Shown here: in pieces, positions 1-64,000 of the stretch
How the letters are laid out: each line of letters starts with the position of its first letter
Numbering within the stretch: position 1 is the first letter of the stretch
DNA from: Physcia stellaris
Lineage: Eukaryota; Ascomycota; Lecanoromycetes; Caliciales; Physciaceae
Assembly (NCBI GenBank): GCA_018902385.1
Contig: JABSSW010000021.1
Span: 620,001-684,000 of the forward strand
Direction: 5' to 3'
DNA length: 64,000 nucleotides
The notes under the pieces: model-generated
What the model saw: the letters and a program-made list of their open reading frames with translations, nothing else
What the model was told of the DNA's origin: nothing
The model's database searches: none
Program-made: the position numbers and the translations under genes

Positions 1-660
1 GGTGGTACGTCGATCCGAGAACCAAGGAAAAAGATGTGAGGTTTGAGAGGCCATGAGCCAAGGTATTGTTCTTGAACTTCATGGTATCTGTGACCATCGG
101 CGAGGTAGCCTGGATTTAGGTTTCTGTTGTCTCGTAAACTGTCCAAATCTGCGTCTCCACTTACAAAGGACCGCTTCCTGGTTAAGCCCTGGCGGTTCAG
201 TCTACTTATGACTGACCACTGCGTGTCTTGAGAATGTTACATGTATCAAAGAGCGGTAATCACGACTTGTGTTATTATCCAAAGGAAAGACAGACTCCAT
301 ATCCAATTTGTCTACCTATATAAGAATAAGAACGGTAATAGCCTAATCTAGCTGAAACTCCTCTACTTTAAATTCCGTTCATGTCCATGTTGAATCGTTT
401 TTTAGTAAAAACGGTGAAGCGAGTGACGTTAAAGGAAATCCAGCTTCTTTCTTGAAGTTGATCAGTCTCTGTATCAGTGTTAGCTCAAGCTTGACCATAG
501 AGCTCCAAACTTCTACGATATCCAATTTTGTGAAATAGAATTCTAATGTCTCCTTCGAATACGATGCAAACCTGTGTGAGATACTCAACTCGAACTCGAG
601 AGCCAATATCGTATACTCTTCCAGTGTCGATTCGGAAATGATATAGCTAGATTTGTTTCG
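1..660. other. Left edge, downstream of the NLR gene
   Basis: No independent gene is visible. On the minus strand the reading frame of the NLR stays open beyond its TAA stop (661-663) down to about 379, giving roughly 94 further codons of protein-like, mixed hydrophobic and charged sequence. This may be a lost C-terminal extension of the NLR. Nothing else is seen here. Confidence 0.4.
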
Positions 661-3600
661 TTAGCCAGAATTGGAAAATTCGTTGTTTTCTCGAATTCTA
701 TGAATATTTTCCCCAAAAACTCTATAAAATTCGTCCATTTGCTCTCCTGTTGCAAGCTTTGCAAAACCCCTCTTATATGTTTCGAGTATGGATTTCGACT
801 CCGCTTCTGAAAGATCGTACTCGGCAATCACATCTCCTATTGACATAGAAGTACTCAGTCAGCATATTGTTGATGGAGGAAGTGTTGTTGGGCGAGTTCT
901 CAGAAATAATACTGTAACAATACATTTGAAATTACAGTAAGTTATTAGAACAACACACCTGAAACACTGCTATTGATCTGAACGTTGAAGCATTTCGCAT
1001 AGTAAGGAGCGCCTGCATCGAGGCATACTTCTCTTATTCGGGAGAGCGCGGACTGGCCCTTCAGGCATAATTCAGCAACTGCCCAGACTGAGAGACCGAA
1101 TCGAAAGCGATATGTTGTTGAGTCTATCCACTCTGGCTTCTCACTTATCGTAATGACTATTGTATGTGTTAATACAGCACCACTGGCTATGAAGCCCATC
1201 ATTGTTTTGGCGAATTCGGTCTGCAGTTCCAGAATTTCTGAATAATCATGAGCTGTTCTCGAAATCGAAGAGAGCAGTATGCTGGACATTCGCATTAAGA
1301 ACATTGACCATGATGTGGAGTCGCTTGATATTCCAGGATTCAAGTCAACATCACCAGCAAGGAGCTCCTGGGCCAAAAGTAACCCCGACAAGACTCTAGC
1401 TATTCCGTACCCGAATCCGTACTCTAAATGGACTGAGGATATCGACAGATGTAATAAATAGATTTCAGCATTTCCAGTGGGCAATGTGGTATCATTTTCA
1501 AGGGTGTGGCGCACATATCCAAGGATACCGTATGAAGCTGCAAATAATAGAAAGTTCCATTTTTTGGTTAGTATCAAGCTAGATGTATCGATGGTGTCGC
1601 GCTGACATCTGATAGATCCTATGGGTGTACTGAGATTGGGCTGAAGACTAATCTTTTGTCGCTTGTGATGCTGTTCCGTCGCAGATCTCAAATCTTCATA
1701 TGGGCCTCCCCAGCGTTCAGACCAATGGGAGTCATGATGCGATCCTCCACAATTTTGGTCTATCCTAGACATGATGTCCTCTGTGAGTTCACATAGGGTC
1801 GTTTGTGCGACTTCCGTCTGGTGCTCGGCTAGCCATACGTTGAACATAACATTATCGATGGATTCGTCCCGTTCCTGCAGCCCAAACATCCTTATGTCAG
1901 CAAGTAAAGTCTTGACATAGAATACTTGAGGATGGAAACTATCCGGCGTATTTTCTTTCAGGAAGGCTCCTCCTTTATTTAGATCACGCATAAAGTCAAC
2001 AGCGCTACGATGAACAAAATGGACATGAACGTTCTCGGCAAGTCTCTCGATCTGCAGATTCGCGGTCTCTCCTGGATATTCATAAAAGCTCTCATCAGAA
2101 TCCCAGGCTTCATCGCTATGGCTAGAATTTTCCTCAATGGAGATGGTATTTCTTCGTTCATCGAAGTCAAGTACTTGTTCTTCTTCATCAGCGCTTTCTT
2201 CACGATCAGTGGTGTCTTCATCATCTGTTCTTCCTTCACCGTCACTGAGTCCTTCACCGTCACTGGGTCCTTCATCGTCACTGGGCTCTTCATCGTCACT
2301 GGGTCCTTCATCGTCACTGGGTCCTTCATCGTCACGAGGTCCTTCATCATCACGAGGTCCTTCATCGTCAATGGTATTAACCTCTGTATTTCTTTGATCC
2401 TCAATAATTTCCAGTAAGCCACCACATGTTGTGATAATCCGACATGGGGTTTTGTGAGACAATTCAACTAATTTAGTAATTGGCATCTCCTCATCGGAAC
2501 GAAGCATGGCATCGAGTCCTGGATGGGACGCCAAAGTATAACTCAAAAGAGAAGAGTTCTTTCCATAGAGAGCTATCTGCAAGAATATTGCCGCCTCGTG
2601 TCCATAACACTTCTCGATTTGACTTAGCATGCGTTCATAAACCTTCTCGACCTCGTCTGGCAAAGACAATAATCTTTCCATCAACTGCTCTGGACTGTCC
2701 CCGTTGCGGAAACCACGTAATTGATCTCTCACAGCCAGCGAAACCCAGAGAAAGACCCCCTCTGCTCTGTCCAAAATTGTTTCAGTAAGTTCCTGTGCAA
2801 CTTCTGGCGATGCTTCCGAGATTTCTCGGAACTTTTCTAGCACAAAGATGCGGATGTCTTTACGAGTCATCTTGTGTAGGCAGAGCTTTGATGCAGTCTC
2901 AAAAGCTCGCACGAAGACCTGCAGAGACCGACTGGAAAGACAGATCTTGATGTTTTTGTTTTGGGCTATATCCTTGAGAATGGTGATCAAGCTAGCTTGA
3001 TCACCATCGAACTCGTCTAGTCCGTCAATGAAGAAGCATACAGAATGTGTCTTAGGTAAATGCTGAATCGTGTCCTGGAGCCTGTTGCGAAGTCGTTTTT
3101 CTGTCCAGACTGGCCCGAGTCCTGAGCTATGCAAATCGTCTTGAGATAGTCCAATATGCAATTCTGGCAATGCACTCATGATCTGCCAGAGAAGTGAACT
3201 TAGCAATCCTTCGACACTCTTCTCCATTCGATTTCCGCCACTCCAGAAGTAGAATCGCGGCACTAATACGGGTTCGTTCGCCGACCAAATAGCCAGCGAC
3301 TCCGAAATTCGATGATCTTGACATAAGAAGCTCATTAAAGTCGACTTTCCCGAGCCAGCCTTACCGTGAATCCAGTATATGTGATCGCCCTTCTCAAGCC
3401 ATTCGACGAAATTAACCCAAGAACCAGTGCTTTGTTCAGGGCGCTCGAAAATCCATTCAAAGGTTTTCCGATGAGCGTCTTTGATGTTTTCCTCGCGACT
3501 ATGAAGTTCGTCAAACCATAGACTCTTGAGGAGTCGCTCGCGGTTTTCTTTCTCATCTTGCAACTGCTGATACTGCCGAGAAATTTCCACAATAAGTTCC

Positions 3601-4336
3601 CGAGTCTGCCTATGCTCACTTTGGATTTCCTTGACGACCGTGTCAAAAGAATTGGTCCCTTGGGAGACGCTGATAATAAGCCTCTGGACCTTATCGTTCA
3701 ATTCTTGAAAACCACGATCTGTTTTCAAGGAGAACCCATTAAGACGTTGCCTCAGATCAACCAAGATCTGTGTCTCTACAGCTTTTTGATAGCTATCCAG
3801 TCGCTTCTGCATGGCTTGAATCTCTTTATTTCCTCGAAAGGCTTTCAAAGTCTTCTTGAAGGCATCTCGCTTTTCTAAGGGGCGCGTAGCGTCAGCCTCT
3901 TTCTTTTAGCTTATCAGAGGACAGATAATCAGGCTTCGTGGATTGATATGTTGGGCATGATATTCAAACGGCTTTTGCTGAATACTACAAGCTACAGCAA
4001 TAGATAAATTGTCTGGAAAGACCTACTAGATGGACCCTGAATCCTCATGTCGCCTAGTTTTGCAGTAAGCTCTTTCGCAGTAGCAGAACAAGCCCGAGCT
4101 ACCTCTAGAAGAGTCTTGTCCTGAGAAGTCTGTGGGTTGTTCGTAGACGAAACGTTTCCGTGAAGTTGGAGATCATCTTGAAGACTCGTGAGATGTTTCG
4201 TGCTTTCCTCAAGCTCTGAAAACTCCGATAAGACACCATCGCGATACATTTCTTTGCATGTGGCCAAGGCTCTCAAGCTGAAGTCGACAACTTGGATTAC
4301 ACCGCAGGCAAGGCTGAAAGCAGTGAATGGATCCAT
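661..4336 (-). CDS. NACHT-domain NLR/STAND protein with acidic repeat array
   Basis: This is a fungal NOD-like receptor, expected to act as a cytosolic signalling NTPase in non-self recognition or programmed cell death. I read three exons: 4027-4336, 959-3898 and 661-836, giving about 1141 aa. Exon 1 starts at ATG 4336 (MDPFTAFSLACGV) and resembles the helical N-terminal domain common in fungal STAND proteins. A coiled coil follows, then a NACHT domain with a P-loop (GKAGSGKST, residue ~282) and Walker B (FFIDGLDEFD, residue ~393). After it comes the usual HRSAVDFM-type segment. Residues ~613-661 are a run of acidic hexapeptides. The C-terminal third shows no WD40, ankyrin or TPR repeats. The last intron (837-958) is phase 1 and joins cleanly; the first acceptor, near 3899, is uncertain by a few bases. 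Family assignment is firm; the trigger and the cell-death role are inference. Confidence 0.85.
2228..2371 (-). repeat. 18-bp tandem array coding acidic hexapeptides
   Basis: About eight head-to-tail copies of an 18-bp unit (plus-strand form ccttcatcgtcactgggt) lie inside the NLR coding sequence. They encode DDEGPS or DDEGPR. The copies nearest 2341-2371 are most alike; those toward 2231 are diverged (DGEGLS, DGEGRT) and fade into further acidic sequence. Because the unit is a multiple of three, all frames stay open, which creates serine-rich phantom frames on the plus strand. Confidence 0.9.
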
Positions 4337-4905
4337 CGCAAGTAATCTTCGGACGGGAGGGACTGTGATGTAAGTCAAGTTTGTTCAACGGCCCACACAG
4401 CGTAGGATTGTAGCTTCGATGATCTTCTTCCTTTGTCCACTGGGAGAACATCGACTGGAGGTGCGAAGTATGTCACAGCTGACAGTCCGGTGACCCCTCA
4501 CGCATTCCAGATAAGGTACTTCATGCATGCTGATTCAGCGATTCCACACCGGAACTTATCCAAGCATTTTCTCCACTCGGCCCGAGTTGAACCGAATACC
4601 CTGCATTCTAAGAATAATGGTACAGAGGATTCTACTCTTGTACCCCATGTTGTATTGAATAAAATTCAGAGCAATATCCATCTTGTAAGATGCAGCTCGA
4701 ATTGTCATCCTCAGTCGCCTCTAAGAATGGGATTTTGCTCCTTTTTCTCTGTCTTTTGTGTCCTTCTAAAGGATAAAAATAGTGTCGTCGTATCAGATCA
4801 CTAGACTGTCTGGGGAAGTCCCGTTCTCTCAGTTATGAGTATTGAATCCTCCAAGATGCCTCAATAGTATCTGTGTTGAAGATATGTTATAGTTCCTATC
4901 TAGGC
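4337..4905. other. Intergenic, NLR promoter side
   Basis: This 569-bp stretch separates the NLR start from the 3' end of the FAD oxidoreductase. It should hold the NLR promoter and the oxidoreductase 3' UTR. I see no gene, repeat or clear TATA element. Confidence 0.5.
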
Positions 4906-6211
4906 TTATGGAACAGAGTGGACCTCTTTACCAGCTTCCGTTCCGAGAGCAAACAATGATAGATCAAGGTCAGGTTTCTCTCCACGCATCAATTGATCCA
5001 TAAGTTTGCCAGTTCCCATACCCAGCGTTAGCCCATACGATCCATGCCCCCAACAAACATAGACTCCGCTTGTGAGCTTCGAATTCGAATCTTTCTGGGC
5101 TGTACCGACTGGATCCCCGGTCAAATCAGATGACCTAACCTCTGATAGGATTGGCAGCCCGGATTTGGTGGCAGGTCTAAAAGCTCGGCCTTTGTCCACA
5201 AGTCGAAGCTCGTGATCGTGATTCTCGCTGCAGCTGCAGCGCGAACTGAGCCACATCCGAGCACGGCCCAGGAGCTCTTCGATGATTTCCTCGTCAGGTT
5301 CTGCAGTCTGGCCTGGTAAAGGGAGAGAGGCAGTGAGGTTTTTGCGGCCACAAGCCCAAATGGTGCCATCGTTGCGGGCAGCAAATTCCAATTTCTCGCC
5401 AATCAGGGGCTCAAACGAGACGTACGCAACAGATTTGGCTGTTGTTGGGCAGGGATTTTTGCAGACAATCCAATCTCCCGCCGAAGTAGACGCATGCAAA
5501 CGGACTGGAGAGAAAGGAAACAGTATCCTGTATACTGATGGAGTCCATGGTCCGCAAGCAAGGAGTAGCTGAGAGCATTCAATCCATACAGGAATTCGGT
5601 CTTTGGGTAAGCAAACCACGCCCTGTATTTTGTTCTCAGGAGAAAGATCGGCATAGATCACTTTCAGGCCTGTCTCAATCTGTACGCCCAACTTGAGACA
5701 CTGAGCTGCGAGCCATTTTCCGACGCCAGTCGGGTTGCTAATGAAGACGATCGTCAAATACAGAGATCAAAGAAGCGCTGGAAGAGACATACACCGTAGC
5801 ATTGTTAGGTCCTAGAACATCCTGGTCAATATCCCAATTAGGCCATCGTTGAATCCAGTCTGGTAGTAAGTCGATTCTCCTACCACTCCCTGAACTCACT
5901 CCATAAAACGAGTGCGCCCTGTATCCCGTGGTGTTCCTGAACTCTTCACTTTCGGCCTCAGCCGCCCAAAGATCAAAGGAGTATTTGCCAAGTGGTAGGA
6001 GTGGCTGGGTCTCTTTCTCTGGAAAGCCGTAGTGTAAACAGCCAGTACATTGGGAAGAGCTGGCTGCGAATGGCTTTTCAAAGATGTCGATGACGATAAT
6101 CTTGGCAGATGATGCAGTGGAAAGAGACTTTGCGAGGTTGTACGCTGTGGATAGACCAATTGATCCTCCGCCGACGATCACAATAGTCTTGCTGGAATTT
6201 GGAGGCTCCAT
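4906..6211 (-). CDS. FAD-dependent oxidoreductase (DAO family)
   Basis: A flavoprotein of the D-amino-acid-oxidase/glycine-oxidase superfamily, which oxidises amines or amino acids with FAD. Two exons (5793-6211, 4906-5737) are joined across a 55-bp intron with GTATGT and TTAG ends, giving 416 aa. The start is ATG 6211 (MEPPNSSKTIVIVGGG); the open frame above it has no ATG. The N-terminal dinucleotide-binding motif is VGGGSIGLSTAYNLA. The C-terminal FAD-contact region is CWGHGSYGLTLGMGTGK, close to the family pattern WGHGxxGxxxxxGTGK. It diverges from the enoyl reductase gene across 1.16 kb. A tailoring role in the polyketide pathway is possible from position only; it could equally be a catabolic amine oxidase. 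Confidence 0.85.
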
Positions 6212-7372
6212 ACTTTTGGATGCCGTGTTAAAAGGGTCCTTGAGAATGGAATTGATCAGGAGGTGGAGAGCTGTTCGTCCTAGTGCCAAGACGCTAGATG
6301 GTTTGAGTGAAGTATCCTAACAACATATCGAGGAGTGAATGAGAAGACCCTTATCAGATGCCCAGCATATGGAGTAGAAGAGTTGCTTCGCCGGGAAATA
6401 TGTGACGTCGTGCACTGTGTTTTATTCCACGACGTGGCTCAAAAGGGCACGTTTGCAACGGTAAAGGGCTGAATACATATGCTTTATCGACACACCATGC
6501 ACTTTTCATATGAGCTCTCTCTTGCCACTATAGTCAATTTCCGAGTTGGGATTCGTTCTTCGGACTTCTTTTGGGGCTTACGTATTAACACGGCGAACCG
6601 GAAAAAAATCTCCGAACATCAGACCGAGGAGTCTCACCCCTGGATTCCGACACTATCGCTACCGGGATGGAACCATGGCACTTCATTACGCAGGAGGAAA
6701 GCTGGACGCGAGTCACTGTATCCACAATATCGCGCCTTCGAGCCTCCCTACGTAGCTGCTTTCTATCCTGTCGGGTGAAAAATTCAGTAGATGATTAATA
6801 TACGCGGGACCTGCCTTCTCGGAATCGCTAAGCGAGAATGCCAGCCACTTCATAGTAAACGCACCATCAGCGACAGGCTAGTGTTATATGCTGCTAGCTC
6901 CGCAAAGTCCAATAGATCACCTTTGCGAGAATGTGTGAATCATGCATCCAGGAGAGAGACTAAAGTACGAAGACCGTTTTCGGTGGGTTGCATGGCGCTC
7001 CTTATGCACGCTTGATTACGAATCTGGAATCTCGTGTTGCGGTACGGAGGATAGAAGGGCCTTTGGGGGACTGATTGCATTACTCAAAGAAGTAAATATT
7101 GAAAAACTCACATGGTTTGTTATATTCATAATTGACTACTCTTAGCTGATTTTGTAATCGAAAACTGAGAAACGTAGATTCTTAACTGATTGAGTTGAAG
7201 ACAAGTAATGTCCCTGCTCCACCCAACCTCTCGGACCAGTGTATGGCACCGATTGAAAACCATTGCTCTCAATTTCACTATTCACAACCAAATCATCCGT
7301 TCTCTGACCATCTACTCCGAACTATCCAAACGCAGAACCCATTGAGAACATTCCTCCACAAACCCCAAAGAA
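6212..7372. other. Divergent intergenic region, FAD oxidase / trans-ER
   Basis: This stretch of about 1.16 kb lies between two divergently transcribed genes and should hold both promoters. Short open frames occur but none has protein-like composition or splice-compatible neighbours. I recognise no element with confidence. Confidence 0.5.
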
Positions 7373-8548
7373 ATGTCGCTCCCAACAACCCAAACAGCAA
7401 TAATCCAAGCTCCCTCATCATCCACCTCCCCCTCCCCTCACCTCCCCATCCTCATCGCCCCCTCCCTCCCCCTCCCCACCATCACCTCCCCCCACCAAAT
7501 CCTCACGCGCATCCTCGCCGCAGGCCTCAACCCAACCGACACCAAAATGATCCTCAACTTCCACACGCCCTCCGGGCCCGTGGGCTGCGACTTCAGCGGC
7601 ATCGTCTCAGCCACAGGACCCCTCTCCACCGTGGCCGTCGGCACGAGGATCATCGGCGCCGAGTTCCCCTACCAGGGCCACCACACCTCGAGTGGCGCGT
7701 TCGCGCAGTTTGTGGTCTGCGACAGCCGCCAGACGCTGCGGGTGCCGGAGGGCTGGAGCGACGTGCAGGCGGCGGGGCTGGGCGCGGTCGGGTGGCGGAC
7801 GGCGGGCCTGGCGCTCTCGGACCCCGCGGCGCTGGCGCTGCAGGGGCGCCCGTCGAGGCCGGTGGAGAGGGCGCGGGCGGTGCTCGTGTATGGTGGTGGG
7901 ACGGCGACGGGGGTGCTGGCGATTCAGATGCTCAAGCGGTTGGTTTTCTGTCCTTGATTCGCATGTCTACCTTGATGCTATGGATTGGCTCTGATAGTGC
8001 ATGCGCCGCACAGGTCGGGCTACGCGCCAGTTGTGGTCTGCTCCGCTAAATCCGCCCCTCTGGCTATGGAGTGCGGCGCGGTGGGAACAGCTTCGTACAC
8101 CTCGGCTACATGTGTTGACGAGATCAAGAAGCTGGCTGGGGGCCCCGTCAAGCACGCCTTGGACTGCATCACCAATCCGCAGTCTGTCGCTATCTGCTTC
8201 GGCGCGCTGGCACGGGTGGGCGGCCGCTATGCGTGTCTTGAGGATTGCCCGGAAGCCTGGCGCCCGCGGCTCTCGGTCAAGGTGAGGATTGTCATGGGCT
8301 TTGAGAGCAAGGGTGAGGATGTGGACCTTGGCCATCCCGTTTATACGCGTAAAGCGAATCCCGAGTTATTTGCGATTGGGAATGAGTGGACGGAGGATAT
8401 GCAGAGGCTTCTGGATCAAGGGGTTATCAAGACGCTACCAGTCAGGGAAATCGAGAAGGGGTGGGATGGGGTTGTTAGGGGATTGGAGATGTTGCATCAG
8501 GGCGAGGTCAAGCGTCAGAAGTTGGCTGTGAGGATTGCGAGCGGTTGA
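7373..8548 (+). CDS. Trans-acting enoyl reductase (LovC type)
   Basis: A stand-alone NADPH-dependent enoyl reductase of the MDR superfamily. Such enzymes dock on reducing synthases whose own ER domain is dead and reduce the enoyl-ACP intermediate at chosen cycles. Two exons (7373-7938, 8014-8548) give 366 aa, matching the ~360 aa of LovC-type enzymes; the 75-bp intron is phase 2. Family marks include VGCDFSGIV near residue 80, the nucleotide-binding stretch VLVYGGGTATGVLAIQMLKR, and HALDCITNPQS. No zinc-binding cysteine cluster is apparent, as expected. The first exon is very GC-rich (many CTC/CCC codons), unlike exon 2. It lies 0.9 kb upstream of the synthase on the same strand, and that synthase needs such a partner. 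Confidence in family and partnership is high; substrate stages cannot be read. Confidence 0.93.
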
Positions 8549-9441
8549 AGATGCGACTTCCAATGGGAACGTTTTCCGTTCGCTTGATGTATTATTCTCC
8601 GGACTAAGTTGTGTATGCATTGGGCTCGTGTCCAGTACTATCATATGGAAAGCCCGTATAGTTTAAACGTCAAAGTTGCATTACATGCATCTGTTCATCA
8701 GACTCTGTTGCTCTTAGTTTTGGGGGGTATTTAGCTGTGTGGCCTTGACAGATACTTTGGCTTTTGCGGGTCTCCTCCCTCCAAACCTTGTAGCTGAGAA
8801 ACAGATATGTGCCACGCGACACTCTCGAGGACAACAACGAGCCGAAGCCTCAAGTGGGTTTAACTGAACATGACCATTACACCGAAGGCTGTCCCAACTC
8901 GTGATAATGTGAATGAAGGCTTAGAAGCTGATAGTGGTGATCAGGCATAATGCCTAGTGCGTTGGGCATAATTGCATGTCTAGCAATCATAGGACTCACA
9001 GCTATTTCTGATCGGCCCGACAGCCAAAGTATCCAAGAGGATCGCGATCGCAGCAGAACGGCCGACTCGGTCTTGCCACGGTGCTAAATTTGCAGTAGCC
9101 AAGCCGAAGCCCCGATTCGGAAAAGCATCAACGCACACCATATGGGGAACCGAACGCGAGTGGGATGCACGCCATAAGCGCTAGCTTGTATGCATGTAGA
9201 ACGGCTTCGGAAGATAAACGGAATGAACTTGGAATTGCTGAACGTGGAACAGCTGCAAGCTAAGAGAAGACGAGCAGGGCAGGTCTGAGCGAAATAGAAG
9301 AAAGTAGCTCCGGACACAGCGAAGGTCAAATTATTCGGTACCTCAGGCACACCCCAGGAGCTTCGACAACCCTGGCTGTACCCTGAGAATAGCACAAATC
9401 CTTGTGTCTGGTTAATCGAGGCAACCTGGACTGAACATGCC
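8549..9441. other. Intergenic, PKS promoter region
   Basis: This 893-bp stretch lies between the enoyl reductase stop and the synthase ATG. It should hold the synthase promoter. No coding frame, repeat or clear TATA box is seen. Confidence 0.5.
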
Positions 9442-12400
9442 ATGGCTCGAAAGACCTCACTCAAAGAACCGATTGCCATCGTCGGCAGTGCGTGTCGCTT
9501 TGCTGGCGACGCGAATTCCCATTCGAAGCTATGGGATCTATTGCAAAACCCTCGTAATGTTCAGAGAGAGATACCAGAGAATCGATTCAGTATCAAAGGC
9601 TTCTACCATCCCAATCATGCTCATCACGGTCACTTCAACGTGAAGCACTCCTACATGCTTAACGATGACCCGACTGTTTTCGATGCTGAGTTCTTTGGCA
9701 TCAACCCCATTGAAGCGCGCGCCATGGATCCTCAGCAGCGACTGCTCCTCGAAGTAGTTTATGAGGCTATCGAATCTGGAGGCATGACCATTGAGGGTTT
9801 GCAAGGTAGCGACACTGCTGTATACGCCGGTGTGATGACTGGTGATTATGAGGCCATGCTGCTCCGCGATTTGGACGTTGTTCCGACTTATGCTGCAGTT
9901 GGAACCTCAAGGGCAGTTCTGTCTAACCGAATATCGTATTTCTTCAACTGGCACGGCGCCTCGGTGACCTTGGACACCGCATGCTCTTCGAGCCTGGTTG
10001 CTGTTCATTCAGCCATGCAGACGCTCCGTGAAGGGGACTCGCGCGTAGCGGTGGCCTGTGGTGCCAATCTTATCTTGGGGCCTGAGTCGTATATAATTGA
10101 GAGTAAGGTTAAGATGTTGTCGCCAGATGGCCTCGGTCGGATGTGGGATAAGGATGCTAATGGCTATGCGCGTGGGGAGGGTGTTGCGGCCATTGTGCTC
10201 AAGCCACTCAGCGCTGCACTGGAGGATAACGATGACATTCAATGTCTGATTCGGGAGACAGGCCTAAATCAAGACGGCACCACTGCAGGCCTTACGATGC
10301 CCAGTCCCACCGCACAAAGGGCCTTGATCCAAAGCACGTACGCTAAAGCAGGTCTTGACATTTCTAATCAGGTAGACCGTCCTCAGTTTTGTGAGGCTCA
10401 TGGCACTGGAACCCCAGCTGGTGGTGAGTCCTTCTCATGGAGTCCGATGCTGTCCAGATGTTGGTTATTGATTACACTTGGCAGATCCCGTAGAAGCAGA
10501 AGCGATCAGTACAGCATTCTTTGGTGGAGAGCAAGGCTCGGATCAAGCAGCTGGTGGCCATCCCTTGTACGTCGGCTCCATTAAGACTGTGCTTGGGCAC
10601 ACCGAAGGCACCGCTGGTATTGCAGCTATTCTCAAGGCGATGCTTGCGATAGAGAATTCCCGTATTCCTCCAAATCTACTATTCAACGAACTCAGTCCAT
10701 CCGTAGCACCATTCTATAAAAATCTCGAGATCTTACGTGCCGCAAGACCTTGGCCAATCGTACCGAAGAACCAGCCCAGACGAGCCAGTGTCAACAGCTT
10801 CGGGTTTGGTGGTGCAAACGCCCATGCCATCCTTGAAAGCTACGAGGCGTCGGTGTTAAACAGTGTTAGCGATTTGCCCGCCCTATTCACCCCATTTGTA
10901 TTCTCTGCTGCATCCGAGCAATCGCTCCGCGCCAATCTTGCAGCATATGCTACCTATCTGGACTCTCATCCTGACATCGCTTCGTGCGACTTGGCCTATA
11001 CACTGCGGCAACGTAGATCCGTCTTCCCGTACCGTATATCATTTCCTGCCTCAGACGTCAGTGGACTCAAGTGTAACATCCTTGCCAGATTGAAGAACCA
11101 AGACTCGAGCTTGGGCGTGAGAGCACCGGAAAGGAGCGGAGGGTCGTCTAAGATCCTTGGTGTTTTCACTGGCCAAGGAGCGCAATATGCCAGCATGGGC
11201 GCTGAGTTGATTCGTAGATCTGCCCTAGCCCGTCAAATAATACAAGAATTGGAATCAGCCCTTGCCCAACTTCCCAAAGAGGATCGTCCGACATGGTCAC
11301 TCGAGGCCGAGATTTTTGCGGGCCCTTCCACCTCCCGCATGAATGACAGCGCCATCTCCCAACCACTTAACACCGCTATCCAGATCATGTTGGTTGATAT
11401 ACTTCGTTTAGCCAATGTACACTTCGATGCCGTTATTGGTCATTCAGGCGGCGAGATTGCTACTGCCTATGCTGCCGGCTTTCTCACCGCTCGGGATGCT
11501 CTGTGCGTTGCCTACTATCGAGGCGTGAGTTGCGCACTCGCGGCCAGTCCGAACAAGGACCTGCAAGGTGCTATGCTTGCAGTAGGAACGTCCATGGAGG
11601 ATGCCCTACAGATTTGCGAGGACGAGGACTTCGCTGATCGTATTGCACTTGCAGCTGTCAATTCCTCCTCGAATGTAACCATTTCCGGAGATATATATGC
11701 TATCGAGGAGCTTGCAGCCTTTATGGAGCTAGAAAAGACCTTCCATCGCCGTCTCAAAGTAGATAAAGCCTATCATTCGAAGCACATGCAGCCTGCCGCT
11801 TCCTCTTATCTGGCAGGAATGCGGCGTGCGGGCGTCAAGGTCCAGGAACCTTCTTTGTCTCGGCCATGCACCTGGTACTCCAGTGTTTTCGAGGGCAAGC
11901 CTGTGGACTCCTCCTTCGCACTAGGCGACAAGTACTGGGTAGAAAATATGATTAGACCGGTACTATTTTCGCAAGCGCTTACCGCTGCTCTGTCCTCAGG
12001 TACTAGATTCGATGCAATACTCGAAGTTGGGCCCCACCCCGCCCTCAAGAGTCCAGCAACCCAAACCATCCAAGACGTCCTGCAAAAGACCATTCCCTAC
12101 GAGGGAACGCTAACACGTAACATTGACGCTGTCGAGGCGTTGTCCAACAGCCTGGGATTCTTGTGGTCAAACTTAGACAAGACAAGAGTGGACTTGGGAG
12201 CCTGCGAGGCTGCCACGTCTGGAGGGAAGCAGCGATTCCACGTCCTTAAAGGTTTACCAAGCTATCAGTGGAATCATGAGACAAAGTATTGGCACGAATC
12301 CCGAAGGTCTCGCCAGATGCGCCTACGACAGCAGCCAGTACATCCGCTACTGGGTGATGCAACCGCAGAGAGCGGGCCTCATACACTGCGTTGGAAAAAC

Positions 12401-15400
12401 ATCTTGAAGCCAAGCGAGATTCCATGGGTTGAGGGCCACTCGGTTCAGAATCAGATTGTGTTCCCAGCTGCGGGTTATGTGTCTACCGCTGTTGAAGCAG
12501 CGCAAGTCCTTGCTACCGGCAAAAGAGTCCGCCTTATTGAGCTTGATGAGTTCTACATCCATCAAGCCATGACATTTGATGGCAACGATGCTGGCGTCGA
12601 AGTATTGATAGAACTATCACAAATTAGCAAGCTGCAGCCAACTTACATAGAGGCTAAATTCACCTATTCCGCTGCTCTTGGAAACGAGAGTACAGACCTC
12701 TCTCTTGCAGCTGACGGGAGGGTGAGGATCTGCTTGGGAGAACCCTCGTCCATGCTGCTCCCTGTACGCCAACCAGCGCCACCACATATGATTCCTGTCG
12801 AGGAGAGTCGTCTGTATAACTACCTTGCAAGCTTGGAGTACAACTTCAGCGGCCACTTCCGCTCCCTAGTAGATCTCAAGCGAAAGCTCGGAAGCGCGAG
12901 ATGTAAGGCTAAAAGAGCATCGACGCCAGATTGCGAATCGGTATTGATTCACCCTGCTGACTTGGATACGGCGTTCCAATCCATCAACCTCGCTTACAGT
13001 TACCCAGGCGATGAGCAGCTCCGTAATCTCCATCTGCCTACAAGCATTGCTAAGGTCAGGGTGAATCCCGCGCTTTTCGCTGCACAGAGTACCCAGGAAC
13101 AATACTTTGACCTTGATTCCGTGTGCAATCCCGAAGACCGCTCTACACCCGGATCCGGGTTTTCAGGAAATGTCAATCTGTATGTCAATGGTTGCTCGAA
13201 CGCTGCTATCCAGCTTGACCAAGTTAAATTCAAGCCTGTGGGAATGACAGCCGATGACGACCGCAAAATCTTTTGCCAAATGGATTGGGTGCCCAGCATG
13301 TTGGATGGCACAGCTGCCGCAGACCATATATTCGTGGGCCAATATGAGCGTGATTTAATGTGGGTACTCAACAGAATTGTCAACTATTATGTCAGGCAAT
13401 TTGACCGCGGTGTCTCCGAAGAATCCCCATCCAGGAAGGAAAGTCCGACCAGCCACTACCTCAAATATATTCGACACATGAAAGGTCTCCTTGAGCGTGG
13501 CGAGAACCGCTTTGCCAAGCAGGAATGGCTGAATGATAGTCTGGAAGATGTTATGGATCATATTCGCAGCATAGGGTATTTTTCATAGCATCATGCCATT
13601 TTGGAATTTTGCCACTTGCTGATCCGTAATGTCTGTTCTAGGGTCGAAGGTAACGCAGATGTGAGGATAATGCTACTCGTTGGCGAGATCATGCCCAAAG
13701 TTTTCAAGGGGGAAGCAAGCATGCTGGAATATTTCCGTACATCGGGACTTCTGGACGAGTACTATGCCACTGGGTTCGGATTTCAGCAGTCCGGGATGTG
13801 GCTCAGTGCTATGGTTAAACAGTACGTACTTTTCAGAGCGATTCCTCTCCTCTTTCACAATTTGTCTCAAAAGAAGGCTTTCTCAGCTTTCGGGACAAGA
13901 TTTCAATGGAAAACGCTAATTCCGAGTTCTCCTAGGCTCACTGATCGTCATCCACACCTCAGGCTCTTAGAAATCGGTAGGTCAGCCTCGCCTTTGTAGT
14001 GGAAAGTAGGTCTGACAGTACACGCTAGGTGCTGGCACCGGTGGTGCCACCAAATACATCCTGGATGCGATTGGTCGAAGCTTTGATGACTACACTTTCA
14101 CGGATATTTCATCCAGTTTCTTCGAAAAAGCTACGGAGCATTTCGCGCCATGGAAGGATCGCATGATCTTCAAAACCTGCGACGCTGAGCGCGACCCAAC
14201 GGAGCAGGGTTACGTCGAGGGTAGTTATGATATTATCGTTGCATGCCAAGTGTTGCATGCTACGGCGAAGCTAGACACGACGATACGAAATCTTCGCAGG
14301 CTGCTCAAGCCTGGTGGCTTCCTCCTTATCGGCGAAGGGAGCAGCGAGGGCATGCTTCAGTATAGTGCTGGTTTCATTTTTGGCACGCTTCCCGGCTGGT
14401 GGCTTGGAGTAGACGAAGGCAGAATCCTTTCGCCTCTTGCTAGCGTTTCTCAGTGGGACGCAATATTGAAACGTAATGGCTTCTCAGGAGTGGATACGAA
14501 GCATCCACCAAAACTCTTCGACACCTTTGGTCTTACCCTCCTGTGTTCACAAGCTGTGGACAAAAGGATAGAGCTCATCCGCAAGCCACTCTCCGCCCCA
14601 GCGAATTTAGCGATTAATGAAGCCATTATTGTTGGAGGCCAGACGAAACCTGTTGCCGATCTCGTCCAAAAGCTTGAGCACATACTCGCAAAGCTTGAAT
14701 GTGAGGTATTCTCGTACACAGCCCTGGAGGAACTTGACGACAGAGTTTCAAACGACGGGGCTGCCATCATCAGTCTTGCTGATTTGGACAAGCCTGCATT
14801 TCAAGACATTACTCCAGACAGGTGGTACGGTTTTAGGAAGCTATTCGTGGGTGAGAAGTCAGTTCTATGGCTGACCAGAGGCCGGCTTGAGGACGAGCCA
14901 TACTGCAATATGGCGGTTGGGTTCAGTGGTTCTGCAGCACACGAGGAAGACGATCTTCGCCTCCAATTTCTAGACGTCCCGGATGTGAGCGCGATTGATG
15001 CGCAGACTATTGCAGAATTTTTCGTCCGCCTCACGAACAAGCAGCTCGAAGGTGATGACATCCTCTATACCCTTGAGCCAGAAATTGTTATTGACACCAA
15101 AGGACGCGAGCTGGTGCCCCGACTGGGCTACATGCCGGCGGCCAATGATCGTCTTAATTCCACCCGGCGTATCATATATCATGAGGTCGATATGGGCAAA
15201 TCTGTTGTGGAATTGCAACAGCAAAGCAACGAATGCTTTATTCGCCAGCTGTCCAGATTCGAGACGCTGGAGGAGTTCACAGGGTATGTATGAACCGTTG
15301 ACAGATTCTTCCAGCAGGTGTCCCTAACAACAACCTTCCAATCGTCGGTACTCACCATTGATCTGTGCAGCATTCATGCATTGTCGAATAGAAACTCCTG

Positions 15401-18400
15401 GCTAACCAGTGTAATTGTTTCTAGGCCGAAGACGCTCGAGATGCACACGACCCATGCTATCCTATCCGCAGTCAAGACGCCGCTTGGCCACCGTTTTCTT
15501 GCCTTAGGTGTCGACTACAGCGGACGCCGATACGTCACTCTTGCTTCTTCTTTAACGTCCATTCTCAGGATTCCAATCGAGACCGCGGTGCCCTGTGATC
15601 TCCGAACAGTTTCTGATGATACAGTACTTATTCTTGTTGCTGCTCAGCTTGTCGCAATGGCCATCATTGATCCCATGTATACCGGACAAAAAGTACTTCT
15701 ACACAATGCTTCACATATAGTCGCTCAGGCAGTCTCAGCTCGGGCCTCTGTTAAGGAAGTGGAAGTAACGTATACAACGGACAATCAAGATAGCGCCTCC
15801 ATTCCGGCCGGATGGATCCAGCTAAGTCCATACCTAGGACGATATGAACTTAGCCGAAGGATACCTGCCAGTGTTATGTGCTTTGTCGGCTTTTCCATGC
15901 ACGATTCGGAAAGTGAACTAGCAATAGCCTCAATTCTCTCACAACATTGCCACAAGGAGAATTGTAAGACACTGTACGCTCACAAATCAACCGATAGCGG
16001 CAACACTTCCGCTATCACCTTGGGTCACATTCTCAAGAGAGCTGTAAAGGACCTCCGGATCGAGGAGTGCGAGCCTGTTCCCAAACCGGTCAGTCTTGAA
16101 ACGCTCATTAGCAAAGACCATTCCGATGATCCATTGACAGTCATTGACTGGACCACTGCGACTACGCTCCCAGCTCGTGTTAGGAGATTCGACACCGCGT
16201 CACTTTTTAGGACAGACCGGACCTACTGGCTGTGCGGTCTCTCGGGGGCTTTAGGCATATCACTCTGCGACTGGATGATTGATCGAGGAGTCAGGAATCT
16301 GATTCTCACCAGCAGGAACCCTAAAGTCGATCAAGCTTGGATCAAGAACCATGAGCGAAACAGGGTCATCGTCAAGACTCTTTCATGGTGTGTATCCCAC
16401 AGAGTAACACTGCTGTTACTACTATGCTGATCAGGATGATTCTCCAGTGACGTGACCGACGAGAAGGCTTTGCGGCTTGTCCACAAGACCATTATCGAAA
16501 CTTTCCCGCCCATCGCCGGCGTTCTCAACGGCGCCATGGTGCTTAGAGACGTCACGGTCCGCAATATGCAATTCGGACAGTTGGAGGAAGTCTACAAACC
16601 CAAGGTGATCGGAAGTATGAACCTCGACCGCATATTCCACGACATTGATCTTGACTTCTTTATTTTACTATCTTCCGCCAACTGCATTATCGGTAATGTT
16701 GGTCAAGCCAATTATGCGGCGGCAAACATGGGCATGGTCGGTGTCGCAGCCAATCGCCGAAAGCGTGGTTTTCGCTCCAGCACAGCCAATGTTGGCGCAA
16801 TTATCGGTGTGGGCTACATCACCGAGTCTGCCAGCCGGCTTGATCTGGCCGTGGCAAACTCGCATCTGATTCACCTGAACGAAGACGACTTTCACCAGAT
16901 TTTCGCCGAAGCTCTGGAAGCTGGCTATCTGGACTCGCTTGCGGGTCCTGAGATAACGACCGGTATTCCGGAAATCTCACCGGATGAGCCCAACATGCCG
17001 AAGTGGTTTTCGGAACCCAAGTTTGCGCGATTGGTTCGCCATTTTGCAGTCAGTGGTGATGATAAGAAGGATCGGATGAATAATTCCACTATTCGGGAGA
17101 GCCTGCAGGCATGCAGATTGGAGCAGGATGTTTATAAAGTGGTGAAGGAGGCCTTCGCTGCTCAACTGCGCAAGACCTTGCAAATATCCAGTACGGATGA
17201 TGACATTATGAACAAGGGTAGCAGCGACCTCGGTCTCGACTCCTTGATCTCCGTCGATATCCGATCTTGGTTCTTAAAAAGCTTTCAAGTCAGTATTCCG
17301 GTGCTGAAAATCATGTCAGGTAAGGGTCATACGTCGGGCCTGATCGAAGCTGCCGTGGAGGGCATTCCCTCAGAGCTAATCCCGCATGTTCGTAGAGAAG
17401 GAGGTGCAATTGTCACCAACGGAGAGGTCACCATCGCATCCAGCTGCCCTAGCACCCAAGCGAGTCCACTCAGCGGTGAATGGCAAACGCCTACGATCAC
17501 ACCAGCTTCCCCAGAAGGTGAGGGTCCCATCGACTGGGATGCTGAAGTGTGCCCGCCCGAAGGCATCGTAGAAATCCCAAACGCTACACGTCCCAACTCA
17601 AAGCCTCGTGTAGTCGTGCTCACTGGTGCTAGTGGGCTACTGGGCCACCACCTCCTCAACGCCCTTCTAGCACAGCCCTCTATAAGGAAGGTCATCTGCA
17701 TCGCAGTCCGCCGACTGGCGGAGCGACTCGAATCGGGCCAACTCCCGCCTGCAGATGACCGAGTCGTGTACTACTCTGGAGACCTCGCTGAATATCGTTT
17801 TGGCTTAAGCGAAGAAGACCAATGCGAGATCTTCAGTGAAGTTGACGCCGTCATACATAATGGCGCTGATACATCGCATCTCAAGTATTACTCAGCCTTA
17901 CGAGAAGCGAACGTCGGTTCCACTAAACAATTGGTTCGTCTTTGCATGCAACGCATGATTCCAATGCACTACGTCTCCTCGGCAGGCATGGCCTTGTTCG
18001 CCGGCAAGGATCCCTTCCCCTCCATCTCGGGCACAAAGACAGGCAAGAAGCCCTCACCTGACGGCGCACACGGTTATATGTGCAGTAAATGGGTGTGCGA
18101 GAGCCTCCTCGAGCGGGTTAATCAGAAGTACGGTCTGAGAGTATGGATCCAACGGCCTTCGACCATCGTCCGCGAGGGCGATGACGCCACCACAGCAGCG
18201 GCAGATTTGGACTGGGTCAATACTCTTATTCACTACTCACATACCATCCAAGCCGTGCCAAAGATCGAGTATAACCGCGGTACATTTGATCTGGTCTATG
18301 TGCAGACCTGCTGCGACGACATTGTTGGCGAACTACTGCGCAATGAGCCTAAGCTTCCTAGTGGCATGACATACATCAATAATGTTGGCGACGTTGTGAT

Positions 18401-18590
18401 TTCAACGGCGGATATGGCAGAAATTAGCAGACATAAGGGCATGAAGGAGCCATATCCGGTGTTATCGTGGAAAGAATGGATGCAGAAGGCTCTGGCGGCT
18501 GGTTTGCACCCAGCCGTCGCTGCGCTCGTGGAGACCTTTGATGAACCTGGAGCTCCTTCGTATCCGCGACTTTTTAGAGGGAGTGCTTGA
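9442..18590 (+). CDS. Highly reducing PKS with C-terminal reductase (KS-AT-DH-MT-ER0-KR-ACP-R)
   Basis: An iterative type I polyketide synthase. I read seven exons: 9442-10423, 10485-13575, 13642-13821, 13936-13976, 14029-15283, 15425-16387 and 16448-18590, giving ~2884 aa; all phases agree. KS has DTACSSSL (Cys181), HGTGT (His320) and GHTEGT (His366). AT has GHSGG (Ser648). DH has VEGHSVQ (His979) and HPADLDTAF (Asp1155). The C-methyltransferase has [11 protein letters not shown] (~1430). A structural KR and a degenerate ER follow, then KR with GLSGALG and Tyr2260, and ACP with GLDSL (Ser2436). The reductase domain has TGASGLLG (~2563) and YMCSK (Tyr2714, Lys2718). All domains except ER keep their catalytic residues. 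The domain order matches the PKS half of PKS-NRPS hybrids, but no C, A or T domain is present; the reductase should release an aldehyde or alcohol. This resembles betaenone-type synthases that use a trans-ER. The 15284-15424 intron has an alternative acceptor at 15370. Confidence 0.93.
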
Positions 18591-19134
18591 ACTTCGTTTC
18601 GTGGCTCCAGCGATCAATGCATGTGACATCAATCCAGGTTAGAAGCTTTGGAATGGACGTCCCTACCCTAGGTAGAGGTAGCAGAACTGCGTCTGTTGGT
18701 TGTCTATAGGTTGTTCGATATATAAAATTTGATCGTTGAAGATACTCTCTAGTGGAGGACGAGAACACTCAAGTATCAATTCGCAGTTTCAGACTTCGAT
18801 CACCTACACGCGGGTCTAGACGAAATCCAGAGTCCAGGAGGAGGGTGATGCGGGCCGGATCCCGCTAGGGCTTGATATCGAGAAGTGGCTCAACTTCTCA
18901 AGGAGGATCTCATCAATGGTTGCCAAGTTGATTGAAACCGACGAATGACTCAAAGAAGTCGTGGGGCTGATGTTGTACCAGGAATTAATGATCATAGAAT
19001 CCGACAAGGTAGATTGGATTATATTGGAAGGGTATCAGTCTATAAACAATTGACAACGCTCACCGAAAAATACTACGCTATGGCTAATTGCAAAATGAGC
19101 GCTGAACAAACACTCTATAAATGAGACAGGTGTA
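18591..19134. other. Convergent intergenic, PKS / MFS
   Basis: This 544-bp stretch separates the 3' ends of the synthase (plus) and the MFS transporter (minus). Only short unsupported frames are present. Confidence 0.5.
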
Positions 19135-20898
19135 TCAAGCAACAGCGAATCTACTCCTCGATCTCAGCGTCGCTCCCGTGAAGTACAGCGTGAACATCCC
19201 AATCACGCCAAGGAAACTCAGCCCTCCGAGAAGACTCACTCCCTTCCCGACACCGAGATTGAGGAAGAGCGGTCTCCCAAAGAGAATACTACCACAGGCG
19301 AACGAAGACCTGAAGAAGTCGTTGCTGGCGAACAGCGACGCCGCGTATTGGGGGTAGCTGAGCGGGACGTAGACGAATATGCACTGCATAACGACGAATA
19401 CCGAAGCGCCATAGAGCGTGATGCCAATAACCGAAGCAATCCAATGGATATCCGGATTCGACGTCCAGGCGAAAATGAAAAGACCGATAGGTGGCCCAAA
19501 AGAGGCGAATAAAGCAGGGACAAGGCGATGCTCCTGCGCGCGAAGCCCATTCTTCATGATATCTGGCACGATGTAGAAGTACAAGTATGCGACGTAGACG
19601 GCCACCCCGATTAGGCACGCAACGAGTACGCAGAGGAAAACCACGCCGATCATACCGAGCGAGAAGCCGTACATGACAGGGTAGACGAGCGGAAAGACTT
19701 CGAAGAAGGAGTAGTAGATCCCGTAAATGAGGGAGCTGTAGAGGTTTACGAAGGCGATGGCCGGGTCTTTGATGGTAATTTCGATGGGCTTGATCAGGGC
19801 GTCGATGATCACGGCGCTAGGTTTGAGGCCTTGTTGGTCGATTTCGCTTTGGGCTTGTAGACGCTGGTCGCCGGTCAGTTTGCGGAGGCGGTTTGCGCGG
19901 CGAAGAAGGATGTTCGGGGTTGAAGTCTCGGGCATGAAGAGGAACATGAGGATGAATATCGGTGCCGAGAGCCAGAGTATCTCCCAGAGTGACCAGCGCC
20001 AACCTTTCGCGGTGACGGCGAAACCAGATAGGAGTGGACCGAGAGCAGGGCCGCAAAACGCACTAGAGACCCAAAGCGTCATAGCGTAGGGGAGCTTGAG
20101 GAGAGAGTACATATCTCCCATCGTAGCGCCGGCATTCGCGAGACAAGGTGAGCCGAAAAAGCCTTGCAGAAAGCGCAGGACGAGAAGGCCAGCGAAGTTG
20201 TTGACCAGCGCAGTGGGCAACGACAGGACGACGAAGATGAAGAAGGTAGCAATATAAACTGGATTGCGACCGATTACGGGAATCTCGCTCATGGGCGCAA
20301 ATGCGAGAGGCCCAATACCGTATGCAAGTACGTAGAGGGAGAGCGGGAGAGCAGCATCGGTAGGAGAGACACCGAATTTGTGTATGACCCCCTCCTCTGA
20401 GGAAGTGTAGATAGCAGACCCTGTGTAGACGGCGAATGTGTAGAGGCAGATCAGGCCAGCGATGAAGAAGCGTTTGAGATCCGACCAGTTCTGAGGATTC
20501 GCTGGATCGTCGGTTGTATACCAGTCGACCAGTATATCTCCATCTGCGGTCTTGCTAGGAACAATGGGGATTGTTTTTGTTCGCTCGAGGGCCAATTCCT
20601 GATCGATTTCCAGGCGTTCCTCTGTGAAGTTCTGGGTCTCTCCGCGACTCCTGGTCCTTGTTAGCTTGGCTTCAAGATCGTCGTGACTGCTTTGCGTAGG
20701 TATCCGCTCTATCTCGGCGGGGCTGTTGGAGTTTGTGAGGGAGTCGGTGTGGTATGTAGGCTTTTCGTTGTTCATAGCACTGATGTAGGTAGTCGGAAGC
20801 TCGAATCCCGGCTTCTCTTCTGGATATTGGAAGTATTTGTTACGAGTAGCCCATCTGATGATTTGCCCAATGGGCGCATCTCTGATGGTGTCCGCCAT
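19135..20898 (-). CDS. MFS drug:H+ antiporter-like exporter
   Basis: A major facilitator of the DHA1 type (fluconazole/polyamine-resistance branch), predicted to export small molecules across the plasma membrane by proton antiport. It is an intronless frame of 587 aa from ATG 20898. The ~130-residue hydrophilic N-terminus ends in VDWYTTDDPANPQNWS, the usual signature before helix 1 of this family. About twelve hydrophobic helices follow, with the motif RFLQGFFGSPCLANAGATMG around helix 5 and the acidic stretch FLFMPETSTPNILLRRA before the central loop. It lies just downstream of the polyketide synthase, convergent with it, so export of the product or self-protection is a reasonable inference. 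General xenobiotic efflux is the alternative. Confidence 0.88.
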   Translation of the reverse strand: MADTIRDAPIGQIIRWATRNKYFQYPEEKPGFELPTTYISAMNNEKPTYHTDSLTNSNSPAEIERIPTQSSHDDLEAKLTRTRSRGETQNFTEERLEIDQELALERTKTIPIVPSKTADGDILVDWYTTDDPANPQNWSDLKRFFIAGLICLYTFAVYTGSAIYTSSEEGVIHKFGVSPTDAALPLSLYVLAYGIGPLAFAPMSEIPVIGRNPVYIATFFIFVVLSLPTALVNNFAGLLVLRFLQGFFGSPCLANAGATMGDMYSLLKLPYAMTLWVSSAFCGPALGPLLSGFAVTAKGWRWSLWEILWLSAPIFILMFLFMPETSTPNILLRRANRLRKLTGDQRLQAQSEIDQQGLKPSAVIIDALIKPIEITIKDPAIAFVNLYSSLIYGIYYSFFEVFPLVYPVMYGFSLGMIGVVFLCVLVACLIGVAVYVAYLYFYIVPDIMKNGLRAQEHRLVPALFASFGPPIGLFIFAWTSNPDIHWIASVIGITLYGASVFVVMQCIFVYVPLSYPQYAASLFASNDFFRSSFACGSILFGRPLFLNLGVGKGVSLLGGLSFLGVIGMFTLYFTGATLRSRSRFAVA

Positions 20899-21789
20899 CG
20901 GCCTGGTAAGCGAGTGATGAGACTGTGAAGCAGATTAAGGGAGGGAAAATTCAAGAGCAATATCAGAGTCTACTATCTCGGTGAGCCGCAAGAGGAACGC
21001 TGCAGAGGGTAGGGGATATTTAGAAGAGGAGACGGAAAGATGGGAGGAGATCAGGACGTAAGTAGGGAAGAGCTATCTTATACTGGAGCCTCGATCATTG
21101 ATTAATATTCAATCCTACAGCATTCAGCTTGAACTGGTAATACCCCTGCTTGGTATGTGAGTCAGCGATATGCTTATAGATCGTCACGCCATGAATGTGT
21201 ATCTCTTCGTTCGTCGTTTAGCCGTACCTCCCCTCGCTTACTGCTCAAACGAGGATGGTATTGGTAGTATCCATGGCAGCTACTGGGATTTGGGCCTGGA
21301 GGATGCATTAGGATTTCAGTAATCGGCACGATAAAAGACCGTCAGTGAGTCAAAGAGTAAGAAGGGCTGGCGTCGGACGACTAAATTATGTCCGTCGGAC
21401 GAACACTCGTGAAGCGGATGAATTCTTTTGTCAGCAGGTCTTGGCAGACTGCACAGTAATCCAAAATTGAGGGAAAGCTCAGGCCCTGATTGGATACGTA
21501 GAAACTACCATATTTAGCTCTAGCGTCTTGGCACGTTTCTCATTCTAGCGCTTAGATTCAGGGTCCAACCTTACAGCACTCGGACTTTGGAAGGACACGA
21601 ACTCCATATCGCCGCCAGACAATTTCAACATCCAATTCACCGAATCCTCTTACAGCTCCAAAGATCGGAAGAACAGCCGAGTCCCTTTCTCCCTTGATCG
21701 CGATCCAACCTCCTAGACATCGACCTCCTCCAAGAACGAACCATCATCTCCCTTCCATACTCCTAACGCACTCCCACTCACCACCCACC
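20899..21789. other. Divergent intergenic, MFS / SEC72
   Basis: This 891-bp stretch between two divergently transcribed genes should contain both promoters. No gene, repeat or clear TATA element is recognised. It is the likely right border of the polyketide locus because housekeeping genes begin next. Confidence 0.5.
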
Positions 21790-22607
21790 ATGGATTCCAC
21801 ATTCACCCTCCTCCCCCTAACAATGGACCCATCCTCCAAAGCCATCTCGAGCCCCTCCCTCTCCACCGACCCCGCCCTCACAACCGCCCTCAGCAACCTC
21901 AACACCCTCCACCGCACCCTCCTCAGCCTGCCCTCCACCCCAGGCCAAGCATCCAACACCACGCCTCCGCCGCCCGCGCCCGTGAACCCGAAGCGAAGCG
22001 CCCAGATCCAGAAGATGAGGGAGCAGGCCAACACGGCGCTGAAGAAAGCGGGGGGGAACCCGGCTATGGCGCAAGGTGCGTTTTATTTCCTCTGCTCGCT
22101 TCCCCTCTTCCCATCCCAACCCCCTCTTACATAGGGACTACCGCCATCCCCCCCGCCCTTTGCTAGCTTTCTCATTAAAAGAAAAGTGATACTAAACACC
22201 AACCCCCCACAGAAGCAATAAAACTGCACACCTTCGCCCTAAAACTAGCCCTCACCCGCCCCGCCTTCGAACCCACCTCCCTCCTCCGCGAAGAAGCCTC
22301 CCAGCTCTACGCCCAGCGCGCCCAAGCCTACATGGCCGCCTCGCAATGGCCCGAAGCCGCCGCCGACGCCGCCTGCAGCGTCGAGCTGAAGCGCCAGGGG
22401 AATGGCAAGGCGTGGTGGCGCCGGGGACGGTGTTTGGTGGAGATGGGACGGTGGGAGGAGGCGCGGAGGTGGGTGGAGGAGGGGAGGGGGAGGTGGAAGG
22501 GAGGGGGCGGAGGGGGGGAGGGAGTTGAGGGAGTTGGAGGGGAGGTTAAGAGATATATGGAGAGGGGGAGAGGTAGGTGGGGAGGGAGAGGTGATGGGAT
22601 TCAATAG
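21790..22607 (+). CDS. SEC72: Sec72-like TPR protein of the post-translational translocon
   Basis: Sec72 is the cytosolic TPR subunit of the Sec63-Sec62-Sec71-Sec72 complex, which helps post-translational import into the ER. Two exons (21790-22075, 22213-22607) give ~226 aa. The N-terminus (FTLLPLTMDPSSKAISSP), the proline-rich linker followed by NPKRSAQIQKMREQANTA, and the TPR stretch (YAQRAQAYMAASQWPEAAAD) match filamentous-fungal Sec72 proteins as I know them. The end of the frame is abnormal. From about 22480 the DNA is almost pure purine, and the normal C-terminal helix appears only in another frame (GGRELRELEGRL) before the first frame again looks plausible (VKRYMERG). Homopolymer length errors near 22500-22525 would explain this. 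The stop at 22605 is therefore provisional. Confidence 0.8.
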
Positions 22608-23248
22608 GGAGCCTAAGCTTCCCGTTGCCAATCGGCAGCGATCGAGAGACATCAATCAGAACCGGGATCTCGAAAGGGGGGTCAAATGCGCATGTACATA
22701 TTCAATATCATCCCACCAGCACAACATGGGGGCTCCTCTGATCCGGTTTCTATCAAGCCAATTTCCACATTGAGTAATCAGGCAATCTCTCGGTATTCAT
22801 CATCCCTCATCTCATCTTTTTGTCTATCTACTATCTTTTCCTCCTCTCTTCTACAGTATCATCTCGCCCAAAATTCATATCCAGAGGAAGAAGAAAAAGA
22901 AGAAAATAATGAGCAAACAAAAGGTAATCTACACGCCGTCGCTGGATATCGCTTCGTAAACCAGAACCGCACGGTTGAAAGAAGGAGGCCTGTTTGTCCA
23001 ATGAATATTTCCTCCCAAATTTGGTGAAAGTATGAGCAATAGAAATGCCAATGCCGAAGTCTGAGCCTCAGGGTCCTTCTTAGAACCCCATCATCCCAGC
23101 TCGAGCACATCACTACACTTCCCTTCTCCCGACCCTCTTTTCCCTTTTTCCCTTTTGTCCATCCAGAGCGCCCATTAGCTGCCCAGAATCGTACATCAAG
23201 TATCCCCTCAGCCCCTCCCTCCCTGCCCCCTTCTTTCCTCCCCCCAAC
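22608..23248. other. Convergent intergenic, SEC72 / MARVEL gene
   Basis: This 641-bp stretch lies between two converging genes. It contains pyrimidine-rich runs on the plus strand near 23100-23250 and no supported coding frame; it should hold both 3' UTRs. Confidence 0.5.
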
Positions 23249-24403
23249 CTAAGCAAGCCGACTCCCAGGCCTATAATCGCTCGCATCAGGAATATCCACC
23301 CTCCCCCATTCCCGCCATACTCCCCATGATCATGGCTCAGCGCAAGATCATCCCGGAACGGATCCCCGCCCCCACCAATCGGCGGGAGCTGCGGCGCCGG
23401 ACTCGGCTGCCGATAGGGCGACGGGTTGCGGAAGGGGTCTTGCGCTGGCGGGGGTATTGAGAGTGGGAATTATAAGCGCCATGGTAACTCGTATCCTCAT
23501 GCTGCTGCTGGTGATGGGCCTGCTGCCCCCAGCTCAGCGGCCGGCCAGGGTGCGTGCCTTCCTCCGTGTCGGTGTGGATGCTCTGGTACTCGTCGTCGTC
23601 GCGGCCGATGGGCGGGTCGTACTGGGCCGGGTGGTGGTCGTCGGCGTTGTGTAGCTCGTCGGCTTCGTAGTCGTCGTCGTGCGGGTTCGAGGAGAAGGCG
23701 TGGTCTGTTATTGGCACGGCGCCGGCGGGGAGGAGGAGTTGCCGGGCAGGGAGCCGTGGCGGCGGTAGTGGAGGAGGGCGTAGATTGAGAGGGCGGATGT
23801 TGCTGTGAAGAGCAGGCTGGACGAGGGAGGTGACTCTGTTAGCTTTTTCTTTTTACTTGTGGGGAATGTGGCTGGAGCGGTCTTGTGGAGTTGGGAGAAG
23901 GTCTGTACCAGATTATGACTCCGCACCCAATGCTCCCTTGGCTGAGTTTACATTTCCCTGTACTCCCAAACGCGAATTTGTCGCAGCCTTTTTCGTTGTC
24001 CTTCCGATCTTTGACTTTGCTGATGCCCTGGTTCGTCCAGGCGGCTACGGCAGCAAAAGCTGCTAGCCAAAGAATCGTAAATAGAACATCGAGGGCAGCG
24101 TGCGCGTAGGCGTTTGAAAACCGTTTCGTGCGATTAAAGGTGGGTACCGCGGTTTGGTAGATTAAGATGGGGATGGTGATCCAACACTGGTTAAACGGAG
24201 TTGTCAGTTATGCAATCGATGGAATAGACTCGTTGAAGGGTTCGCAGCCGTACCAGAGCGAAGAAATATCTAGTCTGTCCTCCTGACCTCCCCGGCCTTG
24301 TGAAAACGGCGATGGTGATTATCCAAGCCACGAGAACGCTCAGGCCTTGGAGACCGTGAACCGTGTTTTTGATATGTTGGTAGCGCTGTTCGAGGAATGT
24401 CAT
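23249..24403 (-). CDS. MARVEL-domain membrane protein, frame broken at three homopolymers
   Basis: A four-helix MARVEL protein, a family linked to membrane apposition and vesicle or eisosome domains. Exons 24254-24403 and 23909-24186 and the start of exon 3 (from 23816) join in phase. They encode helix 1 (GLSVLVAWIITIAVF), helices 2-3 including ALDVLFTILWLAAFAAVAAW, a Cys-containing loop, and helix 4 (SALSIYALLHYRR). The typical polar tail then needs three frame changes: at the C4 run near 23727-23730, at the C5 run near 23458, and at the G5 run near 23303-23307 (bases as read on the coding strand). Each is explained by one missing base in a homopolymer. Afterwards the expected C-terminus VDIPDASDYRPGSRLA appears, ending at TAG 23249. 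Assembly error is likelier than a true pseudogene. Confidence 0.75.
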
Positions 24404-25099
24404 CGTGACGGAGTGTCCCAGAACCTTCTGTGTCCCTCGTGGCTATATCCCTCGGATCGGGATCTAGAGCAGTTGAAAGATGGAAGGAGATGCTCAAAGC
24501 AGCGGAGATGAAGCCATATGTACAATCATCAATTCACAAGAGTGATAGAAGCAAAGCAAAGTTTTGCCTGGGTAATGGTAACTCCAAGCAATGGGATAGG
24601 CTCATCAATTGAGGAGCCTCGCTGCTGTCGTCGTCAGAAGCGCTTCAGCCCCAACAAGGCTGACACCGTGTTCCGCAGATGAGGATCACCAGATTAGTAG
24701 ATACCTTGGGCACAGCAAAAGGTTCGAGATGCTTAGCGTCTGGTAGTCTTGAAGTATGTAGATCCCTCTAGTCCACTTGGAGGATTTCAGATCAATAAAT
24801 ATGATTCAGATATCTTGCTCTGGAAAAGGGGCTATTTATGTTGTCTCGGGGTCGATTTTACATCATGTTCACCCTCAAGTGGAATCTTCATCTTATTCGA
24901 TGGCTGATGAATAGAAGAGGGATTCCAAATTCTAAAATGATGATGAGAGATTGATGAGATATGTCATTCCATGATCATTAGGTGCTCTATATGCTCATAC
25001 ATATCAAGGGGGTATCACTTAATTATGAACTACATGTTTTCCTACCACCAACGCCTGACAATGCTTTCCAACGCCAGCTCATATACGTCGTCTCTCTGC
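24404..25099. other. Intergenic, MARVEL promoter side
   Basis: This 696-bp stretch should hold the promoter of the MARVEL gene (minus) and the 3' UTR of the DUF3112-like gene. I see no gene or notable repeat. Confidence 0.5.
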
Positions 25100-26215
25100 T
25101 CAGGTCCCAGCCGCAACCTTCCCCTGCTCCTCATCCGCTGGTTTAGTGTCCGCGTGACTCGCAACCTCCTCCTGAGGGACATCATCAAAGACCTCTTCCT
25201 CGGGCATTATCCTTAACTCGGTCGCATCCTTCTCATCTGCCGCCTTTCTCGAATAGTCACCCGCCGCACGAGCTCCGTTGGGAACCCAAAAGCGTTGATC
25301 TACCCTCACAACCACGTACAAGAGGATCACGATGATCTCGACCGTGAAGTTGAAAAGGTAAAAGCAGGCTTTGCTGTGGTACCATGCTGGATTGGTAGCA
25401 GGACGTGGTGTCAAGTAATTCGTCCCTGCACGGAAAGCGGCGCCGAGGCAAAGTAATGTGGTGGATGTAAGTAAGATGGCGATCTTGGTCCTGAAGCGAC
25501 CGGACCCGAATTTCTCGACTCTGGTTTTGCGTGGGATGATTAGTCCGCCAATGACAAGTGGGATGGGAAGGAAGCCAATGACGGTGAACACTGTCTGCCC
25601 GTAGAGCAAAATGTCACGATCGATTCTCCTGGTGTTTGAGTTGAGGGTGTAGAAGCTCTGGACGACGCTCGTGATGAGCATGATCAAGCTGACCACGATA
25701 AGAGCATAGATGCCGTAGAAGAACGCAGCGAAAGCGGGATGCCAACCAGAATTAGGGTGCGCGGCTCGGATGATTCTTTGGGCAAAGATGAGATTGATGA
25801 TGAATAAAAGTACCACGCCCGCAGCGACAAAGACCTGGGCAGCGATGGCAAGCCGGATGTTGTGTTGGCGAGTGGCCCAGACAATGCGCAGGATGCAGCT
25901 CATTATCCTAGCCATGCAGAAACCAAATAGCATGCCGCTCATTAGGAACTTGTGACCCCGCTTCATGTTTGTTTTAAAGAGGAACATGTGCGATATGGCT
26001 CCGAGGATGAAGAGGAGGAGAAAGACGGTACAGATGGGGACGTCGAGATCGACTGTTGGCAGACCGCCCAGACCGGCGGTATTGACAGGATAAGGAGGAC
26101 TGAGAGGCATAGCAGGTCCGCCGGCAGGGGCCTGGAGTGGATGTTAGCATTGTCGGTAGAGAGGTGAGCAAAGAGGTGAGTGTCTTACCTGCCGTGTTAG
26201 AAGGTTGGCTGCCAT
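25100..26215 (-). CDS. Seven-helix integral membrane protein (DUF3112-like)
   Basis: A fungal polytopic membrane protein of unknown function, sometimes annotated as GPCR-like. A 27-bp first exon (26189-26215, MAANLLTRQ) is joined over a 57-bp intron with GTAAGA and CTCCAG ends to 25100-26131, giving 352 aa. About seven hydrophobic helices can be counted, beginning with VPICTVFLLLFILGAISHMF. Helix 2 is followed by CMARIMSCILRIVWATR, a pattern I associate with the DUF3112 family. Further marks are the TLNSNTRRIDRDILLYGQ loop and a helix with FNFTVEIIVILLYVVVRVD. The C-terminus is acidic and cytosolic-looking. No signalling partner is visible nearby, so the receptor idea is only a possibility. 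Confidence 0.82.
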
Positions 26216-26962
26216 TGTAGGTGGTGACAGTAAGGACCAATTGAATCAATGAGGAGTCTTGACAACCTGGTTGAATGGTTGTGGCTGCAGTCGATGGTGA
26301 TGTTGAAGTGTGATGTTGAAGTGTGATGAGTACAGATCCTTCGACGTGCACACTCATATATCTTCCCCTCCTCCTCCAACAAAGCACTCGGCGTCGCTGG
26401 CATCGCGCAGGGTCCGGCTCACTCAGACGGATTTAGGCCGGAGGCGACGCATGCCGAGAGAATCAATCACTATCCGGGCCGACGTGGAACCGCTTCAATG
26501 CCTCCATCGAGCTCCGAGCACTCGTATTTCTCCATCGTCTCTTGTACAAGCTTTTTGACAAAGGCTTGTGAGTCGGAAGACGAGGGGAATGACGAGGGCG
26601 AAGCAATCTGGAGAAAGTCAGATGTTTATATAGCGAGCTAATAATCGGTCACCGATACTAGTAGACAAGATACAGCATAACCCTTACCCTAAGATAAAGA
26701 CAAAGAATAAGCTTTCCCACCAAATTAGGCGAGCCGAGAATCAAAATCCGAGCTCGCTGACTGCCAGCGATTTCACTCGGGACCCGTGCGAAGACAGTAG
26801 ACACCATGTCTTAGTCACGACAGTATTATTATTCCTCTTCGTATGCAAAAAGCGATGCCGACATTTATCATAATCAATGAATTAGATGAACTTTTGCACA
26901 GGGCGTGTGTTTGCTGTTGGCAAAGCATACTCTCCTTACCCTGATTGTCATGTCTAGCCAGC
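26216..26962. other. Intergenic, left border of the mycosporine locus
   Basis: This 747-bp stretch lies between the DUF3112-like start (minus) and the ATP-grasp stop (minus). A TATATGAG-like element occurs near 26350 on the minus strand, about 135 bp before the DUF3112-like ATG. Nothing else is recognised. Confidence 0.45.
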
Positions 26963-28444
26963 TCAACAGCCAAACATCTTCGTCGTACTGACATTAATCC
27001 GACTCCATTTCCTCCGCTGCAAAATACACCACAAGAACTGGCCCGGCCAATACACGTGATAGAGCCACCACCACGGCAATGGGTCCCAGATCTCAAATGT
27101 TCCATCTTTCCAGAATATCACATGCTGCACAAATGTCATGCAGCCCTGCAGGTACATCCCCAATGCCATCTTCCCTTGAAGCAGCTGCAGCGTTGGGTAT
27201 AGTACCAAGGCACCGAGATCGTGTCCAACCCAGTAGTATTTCGGAGGCTTCCCCGGTGTTACAATCCCTTCTTCCGAGTCCTTCGAGACGCCATTGGTTT
27301 GAGGCTTGAGGGCGTGCATGTATGCCTCCGCGATTTCCAGCTCGCGTCCATGGAAGAGAACGAGCGCCGTATGGGCTCGCGGGTTGCATTCGATGGGCTG
27401 TAGCACCAATTGAACCCCTTTTTCCGTGACTACTTCATCCACCAAGAAGTCGAACGATAGATGTCCCGTAAAGCCCTCTCCGCTTTTCGCCGCAAATATT
27501 TGAGTGAAATGTAGCATCGCCCTACTAAGTGTCGACTCAGGGGATAGCAAATCGTAATGCATGAGTAGTTCTGACGAAGGGCAGGCGAGAAAGGCGTAGA
27601 CCTTGCCGTTGATGACGAGTGAATGTGTACAGTACTCCTTGCCCCGGACGTACTGCTGCAATACCCATGGCTTTGTAGGCGAGATAGGCACCTCGGCGAT
27701 ATGGGAATACGTTTCGCTCATCGTGCGCCGTGGCAGGAGCGTCATGTCGGCCCTGTAGGCATCGTCGACGCCCACGCTCTTGAGGATGTACTTCTTCTTC
27801 GTGACATTGAGGACTTTGTGGACGGCATCTCGTGAGGTGACATTATGTGTCTCCGGGATCGGGAGCCCCAGCTTCGCAGTGTGCTCTATAAAGGTATTCT
27901 TCTCGTGCAGAGTCGACGTCGTATCCACATCAAATTGGATAGCGCGACAGGAGGACTGCTGCTCGATGACCTCCTTCGCATAGCCATCCTCCACCGCGGA
28001 TGCCACACCGGAGCAGCTGACCCACAGATCTATCTTCTCTTTCTGGATGATCTCAAGCAGATCCTGCGCGTAGTCGCTGGAGCCGTTCGGTCCGTGCACA
28101 TAGGATAGACTGTAGAACTTCGATATTGCTTTCGAGAATCGTCCACTCGCAAGGATATCATGTGGCTCGAAATCGGCTCCGATGACATTATGGCCCGCTC
28201 GATAGAATGTCCGCGCCAGCGTCAAGCCTTTGGTCATGCCAACCCCGGTAACGAGAATGGTTTTGGGGCGGAACCCTCGAGACCGCCGTATGCGCCGGCG
28301 GGCGGTGTTGGGAGATTGGAGCCATTGTAGAATGTAGGCAATACCTAGGATGAAGGTGTCGAGAGGGAGGAAGAGAAGGCTGAGGGTTATGAGGGCGGCG
28401 TTCTGAGCAAAGTGGAGGCGCCAGGATGAATGTCCGTCAAGCAT
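26963..28444 (-). CDS. ATP-grasp ligase, MysC-like
   Basis: Predicted to be the ATP-grasp ligase that activates 4-deoxygadusol and couples it to an amino acid or amino alcohol to give a mycosporine. It is an intronless frame of 493 aa; I choose ATG 28444 (MLDGHSSW) because the frame above it has no ATG. A hydrophobic helix lies at residues ~15-42 (ITLSLLFLPLDTFILGIAYI), suggesting membrane attachment. A nucleotide-binding-like ILVTGVGMTKGLTLARTFYR and the pre-ATP-grasp region follow. Then come ILKSVGVDDAYRAD (ATP-binding lysine region) and the metal-site stretch LQPIECNPRAHT, with the Glu and Asn expected of ATP-grasp folds. The C-terminus again has aromatic, possibly membrane-associated segments. 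Function rests mainly on clustering with the cyclase and O-methyltransferase; without those neighbours only 'ATP-grasp protein' would be justified. Confidence 0.83.
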   Translation of the reverse strand: MLDGHSSWRLHFAQNAALITLSLLFLPLDTFILGIAYILQWLQSPNTARRRIRRSRGFRPKTILVTGVGMTKGLTLARTFYRAGHNVIGADFEPHDILASGRFSKAISKFYSLSYVHGPNGSSDYAQDLLEIIQKEKIDLWVSCSGVASAVEDGYAKEVIEQQSSCRAIQFDVDTTSTLHEKNTFIEHTAKLGLPIPETHNVTSRDAVHKVLNVTKKKYILKSVGVDDAYRADMTLLPRRTMSETYSHIAEVPISPTKPWVLQQYVRGKEYCTHSLVINGKVYAFLACPSSELLMHYDLLSPESTLSRAMLHFTQIFAAKSGEGFTGHLSFDFLVDEVVTEKGVQLVLQPIECNPRAHTALVLFHGRELEIAEAYMHALKPQTNGVSKDSEEGIVTPGKPPKYYWVGHDLGALVLYPTLQLLQGKMALGMYLQGCMTFVQHVIFWKDGTFEIWDPLPWWWLYHVYWPGQFLWCILQRRKWSRINVSTTKMFGC

Positions 28445-28957
28445 TTTGAGAGGCAGAAGATGGCAGGGATGCGCCAAGCCACAGCAAAAGCCTCACGAAA
28501 TCTTTGAAATTTCTGAAATATTCGCACTGCAACTCAGGAAATTTGAGGATCAGAGAACCTGAAATAGAGGGAAGAATGTTCCCATCAGGGAGTGACGAGT
28601 GTTGAGCAGGCAGATGAATGAAAGCTGAGTGTTCTCCTTCGCTACTAAACTTGTAATCGATGTCGACGTCACTTCTCCTCTCTGTTAATTGTAGTACATA
28701 TGGGAAAGTGTCATCACACATAAGGACTCCAGCCTCATTCAACTGCCTAGGACACCGCCAATGTAAGAGGCACAGCAGATGCGACATGAGAGTGTCGAAG
28801 TGTATTATTGGCTGGACGACTTCCACTGTGAAGGGTGAGAACGTATAAGGCATTACTATTTACTAGCCTACTGCAAGATACAGTCGAACGTTGTCAACGG
28901 AGACGCTGATAGCTGAAAGCGTGTGCTCGATATTATTGTCTTTCACGTCTCGGTCTT
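28445..28957. other. Intergenic, ATP-grasp promoter region
   Basis: This 513-bp stretch lies upstream of the ATP-grasp gene and downstream of the ferroportin gene, both on the minus strand. No coding feature is supported. Confidence 0.5.
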
Positions 28958-30600
28958 CTACCCACCCACTCTCACTTCCCCGGCCCCCGTGTCGTTCCCC
29001 CAACTCCGATGGTTTCCCTTATCATATTTGATGCAATCTGATAGATGCGTCAAATGTCCCCTTCTCCGTCTCACAAAACTGGCATACAGCCCACTGGCGA
29101 CGAGGATCGCAACCGTGCTTACCAGCACTGGATATCGGAATTGATCAGGACGAGCCCAGACAATCGTAGTAGCATAAGCGAACAGTTCGAAGAGATTCTG
29201 CAGCGAAGCCTCTGTAGATGAGAAGCTCCCTCTCGCTTCAGCCTCAACCTCCTCCTGCACCACTATCTGTACACTCAGGTCAAAACCCCACAACCCGACC
29301 CTACTGAGAATGACGCCGGCAACTAACCACGCAGCGGCGACCTGCTCCTTTTTGGATGTCCAGAATATGCTTGTTGCGGTGATGATGATAGAGGCCTGCC
29401 AGCCGATCGACCATAGTCCTGAGCGGATAGGACCAATGCGACTGATGGCGAGCGGGGTGAACCACGTGGCTGAGATCTCGAGGATAGAGGATATTGTGCG
29501 AAGGAATCCTAGCTGGAGGGAGGTGACGCCGGTGGAAAGGAGGTAGGTCAGCATCTGGGCGGAGAAGGAAAGAACGGTGAGGTAGAGAAGGGAGAGGGAT
29601 AGCGAGGGGAGGAAGGCGGAATGGTAGATGTAAGATGAAGTTGATGAGGCGAAGGTGTGCAGTGCCGAGGATAAGTGGGTTGGTGAGGGCTGATGAGCAT
29701 TCGAAGATATATTTGTGGAGTGTATCCGAGGCAACTGAAGAGCGGGAATGGCTTCATGGACCTGAATGGGGGGTCAGAGGGAGTAAGTATCGAATGTAAC
29801 CATAGAGAGAAGAGACTGACCCACGCAATGGTGAAGTATTCAGCGAGCACAGATGCGCTACTTAATCCCATCGTGGTCCAAATAGCAGCCTTGATCGAGA
29901 ATCCATCCACCAATGCAATCATCAACGGGCCTACCAATTTGCAGAAGAGATCGATCCTACGCATTTGAGAGTTCAAGACAGTGAGCTCACAGCCTGTGCT
30001 CTCCGAAATGACGACCACCCAATCTCGCTCCACGGCAACGAGATTCATGACAGCACAGATCTTTTCCGCACAAGCGAACACACACACCACGCCAAAGAGA
30101 ACAGGCTTAAACCATGCGAGACGAATATTATTGGTAGACATAACCCAGAACAGAAGACATGATGCTATCACTGCGACCCGCTGTACTACGATAGAGATTC
30201 GAACGGCTTTCAACCGCTCTGCTCTATCAATGTAGCTCCCAACTGAAGGGGAGAAGCATATTGCAGAAGCCGCCCTTACAATAGCATAGACTGATGAAGG
30301 CAGTAGTGTTTTAGGAAAGATGTGGGCGAGGAAAAGGACGGCGCCGAATTCGAAGAGTCGAGAATTCCAGGTTGAGAGGAAATGAGATGTGTAGAGCAAG
30401 CGTTTGACTTTGACAGCGGACAGGAACAGTCTATCTTGGATGTTTTGAGTATCTTCCTCGGCTGGGTCTGCAAGGAATGGTTCATATTCCTCTAATGGAA
30501 CATCGTTTGTTGTAGAAGCCATCTGAATGTTAGATTCTGGATCAATTGATGGATTTGGTCTTTTAGGGTTAACTTGAATGTCGTCCTTATTTTGTTGCAT
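28958..30600 (-). CDS. Ferroportin-family (SLC40) metal exporter
   Basis: A member of the ferroportin family, whose animal and plant members export ferrous iron and some other divalent metals. Two exons (29821-30600, 28958-29761) with a 59-bp phase-0 intron give 527 aa from ATG 30600. The stretch LLYTSHFLSTWNSRLFEFGA at the start of helix 1 is a strong family signature. It is followed by SPSVGSYIDRAERLKAVRIS and a helix pair up to LFWVMSTNN. After the splice junction (WVHEAIPALQL) come five or more further helices, with a GFLRTISSILEISATWF stretch. The tail is hydrophilic. It lies between the ATP-grasp and the cyclase gene, all on one strand with gaps of 313 and 513 bp. Membrane location is inferred; whether it is plasma membrane or vacuole cannot be read. 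Confidence 0.88.
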
Positions 30601-30912
30601 GCTACAACCCTAGCTTTGCGGTTCCATTGAGAGATTCGATTTTCTCCGAGTCATTGAATGGCACCTAAAGTACATGGTTGTGGTATGCAGTATGCTCAGA
30701 GTAGTATATTCATTATCTCTCAGCATCTCTAGAGCTGAAGGAAAAGCATCACGACAGCCGTCCAACATTCGAGCCACCGGCAGAGTATTCTGTAAGAGAG
30801 ACAAAACTTTTCTCACAACGACCATTCATCCTCTACTGCTTCGTTCAAACGCTTTCCTCCCTTCAAATTTCCACCTGCTCCTAACCACCCTCGCGAAGGT
30901 TTAGAGGCCAAT
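30601..30912. other. Intergenic, ferroportin promoter region
   Basis: This 312-bp stretch separates the cyclase stop from the ferroportin start, both on the minus strand. No feature is recognised. Confidence 0.5.
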
Positions 30913-32610
30913 TCAGGCCCTAGCGCCGTTGGTGTATCCATTGACGCCATTGGTAAGGCCCTCGGAATGTCCATTAGCCATGCTCTCCTCGATTCCATTC
31001 GTACCATTCGTGCCATTGACGCCATCCACAAGGTTAGCATGGCCATTGATGCCGTCGTCGTTGTCCACCTGAAGGCTTCCTCCATGTACGTGGCCGTTAC
31101 CATTGAGAATGCCAGCCTTTTCCGCGGCAACTTCAACTGCTTCGGTCTCGGCACTGTTGTTCTCCGTGTAGCCGGTGTCGCTGGCGTCGACGTAGGCTTC
31201 GAGGCCCTCGCCGTTGCGGGGGTACTCTTTCATTAGCTCCTTGTGGCGGCGGAGGGCTTCATTGAGTTCGGCGGCTTCGACATCATTGAGGAAGGTACAT
31301 TTGCCGATGGGGCTGGGAACTGCGGCCCGGAGCTTTCCATCACGAGTTTTGAGAATGGCCGCCGTGGCTTTGTCGAGAATGTCTTCGTCGAACTGGGGAT
31401 GGTCCATCGAAAGACCGGCCCTGGAAAAGAGTGATAGGATACGTCGATGCTCTTCGTCACCGATCAATTTGCGGTTGTTGGCAAGGGTAGCCGAATAGGC
31501 CATGTCGATAGAGATAGCATGACCGTGACGTAGTGGCGTCTCAGGTATAAGCTCATGCATCGGTGACCACCTAGACACGTAAGATTCAGTCCTACACCTT
31601 TTTGGTATCTTTACTCACGTGTGGCCGTATGCGATAACTCTGTCCAAACCAATTTCATGAAGATTTGGCGTCTCCAGTTTCAACATCTCATATATACCCT
31701 CATAGTTGATCTTGTCCGCTGCATCATGGACCTCTTGAGAAGCACCATCGGTACGGCCAAAGCCGGTTTCAATGATTTCCTCACAGTATTTGTCCAGAAG
31801 CTCAAAGGTCGGTAGGTGGGAACAAGTAGATATCTTGATCAGCTCGGCAAAGCCATTCCGAATCTGTGCCGTGGGAAGGGTGCGAAGGAAAGTAAAATCG
31901 AGGAAGGTGTGAATAGGTGCGTGGTACGCTCCAAGACGGTTTTTGTAGTTGCCATAGTTGACGGCAACCTTGATCGACACCGAGGCGTCAATCAAGCCAA
32001 TGACAGTGGTCGGGACTCGAATGAAGTTGGTGTTCCTGCGGTATGCGGCACAGGCGAATCTGCAGGGACCATCCGTGTTAGTAGCTGCATATCGAGGGTG
32101 ATAACCATTAGGAGATTGATGGGAGAGTGCCTTGATATAATCTCTGGCAAGAGCGAGCTTTTACCCAGCAACATCAGTCACAAGGCCTCCTCCAACGACC
32201 AATACCGGTTCCTGTAAACGTCAGTGAATATGGCTGCTTGTAAACAGAAACATGTTCGAAACGAAAAGCGTGGCGAGTACCTTGCGATAAATCCCAAATT
32301 CGGTCATTGAGTCGACAATGCTCAAGAAGGTTGGAATAGTCTTTGCCTTCTCCCCAATCTTGGTCTTGTGGACCTTGAGCTCAAGCCCATGGTGCTGGAA
32401 GTACTTCTCAATCTGCTTGCCATACACATTGTAGACGTTCAAGTCTGTCACAGCAAGAACACGGCCCCAACGTTTGTAGCATTCGGCAAGCTGACGATTC
32501 TCAGGATTGAACACGCCATCAAGGAAGGTAAAGTCATATGAGATCTTCTCGTAACCATCGACATGGAAGCCGTTTTTGGTTGGAATAACGGTTGCCGTAA
32601 GGTCTGACAT
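30913..32610 (-). CDS. Sugar-phosphate cyclase, desmethyl-4-deoxygadusol synthase type
   Basis: A member of the 3-dehydroquinate-synthase-like cyclases. Next to an O-methyltransferase and an ATP-grasp ligase, the best reading is desmethyl-4-deoxygadusol synthase, which cyclises sedoheptulose 7-phosphate as the first mycosporine step. Four exons (32281-32610, 32165-32211, 31619-32059, 30913-31570) give 491 aa with consistent phases. Marks include [20 protein letters not shown] (NAD site), [34 protein letters not shown] and [17 protein letters not shown], which contain the expected metal-binding Glu and His. The last ~70 residues are a low-complexity tail rich in Asn-Gly (NGxxNG) not needed for the fold. 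2-epi-5-epi-valiolone synthase is the main alternative; the neighbourhood argues against it. A TATAA element occurs near 32660 upstream. Confidence 0.88.
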
Positions 32611-34035
32611 ACTGAATTGATTTGAAGGCTTTCGAAGGTCTGAGTGGGTTTGTTGTGGCTGTTATAAATGCTGGGAAAAGACTTGACTACGTAGCAGACT
32701 CTTGGAGTTTGAGAAATTTTAGACCAAAGCCGTGAACTTTAAACCAGCATGGATGTTGTCATACATTGCTCTAAGCTAATGAGATCTCTCAGCTAGTCTG
32801 TGCAAACTAGAGAACGTCGACCAAGCAATGAATTGCTCGCTTGAGAGAGCTCAAACTGCAGGCTTGATAGGTATCGGGTAGAACCTTCTGCGCAACTTGC
32901 CGACCTCTCACAAGCAATAAGGCCCATTGTTCTTGGTCAAGAAGACTCAATTCGAGGAAGCGACATTTAGTTACATGCCGTCTGATGCAGGGTGCATGGT
33001 TGAGCGAGTAGTTCTTTGAATTGTAATGATGTATAGTAATGTCTCTTTCAGGCAGAGCTTGAATTGTTCGAGTCGGGAATTAGCCCGCATCGGGATGGAC
33101 GATGCCAACTGGCCATGGGGACTTCCCAGTCGCCTGGGCCTCGTCCTAGGACATGTATGAGATCATGAAGGGCTGTCAAACGGTTAGTACGCACCCCACA
33201 GATTCTATGCCCCTGGTGCCAGATCTCTCGGGTAGATTGAGTTTGGCTCGTCCCTGCGCAAAAATTTTCTCAGTCGATCATGTCATGCTTGTGCCCCGCA
33301 GGCGGACGTCCTTCCTCTGACAAATTTGTTCCCTGCATCATGGTCAAACCCGAAAAAGCATTGACTGCCAGCTGTCAATGCTACCTTGCAGCGAACCATA
33401 CCCGATGCTTCGGATTGCGTGACAGCATGCAGTACGAAAGCGATCATTGGAAGTGTGCATGCTGAGCAGCCGTTACGCAGGCATGAAGCGATCATCCCAG
33501 CAAATACGCTAATTTGTTCGCGCGAGTCCCCTTAAGCCTTTCCAGGTAAAGTGAGGGGTTCGTGACGTGCGTTCTTGCAGTGGGAAACGGTCCCCCACAC
33601 CAAGTAGTATAAGCGAGATCGGAGACGTGCTTTTTTTGCTGTTGGCAGAGGTCAAACTCATGACGAAACATATCGTCGGCCAAGCTTTTCACATGCGGTG
33701 ATTTGAGCCTTCCGGTGGGATTGGATGGGATTTCTGTGGGTCTAAGGGCTACGGTGCGCTTCGGCGAGCATGCGGAAGAAGTCTCTGCAGCGATAGGTTA
33801 GCAAACGCCATTGGACCAATCCAGGGAAAGTTCAAAATGTCTTGATTGTCGTCTCTATGTGTTGGTGGGCTTATGACGCTAAGCTGGAGGTTTGTGTTTC
33901 CCTCGAGGTATGACGACTTAGTGTTGCCGAGGTCGTCACAGCGTAGGTAGGCGACTCTCAATGGTGATTGTCACTCTTGTCCGCAATCCGGACACGATCT
34001 CCGGACAGACATCTTTCTCGACTTGACAGCTCATC
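32611..34035. other. Divergent intergenic, cyclase / O-methyltransferase
   Basis: This 1.4-kb stretch separates the divergently transcribed cyclase and O-methyltransferase genes. It should act as a shared control region. A TTTATAAC element (minus strand, near 32660) lies about 50 bp before the cyclase ATG. Short frames at 33280-33960 look random. Confidence 0.5.
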
Positions 34036-35011
34036 ATGGGCCAGCAGAACTTCAACGAGGAGCGAGCGTACGTACCAAAGGAGGCGGACGGCCAAGCATT
34101 TGTAAGATATAGAAGTTGTTGGTTGACGTGTACGAGCTGACAAGATCGTGGAGTTCGACGACGGCCGCGAGGTTGACCTTCTCCATTTCGTATACGGGCA
34201 CCCTTCGATAGAGGAAATTCGAAACTCGCCCAGCCGAGTTCTCCAAGCCATCGATGAGTATGGTCGCCGGAAGAAGTACTTGATGAATGTTGGGGAGAAT
34301 AAGGGTAGGATTGTCACGAACTTGATTGCGGAGGTCAAACCCGAAACCATGGTGGAACTCGGAGGCTACATTGGCTATTCGGCGCTCCTGTTCGGCGATG
34401 CTGTGCGAAAAGCTGGAGGACAAAGATACTTCAGCTTTGAAAGAAACCCTGAATTTGCAGCTGTGATAATGTCGCTGGTTGACCTGGCCGGACTGGGCGA
34501 TTTTGTCAAGGTCGTTGTAGGCCCCAGTGCTGAAGGCATCAAGAGACTCCACAAAGCCGGTAGCCTCAGGCACATAGATCTTATGTTTTTGGATCATTAT
34601 AAACCTGCTTATACAACGGACCTCAAGCTGTGTGAGCACTTGCAACTGATCACCCCAGGGTCAGTGCTCGCAGCGGACAACGTGATCAGCCCAGGCAATC
34701 CACCTTACTTGGAATACGTCCGTAGTGATGTGTCGACGAAGAAAGAAAAGTACGAGAGAGGAGAGGTGAATGGCGATGATGCTGCCAAATTCCCGGACAG
34801 GTCTCGGAATCAATACCAGAAAAGAGAAGGAGAGGAAAAGCTAAGTACGGAAGTGAAAGGCAACCCAAACCTGATCTACGAAAGCAATTTGGTCAACAGC
34901 TTTGAGCCGACAGGGGAACCAGTAAGTGATCTTGAACCACGGACAAGAAGCTCTGCTGATTCAATCAAGGATGGTGTTGAGATTACACGCTGCGTGGGAG
35001 AGTCGACCTAG
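34036..35011 (+). CDS. Class I SAM-dependent O-methyltransferase, MysB-like
   Basis: Predicted to methylate desmethyl-4-deoxygadusol to 4-deoxygadusol with SAM. The fold is that of catechol O-methyltransferase. Exon 1 (34036-34101, MGQQNFNEER) joins 34145-35011 across a very short 43-bp intron. Marks are VELGGYIGYSALLFGDAV (SAM motif I), YFSFERNPEFAAVIMSLV, DLMFLDHYKPAYTTDL (metal-site Asp region) and VLAADNVISPGNPPYL. Near the 3' end a 48-bp segment (34921-34968) has GTAAGT, a CTGAT branch-like site and ATCAAG, has no stop and keeps frame. Removing it places FEPTGEP directly before DGVEITRCVG, as in relatives, so it is probably an intron. The product would then be ~294 aa. A further insertion of about 35 charged residues follows KKEKYERGE. 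Confidence 0.85.
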
Positions 35012-35645
35012 AACGCTGGAACACGGAGCATCGCGACCGAGCGGCAGACTGTCACCGGACTACTAGCTCTTCAGCCGAACGATGTACTCGTACATCTGAG
35101 GCCCCGAAATGGTTGGTGATGGGCCAATTCTTGATTGCAATGGTACCAAGGACTGGAAGTCGAAAAGAACGGGGAGCCTGCCTGCAGATGGAGATTGTTG
35201 AAGAAGGGTATTGATATCCTTATGGTATCGATGAAAGTATGAGTACTCAACTGAGGCATGGAATCATCACGAGATCTCTACATGGTTAGGTATGTTCGAG
35301 AGTAGCCGTACAGGAAGTGAAGAAGGCGAGTCGCGCTCAGATCGGATCACAACAATAGACTTGCGTGTAGTGCCTCTGTCGCCTACCGTAACCACACCTC
35401 GGCGTGACACTACTGCCAACATGGCAGTTTTATCGACTCCAAATGTGAAAATGCAAATGCCGCTCATTATTGCCCCGTCTTCCATCTCTAGAGCGTTTGA
35501 CAACCCCACAGATGGCCTCAGTACTATTATCCAGCATTATGTGGGCTCGCCCTAGTCCTACTAATTCCGACTATATCGATGTTGGTTGACCGATTTTTCA
35601 ATTGGCCACCTGAGCCACTACCCTCCATACTATTGAATCTTCATC
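35012..35645. other. Intergenic, O-methyltransferase / Gfo-Idh
   Basis: This 634-bp stretch should hold the methyltransferase 3' UTR and the oxidoreductase promoter. The open frame at 35292-35555 has no supporting feature. It is the likely right border of the mycosporine locus. Confidence 0.5.
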
Positions 35646-37212
35646 ATGGCATCCAAACCCTACAACGTGGGCGTCATTGGTTATGGCATGTCCGCCAAAG
35701 TCTTCCACATTCCATTCCTCAAGGTCGTGGCAGACTTCAAGCTTTATGCGGTGGTACAAAGACATCCCAATCCTGAGGATGACGCTGAGAAGGATCACCC
35801 CTGCATCAAGAGCTACCGGTCCACCGAAGAGCTGGTGAAGGATGAAGAGTTGGATGTTGTGGTCGTGACGACCGTGCCGGACACACATGTCGAATTGACC
35901 AAATTGGCATTGGAAAGCGGGAAACATGGTGCGTTGGAAGACAGACAATCAGACGAAGCCTGTTCACCCCCATGCCTCAAATCGGGAGAATGTCGAATGA
36001 TCGAAGCAATTGTTGCTTACCAACGAAGCAGTCGCTGACCTGCGTAATACCAGTCATTGTCGAAAAGCCCTTCACACCAACCTCGCACGAAGCAGACGAC
36101 CTGATCGCCCTCGCCAAAAAGCATCACCGCCTCCTAACAGTCTACCAAAGTAACCATCCCCCTCGCCCTTGCTCCTTTCCCTTCTATAGCCTCCAGCCAC
36201 AACTAAAATCCACTCACACACCCCCTTCCAGACCGCCGCTACGACACCGACTTCCTGACCATCCTCTCCCTCCTCCGCTCCAACACCCTTGGCCGCATCG
36301 CCTCCTTCGAAACCCACTTCGACCGCCACCGTCCCACTATCCCAGCCCCCTCCATGACCAATCCTAGCAGCTGGAAAACCAAAGCCGACGTTTCCGGCAG
36401 CGGCGCAATCTACGACCTAGGCACCCACCTCATTGATCAAGCCGTCGTCGCATTCGGGCTACCGAACCGAGTGACGGGGTTCGTGGGCAGCCAGCGGGCG
36501 GAGAACCCCGGTGGATTCGAAGATAGTTGTACCGTGCTGCTGCATTATGAGAGCATGGTCGCGGAGGTCAAGGCCGCGGTTGTGAGTCCTGAGGAGAGGC
36601 AACTGAGGTTTTGGGTCAGGGGTGTGGAGGGGAGTTATAAGAAGGTAGAGAATCTCCTTTCTGTGGGAGGGGAGAATAGGGATTCTGCTGATTGTGGTGC
36701 CGGTAGTTCCATCTCGATATCCAGGAGGAGCAGCTCAAGGCTGGGATGAATCCCAGTGACGAGGCGTTTGGCGTGGAGCCCGAGGATCGGAATGGTGAGA
36801 TACAATCCTGTCGCTTTACCCCCGTTAGCTTTGGTGCTGGGAAGAGTGTATGATCCGTCACACTCTGGCAGGTTGCATAAAACGTCTCATCCCTATACTC
36901 CCTCGATTTCCCGACTTAGGACACGTCACCCCCCCTTCCTCTCCCCTCGCCCGATAGAAAAATCCCATCCCATCCACTAACCCGCCTCGCCCGCATCTAG
37001 GAACGATCACAACCCTCCAAAACACCGTCCCCAAAGCCCAGCACTACCCCAACCTCGCACCAGCGACGTACAAAGCCTTCTACACACAGTTCGCGGCCGC
37101 ATTACGCGGAGACGCCGACGTGCCTGTGAGGCCGGAGGAGGCTAGAGAGGTGATCAGGATCATTGAGCTTGCGAGGCGGAGTAGTGTCGAAGGGAAGACG
37201 CTGGATCTGTAA
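35646..37212 (+). CDS. Gfo/Idh/MocA family oxidoreductase
   Basis: An NAD(P)-dependent dehydrogenase of the glucose-fructose oxidoreductase/inositol dehydrogenase family, acting on sugars or cyclitols. Five exons (35646-35928, 36054-36149, 36232-36644, 36707-36794, 37001-37212) give 363 aa with all phases consistent. The N-terminus VGVIGYGMSAKVFHIPFL is the Rossmann motif; HVIVEKPFT is the family EKP motif formed by splicing exon 1 to exon 2. GSGAIYDLGTHLIDQAV contains the conserved DLGTHLIDQ stretch. Length and layout match the common fungal members. Sugar and cyclitol chemistry is compatible with the neighbouring mycosporine locus, but this family is widespread and I treat it as a flanking gene. 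Confidence 0.9.
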
Positions 37213-37565
37213 ATGGTACAGCGGCAAAGAATGATAATAGAATGTATAAAGACTCAAAACAATAGAGGACGAGCAACGTTTTCTAGTATTGTGGGAACTA
37301 TGCGTGGGATGCTCATTTCTATTAAAACTGGACCCTTTTTCGCTTTATTGCCCTCTAATTGGATCTATCGAATTGCACGCACTCTACACATGCTACCATC
37401 GCCGCATCCGTTTTATGCCACGTAGACGCAGCAGAGCTACATCTGCTGCCGAAGTGGTCCATTCTACTTGGACTTCAGCTTCGTCACCATGACCAAATAA
37501 CATCTCAGCGATCCTCCCCTTTTTCCATGTCCGAGGCCTCGTTGCGTTGTTTGTTATTTTGCCGT
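37213..37565. other. Convergent intergenic, Gfo-Idh / ARB1
   Basis: This 353-bp stretch lies between two converging 3' ends. No feature is recognised. Confidence 0.5.
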
Positions 37566-39612
37566 TTAGACCTGTCCCATGGTGACCATCTTCTTCCGCA
37601 AATGGTTCTTGTAGCTCCCAATCGAGCCGTCCCATCTCCGGATCGTCTTGTTCTCGCACACCATGATGTCCTTGGCGATTTTATCGAGTAATCTATCACA
37701 ATCCCACAAATTAGTTCTCAATTTCCAATTCCAGTTTTCAAGCCCCGTGCCCTTTTCGCCAGATGGGGAACATACCTAAAATCGTGCGAAACAACCACAA
37801 CGCCCCCGCTAAACGCATTAATGGCGTCCGCCAAACTGTCAATGGTCGGGATATCAAGCCCGTTGGTCGGCTCGTCAAGCAGCAACATATTCGGCCCGTC
37901 AATCGCCAACAGCGCAAACACGATCCTGCTCTTCTGCCCCTCGGACAGCGTCCCCATGAGCGCGGTCTGGGACTCCCCCGACAGACCATAGCGCCCGAGC
38001 TGCTGCCGCCAGTACTGATAGTCTTGGCTCTTATCGCTGTATTTGTCCCGCACAAAGTCCAGCGCCGACTTGGTGAGGTCGAGCTGCTCGGCCGAGTGCT
38101 GGCTGTACAGGCCGAGCTTGAGATGCGTGTGCCTGTTCACCACGCCGCCGGTCGGCGAGAGCTTGCCCGTCATGAGGCGGAGGAGGGTGGATTTGCCAAC
38201 ACCGTTGGGGCCGACGAGCGCGGTGCGCGAGTCCATGTCAACGCCCAGATCGAGGTTTTCGTAGAGGTTGTCTGCGGCCTTGCCGGAGTAGGAGAAGGTG
38301 ACGTCGTCGAAGGACAGTACTGGTGGAGGCAGCTTCTCGACGTCTGCGAAGCGGAACGTGAAGACGCGGTCTTGGTGCACAGGCTGGATGAAGCCTTCCG
38401 CTTCCATCTTGTCGAGGATCTTTTGGCGCGATTTGGCTTGCTTGACTAGATTGGCGTAGGTACCGGCCGAGGCGATGAACTTCTTGATATGCTGGATTTC
38501 CTCCTGCTGTTTGGCGTAGGCTTTCATTTGGTTGGTTTCTTGCTCGGTCCGTGTCTTGATGTAGCTGTCGTAATTACCGCCGTAGTAGATGAGACTCCGC
38601 ATTCGCATGTCAATCATGTTGGTGCAGACGCCGTTGATAAAGTCCATGCTGTGTGAAACGAGGATGAGCGTCCGGTCCCATTTCTTGAGGTATTCCTCGA
38701 GCCAGACGCAAGCTTCGAGATCGAGATGGGCAGTTGGGTCGTCGAGTAGGAGGAGCGAGGGTTTGACGAAGAGAGCTTTGGCCAGGGCGACGCGCATACG
38801 CCAGCCGCCCGACATGTCTTTGGTCTTTTTGTGGATGGTTTTCTTGTTGAAGCCGAGACCGGTGAGGATTAGAGAGGCGCGGGTTTGAAAGGTTGAAGGA
38901 TCCATTGTCTCCATACGCTAGAATATACTATTAGCATAGACGAAGATTATCGGCACTTGCTTCGTACCTCATAGAGGTCCTCGAGGACAGGGTCTTCGGG
39001 ACCGTTTTTCTCCAGGATTTCTTCCGCCAGCTTATCTAACCTCTCCATCTCGTTTTCTGCCTCTCTCACCACCCACTCTAGCGCACCGAGATCGCTGGGT
39101 GGAGCACCCTCGTTCAGTAGATAGATATCCACATGTTCTGGTACCGGATACTCCCGCTTGTCGATGGCCTTCAATAGTGTCGACTTACCGCAGCCGTTTT
39201 CTCCCAGCAGTCCGTATCGTCGGCTGTAGTTGAGTTCAAGGGTGGTATCCGTTATTAGGACTTTGCCGTGGAAGACGAGTGAGGCTGAATTTATCTTGAC
39301 ATCCCGGCTTGCTGTTAATGAGGCCAACACACCGGTTGTGACTCGATCGGACAAGCCATGCTTGTCCAACTGATCTGTGAGCTTCTTGACTTCGGACATT
39401 TTATCTTGACTTGTCGCTGGCTGCTCATCGTCTGGTAATGGATTTCCATCGCCGTCAAGTAGCGGTGGTGTCTCGTCGCCATTGACTGAAGAGGCTGAGG
39501 ATCCATTTTTGGAGGTGGCTTTGGAGGATAATTTGGATGCAGCGGTTTTCTTCTTGTCTGTGCCTGCTTCGGCTCGTTTCGCCTGACGGGCAGCTTTAGA
39601 AGCAGAGACCAT
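37566..39612 (-). CDS. ARB1: ABC-F ATPase Arb1
   Basis: Arb1 (ABCF2) is a soluble twin-ABC ATPase needed for maturation of both ribosomal subunits. Three exons (38968-39612, 37776-38917, 37566-37692) give 637 aa. The N-terminus is lysine- and serine-rich. ABC1 has Walker [10 protein letters not shown], signature [16 protein letters not shown] and a Walker B ending [16 protein letters not shown]2 has Walker [10 protein letters not shown], signature [15 protein letters not shown] and [12 protein letters not shown]. The final exon supplies the conserved end ([19 protein letters not shown]). In ABC1 the residue after the Walker B Asp is Asp rather than the usual catalytic Glu; I believe this is common in filamentous-fungal Arb1 but cannot confirm it here. 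It is unrelated in function to the flanking pathway loci. Confidence 0.95.
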
Positions 39613-40627
39613 AATGTTGAGTGTAGTGCTTGGGGATTAATTGACAGCGCTGGGAAAACTTCAAACAATTTGAAGGAAGTGGTGGTAGTGGGGCGGGAAA
39701 GCCTTATCGATTGGCGTTAGGCTGAGAGCCAACAAAGGTCCACCGAGTGCAGCGAATTTCCTCCACGTCGGCAAGAAATCCGTAGCTATTTGCTGGAGGA
39801 GGCGCGTAGGAGGAGCGACAGAAGACGGACTTAGACTCGAGATACAACAATGGCGTTGGTGATCTTTGAGACTTGGAAGCAACATTCGCTTGTTCACAAA
39901 CCTCTTGGCATCCAAGACCCTGGGCTGAAACGCTACCGCCGGATGGGGTAAGTGCTTTTCTGTGGTCAACCCTAACCCGCTCATCATCCCACATATTGTC
40001 TCGAAGATTTCCCGAGTTTGTTTTTCCTCCATCTTGGCTCGCGTCTCTGATCAGAACGTTGTCAGTCGCGTCGTCTCAACTCTCAGGTTCGGTTAACAAA
40101 GAAGCAGCTTCTCCTCCGCGGAGTGCAATATCAGTGGCATTCCTATGCCAACCAAAACCCCGTGGGAGCCCAGTAGGTGATACTGCTCATCTTACCTCCG
40201 TAAATTCTGACTGTATCTCGCACTCGCACCTGTCGACCTTTTCTAACCCACCACTCATCATCGTCTCCATCATACTGAAGGTACAGATTAAGAGCTGGAT
40301 GCTCGTATGATTTGCCGTCCGAGTGGTCCTTTTTGTCTGTGCACTCTCTACTCAGCGAGATGACGTTCCCCGCGTTGCGCTTTCCCTTTTTCCTATTTCT
40401 GTTTGTCATCGCTTCATCTCATTTGGGCAACCGCCGCAGGAGGGTCACAATTCGCAGACTTATTCCGTCATGTTACCTTCCCATGTCGCTATCATCCTGG
40501 AGTGCTTCTAAACATGTGTGACCGAAGGCGGTGGAGACTTGGGTGGAGACCGGCACCGTTCATCCGTCTGGGCAACGAACTTCATCTTTTTCATCTTCAT
40601 CATGATCGAAGAATCCATACATGAGAG
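39613..40627. other. Divergent intergenic, ARB1 / HPP
   Basis: This 1.0-kb stretch lies between divergent genes. Several overlapping frames on both strands are open (39661-40032 minus, 39873-40310 plus) but neither has a recognisable domain, so I leave them out. Confidence 0.45.
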
Positions 40628-41633
40628 ATGGGTATCAGAGACTGGAACATCGATATCGATCAATGGCTCAATCCCTACCTTCCCTCCAACCGCCTCTCCA
40701 AACTTCCTCGGCCCATATCTCACTTTCTTGGCCACCGCAACGAACCTCGTCCGGACGTCGGAAACGTCCTGGTCGCGTGCTGGGCATTTGTTGGAGCATT
40801 CGTCGGAGTTATCATTATCGAGTCGTTTCTCATGATTCCTGTGATCCACGATCATGGCGGCCCCATCATCATCGCTAGCTTTGTAAGAATGCAAGATTAC
40901 GAGAGTGGACCCCAACTGAAGTATGCAGGGCGCTGCGGCTATTCTCGAATACAACGCCATTACCGCCCCTTTATCTCAGCCCCGAAACGCCGTCTTTGGC
41001 CATTTCTTCTCCGCTGTTGTCGGCGTAGGTGTCACAAAACTGTTCATGCTTCATCGGAATTTTGAAAAGTTACGATGGCTAGCTGGAGCCGTGTCGTGCG
41101 GTCTCGCTTCTGCCGTCATGACAATGACGAAGACGGTATACCCGCCCGCTGGAGCTCTAGCATTGGTTGCTGCAGTGGACCCTACCCTGTCGCGTCTCGG
41201 CTGGTATTTGCTTCCACTGGTTTTACTCAGCTCTATCTCCATACTCCTGTCATCCTTGCTACTCAATAACATCCAGAGACAGTACCCTCAGTATTGGTGG
41301 ACTCCTGCAGATATCAGCAAAAAGATGCCTGGAACCGATACAGAGAAGACTATCGATATTGAGAAGGATATCGGCACTGAGAAGACTATCAACGTCGAGA
41401 AGACAATCGACAACGAGAAGACTGCCGATATTATGGAAAACAGTGATGCGAACCAGGCCGCATCGGGCGGAGCAAGCTCGATAGCAACGGAAAACACGCG
41501 TTATGAGGATGCGCGTGAGCCACTCATCTCCATTCACGCAGATTCAATCCTCGTGCCAGAAAGTATGTTTCTGAGTGAAGAGGAAGCTGCCGTGCTGGAA
41601 ACGCTCAGAAATCGTTTGAGGGCGCCGTCGTAG
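40628..41633 (+). CDS. HPP-family integral membrane protein
   Basis: A small membrane protein of the HPP family, with relatives in plants and cyanobacteria linked to chloroplast nitrite transport. The fungal role is not established. Two exons (40628-40882, 40929-41633) with a 46-bp phase-0 intron give 319 aa. Four or five helices are visible, starting LVACWAFVGAFVGVIIIESF. The core motif IIIASFGAAAILEYNA spans the splice junction, and TVYPPAGALALVAAVDP is the second family signature. The C-terminal ~110 residues are hydrophilic, with five tandem hexapeptides of the EKTIDI type, and end in a short helical segment (SEEEAAVLETLRNRL). The tail seems specific to fungal members. Confidence 0.9.
41343..41432 (+). 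repeat. 18-bp tandem array coding EKTIDI-type hexapeptides
   Basis: Five in-frame copies of an 18-bp unit encode EKTIDI, EKDIGT, EKTINV, EKTIDN and EKTADI in the cytosolic tail of the HPP protein. Copies differ at several bases, so the array is older than the one in the NLR gene. Confidence 0.85.
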
Positions 41634-42367
41634 GAGCTGTTTGACATGAAGCTGGCGCCGCACCCCAAGCCCATATTCAATTGTTTCGAATACCTGTATA
41701 CATATGTGGTCCAGTAGGCTGGAATTCGAAACAATATCCGGATTTAGATGTCATTTTCCAAGGCCTGGCTGTGATGCTGGTTACGGATTTCTCCTCCGGG
41801 CCGAGTCTTCGGAAAAGGCCACGATAATTGTGGTAGGCTTTTCAGTGGTAATTTCTTACCCAAAACCAAGATTTAGAACCTTTGTTGATAGTGCAATTTA
41901 GCTTCTTCTTTTACGGTGGCTTTGCTTGTTAGCCTCCGCCAGTCTGCATGCTCGACTCACCTATCCGCATTTCTCAGCTATCGTTTTATTTAGACTAGAC
42001 TTTGAGTGTACGGATCAAAAAGATGTTGGCCCTTTACAGTCCTCACCGCATGTGAATTTGTTGTAGCCATGTTGACGGGAATTGAAAACATCACGCACTA
42101 CGGTAATCTCGCCAATCGAGATCACTTAGTTTCTACCGGGGGGCTATCTGTGCCTTGCTGCGTGACTCATGGTTGAAGAGTGGTTTCAAGCTCTGGGTGT
42201 GACGATTCGTGTAAGTAAATAATGAAGCAGCTTGTGGCTGACTCGAGTACTTTACGTTCATCACTCTAGTCATTCATAGTCGTACGTCATCATGGAAACC
42301 TCTCATTTACTATAAAGACTCCACACCCGTACACATTGAGCCTCAAATTTATGTCTCTCACGGCATC
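41634..42367. other. Intergenic, HPP / first DUF7730-like gene
   Basis: This 734-bp stretch should hold the HPP 3' UTR and the promoter of the first tandem paralog, including a TATA element listed separately. No other feature is seen. Confidence 0.5.
42311..42317 (+). promoter_or_regulatory. TATA box of first DUF7730-like gene
   Basis: TATAAAG lies 51 bp upstream of the ATG at 42368 in a non-coding stretch. The match and spacing are good for a fungal core promoter; the transcription start is not known. Confidence 0.5.
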
Positions 42368-43400
42368 ATGTGGCTGGTCAAAATTCAAATAAAGAAGCTT
42401 ACAAACCATTTGAAGAGGCAACGAGACCTGGAGTCTTTGCAACCACTGTCGATGCTTTTTGTCATGTTGCCTTTGGAAATCCGACGACTGATCTATTCAG
42501 AATTATTGATCGTCAAGCCAACGTCTAATGTTTCTCTGCTTTGGAGCCTGTCTCTAATGGACCCGCCAAGACGGAAGCATGAGAAGTACTGTTCAGGCCT
42601 CGATCCCACTGTGCTACGAGTCTGTCAACAAACATACGACGAGGGTTTGCCAATGCTTTACGGACAGAATGACTTTACTTTCCGGTCTCTGCTCGACATG
42701 ACATTTTTTGCTAGCCTTGGGATGGACAATCCGAGGTGTAAGTCCATCTCCACCTCAATCTGTCACCACCCCTCAATAAGTACATTCAACCCTGAAGAAT
42801 ATCTGAGAGGTGTTGAATAACCCTACTATCAGTATTCTTCTTCGCCAATTGACAGCTAATTTTCTTTTGAGAATACAGTACACGAAAATCGTCATGCCTC
42901 CGTTCAGCCATCTAATCGCCCAGCAGCTCCGTTGGGCCGTTTAAGTGTCGTACGACGTCTTACACTTGCCCCGACCGTACTGATACGTAAGACCACGGAC
43001 GCAAATCCAAATGAGGCATTGTTCCACTCCAGCGACCAAGACCTTGAGAGGCGAACCTTCTTTCTCAATACGTCTGTCACTTGCTTACTCAAGGATGATC
43101 CCTTCCGGCGTGTAACCGGAGAGACTCTGAGGGTTCGTTCGCTGAATCATCTAACACTGGATTTCATGGACTGGGGCATCGAGGCCGACGAGAGTATTGA
43201 TGTACATGGGGTAACTTCAACCCATCCTCCGAGAAATGATACCGGCTAACATGAATCAGGTGGCAGGGTTTTCCCGAGTTTTCAGAGGCGATAACGGGCT
43301 GCGGAAGTTGACCGTGAAAGGGTTGAAGCATGAAGGGACGCTGCAGCGGCTGAAGAGTGAGCTTCTGAGAGATGGAGGGGCCTTTGAGGTAGTGAACTGA
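42368..43400 (+). CDS. DUF7730/2EXR-like protein, tandem copy 1
   Basis: A member of a fungus-specific family whose core begins MLPLEIRRLIYSELL and continues to LRVCQQTYDEGLPMLYGQN, the F-box-like 2EXR/DUF7730 pattern. The biochemical role is unknown. Three exons (42368-42737, 42879-43210, 43260-43400) give 280 aa. The intron after the core is phase 1 and the last is phase 0. The C-terminal exon encodes VFRGDNGLRKLTVKGLKH and a closing helix. The two genes that follow have the same core, the same two intron positions and the same type of C-terminal exon, so all three are tandem duplicates. Unlike copies 2 and 3 it has no N-terminal membrane helix. Confidence 0.75.
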
Positions 43401-43874
43401 TGGATAACATCTTTCGTATGTCTCGCACGCGGCATTTCTCCCTCCGACTGCTCTGAAGGAACAGGTGGTCTATCGAGATTGTATTCGAAAAAGATAGCTG
43501 ATGTACTACACTCGGGCTACATTACGGTCTGCATGATGACATCTACTATCCGTCCTTGGCGAGCATCTATGATCCTCGACAAGCCGTTCATTGCCTTTGA
43601 TTTTCTGTGAGGAAGTTCAATCTTGCTTAGCCTGTCGGGATAATTATCAGTGTTATTGTCACATGTCCGACTAATGAGCGGTAGGTGCCGCTCCCTTTCC
43701 ACCTACCCCTTAGACAACACAGTCGTTTTATTCGGCATCCACTGTTCCATGGTTTGACACCATCCATTATTTCTCTTTCTCATAGCAACCAGCCTTCCTA
43801 ACTTTTCCTCTCATCCACACAAACACCTTACCGCCTTTTTCCCTTGACGAGAGATTGGCATACGGACCCCGACT
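43401..43874. other. Intergenic, tandem copies 1 and 2
   Basis: This 474-bp stretch separates the first two paralogs. No feature is recognised. Confidence 0.5.
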
Positions 43875-45259
43875 ATGGAAGGCTCACTAGTAACCATGGA
43901 CATGAATAAGTCCCTTCTCACGCTCGCTTTTGTGGGGATCGGCGCCTTTGCGTTCTTCTATGGAAGAGTGATACTCGAAGCTTTCACTGCAGCTAAGCCC
44001 GCAATGAAAGGATGGGTGTCCACCACAGAGGCTAGCTTGACGAGCATGACTCGCAATGAGGTATCAAGATCCTCCTTCCCGTAAGCTAACACAGCTAACC
44101 TCATCTCCCATCTAGCAACAAGACTCCCCATTATTCGCCAAACTACCGCAGGAGATCCGACTCATGATATACCGCTATCTATTGGTATCGAAAGGATGTC
44201 TAACCCGTGTCGGTAACGCGGTGAAAAGGAAGCATCGGGATGCAGTCAAAAGGACGCGTCATGATGAGGGGAGACCAGAGCCGTATGGTCTTGATGCGAG
44301 GCTTTTGAGGTCGTGTCGAAGGGTGTATGACGAGGCGCTGCTGGTGCTGTATCGCGAGAACCATTTCGTGTTTACGAATCTATCGGGCATGGGGATTTTT
44401 CAGAAGGGAGGGCTGGTAACTATGGGAGGTAAGTCACCCTTGCCCCCTCCTCCCTCCAAAGCAGACAGCATATGCGCCAACAACAGTTGCTAAAAATGTT
44501 ATCTATTTTCTACACCAACAGCTCCCAACAAGCGAGCCACCACAACCCCGATGTTCGCTTTCGAACCTGCCCCCCACGGCCGCCTAACCAATATCCGAAC
44601 CCTCTCCCTCGTCTTCGCCGCTTCTGTCGACGGTGACTTCAACTGGCATATCTCGCCTGCACGTGCCCCCTCTAAGGCGATGCTACAACGACTAATGATG
44701 GAGCCACCTAGCGTACTTACGTAGTACTATCACGACCTATATAGGACGCCACACCAGAGGAAAATTGCAGAGCGTACCGCGCGCGAGGAGTGGCGTTCTG
44801 TGCTCTGGTGCAAGGGCGACGGGTACGGCGGGAAGTATGCCACGAAGTTGAAGAGCAGTATCGCGTTTCCGGAACTGGATTATCTGATGCTGGATTTTGG
44901 GCAGTTGGGTCTTGGCGTGAGATTGAGGGAGACCAGGGATGAGAGGATGAGGAAGGTTGGGTTGGAGGGTGCGGTTGATGTAAGGCTCTTTTTTTCACTC
45001 AATTCCACTTCTCCGCCTTTCTATTCTCTGTTTTGGTTTTGGGTGTGCTTTTTAGAAGAGGGTGAGCTAGGGATTCGAGCTGATAAGAATACAGGTAGCT
45101 GGCCTGATCGACTTGATCGGACGCGAGCGGAAGCTGAGTTTTCTCGCCATTTCGGGCTTGAGGCATGAGGGTACCGTAGAGGCGTTGAAGAAAGGGTTTC
45201 TGAAGGAGGACGGGAAGTTTGTGGATCTTGATTCCGAGGAGGAGAGCGCTGAAGCCTGA
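43875..45259 (+). pseudogene. DUF7730/2EXR-like protein, tandem copy 2, interrupted by in-frame TAG
   Basis: Four segments fit the family: 43875-44060 (membrane helix LLTLAFVGIGAFAFFYGRVI), 44116-44428 (core KLPQEIRLMIYRYLL and LRSCRRVYDEALLVLY), 44522-44979 and 45095-45259 (C-terminal exon with ISGLRHEGTVEALKKGF). All phases agree. The third segment has an in-frame TAG at 44722-44724. The same frame remains open and family-like after it (EEWRSVLWCKGDGYGG, FPELDYLMLDFGQLGLG). The only GT...AG pair around the stop would define a 32-bp intron that also breaks the frame. Either the gene is inactivated, a truncated ~235-residue protein is made, or the stop is a sequence error. The family core itself is intact. 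Confidence 0.65.
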
Positions 45260-46248
45260 ATCCGTGGTTTAGGGGAAGGAGAGTGGCAGTTAGATGTTGG
45301 CATGATATTGGAAAAAGTTGATGATGAGTGTGAGATGATGGGTTGTATGCATTCGTGATGAGAAATTAGATGTGCTTGCTGGATGTTGATCCCTGACTCG
45401 GTTGTTCTTGATCGTTGGGTTTTTCCCTCCTGAAGCTTGGCATGCTAGATAGGGGTGCTCATGAAGAAAATGCGCAACAGTCAGTGAAGATCTTCGAATC
45501 TTCTGCTGCTGGCGTGCGCTCATTGTTTTCCATCTTCTCTCTTCGTCCTTCACAACATTTCGTTTTTCTCACTCGCTTCTGTGAAATTCTGAGAATTTAG
45601 TCGAAGATGTTATTGCTCCGCAGAGCTGCTGTCCTATCATCAAAGTCTCTTCGCAGAAATCTTAGAGGGACATAAGATAAGTCCTCTGTTCTGAAAAGGA
45701 TTGCATCTATGCTTCTTAGGTCAGCCTACCGGCAGACCTGTGGTCATTTTGTAATTAACATTGTTCGTGACTTCGAATCACCATGGACAAGCTCCTCCTC
45801 CATTACATCAAGCTTTTCTGATCTGAGCTGCTCACGATGGAGATGGAGATCACCACCAAAGCGAGGGAGACAATGAAGATTTGAGTAAAAGCTACTATAT
45901 CTCGAAAAGGGTTTTCAGGATGATCTGACGGCATCGGATCGTCTCAATGGTGTGTATGATAGTTTTTGCAATGAGTGAGAAGTTTTACCGTGTTGTTGAA
46001 GGTTGCAGAGTGTTTAGTCGTTTCATCACCTAGAAGATGTTCGGCTAGCGTGTGTGATGTTCAAGACTCTCTCACAACACAACATGACGCTTGATGTGGT
46101 TTCATGTCACATGTTCACCACAGCCACCACTTTCTCAGCTGCCAAATTTTTCAGATCCTCTCGAAAGCAGAAATCCTTACGCCCTTCCGCGATTCGGAGA
46201 TGTAAGATACTTCTACAATAATATTGAACCAGTCACTGCCTTGATAAT
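45260..46248. other. Intergenic, tandem copies 2 and 3
   Basis: This 989-bp stretch holds no supported gene. Short frames on the minus strand (45290-45553) are not protein-like. Confidence 0.5.
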
Positions 46249-47826
46249 ATGAAAGGCCTTTCACTTGTCAAGAATGTCTTCTTTGGCTTTCTAGTGTTTG
46301 TAGTGAGTATCGCGGCGCCTGGGCTGTTCGTGGCACTAGTCATTCTATTCCTAGTCGGAATAATTCCTCTCGACTTCATCAACTTCATCCTTGGGTTCTT
46401 CGTTCCCGCCAGTCAAGATGATCCAGAGCATGTGAACGAAGATACTAAGCGTCCCCAGAATACTCAGCTTCAAACCCGGAGGAATGCTGCCTATATGACT
46501 AAAGTGCCTGCCGGTACACGCCTAGTTCTCAAAAAGGCAAAGCAGAAGTCATCGCACGACTCCGGGAGACCCGAGCCGCAATTGAGATCTCCAGGTCGTT
46601 CTCGCCAGGACACCGTGCAAACACTCAACTCCAGGGATTTGGATACATCTGGGACTTCCACAGGAGTGTTACATGGGGATTTGCTTAATCCCGACCAAGC
46701 AAAGGAAGAGATCAAGCATCGAGTACCTCCTGGCTCCGTAGTGTTCAAGAAGGTGAAGCCTACGCATGGACCTAACAAAGAATCGGCGCCGGTCCTGGTA
46801 CAGACCGATGTCGAGCATACTCGCTTACCAGCAAATAAGCTATCACCGGTCTTCATTCAAATTGACATGGAACCTACGTCTTCATCACTCAAGAGCTCAA
46901 GGGTATTAGTTGATCGAGCCAGGAATACAGCTCAAAGAGGTATGCTGGTGGATTCCGGCTCAGGTCGTGCGGCTGAAGAAGAAGAGGCATCCAGAGGGGC
47001 TCGAGGCCCTGCCTTCTTCAAAACATTGCCACTTGAAGTTCGGCTCATAATCTATCGTTACATCTTGACGATTTCAACGATGATTAAAAGAGGGGCAGAC
47101 CTCGTCGAACAGACCACGCTAGGTCTGATAGCTCCAGACGAGGGTGATACTTCGATGATACTTGATATTGACGCTACAGTATTACGTACTTGTCGGCAAA
47201 TGTACGCAGAGACCCTGCCGATACTTTACGGAGATAATGCTTTCTATTTTACGAACGTGAGGGCTCTGGATACTTTCAGGAAAGAGGGCCTAGCGACGTT
47301 GTGGTGTAAGCTTCAGACCAAATTACTGTGCTGATAGAGGATTGACCGATGTGTTAGGTGAAAAGCGCAGATACAGTATGACCCCCATCTTTAATCTGGA
47401 AGTAAATCACAACGGCAGGCTGTCTATGATCCGGAAATTGTGGCTGGACCTAGGACTGAAGCTGGGAACGACGCCTAGTCGGATCATGATACAGCACGAA
47501 TGGGGCCGCTTCCTGCACCAAAATCAGTATGACAGCTGTAATTCAGACGAGACCTGGGGATTTCCTTCGCTTGAGGGTCTGACCTTGGATTTTTCCGACT
47601 GGTCACTGAAGGAGGACGAAGGTCTCATTGTAAGTGATTTTTGCCTGGCTGAGATTTTGCTTGTCTAATTGAAATACAGACACGCCCGTTTGTGGACAAG
47701 TTTCGTGGTCCTCACGGCCTCAGGGACGTGGTTATTTTAGGGGTTGATCATAAAAAAAGTCTTGCGCAGCTGAAGAGGGGTCTCCTCCGGGAATGTGGTT
47801 ATTTTTATCCAGACACCGACATCTAA
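46249..47826 (+). CDS. DUF7730/2EXR-like protein, tandem copy 3, long form
   Basis: The largest of the three paralogs: exons 46249-47305, 47358-47629 and 47680-47826 give 491 aa. Two N-terminal hydrophobic segments (VFFGFLVFVVSIAAPGLFVA and IIPLDFINFILGFFV) suggest a membrane anchor. A polar, probably disordered linker of ~200 residues follows, containing loosely repeated stretches (VPAGTRLVLKKAK / VPPGSVVFKKVK; QTDVEHTRLPANKLSP / QIDMEPTSSSLKSS). The core begins at FFKTLPLEVRLIIYRYIL and reaches VLRTCRQMYAETLPILYGDN. The following introns are phase 1 and phase 0 at the same places as in copy 1. The last exon encodes FRGPHGLRDVVILGVDHKK. Function is unknown. Confidence 0.78.
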
Positions 47827-48145
47827 ATTCTCCTGAAGTAAGTTCATTGAGGGTCCCTGCGATAGGAATGCATTTACATAAGTGTTTACAACAGAAGCCA
47901 AGAGAAGGATATATGAAGGAGTAATGCGTGTGCACAGCACACAATACTACAAGTAAAGAAAGGTTGATCGTAGGTAGATTTCATTGATAGAGCTCACTGT
48001 TATTGTTAGACGCATCCCAAGTCATGAAATCTCGGTTGCTCTTTGATTGAATATGTTACTGTTTGTGAGGCTATGCCACATTTAGATCGCTCTCCGGGCT
48101 TGGTTGTATGACCCACGATACCTGGGCTTGACTGTGATGGAAATG
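47827..48145. other. Convergent intergenic
   Basis: This 319-bp stretch lies between the 3' ends of copy 3 and the small secreted protein gene. Nothing is recognised. Confidence 0.5.
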
Positions 48146-48703
48146 TTATGATGTACTTCCTGCGGTACCTGTGACTGTGTAAAGCGTCGGGCCCGCAATG
48201 GTATCAGATGACGGCCCTGCAACAACGCTTGACTGATTGAACCTCTCTTCCCAATCCACTTCGGCACTAGGCCTCAAGGACAACGTTAGTCCTTGCTCAT
48301 TCAGAAAGATCCGCCCCCCTAGATACTGCGAATCTGCCACGCATGCATTATCCAAAGAATCGCCTGCTGAAAGGATGTCGCCGGTGCTAGCCTGGACTTG
48401 GTGTGCATATATGAGCTCGATCTTGAGTCTGCAGCCATTGAATGTACGGTCCCAAGGCAACAAGATAGTATCGTTTGAGGACGAGGGCTGGTTGCTGAAT
48501 GTGGAGGTCGAGCTAGGATGTTCGTTTGAGAATTGATCAATCGCTGCTTGACAGTCGGACGAGCTTAGGTTCGGGTCATTGGAGTGGCGAACAAGACAAT
48601 GCGATGGAAAGGGGGTGCTGGCTTGCGTTGAAGCGACGAACAGCATGGTCAACTGCACGAGTGTGGAAATCTTGGGAATCATGACTGTAGTTCTACTGGA
48701 CAT
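48146..48703 (-). CDS. Small secreted cysteine-containing protein
   Basis: An intronless frame of 185 aa. ATG 48703 starts MSSRTTVMIPK; a second ATG at 48682 would put the signal peptide at the very start (MIPKISTLVQLTMLFVASTQA), and I think either may be used. The mature part has four cysteines (HCLVRH, SDCQAAIDQF, NGCRLKIELI, NACVADSQYL) and the ending GGRIFLNEQGLTLSLRP. This spacing, a Cys before an xIxxF stretch, a central Cys followed by a hydrophobic strand and a late Cys with GG, is seen in many small secreted ascomycete proteins of unknown function. The serine/threonine-rich middle may be glycosylated. An effector or cell-surface role is possible but not shown. Confidence 0.7.
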   Translation of the reverse strand: MSSRTTVMIPKISTLVQLTMLFVASTQASTPFPSHCLVRHSNDPNLSSSDCQAAIDQFSNEHPSSTSTFSNQPSSSNDTILLPWDRTFNGCRLKIELIYAHQVQASTGDILSAGDSLDNACVADSQYLGGRIFLNEQGLTLSLRPSAEVDWEERFNQSSVVAGPSSDTIAGPTLYTVTGTAGSTS

Positions 48704-49637
48704 AAGGATCCCTGGATTTAGACTTAATCACAATAACATGATTGCCGTGTGCTGGCCTCGGGGATGTTATATCAACTGCTCACTCAACGCGCCTATCGCG
48801 AGGACCTTCGCTTAGAATAGAATAGTAGCTGTAGTAATTTGGTCCGAGGGTCGGATTAAAAGTGAATACTAAACCGCGGTATGCGCGAGATCAATGGGAG
48901 TGAACTTACCTTACCAATGGCATGCAAAAGCTGCCTAGATGATACGTTTGAAGTTGGTTTCCGGTCGCAACAAGCCGTTTGATTGAGACTCAGTTTTTCC
49001 AAAACAGCGCGGTGCTACGCTATGAACCCACCTACTAGATTGAAAAAGATCCTTGAGAACGATGCATACCAATCAGATGAGGCAAATGTCAGAAGATACC
49101 CAGTACTATCGTGGTCTCGGATATCTGTGCTCACGGTGAATTGCGACGATCCTTCACGATGACGACGGGGGCATGCAGCCGGACGTGCTTAGGGTAGCAA
49201 CTTTTGACTGAAGCAACACTGTGGCTTTCTTCCGGCTCGTTGGCCTCACATCTCTGGATCTCACCACTTGTCGAGGGAATACCCAGTCTCGCCATGTGGA
49301 TTTTGCTGAGATGAGATGGACTTGGTCTAGACCACCAGCCGCGTGGCACAGTCGGTTGTGGCGCGGTCTAGTTTTGTCGGTCGCGACTGCCAGCTGACAA
49401 TGATGAGCATTCCTTGCGCGGCTTCATTGAGATGTCACAATCATCAACTCTGACCATGGTCACCATAGGCTTGATATACTGACTCGCTCGACTACGAGTA
49501 TACTCGTTACGAGCCAGCACCACCCTTCCGGTCAAAGCTATGCCTTCGACTTAGTCGCCTGTCTTTCGGCAAAGACACCTTAACCTCCCTCGATCCTTTA
49601 CCCCCATGGGTTGAATAGCAGCGCTCGATATACAGTC
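48704..49637. other. Divergent intergenic with a minimal upstream ORF
   Basis: This 934-bp stretch separates the secreted protein gene from the 5-phosphatase gene. Near its right end, 49606-49614 reads ATG GGT TGA, a two-codon upstream frame ending 23 bp before the phosphatase ATG. No other feature is recognised. Confidence 0.45.
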
Positions 49638-52600
49638 ATGGCCCATAGGTCTGGCAACGATGGCTCTCCCTCTCCTCTCATACGAGCGACTCCAGGAGCC
49701 TACCCCTCAACGCCGGGCGAGTCAGATGCCCCAACCATCGTCTCCACCCAGCTCTCCCTGTCGCAAGCCGTCTACCAGAGAAGGAGCGAGTTCACAAGGT
49801 CGTACACCACCAAGGTCAAGGTCGGGACCTGGAATGTGGCGTCATTGAGCGGAACCGACAAGGACATTGGAGGCTGGTTCGTTGATGGCAAGGGTCTATC
49901 CGATAACCTTAATGGCCTTGCTATTGATATGAAGGATGACCGTCGGCGTCGGTCGGGTACAAATAGTAGCGTGGAGTCTATCGCGTCGCAAGAGAGGCGG
50001 AGGTCAAAGAAGAAGTCCACAATACCTGAGGATGATGAAGCCTACGTTCCTGGCGGCGAAGACATCGGTCTCTACGTGCTAGGGCTGCAAGAGATCGTGG
50101 ATATTTCATCTGCAACGGAGGCTCTGCGGCCATATACCGACCCTCACCCGGGCAAGAAGTGGAAAAAGGCCGTTGAGAGGGCGTTGCCCAAAGGCTATCA
50201 GCTAGTAGCGGAGCAGCAATTGGTAGGTCTATATCTGGTCATATACGCCTCGCCAGCACTCGTTCCCCAGATTTCTTCGGTCAGTACAACGAGCGTTGGT
50301 ACGGGTCTTATGGGCTATATGGGCAACAAGGGTGCTGTGACGGCCCGGATCGTGTTGGGCGAAACCACCAGAATGGTATTCATAAACAGTCACCTTACTG
50401 CAGGAGTCGAGAAAGGTAATTTGGAGCGGAGAAACTGGGACGCGGCACAGATCGTGAATAAGACCAAATTCGACCCGGTCTATGATGGGTCAGGTGTTAT
50501 GGAGGAATTTGGCGAAGGCCTCGGAGATGAGAATTTTGCATTTTGGTTCGGCGACCTCAATTACAGACTAGAAAGCATGCCAGGAGATGATGTTCGGAGA
50601 CTCTTGATGCTGCACACACGTAACGAATATGGGAAGAATCAAGCGGCGTCTGGTGATAAGATAGAGGAAGAACTGGCTGCACAGAGGTCTCCAGTCTCTA
50701 TCAAAGATGGGAGATTCATTGACCCCACTACCGAGAATGGTCTAAATTCACCGTCACCAGCTTTGAACTCTTCCGCGGATACTTCCCCCTCACCCAGCTG
50801 GCTGTCCAACAACGGCCACTTCGAGCCCGCCACAGATCCTGCATCACTTCAGACTACACTATCGTCTCTTCTGCCGCATGACCAACTACATGCACAAATG
50901 CGCGAACGAAAAGCTTTCCACGATGGTTGGCAAGAAGGCCCTATTGATTTTCTACCAACCTACAAATACGACGTTGGAAGTGTAGGGATGTTTGACTCCA
51001 GTGAGAAGAAAAGAGGTCCCAGCTGGTGCGATCGTATTTTGTATCGATCACGAAGGCATAAGAAAGATTATGAGGCAAAAGTTCGTGAAGAGCAGGAAGC
51101 TGAAAGGGCGGACGCTGAGATGAAAGCGCGAGGGATAGATAAAGAGGCTGAAGCCGAAGCGGTACTCTTCGATTATGATCCCGATATAGACGCCGATAAT
51201 GAGTATCAGGAAGAAGAAGCAAGCACCATTGATCCTGAGATCGTTGAGACTAAGGCAGGCTTCGAAGACAAAATGCATCTTGATTACTACACGTCTCATC
51301 AGCGCGTCCTTTCGTCCGATCACAAACCTCTTGACGCTGTCTTCACTCTCGACTACGACGCGGTAGATCCACAACTCAAGGCCCGGATTCACCAAGAGGT
51401 TGCTCGAGAGCTCGACAAAGCCGAGAATGAAGGACGCCCAGTGGTGACCGTAGTCATCGACCATCATCATGACCACGACGAAAACCTGCCTGATGACGTG
51501 GACTGCGCGACCTTTGAAGGCGTCAATTTTGGCCACGTCAAATACAATCATCCAAAAACTAGGAACATTACTGTCGCCAACACAGGGCGGGTGCCAGCCA
51601 CAGTTGGCTTTGTTGACAGATCAATAGACCAGGGGCAGCCAATAGGCGTCGCGCCCTCGTGGTTGTCCATCAAGTTTGACCGGAGAAGCGACAGCCAAGA
51701 GCCTAATAACCCAGTAATGCAGCAATATACCCTTGAGCCTGGAGATGCCGCTAATGTCGAGTTGACTGTCCACGTCCACGACGTCAGCTCTGTCCGTCGT
51801 TTCAACGAAGGATTAGAGAGAATTGAAGATGTACTGGTGCTCCGCATCCACAATGGCCGTGATTATTTCCTACCAATGCGTGGTATCTGGCTTCAGTCCT
51901 CCTTCGGACGCTCGATAGACCGATTGATAAGGATACCGGAAGGTGGAATTAGAAGACTCCAACACCAGCGGCCTGACGGCAATGGTCATGGTGATGAAGG
52001 GGTAAAGTGGTCAGCTCCTCGCGAGATACTCCGGCTGACGGAAACGATAGAAGAACTCATGGAGAGAACGATTGCGGAATGGGGGATGAGGGGCGAGGGT
52101 GTCAAACCGCCTTGGGATGATCTCGGCTGGCCTTTTTCTGTCAGGACCGGAGATGCTAAACAGCGAGAAACCCTGAAGGAACGTATCCGTGAAGGCCTAG
52201 ATTGCCAGGTCGAGCCACATGAAATATTGCCGCTTGAGACGACCGCGTTGCAGAGGTTGGAAGCAGTTGCAGAAACTCTGGTAGATTTTTTGTCAAGTCT
52301 TGAGGATGGTGTTATCACTGAACAGCTGTGGACAAAGATTGAAAAGACAATGGTCGATCATGAGAAATCAAAGACACTTCTGTCCGGCGAGGATGAGCGT
52401 ATGCAAATCCTTGAAATCCTATCTGCCTCTTCCCCTCATAGCGTCTCTTTCACTCTCATCACCTTCATGCTTTCAAGAGTCGCTGGAGAGATCCAACCCA
52501 TTGAACCACCTTCGGATCGGGTAGGGCTGTCCTCCGACTCGAACTCAAGGAGTTCGAAAGACAGTGGACGCCTGCAACATTCAGGCAAAGATCAGGATAT

Positions 52601-52763
52601 GGCTCGAAGGATTGAAGTAGAAGGAGCATATGCAACTATTTTCGCCCAGGCTATGATAAGAGCTCCGGTGATAACCAAGGATAAGGAGCGGAAGGCGAGT
52701 GAAGGTAGAAGGAAGCATGCCATAGAGACCTTCTTGAGAAGTAAGTGGGATGAAGACACATGA
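49638..52763 (+). CDS. OCRL/INPP5B-like inositol polyphosphate 5-phosphatase
   Basis: A type II inositol-polyphosphate 5-phosphatase that removes the 5-phosphate from phosphoinositides such as PI(4,5)P2 in membrane traffic. It is an unbroken frame of 1041 aa from ATG 49638 (MAHRSGNDG); codons before it lack an ATG. The catalytic core starts at VKVGTWNVAS, with the signatures FWFGDLNYRL (residue ~301) and GPSWCDRILY (~460), and ends at SSDHKPLDAVF. A charged insert (EAKVREEQEAERADAEMKA) interrupts the core after the second motif. A His/Asp-rich stretch (IDHHHDHDENLPDD) precedes an ASH-like beta domain (FEGVNFGHVKYNHPKTRNIT). The last ~250 residues correspond to a RhoGAP-like domain. This domain order matches OCRL rather than yeast synaptojanin-like Inp51-53. 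Confidence 0.93.
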   Translation: MAHRSGNDGSPSPLIRATPGAYPSTPGESDAPTIVSTQLSLSQAVYQRRSEFTRSYTTKVKVGTWNVASLSGTDKDIGGWFVDGKGLSDNLNGLAIDMKDDRRRRSGTNSSVESIASQERRRSKKKSTIPEDDEAYVPGGEDIGLYVLGLQEIVDISSATEALRPYTDPHPGKKWKKAVERALPKGYQLVAEQQLVGLYLVIYASPALVPQISSVSTTSVGTGLMGYMGNKGAVTARIVLGETTRMVFINSHLTAGVEKGNLERRNWDAAQIVNKTKFDPVYDGSGVMEEFGEGLGDENFAFWFGDLNYRLESMPGDDVRRLLMLHTRNEYGKNQAASGDKIEEELAAQRSPVSIKDGRFIDPTTENGLNSPSPALNSSADTSPSPSWLSNNGHFEPATDPASLQTTLSSLLPHDQLHAQMRERKAFHDGWQEGPIDFLPTYKYDVGSVGMFDSSEKKRGPSWCDRILYRSRRHKKDYEAKVREEQEAERADAEMKARGIDKEAEAEAVLFDYDPDIDADNEYQEEEASTIDPEIVETKAGFEDKMHLDYYTSHQRVLSSDHKPLDAVFTLDYDAVDPQLKARIHQEVARELDKAENEGRPVVTVVIDHHHDHDENLPDDVDCATFEGVNFGHVKYNHPKTRNITVANTGRVPATVGFVDRSIDQGQPIGVAPSWLSIKFDRRSDSQEPNNPVMQQYTLEPGDAANVELTVHVHDVSSVRRFNEGLERIEDVLVLRIHNGRDYFLPMRGIWLQSSFGRSIDRLIRIPEGGIRRLQHQRPDGNGHGDEGVKWSAPREILRLTETIEELMERTIAEWGMRGEGVKPPWDDLGWPFSVRTGDAKQRETLKERIREGLDCQVEPHEILPLETTALQRLEAVAETLVDFLSSLEDGVITEQLWTKIEKTMVDHEKSKTLLSGEDERMQILEILSASSPHSVSFTLITFMLSRVAGEIQPIEPPSDRVGLSSDSNSRSSKDSGRLQHSGKDQDMARRIEVEGAYATIFAQAMIRAPVITKDKERKASEGRRKHAIETFLRSKWDEDT

Positions 52764-53802
52764 CACGAAGAGACGATTTGAGCGTCGTCATATCGAACAT
52801 TGATTCAGTGAAATGCGAACAGTATTATTTACAGGATACTCAACGCTTTATTGTCGTACCGACTGGAGGATTCAAGTGAATCAAGACCCAGCATGATCAG
52901 ACGCGACCCAGTTAAGAATTAGATGCTTCCTACTACTAGGATCGACAGCAGTCACCGTGAGAATGGACAAACTGCGATCGTATCTCTCACTTGGGAGACG
53001 TTCATTGTGTGAAGACTAGAAAGCGGCGCTGCTGGGAAGGGATTTGCATACATAGATTAGCCATGGCTTCGAAGAACATCCTAACCAGCAGATCGTGGAG
53101 GACTATTGAGGTATAATAAGGACTTTGCCCAACAGAAATCCATACCAGTGAGATACTTATGGCGTGAATGCTGTAACCACCAGTACTGAAAAGCCTAGTT
53201 CCATAGGCGTACTTCTGCACAACGCTCGTCTCCTCCCAACACCTCACCTACAACCGCCTCATAGATCTCGACTGTTCCACCCTCGCCGCTGCAACCGGCA
53301 TCTGGCTCATCCATGGTCCTTCAGAAAACGGCATTGCCACTAGAGGTAGTAGTATCAACGAGGGCTACGAAGTAGGGTCTTAGCGCTATCCAGCTACACG
53401 GGGCGCCGATGCAAGTATGAAGATCTTGAAGTCAGCAGTGCTCAATCGAGTTTGATCCAAAGTAGCAACTTGTCTCAGAAACACATGGCTCTTGTACACT
53501 CCTCGACTCGTCAATAGTCAACGATTAGATCGCTGATCTGCTTCGGATCAACTACCCCCATACTCGCTCGTGCCATCAATCACAATCCCTGTGCGATCGC
53601 ATATACCAATCGGCAAAAGCTCACGATGTTATGCAGCGCTAAGAGCAGCTAACTCATGTTAGTAAAGCTTACTGTCGTCCTATGACGACAAAATGTGCGA
53701 TGAATCCTGAAGGATCGAGACCTACGACCTATAAAGGTGCCAGCAGCTGTCCGGAGCACCATATGATAGAAAACTATCCCCATATCTCCAGGCCAATCCA
53801 AC
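52764..53802. other. Intergenic, 5-phosphatase / SnoaL-like gene
   Basis: This 1.04-kb stretch carries no supported gene. A TATA element near its right end is listed separately. Confidence 0.45.
53730..53736 (+). promoter_or_regulatory. TATA box of secreted SnoaL-like gene
   Basis: TATAAAG lies 67 bp upstream of the ATG at 53803, a plausible core-promoter distance. No other element is claimed. Confidence 0.5.
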
Positions 53803-54363
53803 ATGCGTCTCTCCCACCTGTTACCTCTAGCCACACTATCCCTTTTTCCTCGATCCTCCCTCACTAGGGCATACACGCCCTGTATAGACCCCAACACCGA
53901 GCTCCAAATCCGTAATCGCCTAGCTCTGTTTGCCCAAGCCATCGATTTCGACCAGTATTCTCTCTTTAGGGAGGTCTTCACTGCTAATGTTAACGCCACG
54001 TTCGGTCCTCCCTACACTCCCTACATCGGCCTTCAAGCAGTAGAAGAAGCAAACTCGTTCTTCAAGAACGTAACTACGCAGATTAGTATCAGCAGCATTG
54101 TTGTCAATTGCACGGACCAGCAAGCGCCGGAGAGTGTGTCGTATTTTCTGGCGACGAATTTTGTGAATGAGACGGATTTGAGCTTAAGTTATGGGAAATA
54201 TTTTGATCAATGGGTGAAGGAGGGAGCGGCGTGGAAGATCCAGCAAAGGAGGACCAGCGTTGTGGTAGGCGTTCATTCTGCCTTATGTTCGGTTAATTGA
54301 TTTCTTTCTCTATAGCCCGGGAACCCTTTCAGCGTGCAGATTACGCCCTTCTCTTTTGCATAA
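53803..54363 (+). CDS. Secreted SnoaL/NTF2-like protein
   Basis: A small secreted protein of the NTF2-like superfamily, whose members are cone-shaped folds used as enzymes or ligand binders. Exon 1 (53803-54264) and a short second exon (54316-54363) give 169 aa. The N-terminus MRLSHLLPLATLSLFPRSSL... is a likely signal peptide. Then comes a helix with LQIRNRLALFAQAIDFDQYS, typical of the first SnoaL helix, followed by FREVFTANVNATFGPPYTPY and strands ending YFDQWVKEGAAWKIQQRRTS. Two cysteines (YTPCID, VVNCTDQ) could form a disulphide, and several N-x-S/T sites fit secretion. Splicing to exon 2 gives the usual hydrophobic closing strand; without splicing the frame runs only 11 codons further. 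No substrate can be inferred. Confidence 0.78.
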
Positions 54364-54828
54364 AGGATCAGTGAGATGGACCTCTTAGCTGCTCTTGGGG
54401 AGCATAAGGGGGTCGGAGCCAGTGGGTCAAGAAGAGGCCATTTTGATCTCTATCAAGACGGTGAAGACACTCTAAGTTCTCTGTACAAATCTCTCGGGTT
54501 TCGGAAACGGTGGTGATTGAGGTGATTAAGAACTAAATCCAGTAAAAAGTTAGTTATGGGTTGAATACAGCGTAAAAAACTTTGCTTGTAGAAATGCTAT
54601 AACAAGACCTCACACCTTAGGCCAGGCTCCAATTTCTTATCGGTACAGTCTTTCTTGTTGGGAGGCTTTGCAATCGGCTCGAAGCGCTTGTCAAAGAAAG
54701 AATCGGTGCTATGTCGTAGGCCATTTACCTACCAAGGTCAGTGCACAGCAGAGCAAACTATTCATCCGCCAGAATTTTACTCCTCCCAAAATAGATTTTT
54801 CCACTCTAACTCTCGCAGGTAGCATGAA
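54364..54828. other. Convergent intergenic
   Basis: This 465-bp stretch lies between the 3' ends of the SnoaL-like gene and the NADAR gene. Nothing is recognised. Confidence 0.5.
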
Positions 54829-55473
54829 TCACGACGTTCCCACATTCTTCTCTCCTCCACCATCCCCGTCTTTCATTATTTCCTCCTCCTTCAATCTCTC
54901 TCTGACGCTCATTAACGCTTTCCCCAACAAATTCTGGCCCCAGTTGTGTCTCATCTCCCCCGCATGCTCAGCACTATATCCAACCCCCCAAACCCGATCA
55001 CTCTCAGCCGCCTCAACCAACTCCCTCTCCCCAGTCTCCAGCAACTTCCTCCTCAACGCCTCTCCATGTTCCGTCGCCTGCGTGAACTTCAACCAGGTCC
55101 CCTCAACCACCGTGTCAAATTTGGTCCTATCCCACTCCTTGCTCTTCTCCTTCCAACCCTTCACCTTTCGACCTATCGCCTTTTGCTCCCCCGGATCGAG
55201 CGAATTAAGGATCAGTGCCGCGGATGCCGTGTCCCCTGTCAGGAGCGCTTTGTGGTGCATCATTCGCTGCTCGGCGCAACTGTAGGTTATCCCTGCGTCG
55301 GGGTCGTGGAATGGCGAGGAGTACCATTGCGAGAGGAATCCGTAGGGCTCTTGGTGTTCGCGGTGGAAGTAGACGGGTTGGGTGGAGTGCGTGTCGATCG
55401 GGACTTTGGATGTTAGGATGCTGTTTTGGGAGGCGGCGAGGACCGCCTTTTTCTGGGCGCGGGTGTGCTTCAT
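54829..55473 (-). CDS. NADAR-family protein (YbiA-like)
   Basis: A stand-alone NADAR domain protein of 214 aa from ATG 55473, without introns. Bacterial and plant relatives of this N-glycosidase-like fold cleave damaged riboflavin intermediates or remove ADP-ribose from nucleobases. Family marks are all present: YFHREHQEPYGFLSQWYSSP, SCAEQRMMHHKALLTGD, GRKVKGWKEKSKEWD, a KFTQATEHGEALRRKLLETG helix, and DRVWGVGYSAE near the end. The extra C-terminus after WGQNLLGKAL is short and charged. Genes of this type are common single-domain proteins in fungi; the substrate here is unknown. It stands alone between two secreted-protein genes, so position gives no hint. Confidence 0.92.
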   Translation of the reverse strand: MKHTRAQKKAVLAASQNSILTSKVPIDTHSTQPVYFHREHQEPYGFLSQWYSSPFHDPDAGITYSCAEQRMMHHKALLTGDTASAALILNSLDPGEQKAIGRKVKGWKEKSKEWDRTKFDTVVEGTWLKFTQATEHGEALRRKLLETGERELVEAAESDRVWGVGYSAEHAGEMRHNWGQNLLGKALMSVRERLKEEEIMKDGDGGGEKNVGTS

Positions 55474-57757
55474 TCTGTGTGTATCTTGTCTTTGGGGTGA
55501 TATGGGTGGGTGGGTAGTGCTGATAGTGTTTGCAGGTTGGAGATGGGAGGGAGCGAGAGATGCAAAGATTGAAATGTGAAGGTTTGATGAGTCATATGCT
55601 TATTGGGACGCTAGAAGTAGTGTACCAGATTTTGGAAGCTGCAAAGTCTATCCAAGGGTTCCAGCTAGTACATCGCGAACACCTGTTTACAGGGTGCAAG
55701 AGAGAGAGCTCTTTTATATCAGTCGTGCTAAGAATTTGTCTTTTCATCGCCCTTTCCGCGAACCGCATCGCCGAATACTTCGTCAGTACATATAAGATTT
55801 GTCGCACTAGACGCACCATCAAAACCGCGAAGTCAGTATGTGCCGCACCGCGCAGCTGGTCTTGACTTGATCATTGTGGGAGGAACCTGGCGAGCTGTTT
55901 TATGTATTCCGAGTTATGTGGTGATTTGAGCACCGTCCCCCCATCGTATACTTAGCAGCATTGTGCTAATTCTTCGCGCTTGGCAAGAACGATAGATCTA
56001 TGAGACCACTGTCCGCTCGGTTAGGTTTGATTCTTCGCTAGACTTGAAAGTACGGCGAGCTGCAGATTTTCACCATCGTTCTCTCAACCGTGAAAGAATG
56101 ACTTCGTCGTCATCTGCGTTCCTCGTACCCAAAGATGTTTTGGAAGGGCGATCTAGGACGATATGACTTACCCCCACATTTTTTGGCATGAGCCAATCTT
56201 CTTTGACGTCTTGATAGCTGCGAAGAAGGTCCTATCCAGACAAGCCACGGCTTTTGATCACCGGGACTTGACCAATCCTTAGGCTCATATGGAGATGTTG
56301 GGCTACAAGCGATCTAAGCTCTTGAGCGCATTCACAGTCTTCGGATCCGCCTATAGGATGCCCAGCACGGAAAATTTATCTCTGGAGCAAATCCACCGAT
56401 CTCACAAGAAACCTATCGGAAAGGTGTCTCGACTGATAACCGCCATTGGAACATTGACTGATCATTCGCCTACTGATATAAGAGCCCGTTGAGTAAGGCG
56501 TTCAAAGGAGTACTCGACGTCGCGAAACAGAGGAAGAAACAGAGAACGCAATCCTACAATTTTGTCTCGTTGATAGAGGGAAGGAGCACGAGAATGTTAA
56601 ACACACCAATCAGAACTTGCTTATGTAACCGGACCTCTGGCTTGGCATTAGACCTTTTTTTCTTTCTCGTAGATTCTGTATCAAAACACATCACAATTGA
56701 TATTTCCCATACACCAATAGAATTATATCTATTCTACAGGCTCAATAGAACTCGATTTCGTGCTCCTACCCATGCGCTATATACCCCGTTCTCTCTCGTG
56801 TCTCTCTTTTGGGTCTAGCCATCTCATGTGACAAGCCTAGTGGTCCGTGTCAGTTTGTGGCAAAGCATCACTCGCCTCAGACAGAAATGATACGACCTTG
56901 ATGCGGTCGCAATATTTCAATCTTGAAGCGTAGATTATTATCCCTAGATGAACATGACTTTGGAGTTGACGTCTCTCCCAACCCGTTCCGCCATTTGTGC
57001 CCAGTGACTATCAGTCTTGAATGGTATGCTGCTCCCAGATCTCTAGAATCATTGACTGACTCGGCTAAGTAGACATACCTCATCAGCAAGCACTCGGCGA
57101 AAGCGATCTCACTGTGAAGCTCGTGCCTCGAGCCTGTCCTGTGTCATGTTCACGGCTCGTGAATTCTCTTTCCTCATGCTGTCATCCCATACAAGTGCTG
57201 CTTTCGTCCGATCTGTACCAACAATATCGCCAGCTTAGAGGTAGAGTTCAACAGACTTTATAGTAAGGTACTTAGTGTTTCACTCCATCCCAGATCCCTT
57301 GTTATCGGAATCACTCCCACCTGCCCAAAGCAGCTGCTTAGCCCGCGGTGCCAAGTCGAGCCAAGCAACCAACGCTCTTGGAAATTGTGGCAAACAGCAA
57401 TAATCAACCACAATCGTCAGCAGCAATTGGAAACGACAATCTTCTTATCTATAGATGAGACTCGACATACGTTCTTTTGGCTACCCAATCGAGAAGGTGA
57501 TATTTCTTCATCGCGAAGAATATAAAGAGCCCGCTATTTCGTCTTCTGTAAGATGTTGTTTGCTCAGTCGCTCCCTGCCTCTACAAATATATTCATCGTC
57601 GGCACCTGCCCCCTAAGTTTTCCCCATAACTGTGCGAGCTTTTCATATCACAGTAGGAACTGAATCGGGCGTAAAGAGACTTTTTTTACTCGATTATCCA
57701 CCCAACTTTGTTTTGTGTCATTGATCATCACGTTGTCGTTTGCTGGCCATTCTTAAG
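55474..57757. other. Gene-poor stretch of 2.3 kb
   Basis: No coding frame in this stretch shows a recognisable domain or good splice-linked neighbours; the longest (56489-56818, plus) has no family signal. A TATA element near 57521 belongs to the aminopeptidase gene. I see no tRNA, transposon or repeat. Confidence 0.5.
57521..57527 (+). promoter_or_regulatory. Probable TATA box of aminopeptidase gene
   Basis: TATAAAG lies 231 bp upstream of the ATG at 57758. The distance would require a ~200-nt 5' UTR, so this is less certain than the other two TATA calls. Confidence 0.35.
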
Positions 57758-59087
57758 ATGTACATCATCAGATATCTTTCCGCATTCTTAGCTTGCTCAG
57801 GCATTGTGTCGGCTGTACCTGCCACTAAAAGCGCAGTCGAAGCCAAATCAGGCCTCCGTTTGATTAAGACATCCGCAGAAGACCCGGGAGCCTGGGTAAC
57901 AGAGGATGAAAAGATCTCAAAATATGCGGCAAAGAAAATCGCCTTCATCGACGTCACTGATATCAAGGATCCAGACACTCTTGCGCGCCTCTCGTTCTCC
58001 TCGGATGACACAGCTCGTGTTGCTGCGATCACTTATCCAACGACTTTATCTCATCAAACCGAAGCCAATGGGCTAATCGCAAAGACTAACACGAATGGTC
58101 CTAAGAGCTGGCTTACTACCCTTACCAAGTAAGCTTGTCTTCACCCGTCAAGATCGGCGGTCACTTCAAACCACTAACCTTCCCCCTTCCTGCTCTCTAG
58201 CTTCTACAATCGCTACTACCGCTCGTCATACGGCACTCAAGCCAGCACGTGGCTCTTCAATCAAGTAAAGTCGATAGCCGCGTCGAATCCAGTGATAACT
58301 GTTTCTCAATTCACGCACTCTTTCTCGCAGCCCAGCATCATCGCTCGCGTTCCCGGTACCAGCTCAAATCTAATCATCGTAGGCGGGCACTTTGACTCAA
58401 CCGGTGGATCCTCTACAGCGCGTGGACCAGGGGCAGACGACAATGGTTCTGGAGTTGTCACCATTCTAGAGGCTTTGAGGGTCTTAGCTGATGCAGGCTA
58501 CAAGCCTAAAAACACGCTCGAGTTTCACTTCTACGCTGGTGAGGAGGGCGGTCTGCTTGGTTCTGCAGACGTCTATGCATCGTACAAGTCAGCAATGAAG
58601 AACGTGCTTGCCTTTGTCAATCAAGACATGACTGGGTACTCACCCTCTGGTAAAATCAGCGTCTACAACGACTATGTCGACACTAGCTTGACAGCCTACG
58701 TGCGAAGGATCGTCACTGGGTACATCGGCGCATACACTACCGACAGTTGCGGTTACGCTTGTGGAGATCATGCTAGCGCTAATGCAAATGGATTCCCGTC
58801 TGCTTATGTCTGCGATGAGCCCGATGCCACGAGTAGCCCATACATACACAGCTCAGGAGATGTACGTTTCTCGATTCTCTAGCGCAGATACATGCCCGGG
58901 GGTATGCATTTGATATGTAGTTGTTAGCTGACACAAGATGACAGACGTATGGTACGGTCAGCTTCGTCACTGTGCAGAGACACATTAAAGTAAGGATACC
59001 CTAAATTCCGGTTAAATGGTCCCTCCAATCGCTAATATGCTAATCTAGTTTACTGTTGCATTCTTAGTCGAGGCGAGTTACTTGTAG
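57758..59087 (+). CDS. Secreted M28 leucine aminopeptidase
   Basis: An extracellular two-zinc aminopeptidase of family M28 that releases N-terminal residues from peptides. Four exons (57758-58128, 58201-58861, 58945-58989, 59049-59087) give 371 aa. ATG 57758 is chosen because it starts a clean signal peptide (MYIIRYLSAFLACSGIVSA); the in-frame codons before it lack an ATG. A propeptide of ~75 residues follows. The zinc and catalytic residues are all visible: GGHFDST (His, Asp), PGADDNGSG (Asp), YAGEEGGLLGS (Glu-Glu), NQDMTGY (Asp) and SSPYIHSSGD (His). The two short last exons supply TYGTVSFVTVQRHIK and FTVAFLVEASYL, the usual family end. A role in nutrient acquisition is expected from the family. 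Confidence 0.95.
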
Positions 59088-60918
59088 TTGACCTGTGAGA
59101 AGATATCTTTTAGAAGGATGTCTCTCCTCAATGGTGAAGCGAGAAGCTTCCTACTGGTTTGCCCATTGTTATGTCTTCGGGGAAGATCCAAACAAGAGAT
59201 AGTATGTCTTCCAATTCAAATCTTCCTCCCTGTCCCTGATTAGTTGTTTCCTTCATCCCATGATCATAGTAGCATGAAATGAGAAAGATGAGATAGTTCA
59301 TATTGCGTGTGTCGGAAAACGTACTCGGAAAGCCGAGTCCTTGGTATACTCATCTCCTTAGAACTTCGAAAGTGCGTAACGACACTGGACGAAAACTCGC
59401 ATCGCACAGCTTCAGTTGATAGCCCACGTTCTATTACCCCCTGCGGCCTCCCTGTAGGGGTTTCAACCCCTATGGTCTCAGCCACGGATGCGGGCCCACT
59501 CTCTTCTGACGCTGGCTCCGAAACATCACGATGACTGATTCCCGGCCTGGTTATAGATAAGCCGACGACTGACCAAGCGTTAGCGCAGGAGGGTTCTGAC
59601 CTTCGGTGATGGCGATTGTCATCGCATGTGGGGAAGACGGCTGTTTCCCCGCACGATGAATACATCATGCACGGAGGATGTTCAGCTCTCAAGCTGATCA
59701 TAAACCAGATTACTCTAGTCATGCCGCAAGGCTGATGCACGAAGCGGTTATGCGTCATGAGCCAAGCTCACGATAGGACCGTATTAGCGAACAAGGTACG
59801 CCTGCAAATTGCAACAGCGCTTTCTCTTAGGGTTGGGGTTACCAAATATCACAGCTTTCGCCACCACCTCCACCTGGCATTATCGCCCTGTCACCATCAC
59901 CACCACCATCGTCCTCGGAACACACTGACAATTCACGATTATACGTTGAGACGTTGATGATTTTGCGTTCGAATATACACACAATTACGTTGAAATCGCA
60001 AAAATCGAACGTTTCGTTCGAGCAATTTTCAATTGACTTTTGATGAAATCAACATTTTCATTCTTTATATCATACAATATGATATGATATGACATGTCAT
60101 GACATGATATATTATACAACATGATATACATATACTTTTCTATAAAAATTCTTTTTAGTGTTTTTTCTTTTAGCGTCATTTTTAGCTCGTCGCATGTCGC
60201 ATGTCGCATATCGTTGATTGCATTATTGTTACGAAACTTGCAACTCAACGAAACAGCGTATATATTACGAAGTTTGTAATTCAACGAAACAGCGTATATA
60301 CTACGAGATTTGCAACTCAACGAAACAACGTATAGATTACGAAATTTGCAATTCAACGAAACAACGTGTTACGAAATCAACGTGACAACGTTAACGTACA
60401 ATTTTATTGACGATAGATATCAGATCGTTAATGTTGCAAATAAAAAACGTATCAAATTTTGAATAATTTTTTTGATTCAATTGTTCAATTTGTATAATAA
60501 ATTGTATGATAATCAGACAGTTGATTTGAAAATTTTTGTGAATTTTCGTCGTATCTCAAAATTTTTAGATTGAATACGAAATAGACTGTTTCGGAATAAG
60601 ATTTATTCGCAGATCGTGCTTCTCACGCTAAGAAATCATTCTTGTACTGAGTTAAAGATTAATTCATCTGCATCTAAGAACTCGCCTATGCGCATGCAAG
60701 GATGTACGAAAGACAAAAGCGGAATAAATATATCCATTGAACGAATATACCTCGCTCACATCATTCTTCTAGTAGTATTGTTAAGTATATCTTCTCCGTA
60801 TACTTTGCTTTTCTTTTTCCCTTCCTAATCCTCCTCGTTTCTAGTGATCTGAAGTGTGATAAGTATAACACACCGTATCATCTCCAAATTTCACCCATCC
60901 ATTCATCCAAAGCCCATA
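59088..60918. other. Intergenic with AT-rich island
   Basis: This 1.83-kb stretch has ordinary composition to about 59930. It then becomes markedly AT-rich up to about 60830. The island holds a 36-bp tandem repeat (listed separately), three copies of a 7-bp tcgcatg motif near 60189-60210, and a palindrome-rich run around 60090-60110 containing catgtcatgacatg. A frame at 59264-59758 (minus) is open for 164 codons but is not protein-like. No transposon coding remnant is recognised. Confidence 0.6.
60229..60390. repeat. 36-bp tandem repeat, four copies plus a partial copy
   Basis: Copies begin at 60229, 60265, 60301 and 60337; the fourth is slightly shortened and a partial fifth follows at 60369. 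Each copy starts ttacgaa or ctacgag and contains the constant core tcaacgaaaca. The unit length is divisible by three, so an apparent minus-strand frame with 12-residue repeats results; I treat it as a by-product. Confidence 0.85.
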
Positions 60919-61890
60919 ATGTCCGCCCCATTCCCAACCCGCCCCGCTTTCATCCACCATGGCTGCTGGTCCCCCACCACTCGATCCCACCCTGCCCTCG
61001 CTTTTCTCGAAGAATACTCCGCCTCACATTTCGATGCGCGGGCCTGGGACACGGCGCATTTCTCTGAGTGGCATCATGAGGGGTGGGAGCTTACGGTGGG
61101 TATTTTTTTCAATTTCATCCGGGGTTTGAGTTGGATAGGGAGAGGGTGAAGATTGGTCTATGGTACCCAAAGAGACGTTTTGAAGAAAGCTTGAGCGCGT
61201 CCACTACTACAAGGGCATTTGTTTGGTGACGCCTGTCCGTCGCTGTCGAAGAGTGCAGTATGCTCTTTCTTGGTTTGAATTTAATCAAACGGCGCTCCAA
61301 TCAATACAACTAAGTTGAGGATGAATTCGACGGCCATATTTCCTATTGGCCCTGGAAATATGTTGCGGCTGAGGATTATATAATAGCGCTGATTACTTTT
61401 GACCTGCAGAAACCAGATACAAGCAAAGTGCACGGCGGCCATGAAGCTTGGACTGAGGGCATCCCGAGCATCTATGGAGGGTTCAAGGGGCATAAGCATG
61501 AGCCCACCTTTTTTGTAGTTTGGGAGATGGATGGTGGAGAGGGGTAAGTCCCTTTTGTTCTCTTTTTATAGTGTGCGCGTCATTTTCTGTGAGCGATAGG
61601 CCACCGATGGCCGAGATGCTAGCTTGAGTCCGTACATGGTGGTCCCAAGCTCACAGTTCTGCAGGTGGGAATTAATTGGGGAGGCGAATGTTTTTATGGA
61701 TTTTTCGGAGGATAAGAAGGGGCAAGGGGAACAAGTGAAAGTTCAGGACCTCAGCGGGAAAGAGTGGGATACAGTCATGAGGGGGTCGTTCCATTTTGAG
61801 TTCGTTAAGGCGGAGGGAGGTGGAGATAATAAACATGGATTGGTTATGAAAGCGTCGCATATCTTTGCGGAGACGGGATCCAATAAGTGA
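60919..61890 (+). CDS. NTF2-like fold protein, uncharacterised
   Basis: I assemble three exons (60919-61095, 61410-61543, 61665-61890) into 178 aa; the phases agree (0, then 2). There is no signal peptide. Exon 1 gives a helical part (ALAFLEEYSASHFDARAWDT). Exon 2 holds VHGGHEAWTEGIPSIYGGFK and HEPTFFVVWEMDGG. Exon 3 gives the strands WELIGEANVFMDF, GSFHFEFVKAEGGG and LVMKASHIFAETG. The helix-then-curved-sheet order and the tryptophan-rich strands suggest the NTF2-like superfamily, but I do not recognise a specific family. The first intron is long for this locus (314 bp) and could hide another exon. The cytosolic location is inferred from the absence of a signal. Confidence 0.6.
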
Positions 61891-62059
61891 GCATGTTCGA
61901 ATGATAATCGCTGCGATGAACTTCTTCCACTACATTGTGATTTCGATGTTGACTTGATAAGTGTTTTCTGTGCAGTTGATCTGATGCTTAAGCACAAGGA
62001 TGGGAGAGAAAATTTCTCCCATTCCAGATACTGTTTTCTTAATCATCTCTCTGAGGTCA
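61891..62059. other. Short intergenic gap
   Basis: This 169-bp gap lies between the NTF2-like gene and the HET remnant. Nothing is recognised. Confidence 0.4.
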
Positions 62060-62869
62060 CTACGGATCACTAGTATGAATGAGGACTCGACATGCAAAGT
62101 TGATCGACTCGAAGTTGGCAACGCCGATATCAGACCAGGGGAATGACAGTCTCTTCCCTCCGAGGTAAGACCGAAATGTTATCTGAAGCTCGGTGAACCC
62201 AAGTCTTTCATATTGCTCTGAAGCATTCTTGTCGATTAGAAGCCCTCCAAAGCAAAGGCGCGTTACATCATAGACTGGAAGCCAATAGCACGAGGAATTA
62301 AGCCTTTCCAAAACGTCGAGAGAGTTGGGGGCAGAAAGATCCGTTTTGTACAACGGTGCACCATCATAGTCAAGCAAGGCAACATTTTCAACAGCACATC
62401 AATCGACTTGATCTCTTTCTTGCCAGGAGATCCGACGAATCGGCAACAGCAGGTCTTTAACAATAATATGTGCTGTCTGCACCGCTCCGAAAATATTACG
62501 TGCGCTCAACAAAGTCACAGTTCTTGCCATAATTCGATTCATCATGCAGGTTCGGTCCAGGTCCTTGAGGCATTAGCGGCATCGAAATGCACATCTGGCT
62601 CCCTTTGGTTCCGCAAAGTCACAGGTTGTCCACGTGGTGCCCACGACCAAAATGGAGCGCAATACTCCGAGACTGATAATTGTTGAGGGATGTGTGATTT
62701 GCGATCCGGATGTGGAGGATATGACAGGTGCCATAGTAGTCCCTCTTTGAACCTCTCGGTCCATAAGCCAGCGCCATAGTTCCCAAGCAGATTTGCGTGG
62801 AGCTCCTGCGCCAAGGCTCCGAGTGCTATCAAAGTATTACTAGGTTGGGTCAGAGCTCTCCTGGGAGTC
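62060..62869 (-). pseudogene. Decayed C-terminal part of a HET-domain (heterokaryon incompatibility) gene
   Basis: Minus-strand pieces match the part downstream of the HET domain in fungal incompatibility proteins: NTLIALGALAQELHANLLGN and YGAGLWTERFKEGLLWHL, then EYCAPFWSWAPRG (62542-62869), next FGAVQTAHIIVKDLLLPIR in another frame, then CYWLPVYDVTRLCFGGLLI and NASEQYERLGFTEL (62060-62370). A frameshift near 62535 and an in-frame TGA near 62405 separate them. The HET domain itself, expected above 62870, is not found before the next gene. Introns could account for part of the disruption, but the missing N-terminal half supports a relic. HET proteins act in allorecognition and cell death. Confidence 0.65.
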
Positions 62870-63450
62870 TGGGATATCTGTTACTCTAGCAATCCAGCTG
62901 TGAGGAGACCTCATCTTGCATATAATCTTCCTGACTTATTTCTCGTTCCCGCTGAAGTCATCATCGTCGTCGTCGTTTGATTTCCCGCTGCTTTGACTGT
63001 CGCGGCTCCCAGCATCCTCTGCATCTAAATCCGAGTACAGAGATAATGAGTCAGGCTCTTCATCAAATGGATTACCAAGCAAGTCGCCCGCAAAGCGTTC
63101 CCGCTCTGAGTATTGCATATTATTGTTGCAAACTCTTAACTCGGCGATAAATGGAGGAATTTAGATACGCGTATGCAAGCTACTGCAAAGACCCGGCTCC
63201 GCCCGAGATTGACACGCAAGGGTTCGATTCGACGTGGGGCTACTCGGGCGCATCAACACGCCATCTTATCTTTCAACAATTAATCAATACTTGCATTTCC
63301 TCTCTATCTACTCCAATTCCGATTGTTCACTCGATTGCCAACTTTGGTCCTTGAGCTGAACTCCCTCGCCAAGGACATCTCAGAAGATTCCGCGGGGCTT
63401 TCGAACTACCCTTCTTCGGCGCTGCGTGCGCTACCTGTAAAAATTTGGAC
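62870..63450. other. Intergenic or unresolved 5' region near the right edge
   Basis: This 581-bp stretch contains two short frames that may be coding but that I cannot place. One is 62936-63118 (minus, 60 codons, ending in an Asp-rich run). The other is 63151-63354 (plus, 67 codons, starting MEEFRYAYASYCKDPAPPE), which may be a 5' exon of the partial gene that follows. A second plus-strand frame (LNSLAKDISEDSAGLSNYP, about 63355-63450) is also protein-like. Confidence 0.4.
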
Positions 63451-64000
63451 ATGTCAAACTTGACGTGGCAAGATGGTCTCAAGCACTTCATCTCAACCTT
63501 CCTTGCAAGCCCTCGGATGGGACCCATTGGATATATTTTAGGCAGCCCATACTCACCGTTGCGCCTCGAGCGAGACATACCGAGCAAAAATTGGAGAGAC
63601 GCTTTCGAGGATCTCCTTGCAATGGACCTCGGAGGTGGCATGATAAGCGATATAAGCCGAAGAGAGGAGGATGCATACGCGGCTAAGAAACGCTATGACC
63701 ACACCAGTGAATACATCTCGATCCTCAACCAACTGCTCCAGCAGAATCTGCAGCTGGAGGCTATGTCATCGAAGACCCGAGAAGCAACCTCCAAAGATCA
63801 GAATAGGAGAGGCACCGAGACAATCGATAACATTCTCTCTAAACTAAAGTCAAGTCGCGAGGGACTACTATCTCAAGCCCGCAATGCTCACGTCACGTTC
63901 GAAGAGCGGAGAAGCTCATCCGCCAGTAGCTTGAAGCCACGAGGGCAGTGGATAGCTTCTTTGATAACTAGTGGAGCTCTACCAGGCTGGTCTTCGGATA
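63451..64000 (+). CDS. Partial gene with coiled coil, runs off the right edge
   Basis: The frame from ATG 63451 (MSNLTWQDGLKHF) stays open to the last base, 183 codons, with no stop. The first part holds FISTFLASPRMGPIGYILGS and WRDAFEDLLAMDLGGGMIS. From about residue 75 it becomes a heptad-like charged helix (YISILNQLLQQNLQLEAM, then DNILSKLKSSREGLLSQA). I do not recognise the family. The true start may lie in exons upstream at 63151-63440, because protein-like frames occur there in other phases. The frame is certainly longer to the right. Confidence 0.55.
   Translation, partial: MSNLTWQDGLKHFISTFLASPRMGPIGYILGSPYSPLRLERDIPSKNWRDAFEDLLAMDLGGGMISDISRREEDAYAAKKRYDHTSEYISILNQLLQQNLQLEAMSSKTREATSKDQNRRGTETIDNILSKLKSSREGLLSQARNAHVTFEERRSSSASSLKPRGQWIASLITSGALPGWSSD

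Follow-up and report, generated by a model that had tools for sequence, protein, structure and literature searches.

A putative mycosporine gene cluster with a COMT-branch methyltransferase in the lichen fungus Physcia stellaris

Do three neighboring genes in the lichen mycobiont Physcia stellaris encode a complete route to a mycosporine sunscreen, and are they the same enzymes that cyanobacteria use? In the window (the whole 64,000-nucleotide stretch of DNA analysed), gene models for an O-methyltransferase (OMT), a desmethyl-4-deoxygadusol synthase (DDGS), and an ATP-grasp ligase (ATPG) adjoin one another; the block spans 8.05 kb and encloses one additional gene. DDGS (30913..32610, minus strand) encodes 491 aa in exons 32610-32281, 32211-32165, 32059-31619, and 31570-30913, and its spliced product is 100% identical to P0001. 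OMT (34036..35011, plus strand) encodes 310 aa in exons 34036-34101 and 34145-35011, the first being less sure, as two in-phase donors were seen by eye and one was chosen. ATPG (26963..28444, minus strand) is a single exon encoding 493 aa with an N-terminal hydrophobic helix. The divergent DDGS and OMT have in common an upstream region of 1425 bp (32611..34035, no strand) with a putative regulatory role, probably including a bidirectional promoter for both genes. The 3' neighbor of ATPG is an ORF for a DUF3112 membrane protein (25100..26143, minus strand), whose membership of the pathway is unproven. In two other lichen fungi, gene models that contain ATPG (P0313 and P0319) end in a C-terminal part with 67-68% identity to this ORF.

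A sequence-only reading had placed a mycosporine enzyme set within 8 kb here, and the three genes we found correspond to the set that gives mycosporine-glutaminol in Phaffia rhodozyma (PMC10057719). The three functions were shown genetically in that fungus, deletion and heterologous expression of the genes leading to loss and gain, respectively, of 4-deoxygadusol and mycosporine-glutaminol (PMC10057719). Judged by sequence, we are highly confident that the locus is the fungal mycosporine (MYC) cluster of P. stellaris, and its three genes very probably constitute the route to a mycosporine sunscreen in this lichen. According to the same source, the two clusters have the three enzyme types in common, a DDGS divergent from OMT (upstream region 1568 bp in Phaffia, 1425 bp in Physcia), an ATPG of about 500 aa (500 and 493, respectively), and the lack of a fourth ligase in the cluster. 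They differ in order, which is DDGS-OMT-ATPG with OMT and ATPG co-oriented in Phaffia, but OMT-DDGS-(ferroportin-family gene)-ATPG with DDGS and ATPG co-oriented in Physcia, in the interposed ferroportin-family gene, and in the introns of DDGS, OMT, and ATPG (3, 1, and 0 in Physcia vs 13, 6, and 5 in Phaffia; PMC10057719). The cluster type itself is thus already known in fungi, and the points added here are the placement of OMT on the COMT branch and the interposed gene.

A search against the sequences of solved structures matched the window cyclase to the DDGS 5tpr (E 1.7e-147), with 56% identity over 388 positions, compared with 35% to the EEVS ValA and 28% to two DHQS. Phylogenetic placement, which the sequence-only reading had proposed as a check, put the cyclase among the DDGS and left EEVS (ValA) and DHQS outside: all 20 DDGS rows, the window cyclase among them, were united at 100/99. 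The tree sampled 10 of 52 bacterial loci that a DDGS profile had detected and represented EEVS by ValA alone, a long branch, while the fungal DDGS clade was supported at 100/100. The program flagged the branches of AROM, 3okf, and ValA as long, and four untyped bacterial cyclase rows (L087, L088, L089, and L092) took a place between DHQS and the EEVS-DDGS group. At two positions that we take to part DDGS from EEVS, the window cyclase has A269 and T348, the letters of 5tpr; the ValA residues there, by chain numbering, are D287 and H366 (presumably D281 and H360 of the literature, each with an offset of 6). In 69 alignment columns, the five DDGS compared agree and ValA differs. By eye, 24 of the 30 residues of a Phaffia DDGS signature peptide given in PMC10057719 match in the window DDGS. 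The window cyclase therefore groups, at the level of sequence, with DDGS and not with valiolone or dehydroquinate synthases, the outcome that would have refuted the sequence-only reading. We give very little credence to an EEVS or DHQS at this locus, with a product of C7-cyclitol or shikimate type; the superfamily is shared and the matching Pfam model is DHQ_synthase, but the tree, the identities, and A269/T348 all speak against it, and the NCBIfam aroB model scores 186 bits, below its cut-off of 305. The genome holds two matches to the DHQ-synthase family, the window DDGS and a long frame on another contig (C23); since the latter is taken to be AROM, the primary dehydroquinate role appears to be filled elsewhere.

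Algal or cyanobacterial contamination as the source of the genes was ruled out by axenic culture, the introns in the cyclase, and its position inside the fungal DDGS clade. An ascospore culture grown axenically was the source of DNA for the published assembly of Physcia (PMC7513301), so the cluster genes are fungal, not algal; in a green-algal MAA neighborhood, the cyclase is of the EEVS type (PMC7826186).

To follow the block into other fungi, records were first paired via contigs of equal size, and deposited locus tags then served as context. The rows comprised the best 120 of 3219 DDGS, 1727 OMT, and 1564 ATPG matches, with tags entered by hand for 43, 82, and 98 of the 120, respectively. 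Among these listed matches, OMT and DDGS tags were consecutive in 18 of 22 pairs, DDGS and ATPG tags in 9/9 readable pairs, and OMT and ATPG tags were two apart in 11/11. The four non-consecutive OMT-DDGS pairs were those of Haloplaca sp. 1 and Zalaria (two apart), Cladonia borealis (14 apart), and Aplosporella (non-serial tags). Gene content and OMT-DDGS-ATPG tag order are shared with Physcia by, for example, Circinaria calcarea, Lecanora helva, Lambiella insularis, and Gyalolechia fulgens. Among the matches listed, the copies of relatives carry deposited names such as 'catechol O-methyltransferase', 'hypothetical protein', and '3-dehydroquinate synthase'.

In Physcia, the interval between DDGS and ATPG contains a ferroportin-family (SLC40/FPN1) transporter gene (28958..30600, minus strand; 527 aa; exons 30600-29821 and 29761-28958), whereas nothing is annotated there in any of the nine other species with readable tags among the matches listed. 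No other FPN1 gene was detected in this genome. In the alignment to 6vyh, read by eye, the protein has S for D39, E for H43, A for C326, and A for the C-lobe histidine, the metal ligands of vertebrate ferroportins, so that the ligands of the solved vertebrate proteins are not kept. FpnA of Aspergillus fumigatus is a vacuolar nickel/cobalt/gallium transporter, and FpnA is widely conserved in fungi, Lecanoromycetes included (PMC11890741). Because the window gene is the only FPN1 gene detected and FpnA is so widely conserved, it is probably FpnA moved to this place. A dedicated transporter of mycosporine or an intermediate, recruited in the Physcia lineage to form a four-gene cluster, could account for a gene lying inside the block in the orientation of its neighbors and for the ligands replaced relative to vertebrate 6vyh; we regard this as unlikely, since no other FPN1 gene was detected, and in view of the conservation of FpnA, and the empty interval in 9/9 readable pairs. 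In the literature searched, which was without most subscription journals, two papers contain both 'mycosporine' and 'ferroportin', each concerned with skin to judge by its title, and no report of a ferroportin-family gene in a mycosporine cluster was found. Insertion is the likelier origin of this gene, rather than membership of the pathway, in which a role is unproven.

Comparison with bacterial mysA-mysB-mysC loci revealed which parts of the route are held in common. At all 52 bacterial loci, OMT-related (E <=8.6e-6) and ATPG-related (E <=2.3e-36) frames follow DDGS on the same strand, giving the order DDGS-OMT-ATPG, whereas the Physcia OMT is divergent from DDGS. The DDGS of these cyanobacterial and actinobacterial operons are 53-57% identical to that of Physcia, the ATP-grasp proteins compared (MysC) are 27-33% identical to ATPG, and the three-step logic is shared. 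Residues K222, N354, P355, and R356 of ATPG were invariant in 66 sequences, and E352 nearly so. Structure prediction from 66 sequences was good and gave an ATP-grasp fold, whereas with 13 sequences the mean pLDDT was a poor 52.3; a phmmer search of ATPG against PDB sequences returned one match, which was meaningless. By predicted fold and sequence kinship, ATPG is a MysC-type ATP-grasp ligase, with the predicted activity of coupling an amino compound to 4-deoxygadusol.

The methyltransferase departs from this pattern. The sequence-only reading had described the enzyme set as one found in cyanobacteria and some fungi; OMT is not of the cyanobacterial type. Among solved structures, its closest relatives are COMTs, with 145 bits for Schizosaccharomyces pombe COMT1 and at most 130 for animal COMT. 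Its identity to segments of COMTs 5zy5 and 6aw4 is 41% over 183-185 positions, compared with 20-25% to bacterial MysB and 18-25% when further bacterial OMTs are counted along with MysB. In a tree of 10 of the 52 MysB and two COMT segments, with the Phaffia OMT outside the rows, the window OMT joined the COMTs at 100/100, and MysB fell on the CCoAOMT-like branch of PF01596. A forced clade of OMT and MysB apart from COMT was rejected on the same sampling (p-AU 7.8e-5); the program had flagged L074, 5zy5, and 3tr6 as long branches, and L074 was left out of this test. As a separate observation, chain 2avd, named catechol-O-methyltransferase and presumably a COMTD1-type protein, scored 78.5 bits to MysB, while other COMT chains scored <=64; 2avd stands outside both the tree and the list of the closest solved relatives of OMT.

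On these comparisons, OMT belongs to the COMT branch of PF01596 and not with MysB. Because a common clade with MysB was rejected, the fungal mycosporine pathway is likely a chimera, in which the cyclase and ligase are kin of MysA and MysC, MysB is absent, and a COMT-type enzyme takes the MysB step, through either non-orthologous replacement in the fungal lineage or independent recruitment by it. No report of a COMT-type methyltransferase in a fungal mycosporine pathway was found in the literature searched, which had most subscription journals outside it. The same kinship, with its bit scores and 41% identity to both COMT segments, would also suit a catechol O-methyltransferase of the usual kind that acts outside the pathway, some other enzyme methylating desmethyl-4-deoxygadusol. 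This is improbable, given that no second close COMT relative was found in the genome (next match 25%, E 2.9e-4, with exon 2 as query), that OMT adjoins DDGS in those 18 of 22 tagged contigs among the matches listed, and that mycosporines in Phaffia need the cluster's OMT gene (PMC10057719).

The absence of a fourth enzyme, claimed earlier, held for the cluster contig (C21) as searched, but not for the genome. No D-Ala-ligase (Dala_Dala_lig_C) match was detected on C21, all 8 in the genome being on other contigs, and no NRPS Condensation-domain match, all 44 likewise lying elsewhere; AMP-binding candidates numbered 113, of which 14 were scored. One D-Ala-D-Ala-ligase-like gene, on contig C14 (E 2.5e-14; seven weaker matches elsewhere), is unlinked to the cluster, and over 156 aa its protein shares 25% identity with the product of the MysD-like, D-Ala-ligase-like fourth gene that follows in bacterial locus L004. 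With such matches missing from C21, the cluster likely yields a mono-substituted mycosporine. A disubstituted imine MAA, with the C14 protein or an NRPS as second ligase, could draw on that gene and on the 44 Condensation matches, but is highly improbable: neither kind of match is on C21, the C14 gene is unlinked, and fungal clusters are described in PMC10057719 as being without the step, fungi making aminocyclohexenones only. For the mono-substituted mycosporine, the side chain is not readable from sequence, and both it and any glycosylation are inferred; our best guess for the amino partner, by analogy with Phaffia, is the glutamine/glutaminol type. Of six papers listed in a literature search on mycosporine with Physcia and lichen, none names mycosporine in its title.

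We propose that DDGS would cyclise sedoheptulose 7-phosphate to desmethyl-4-deoxygadusol, that the COMT-type OMT would methylate this to 4-deoxygadusol, and that ATPG, using ATP, would join one amino compound to the latter, giving an oxo-mycosporine predicted to absorb near 310 nm and to serve in UV screening. If the COMT placement is true, 4-deoxygadusol methylation was solved twice, with two types of methyltransferase, and searches with MysB therefore cannot find fungal mycosporine genes; a COMT annotation next to a DDGS gene may mislead. The cluster would give the mycobiont of this common lichen, along with its relatives, a sunscreen pathway that can be tested.

The sequence-only reading had noted a cyclase, an O-methyltransferase and an ATP-grasp ligase together, and all three were confirmed to be encoded within 26963–35011. 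From left to right, this region holds the ATP-grasp ligase gene (ATPG; 28444–26963, minus strand), a ferroportin-family (FPN1/SLC40) transporter gene (30600–28958, minus strand), the sugar-phosphate cyclase gene (DDGS; 32610–30913, minus strand) and the O-methyltransferase gene (OMT; 34036–35011, plus strand). The window corresponds to positions 620001–684000 of contig C21, and genome-wide searches covered 43.97 Mb in 147 contigs. The spliced cyclase is completely identical across 491 residues to Physcia stellaris protein P0001 and the published assembly (46.57 Mb, 184 scaffolds) was derived from an axenic ascospore culture (PMC7513301); the genes are therefore the lichen fungus's own. The locus is of an already known kind of cluster.

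Compared with solved structures, the cyclase scored 495 bits against the cyanobacterial DDGS 5tpr, 227 against the EEVS enzyme ValA and 107 against the best dehydroquinate synthase (DHQS), with aligned identities of 56%, 35% and 28%, respectively. Placement among these clades had been set beforehand as a check, and the maximum-likelihood tree (33 rows) nested the cyclase in the fungal DDGS with 100/100 support, all DDGS being separate from ValA at 100/99 and the DHQS rows lying outside. The closest bacterial neighbor of the fungal DDGS was the cyanobacterial group, joined at just 93/82, with long branches on several rows. The cyclase carries A269 and T348, matching 5tpr, at ValA chain positions 287 and 366 (D281 and H360 in the literature numbering), which we take to be the positions dividing EEVS from DDGS. 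In MLKLETPNLHEIGLDRVIAYGHTWSPMHEL, 24 of 30 residues match the peptide that served to identify DDGS in Phaffia rhodozyma. Just one other DHQ-synthase-family match was found in the genome, a long frame on contig C23 that we take to be AROM.

Gene order in other fungi was read from deposited locus tags, entered by hand for a subset of rows from the best 120 of 3219 DDGS, 1727 OMT and 1564 ATPG matches. Among the matches listed, DDGS and ATPG tags were consecutive in all nine readable pairs, OMT and ATPG tags were two apart in 11/11, and OMT and DDGS tags were consecutive in 18/22. Given the nine consecutive DDGS–ATPG pairs, the ferroportin-family gene found between them here is unusual, and we take it to be an insertion; genome-wide, no other FPN1/SLC40 gene was detected. 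Compared with the vertebrate proteins, its product has other residues at four metal-ligand positions. Although the gene lies inside the mycosporine block, a role in that pathway is very unlikely; fungal FpnA is described as widely conserved, including in Lecanoromycetes, with a role in vacuolar Ni/Co/Ga resistance in Aspergillus fumigatus (PMC11890741).

The other flank of ATPG carries a DUF3112 membrane protein gene (25100–26143, minus strand), the sole one detected in the genome. Its product is 67–68% identical to the C-terminal part of P0313 (Polycauliona) and P0319 (Blastenia), lichen-fungus gene models whose N-terminal portion is ATPG. These models look like gene-caller fusions of adjoining genes, which suggests that the DUF3112 neighbor is conserved. 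About 6–8 kb from ATPG lies a separate polyketide cluster, comprising the frames of a highly reducing polyketide synthase (KS, AT, DH, MT and KR, with a terminal NAD_binding_4 reductase domain; 9298–18590, plus strand), an ADH-type gene (from 7346), an FAD oxidoreductase (4906–6316) and an MFS transporter (19135–20934). A 986-aa long frame at 945–3905 (minus strand) contains a GKAGSGKST stretch resembling an ATP-binding site, together with acidic DDEGP-type repeats.

By analogy with Phaffia, whose three cluster genes are enough for mycosporine-glutaminol in yeast (PMC10057719), the product would most likely be a mono-substituted mycosporine. The earlier statement that a fourth enzyme is missing holds for C21, where neither Dala_Dala_lig_C (eight genome matches, all on other contigs) nor a condensation domain (44 genome matches) was detected, but not for the whole genome, since a D-Ala-D-Ala-ligase-like gene (L060) lies on contig C14 near 300531–301079. 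Its protein shares 25% identity over 156 aa with the MysD-like protein encoded downstream of the bacterial operon L004, a positive example of such a fourth enzyme; with this gene in the genome, an imine product made with it or an NRPS as second ligase keeps a small probability. DDGS–OMT–ATPG operons were also seen in many genomes of Rhodococcus, Williamsia, Mycobacterium and Mycolicibacterium (loci L005–L006, L013–L014, L017–L031 and L033–L054), and MAA-type genes are thus common in these actinobacteria.

The reading of the region as a mycosporine locus was supported overall, with one amendment: its methyltransferase belongs to the catechol O-methyltransferase (COMT) branch and is not MysB-like. 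The top solved relatives of OMT were Schizosaccharomyces pombe COMT1 (145 bits) and animal COMT (≤130 bits), whereas bacterial-type structures scored about 50 bits or lower; a bacterial MysB ranked the opposite way, with bacterial O-methyltransferases on top (118 bits) and COMT chains at ≤64 bits, except for the COMT-named chain 2avd (78.5 bits). In a 34-row tree, fungal OMTs and COMTs formed one group (100/100) and MysB fell beside CCoAOMT-like bacterial enzymes. With 10 of the 52 MysB compared, OMT was 41% identical to two COMT segments and 20–25% identical to MysB, and constraining fungal OMT and MysB to one clade, with the same 10 of 52, was 84 log units worse (p-AU 7.8e-5). Two COMT-type stretches, LDH(W/Y)K and ADN, have been retained. 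Because OMT adjoins DDGS in most tagged contigs among the matches listed, and because no second close COMT relative was detected genome-wide, it is very probably the mycosporine O-methyltransferase. The ferroportin insertion is a second point of interest, far less sure than this difference; the main interest of the locus is a COMT-type enzyme where bacteria have MysB.
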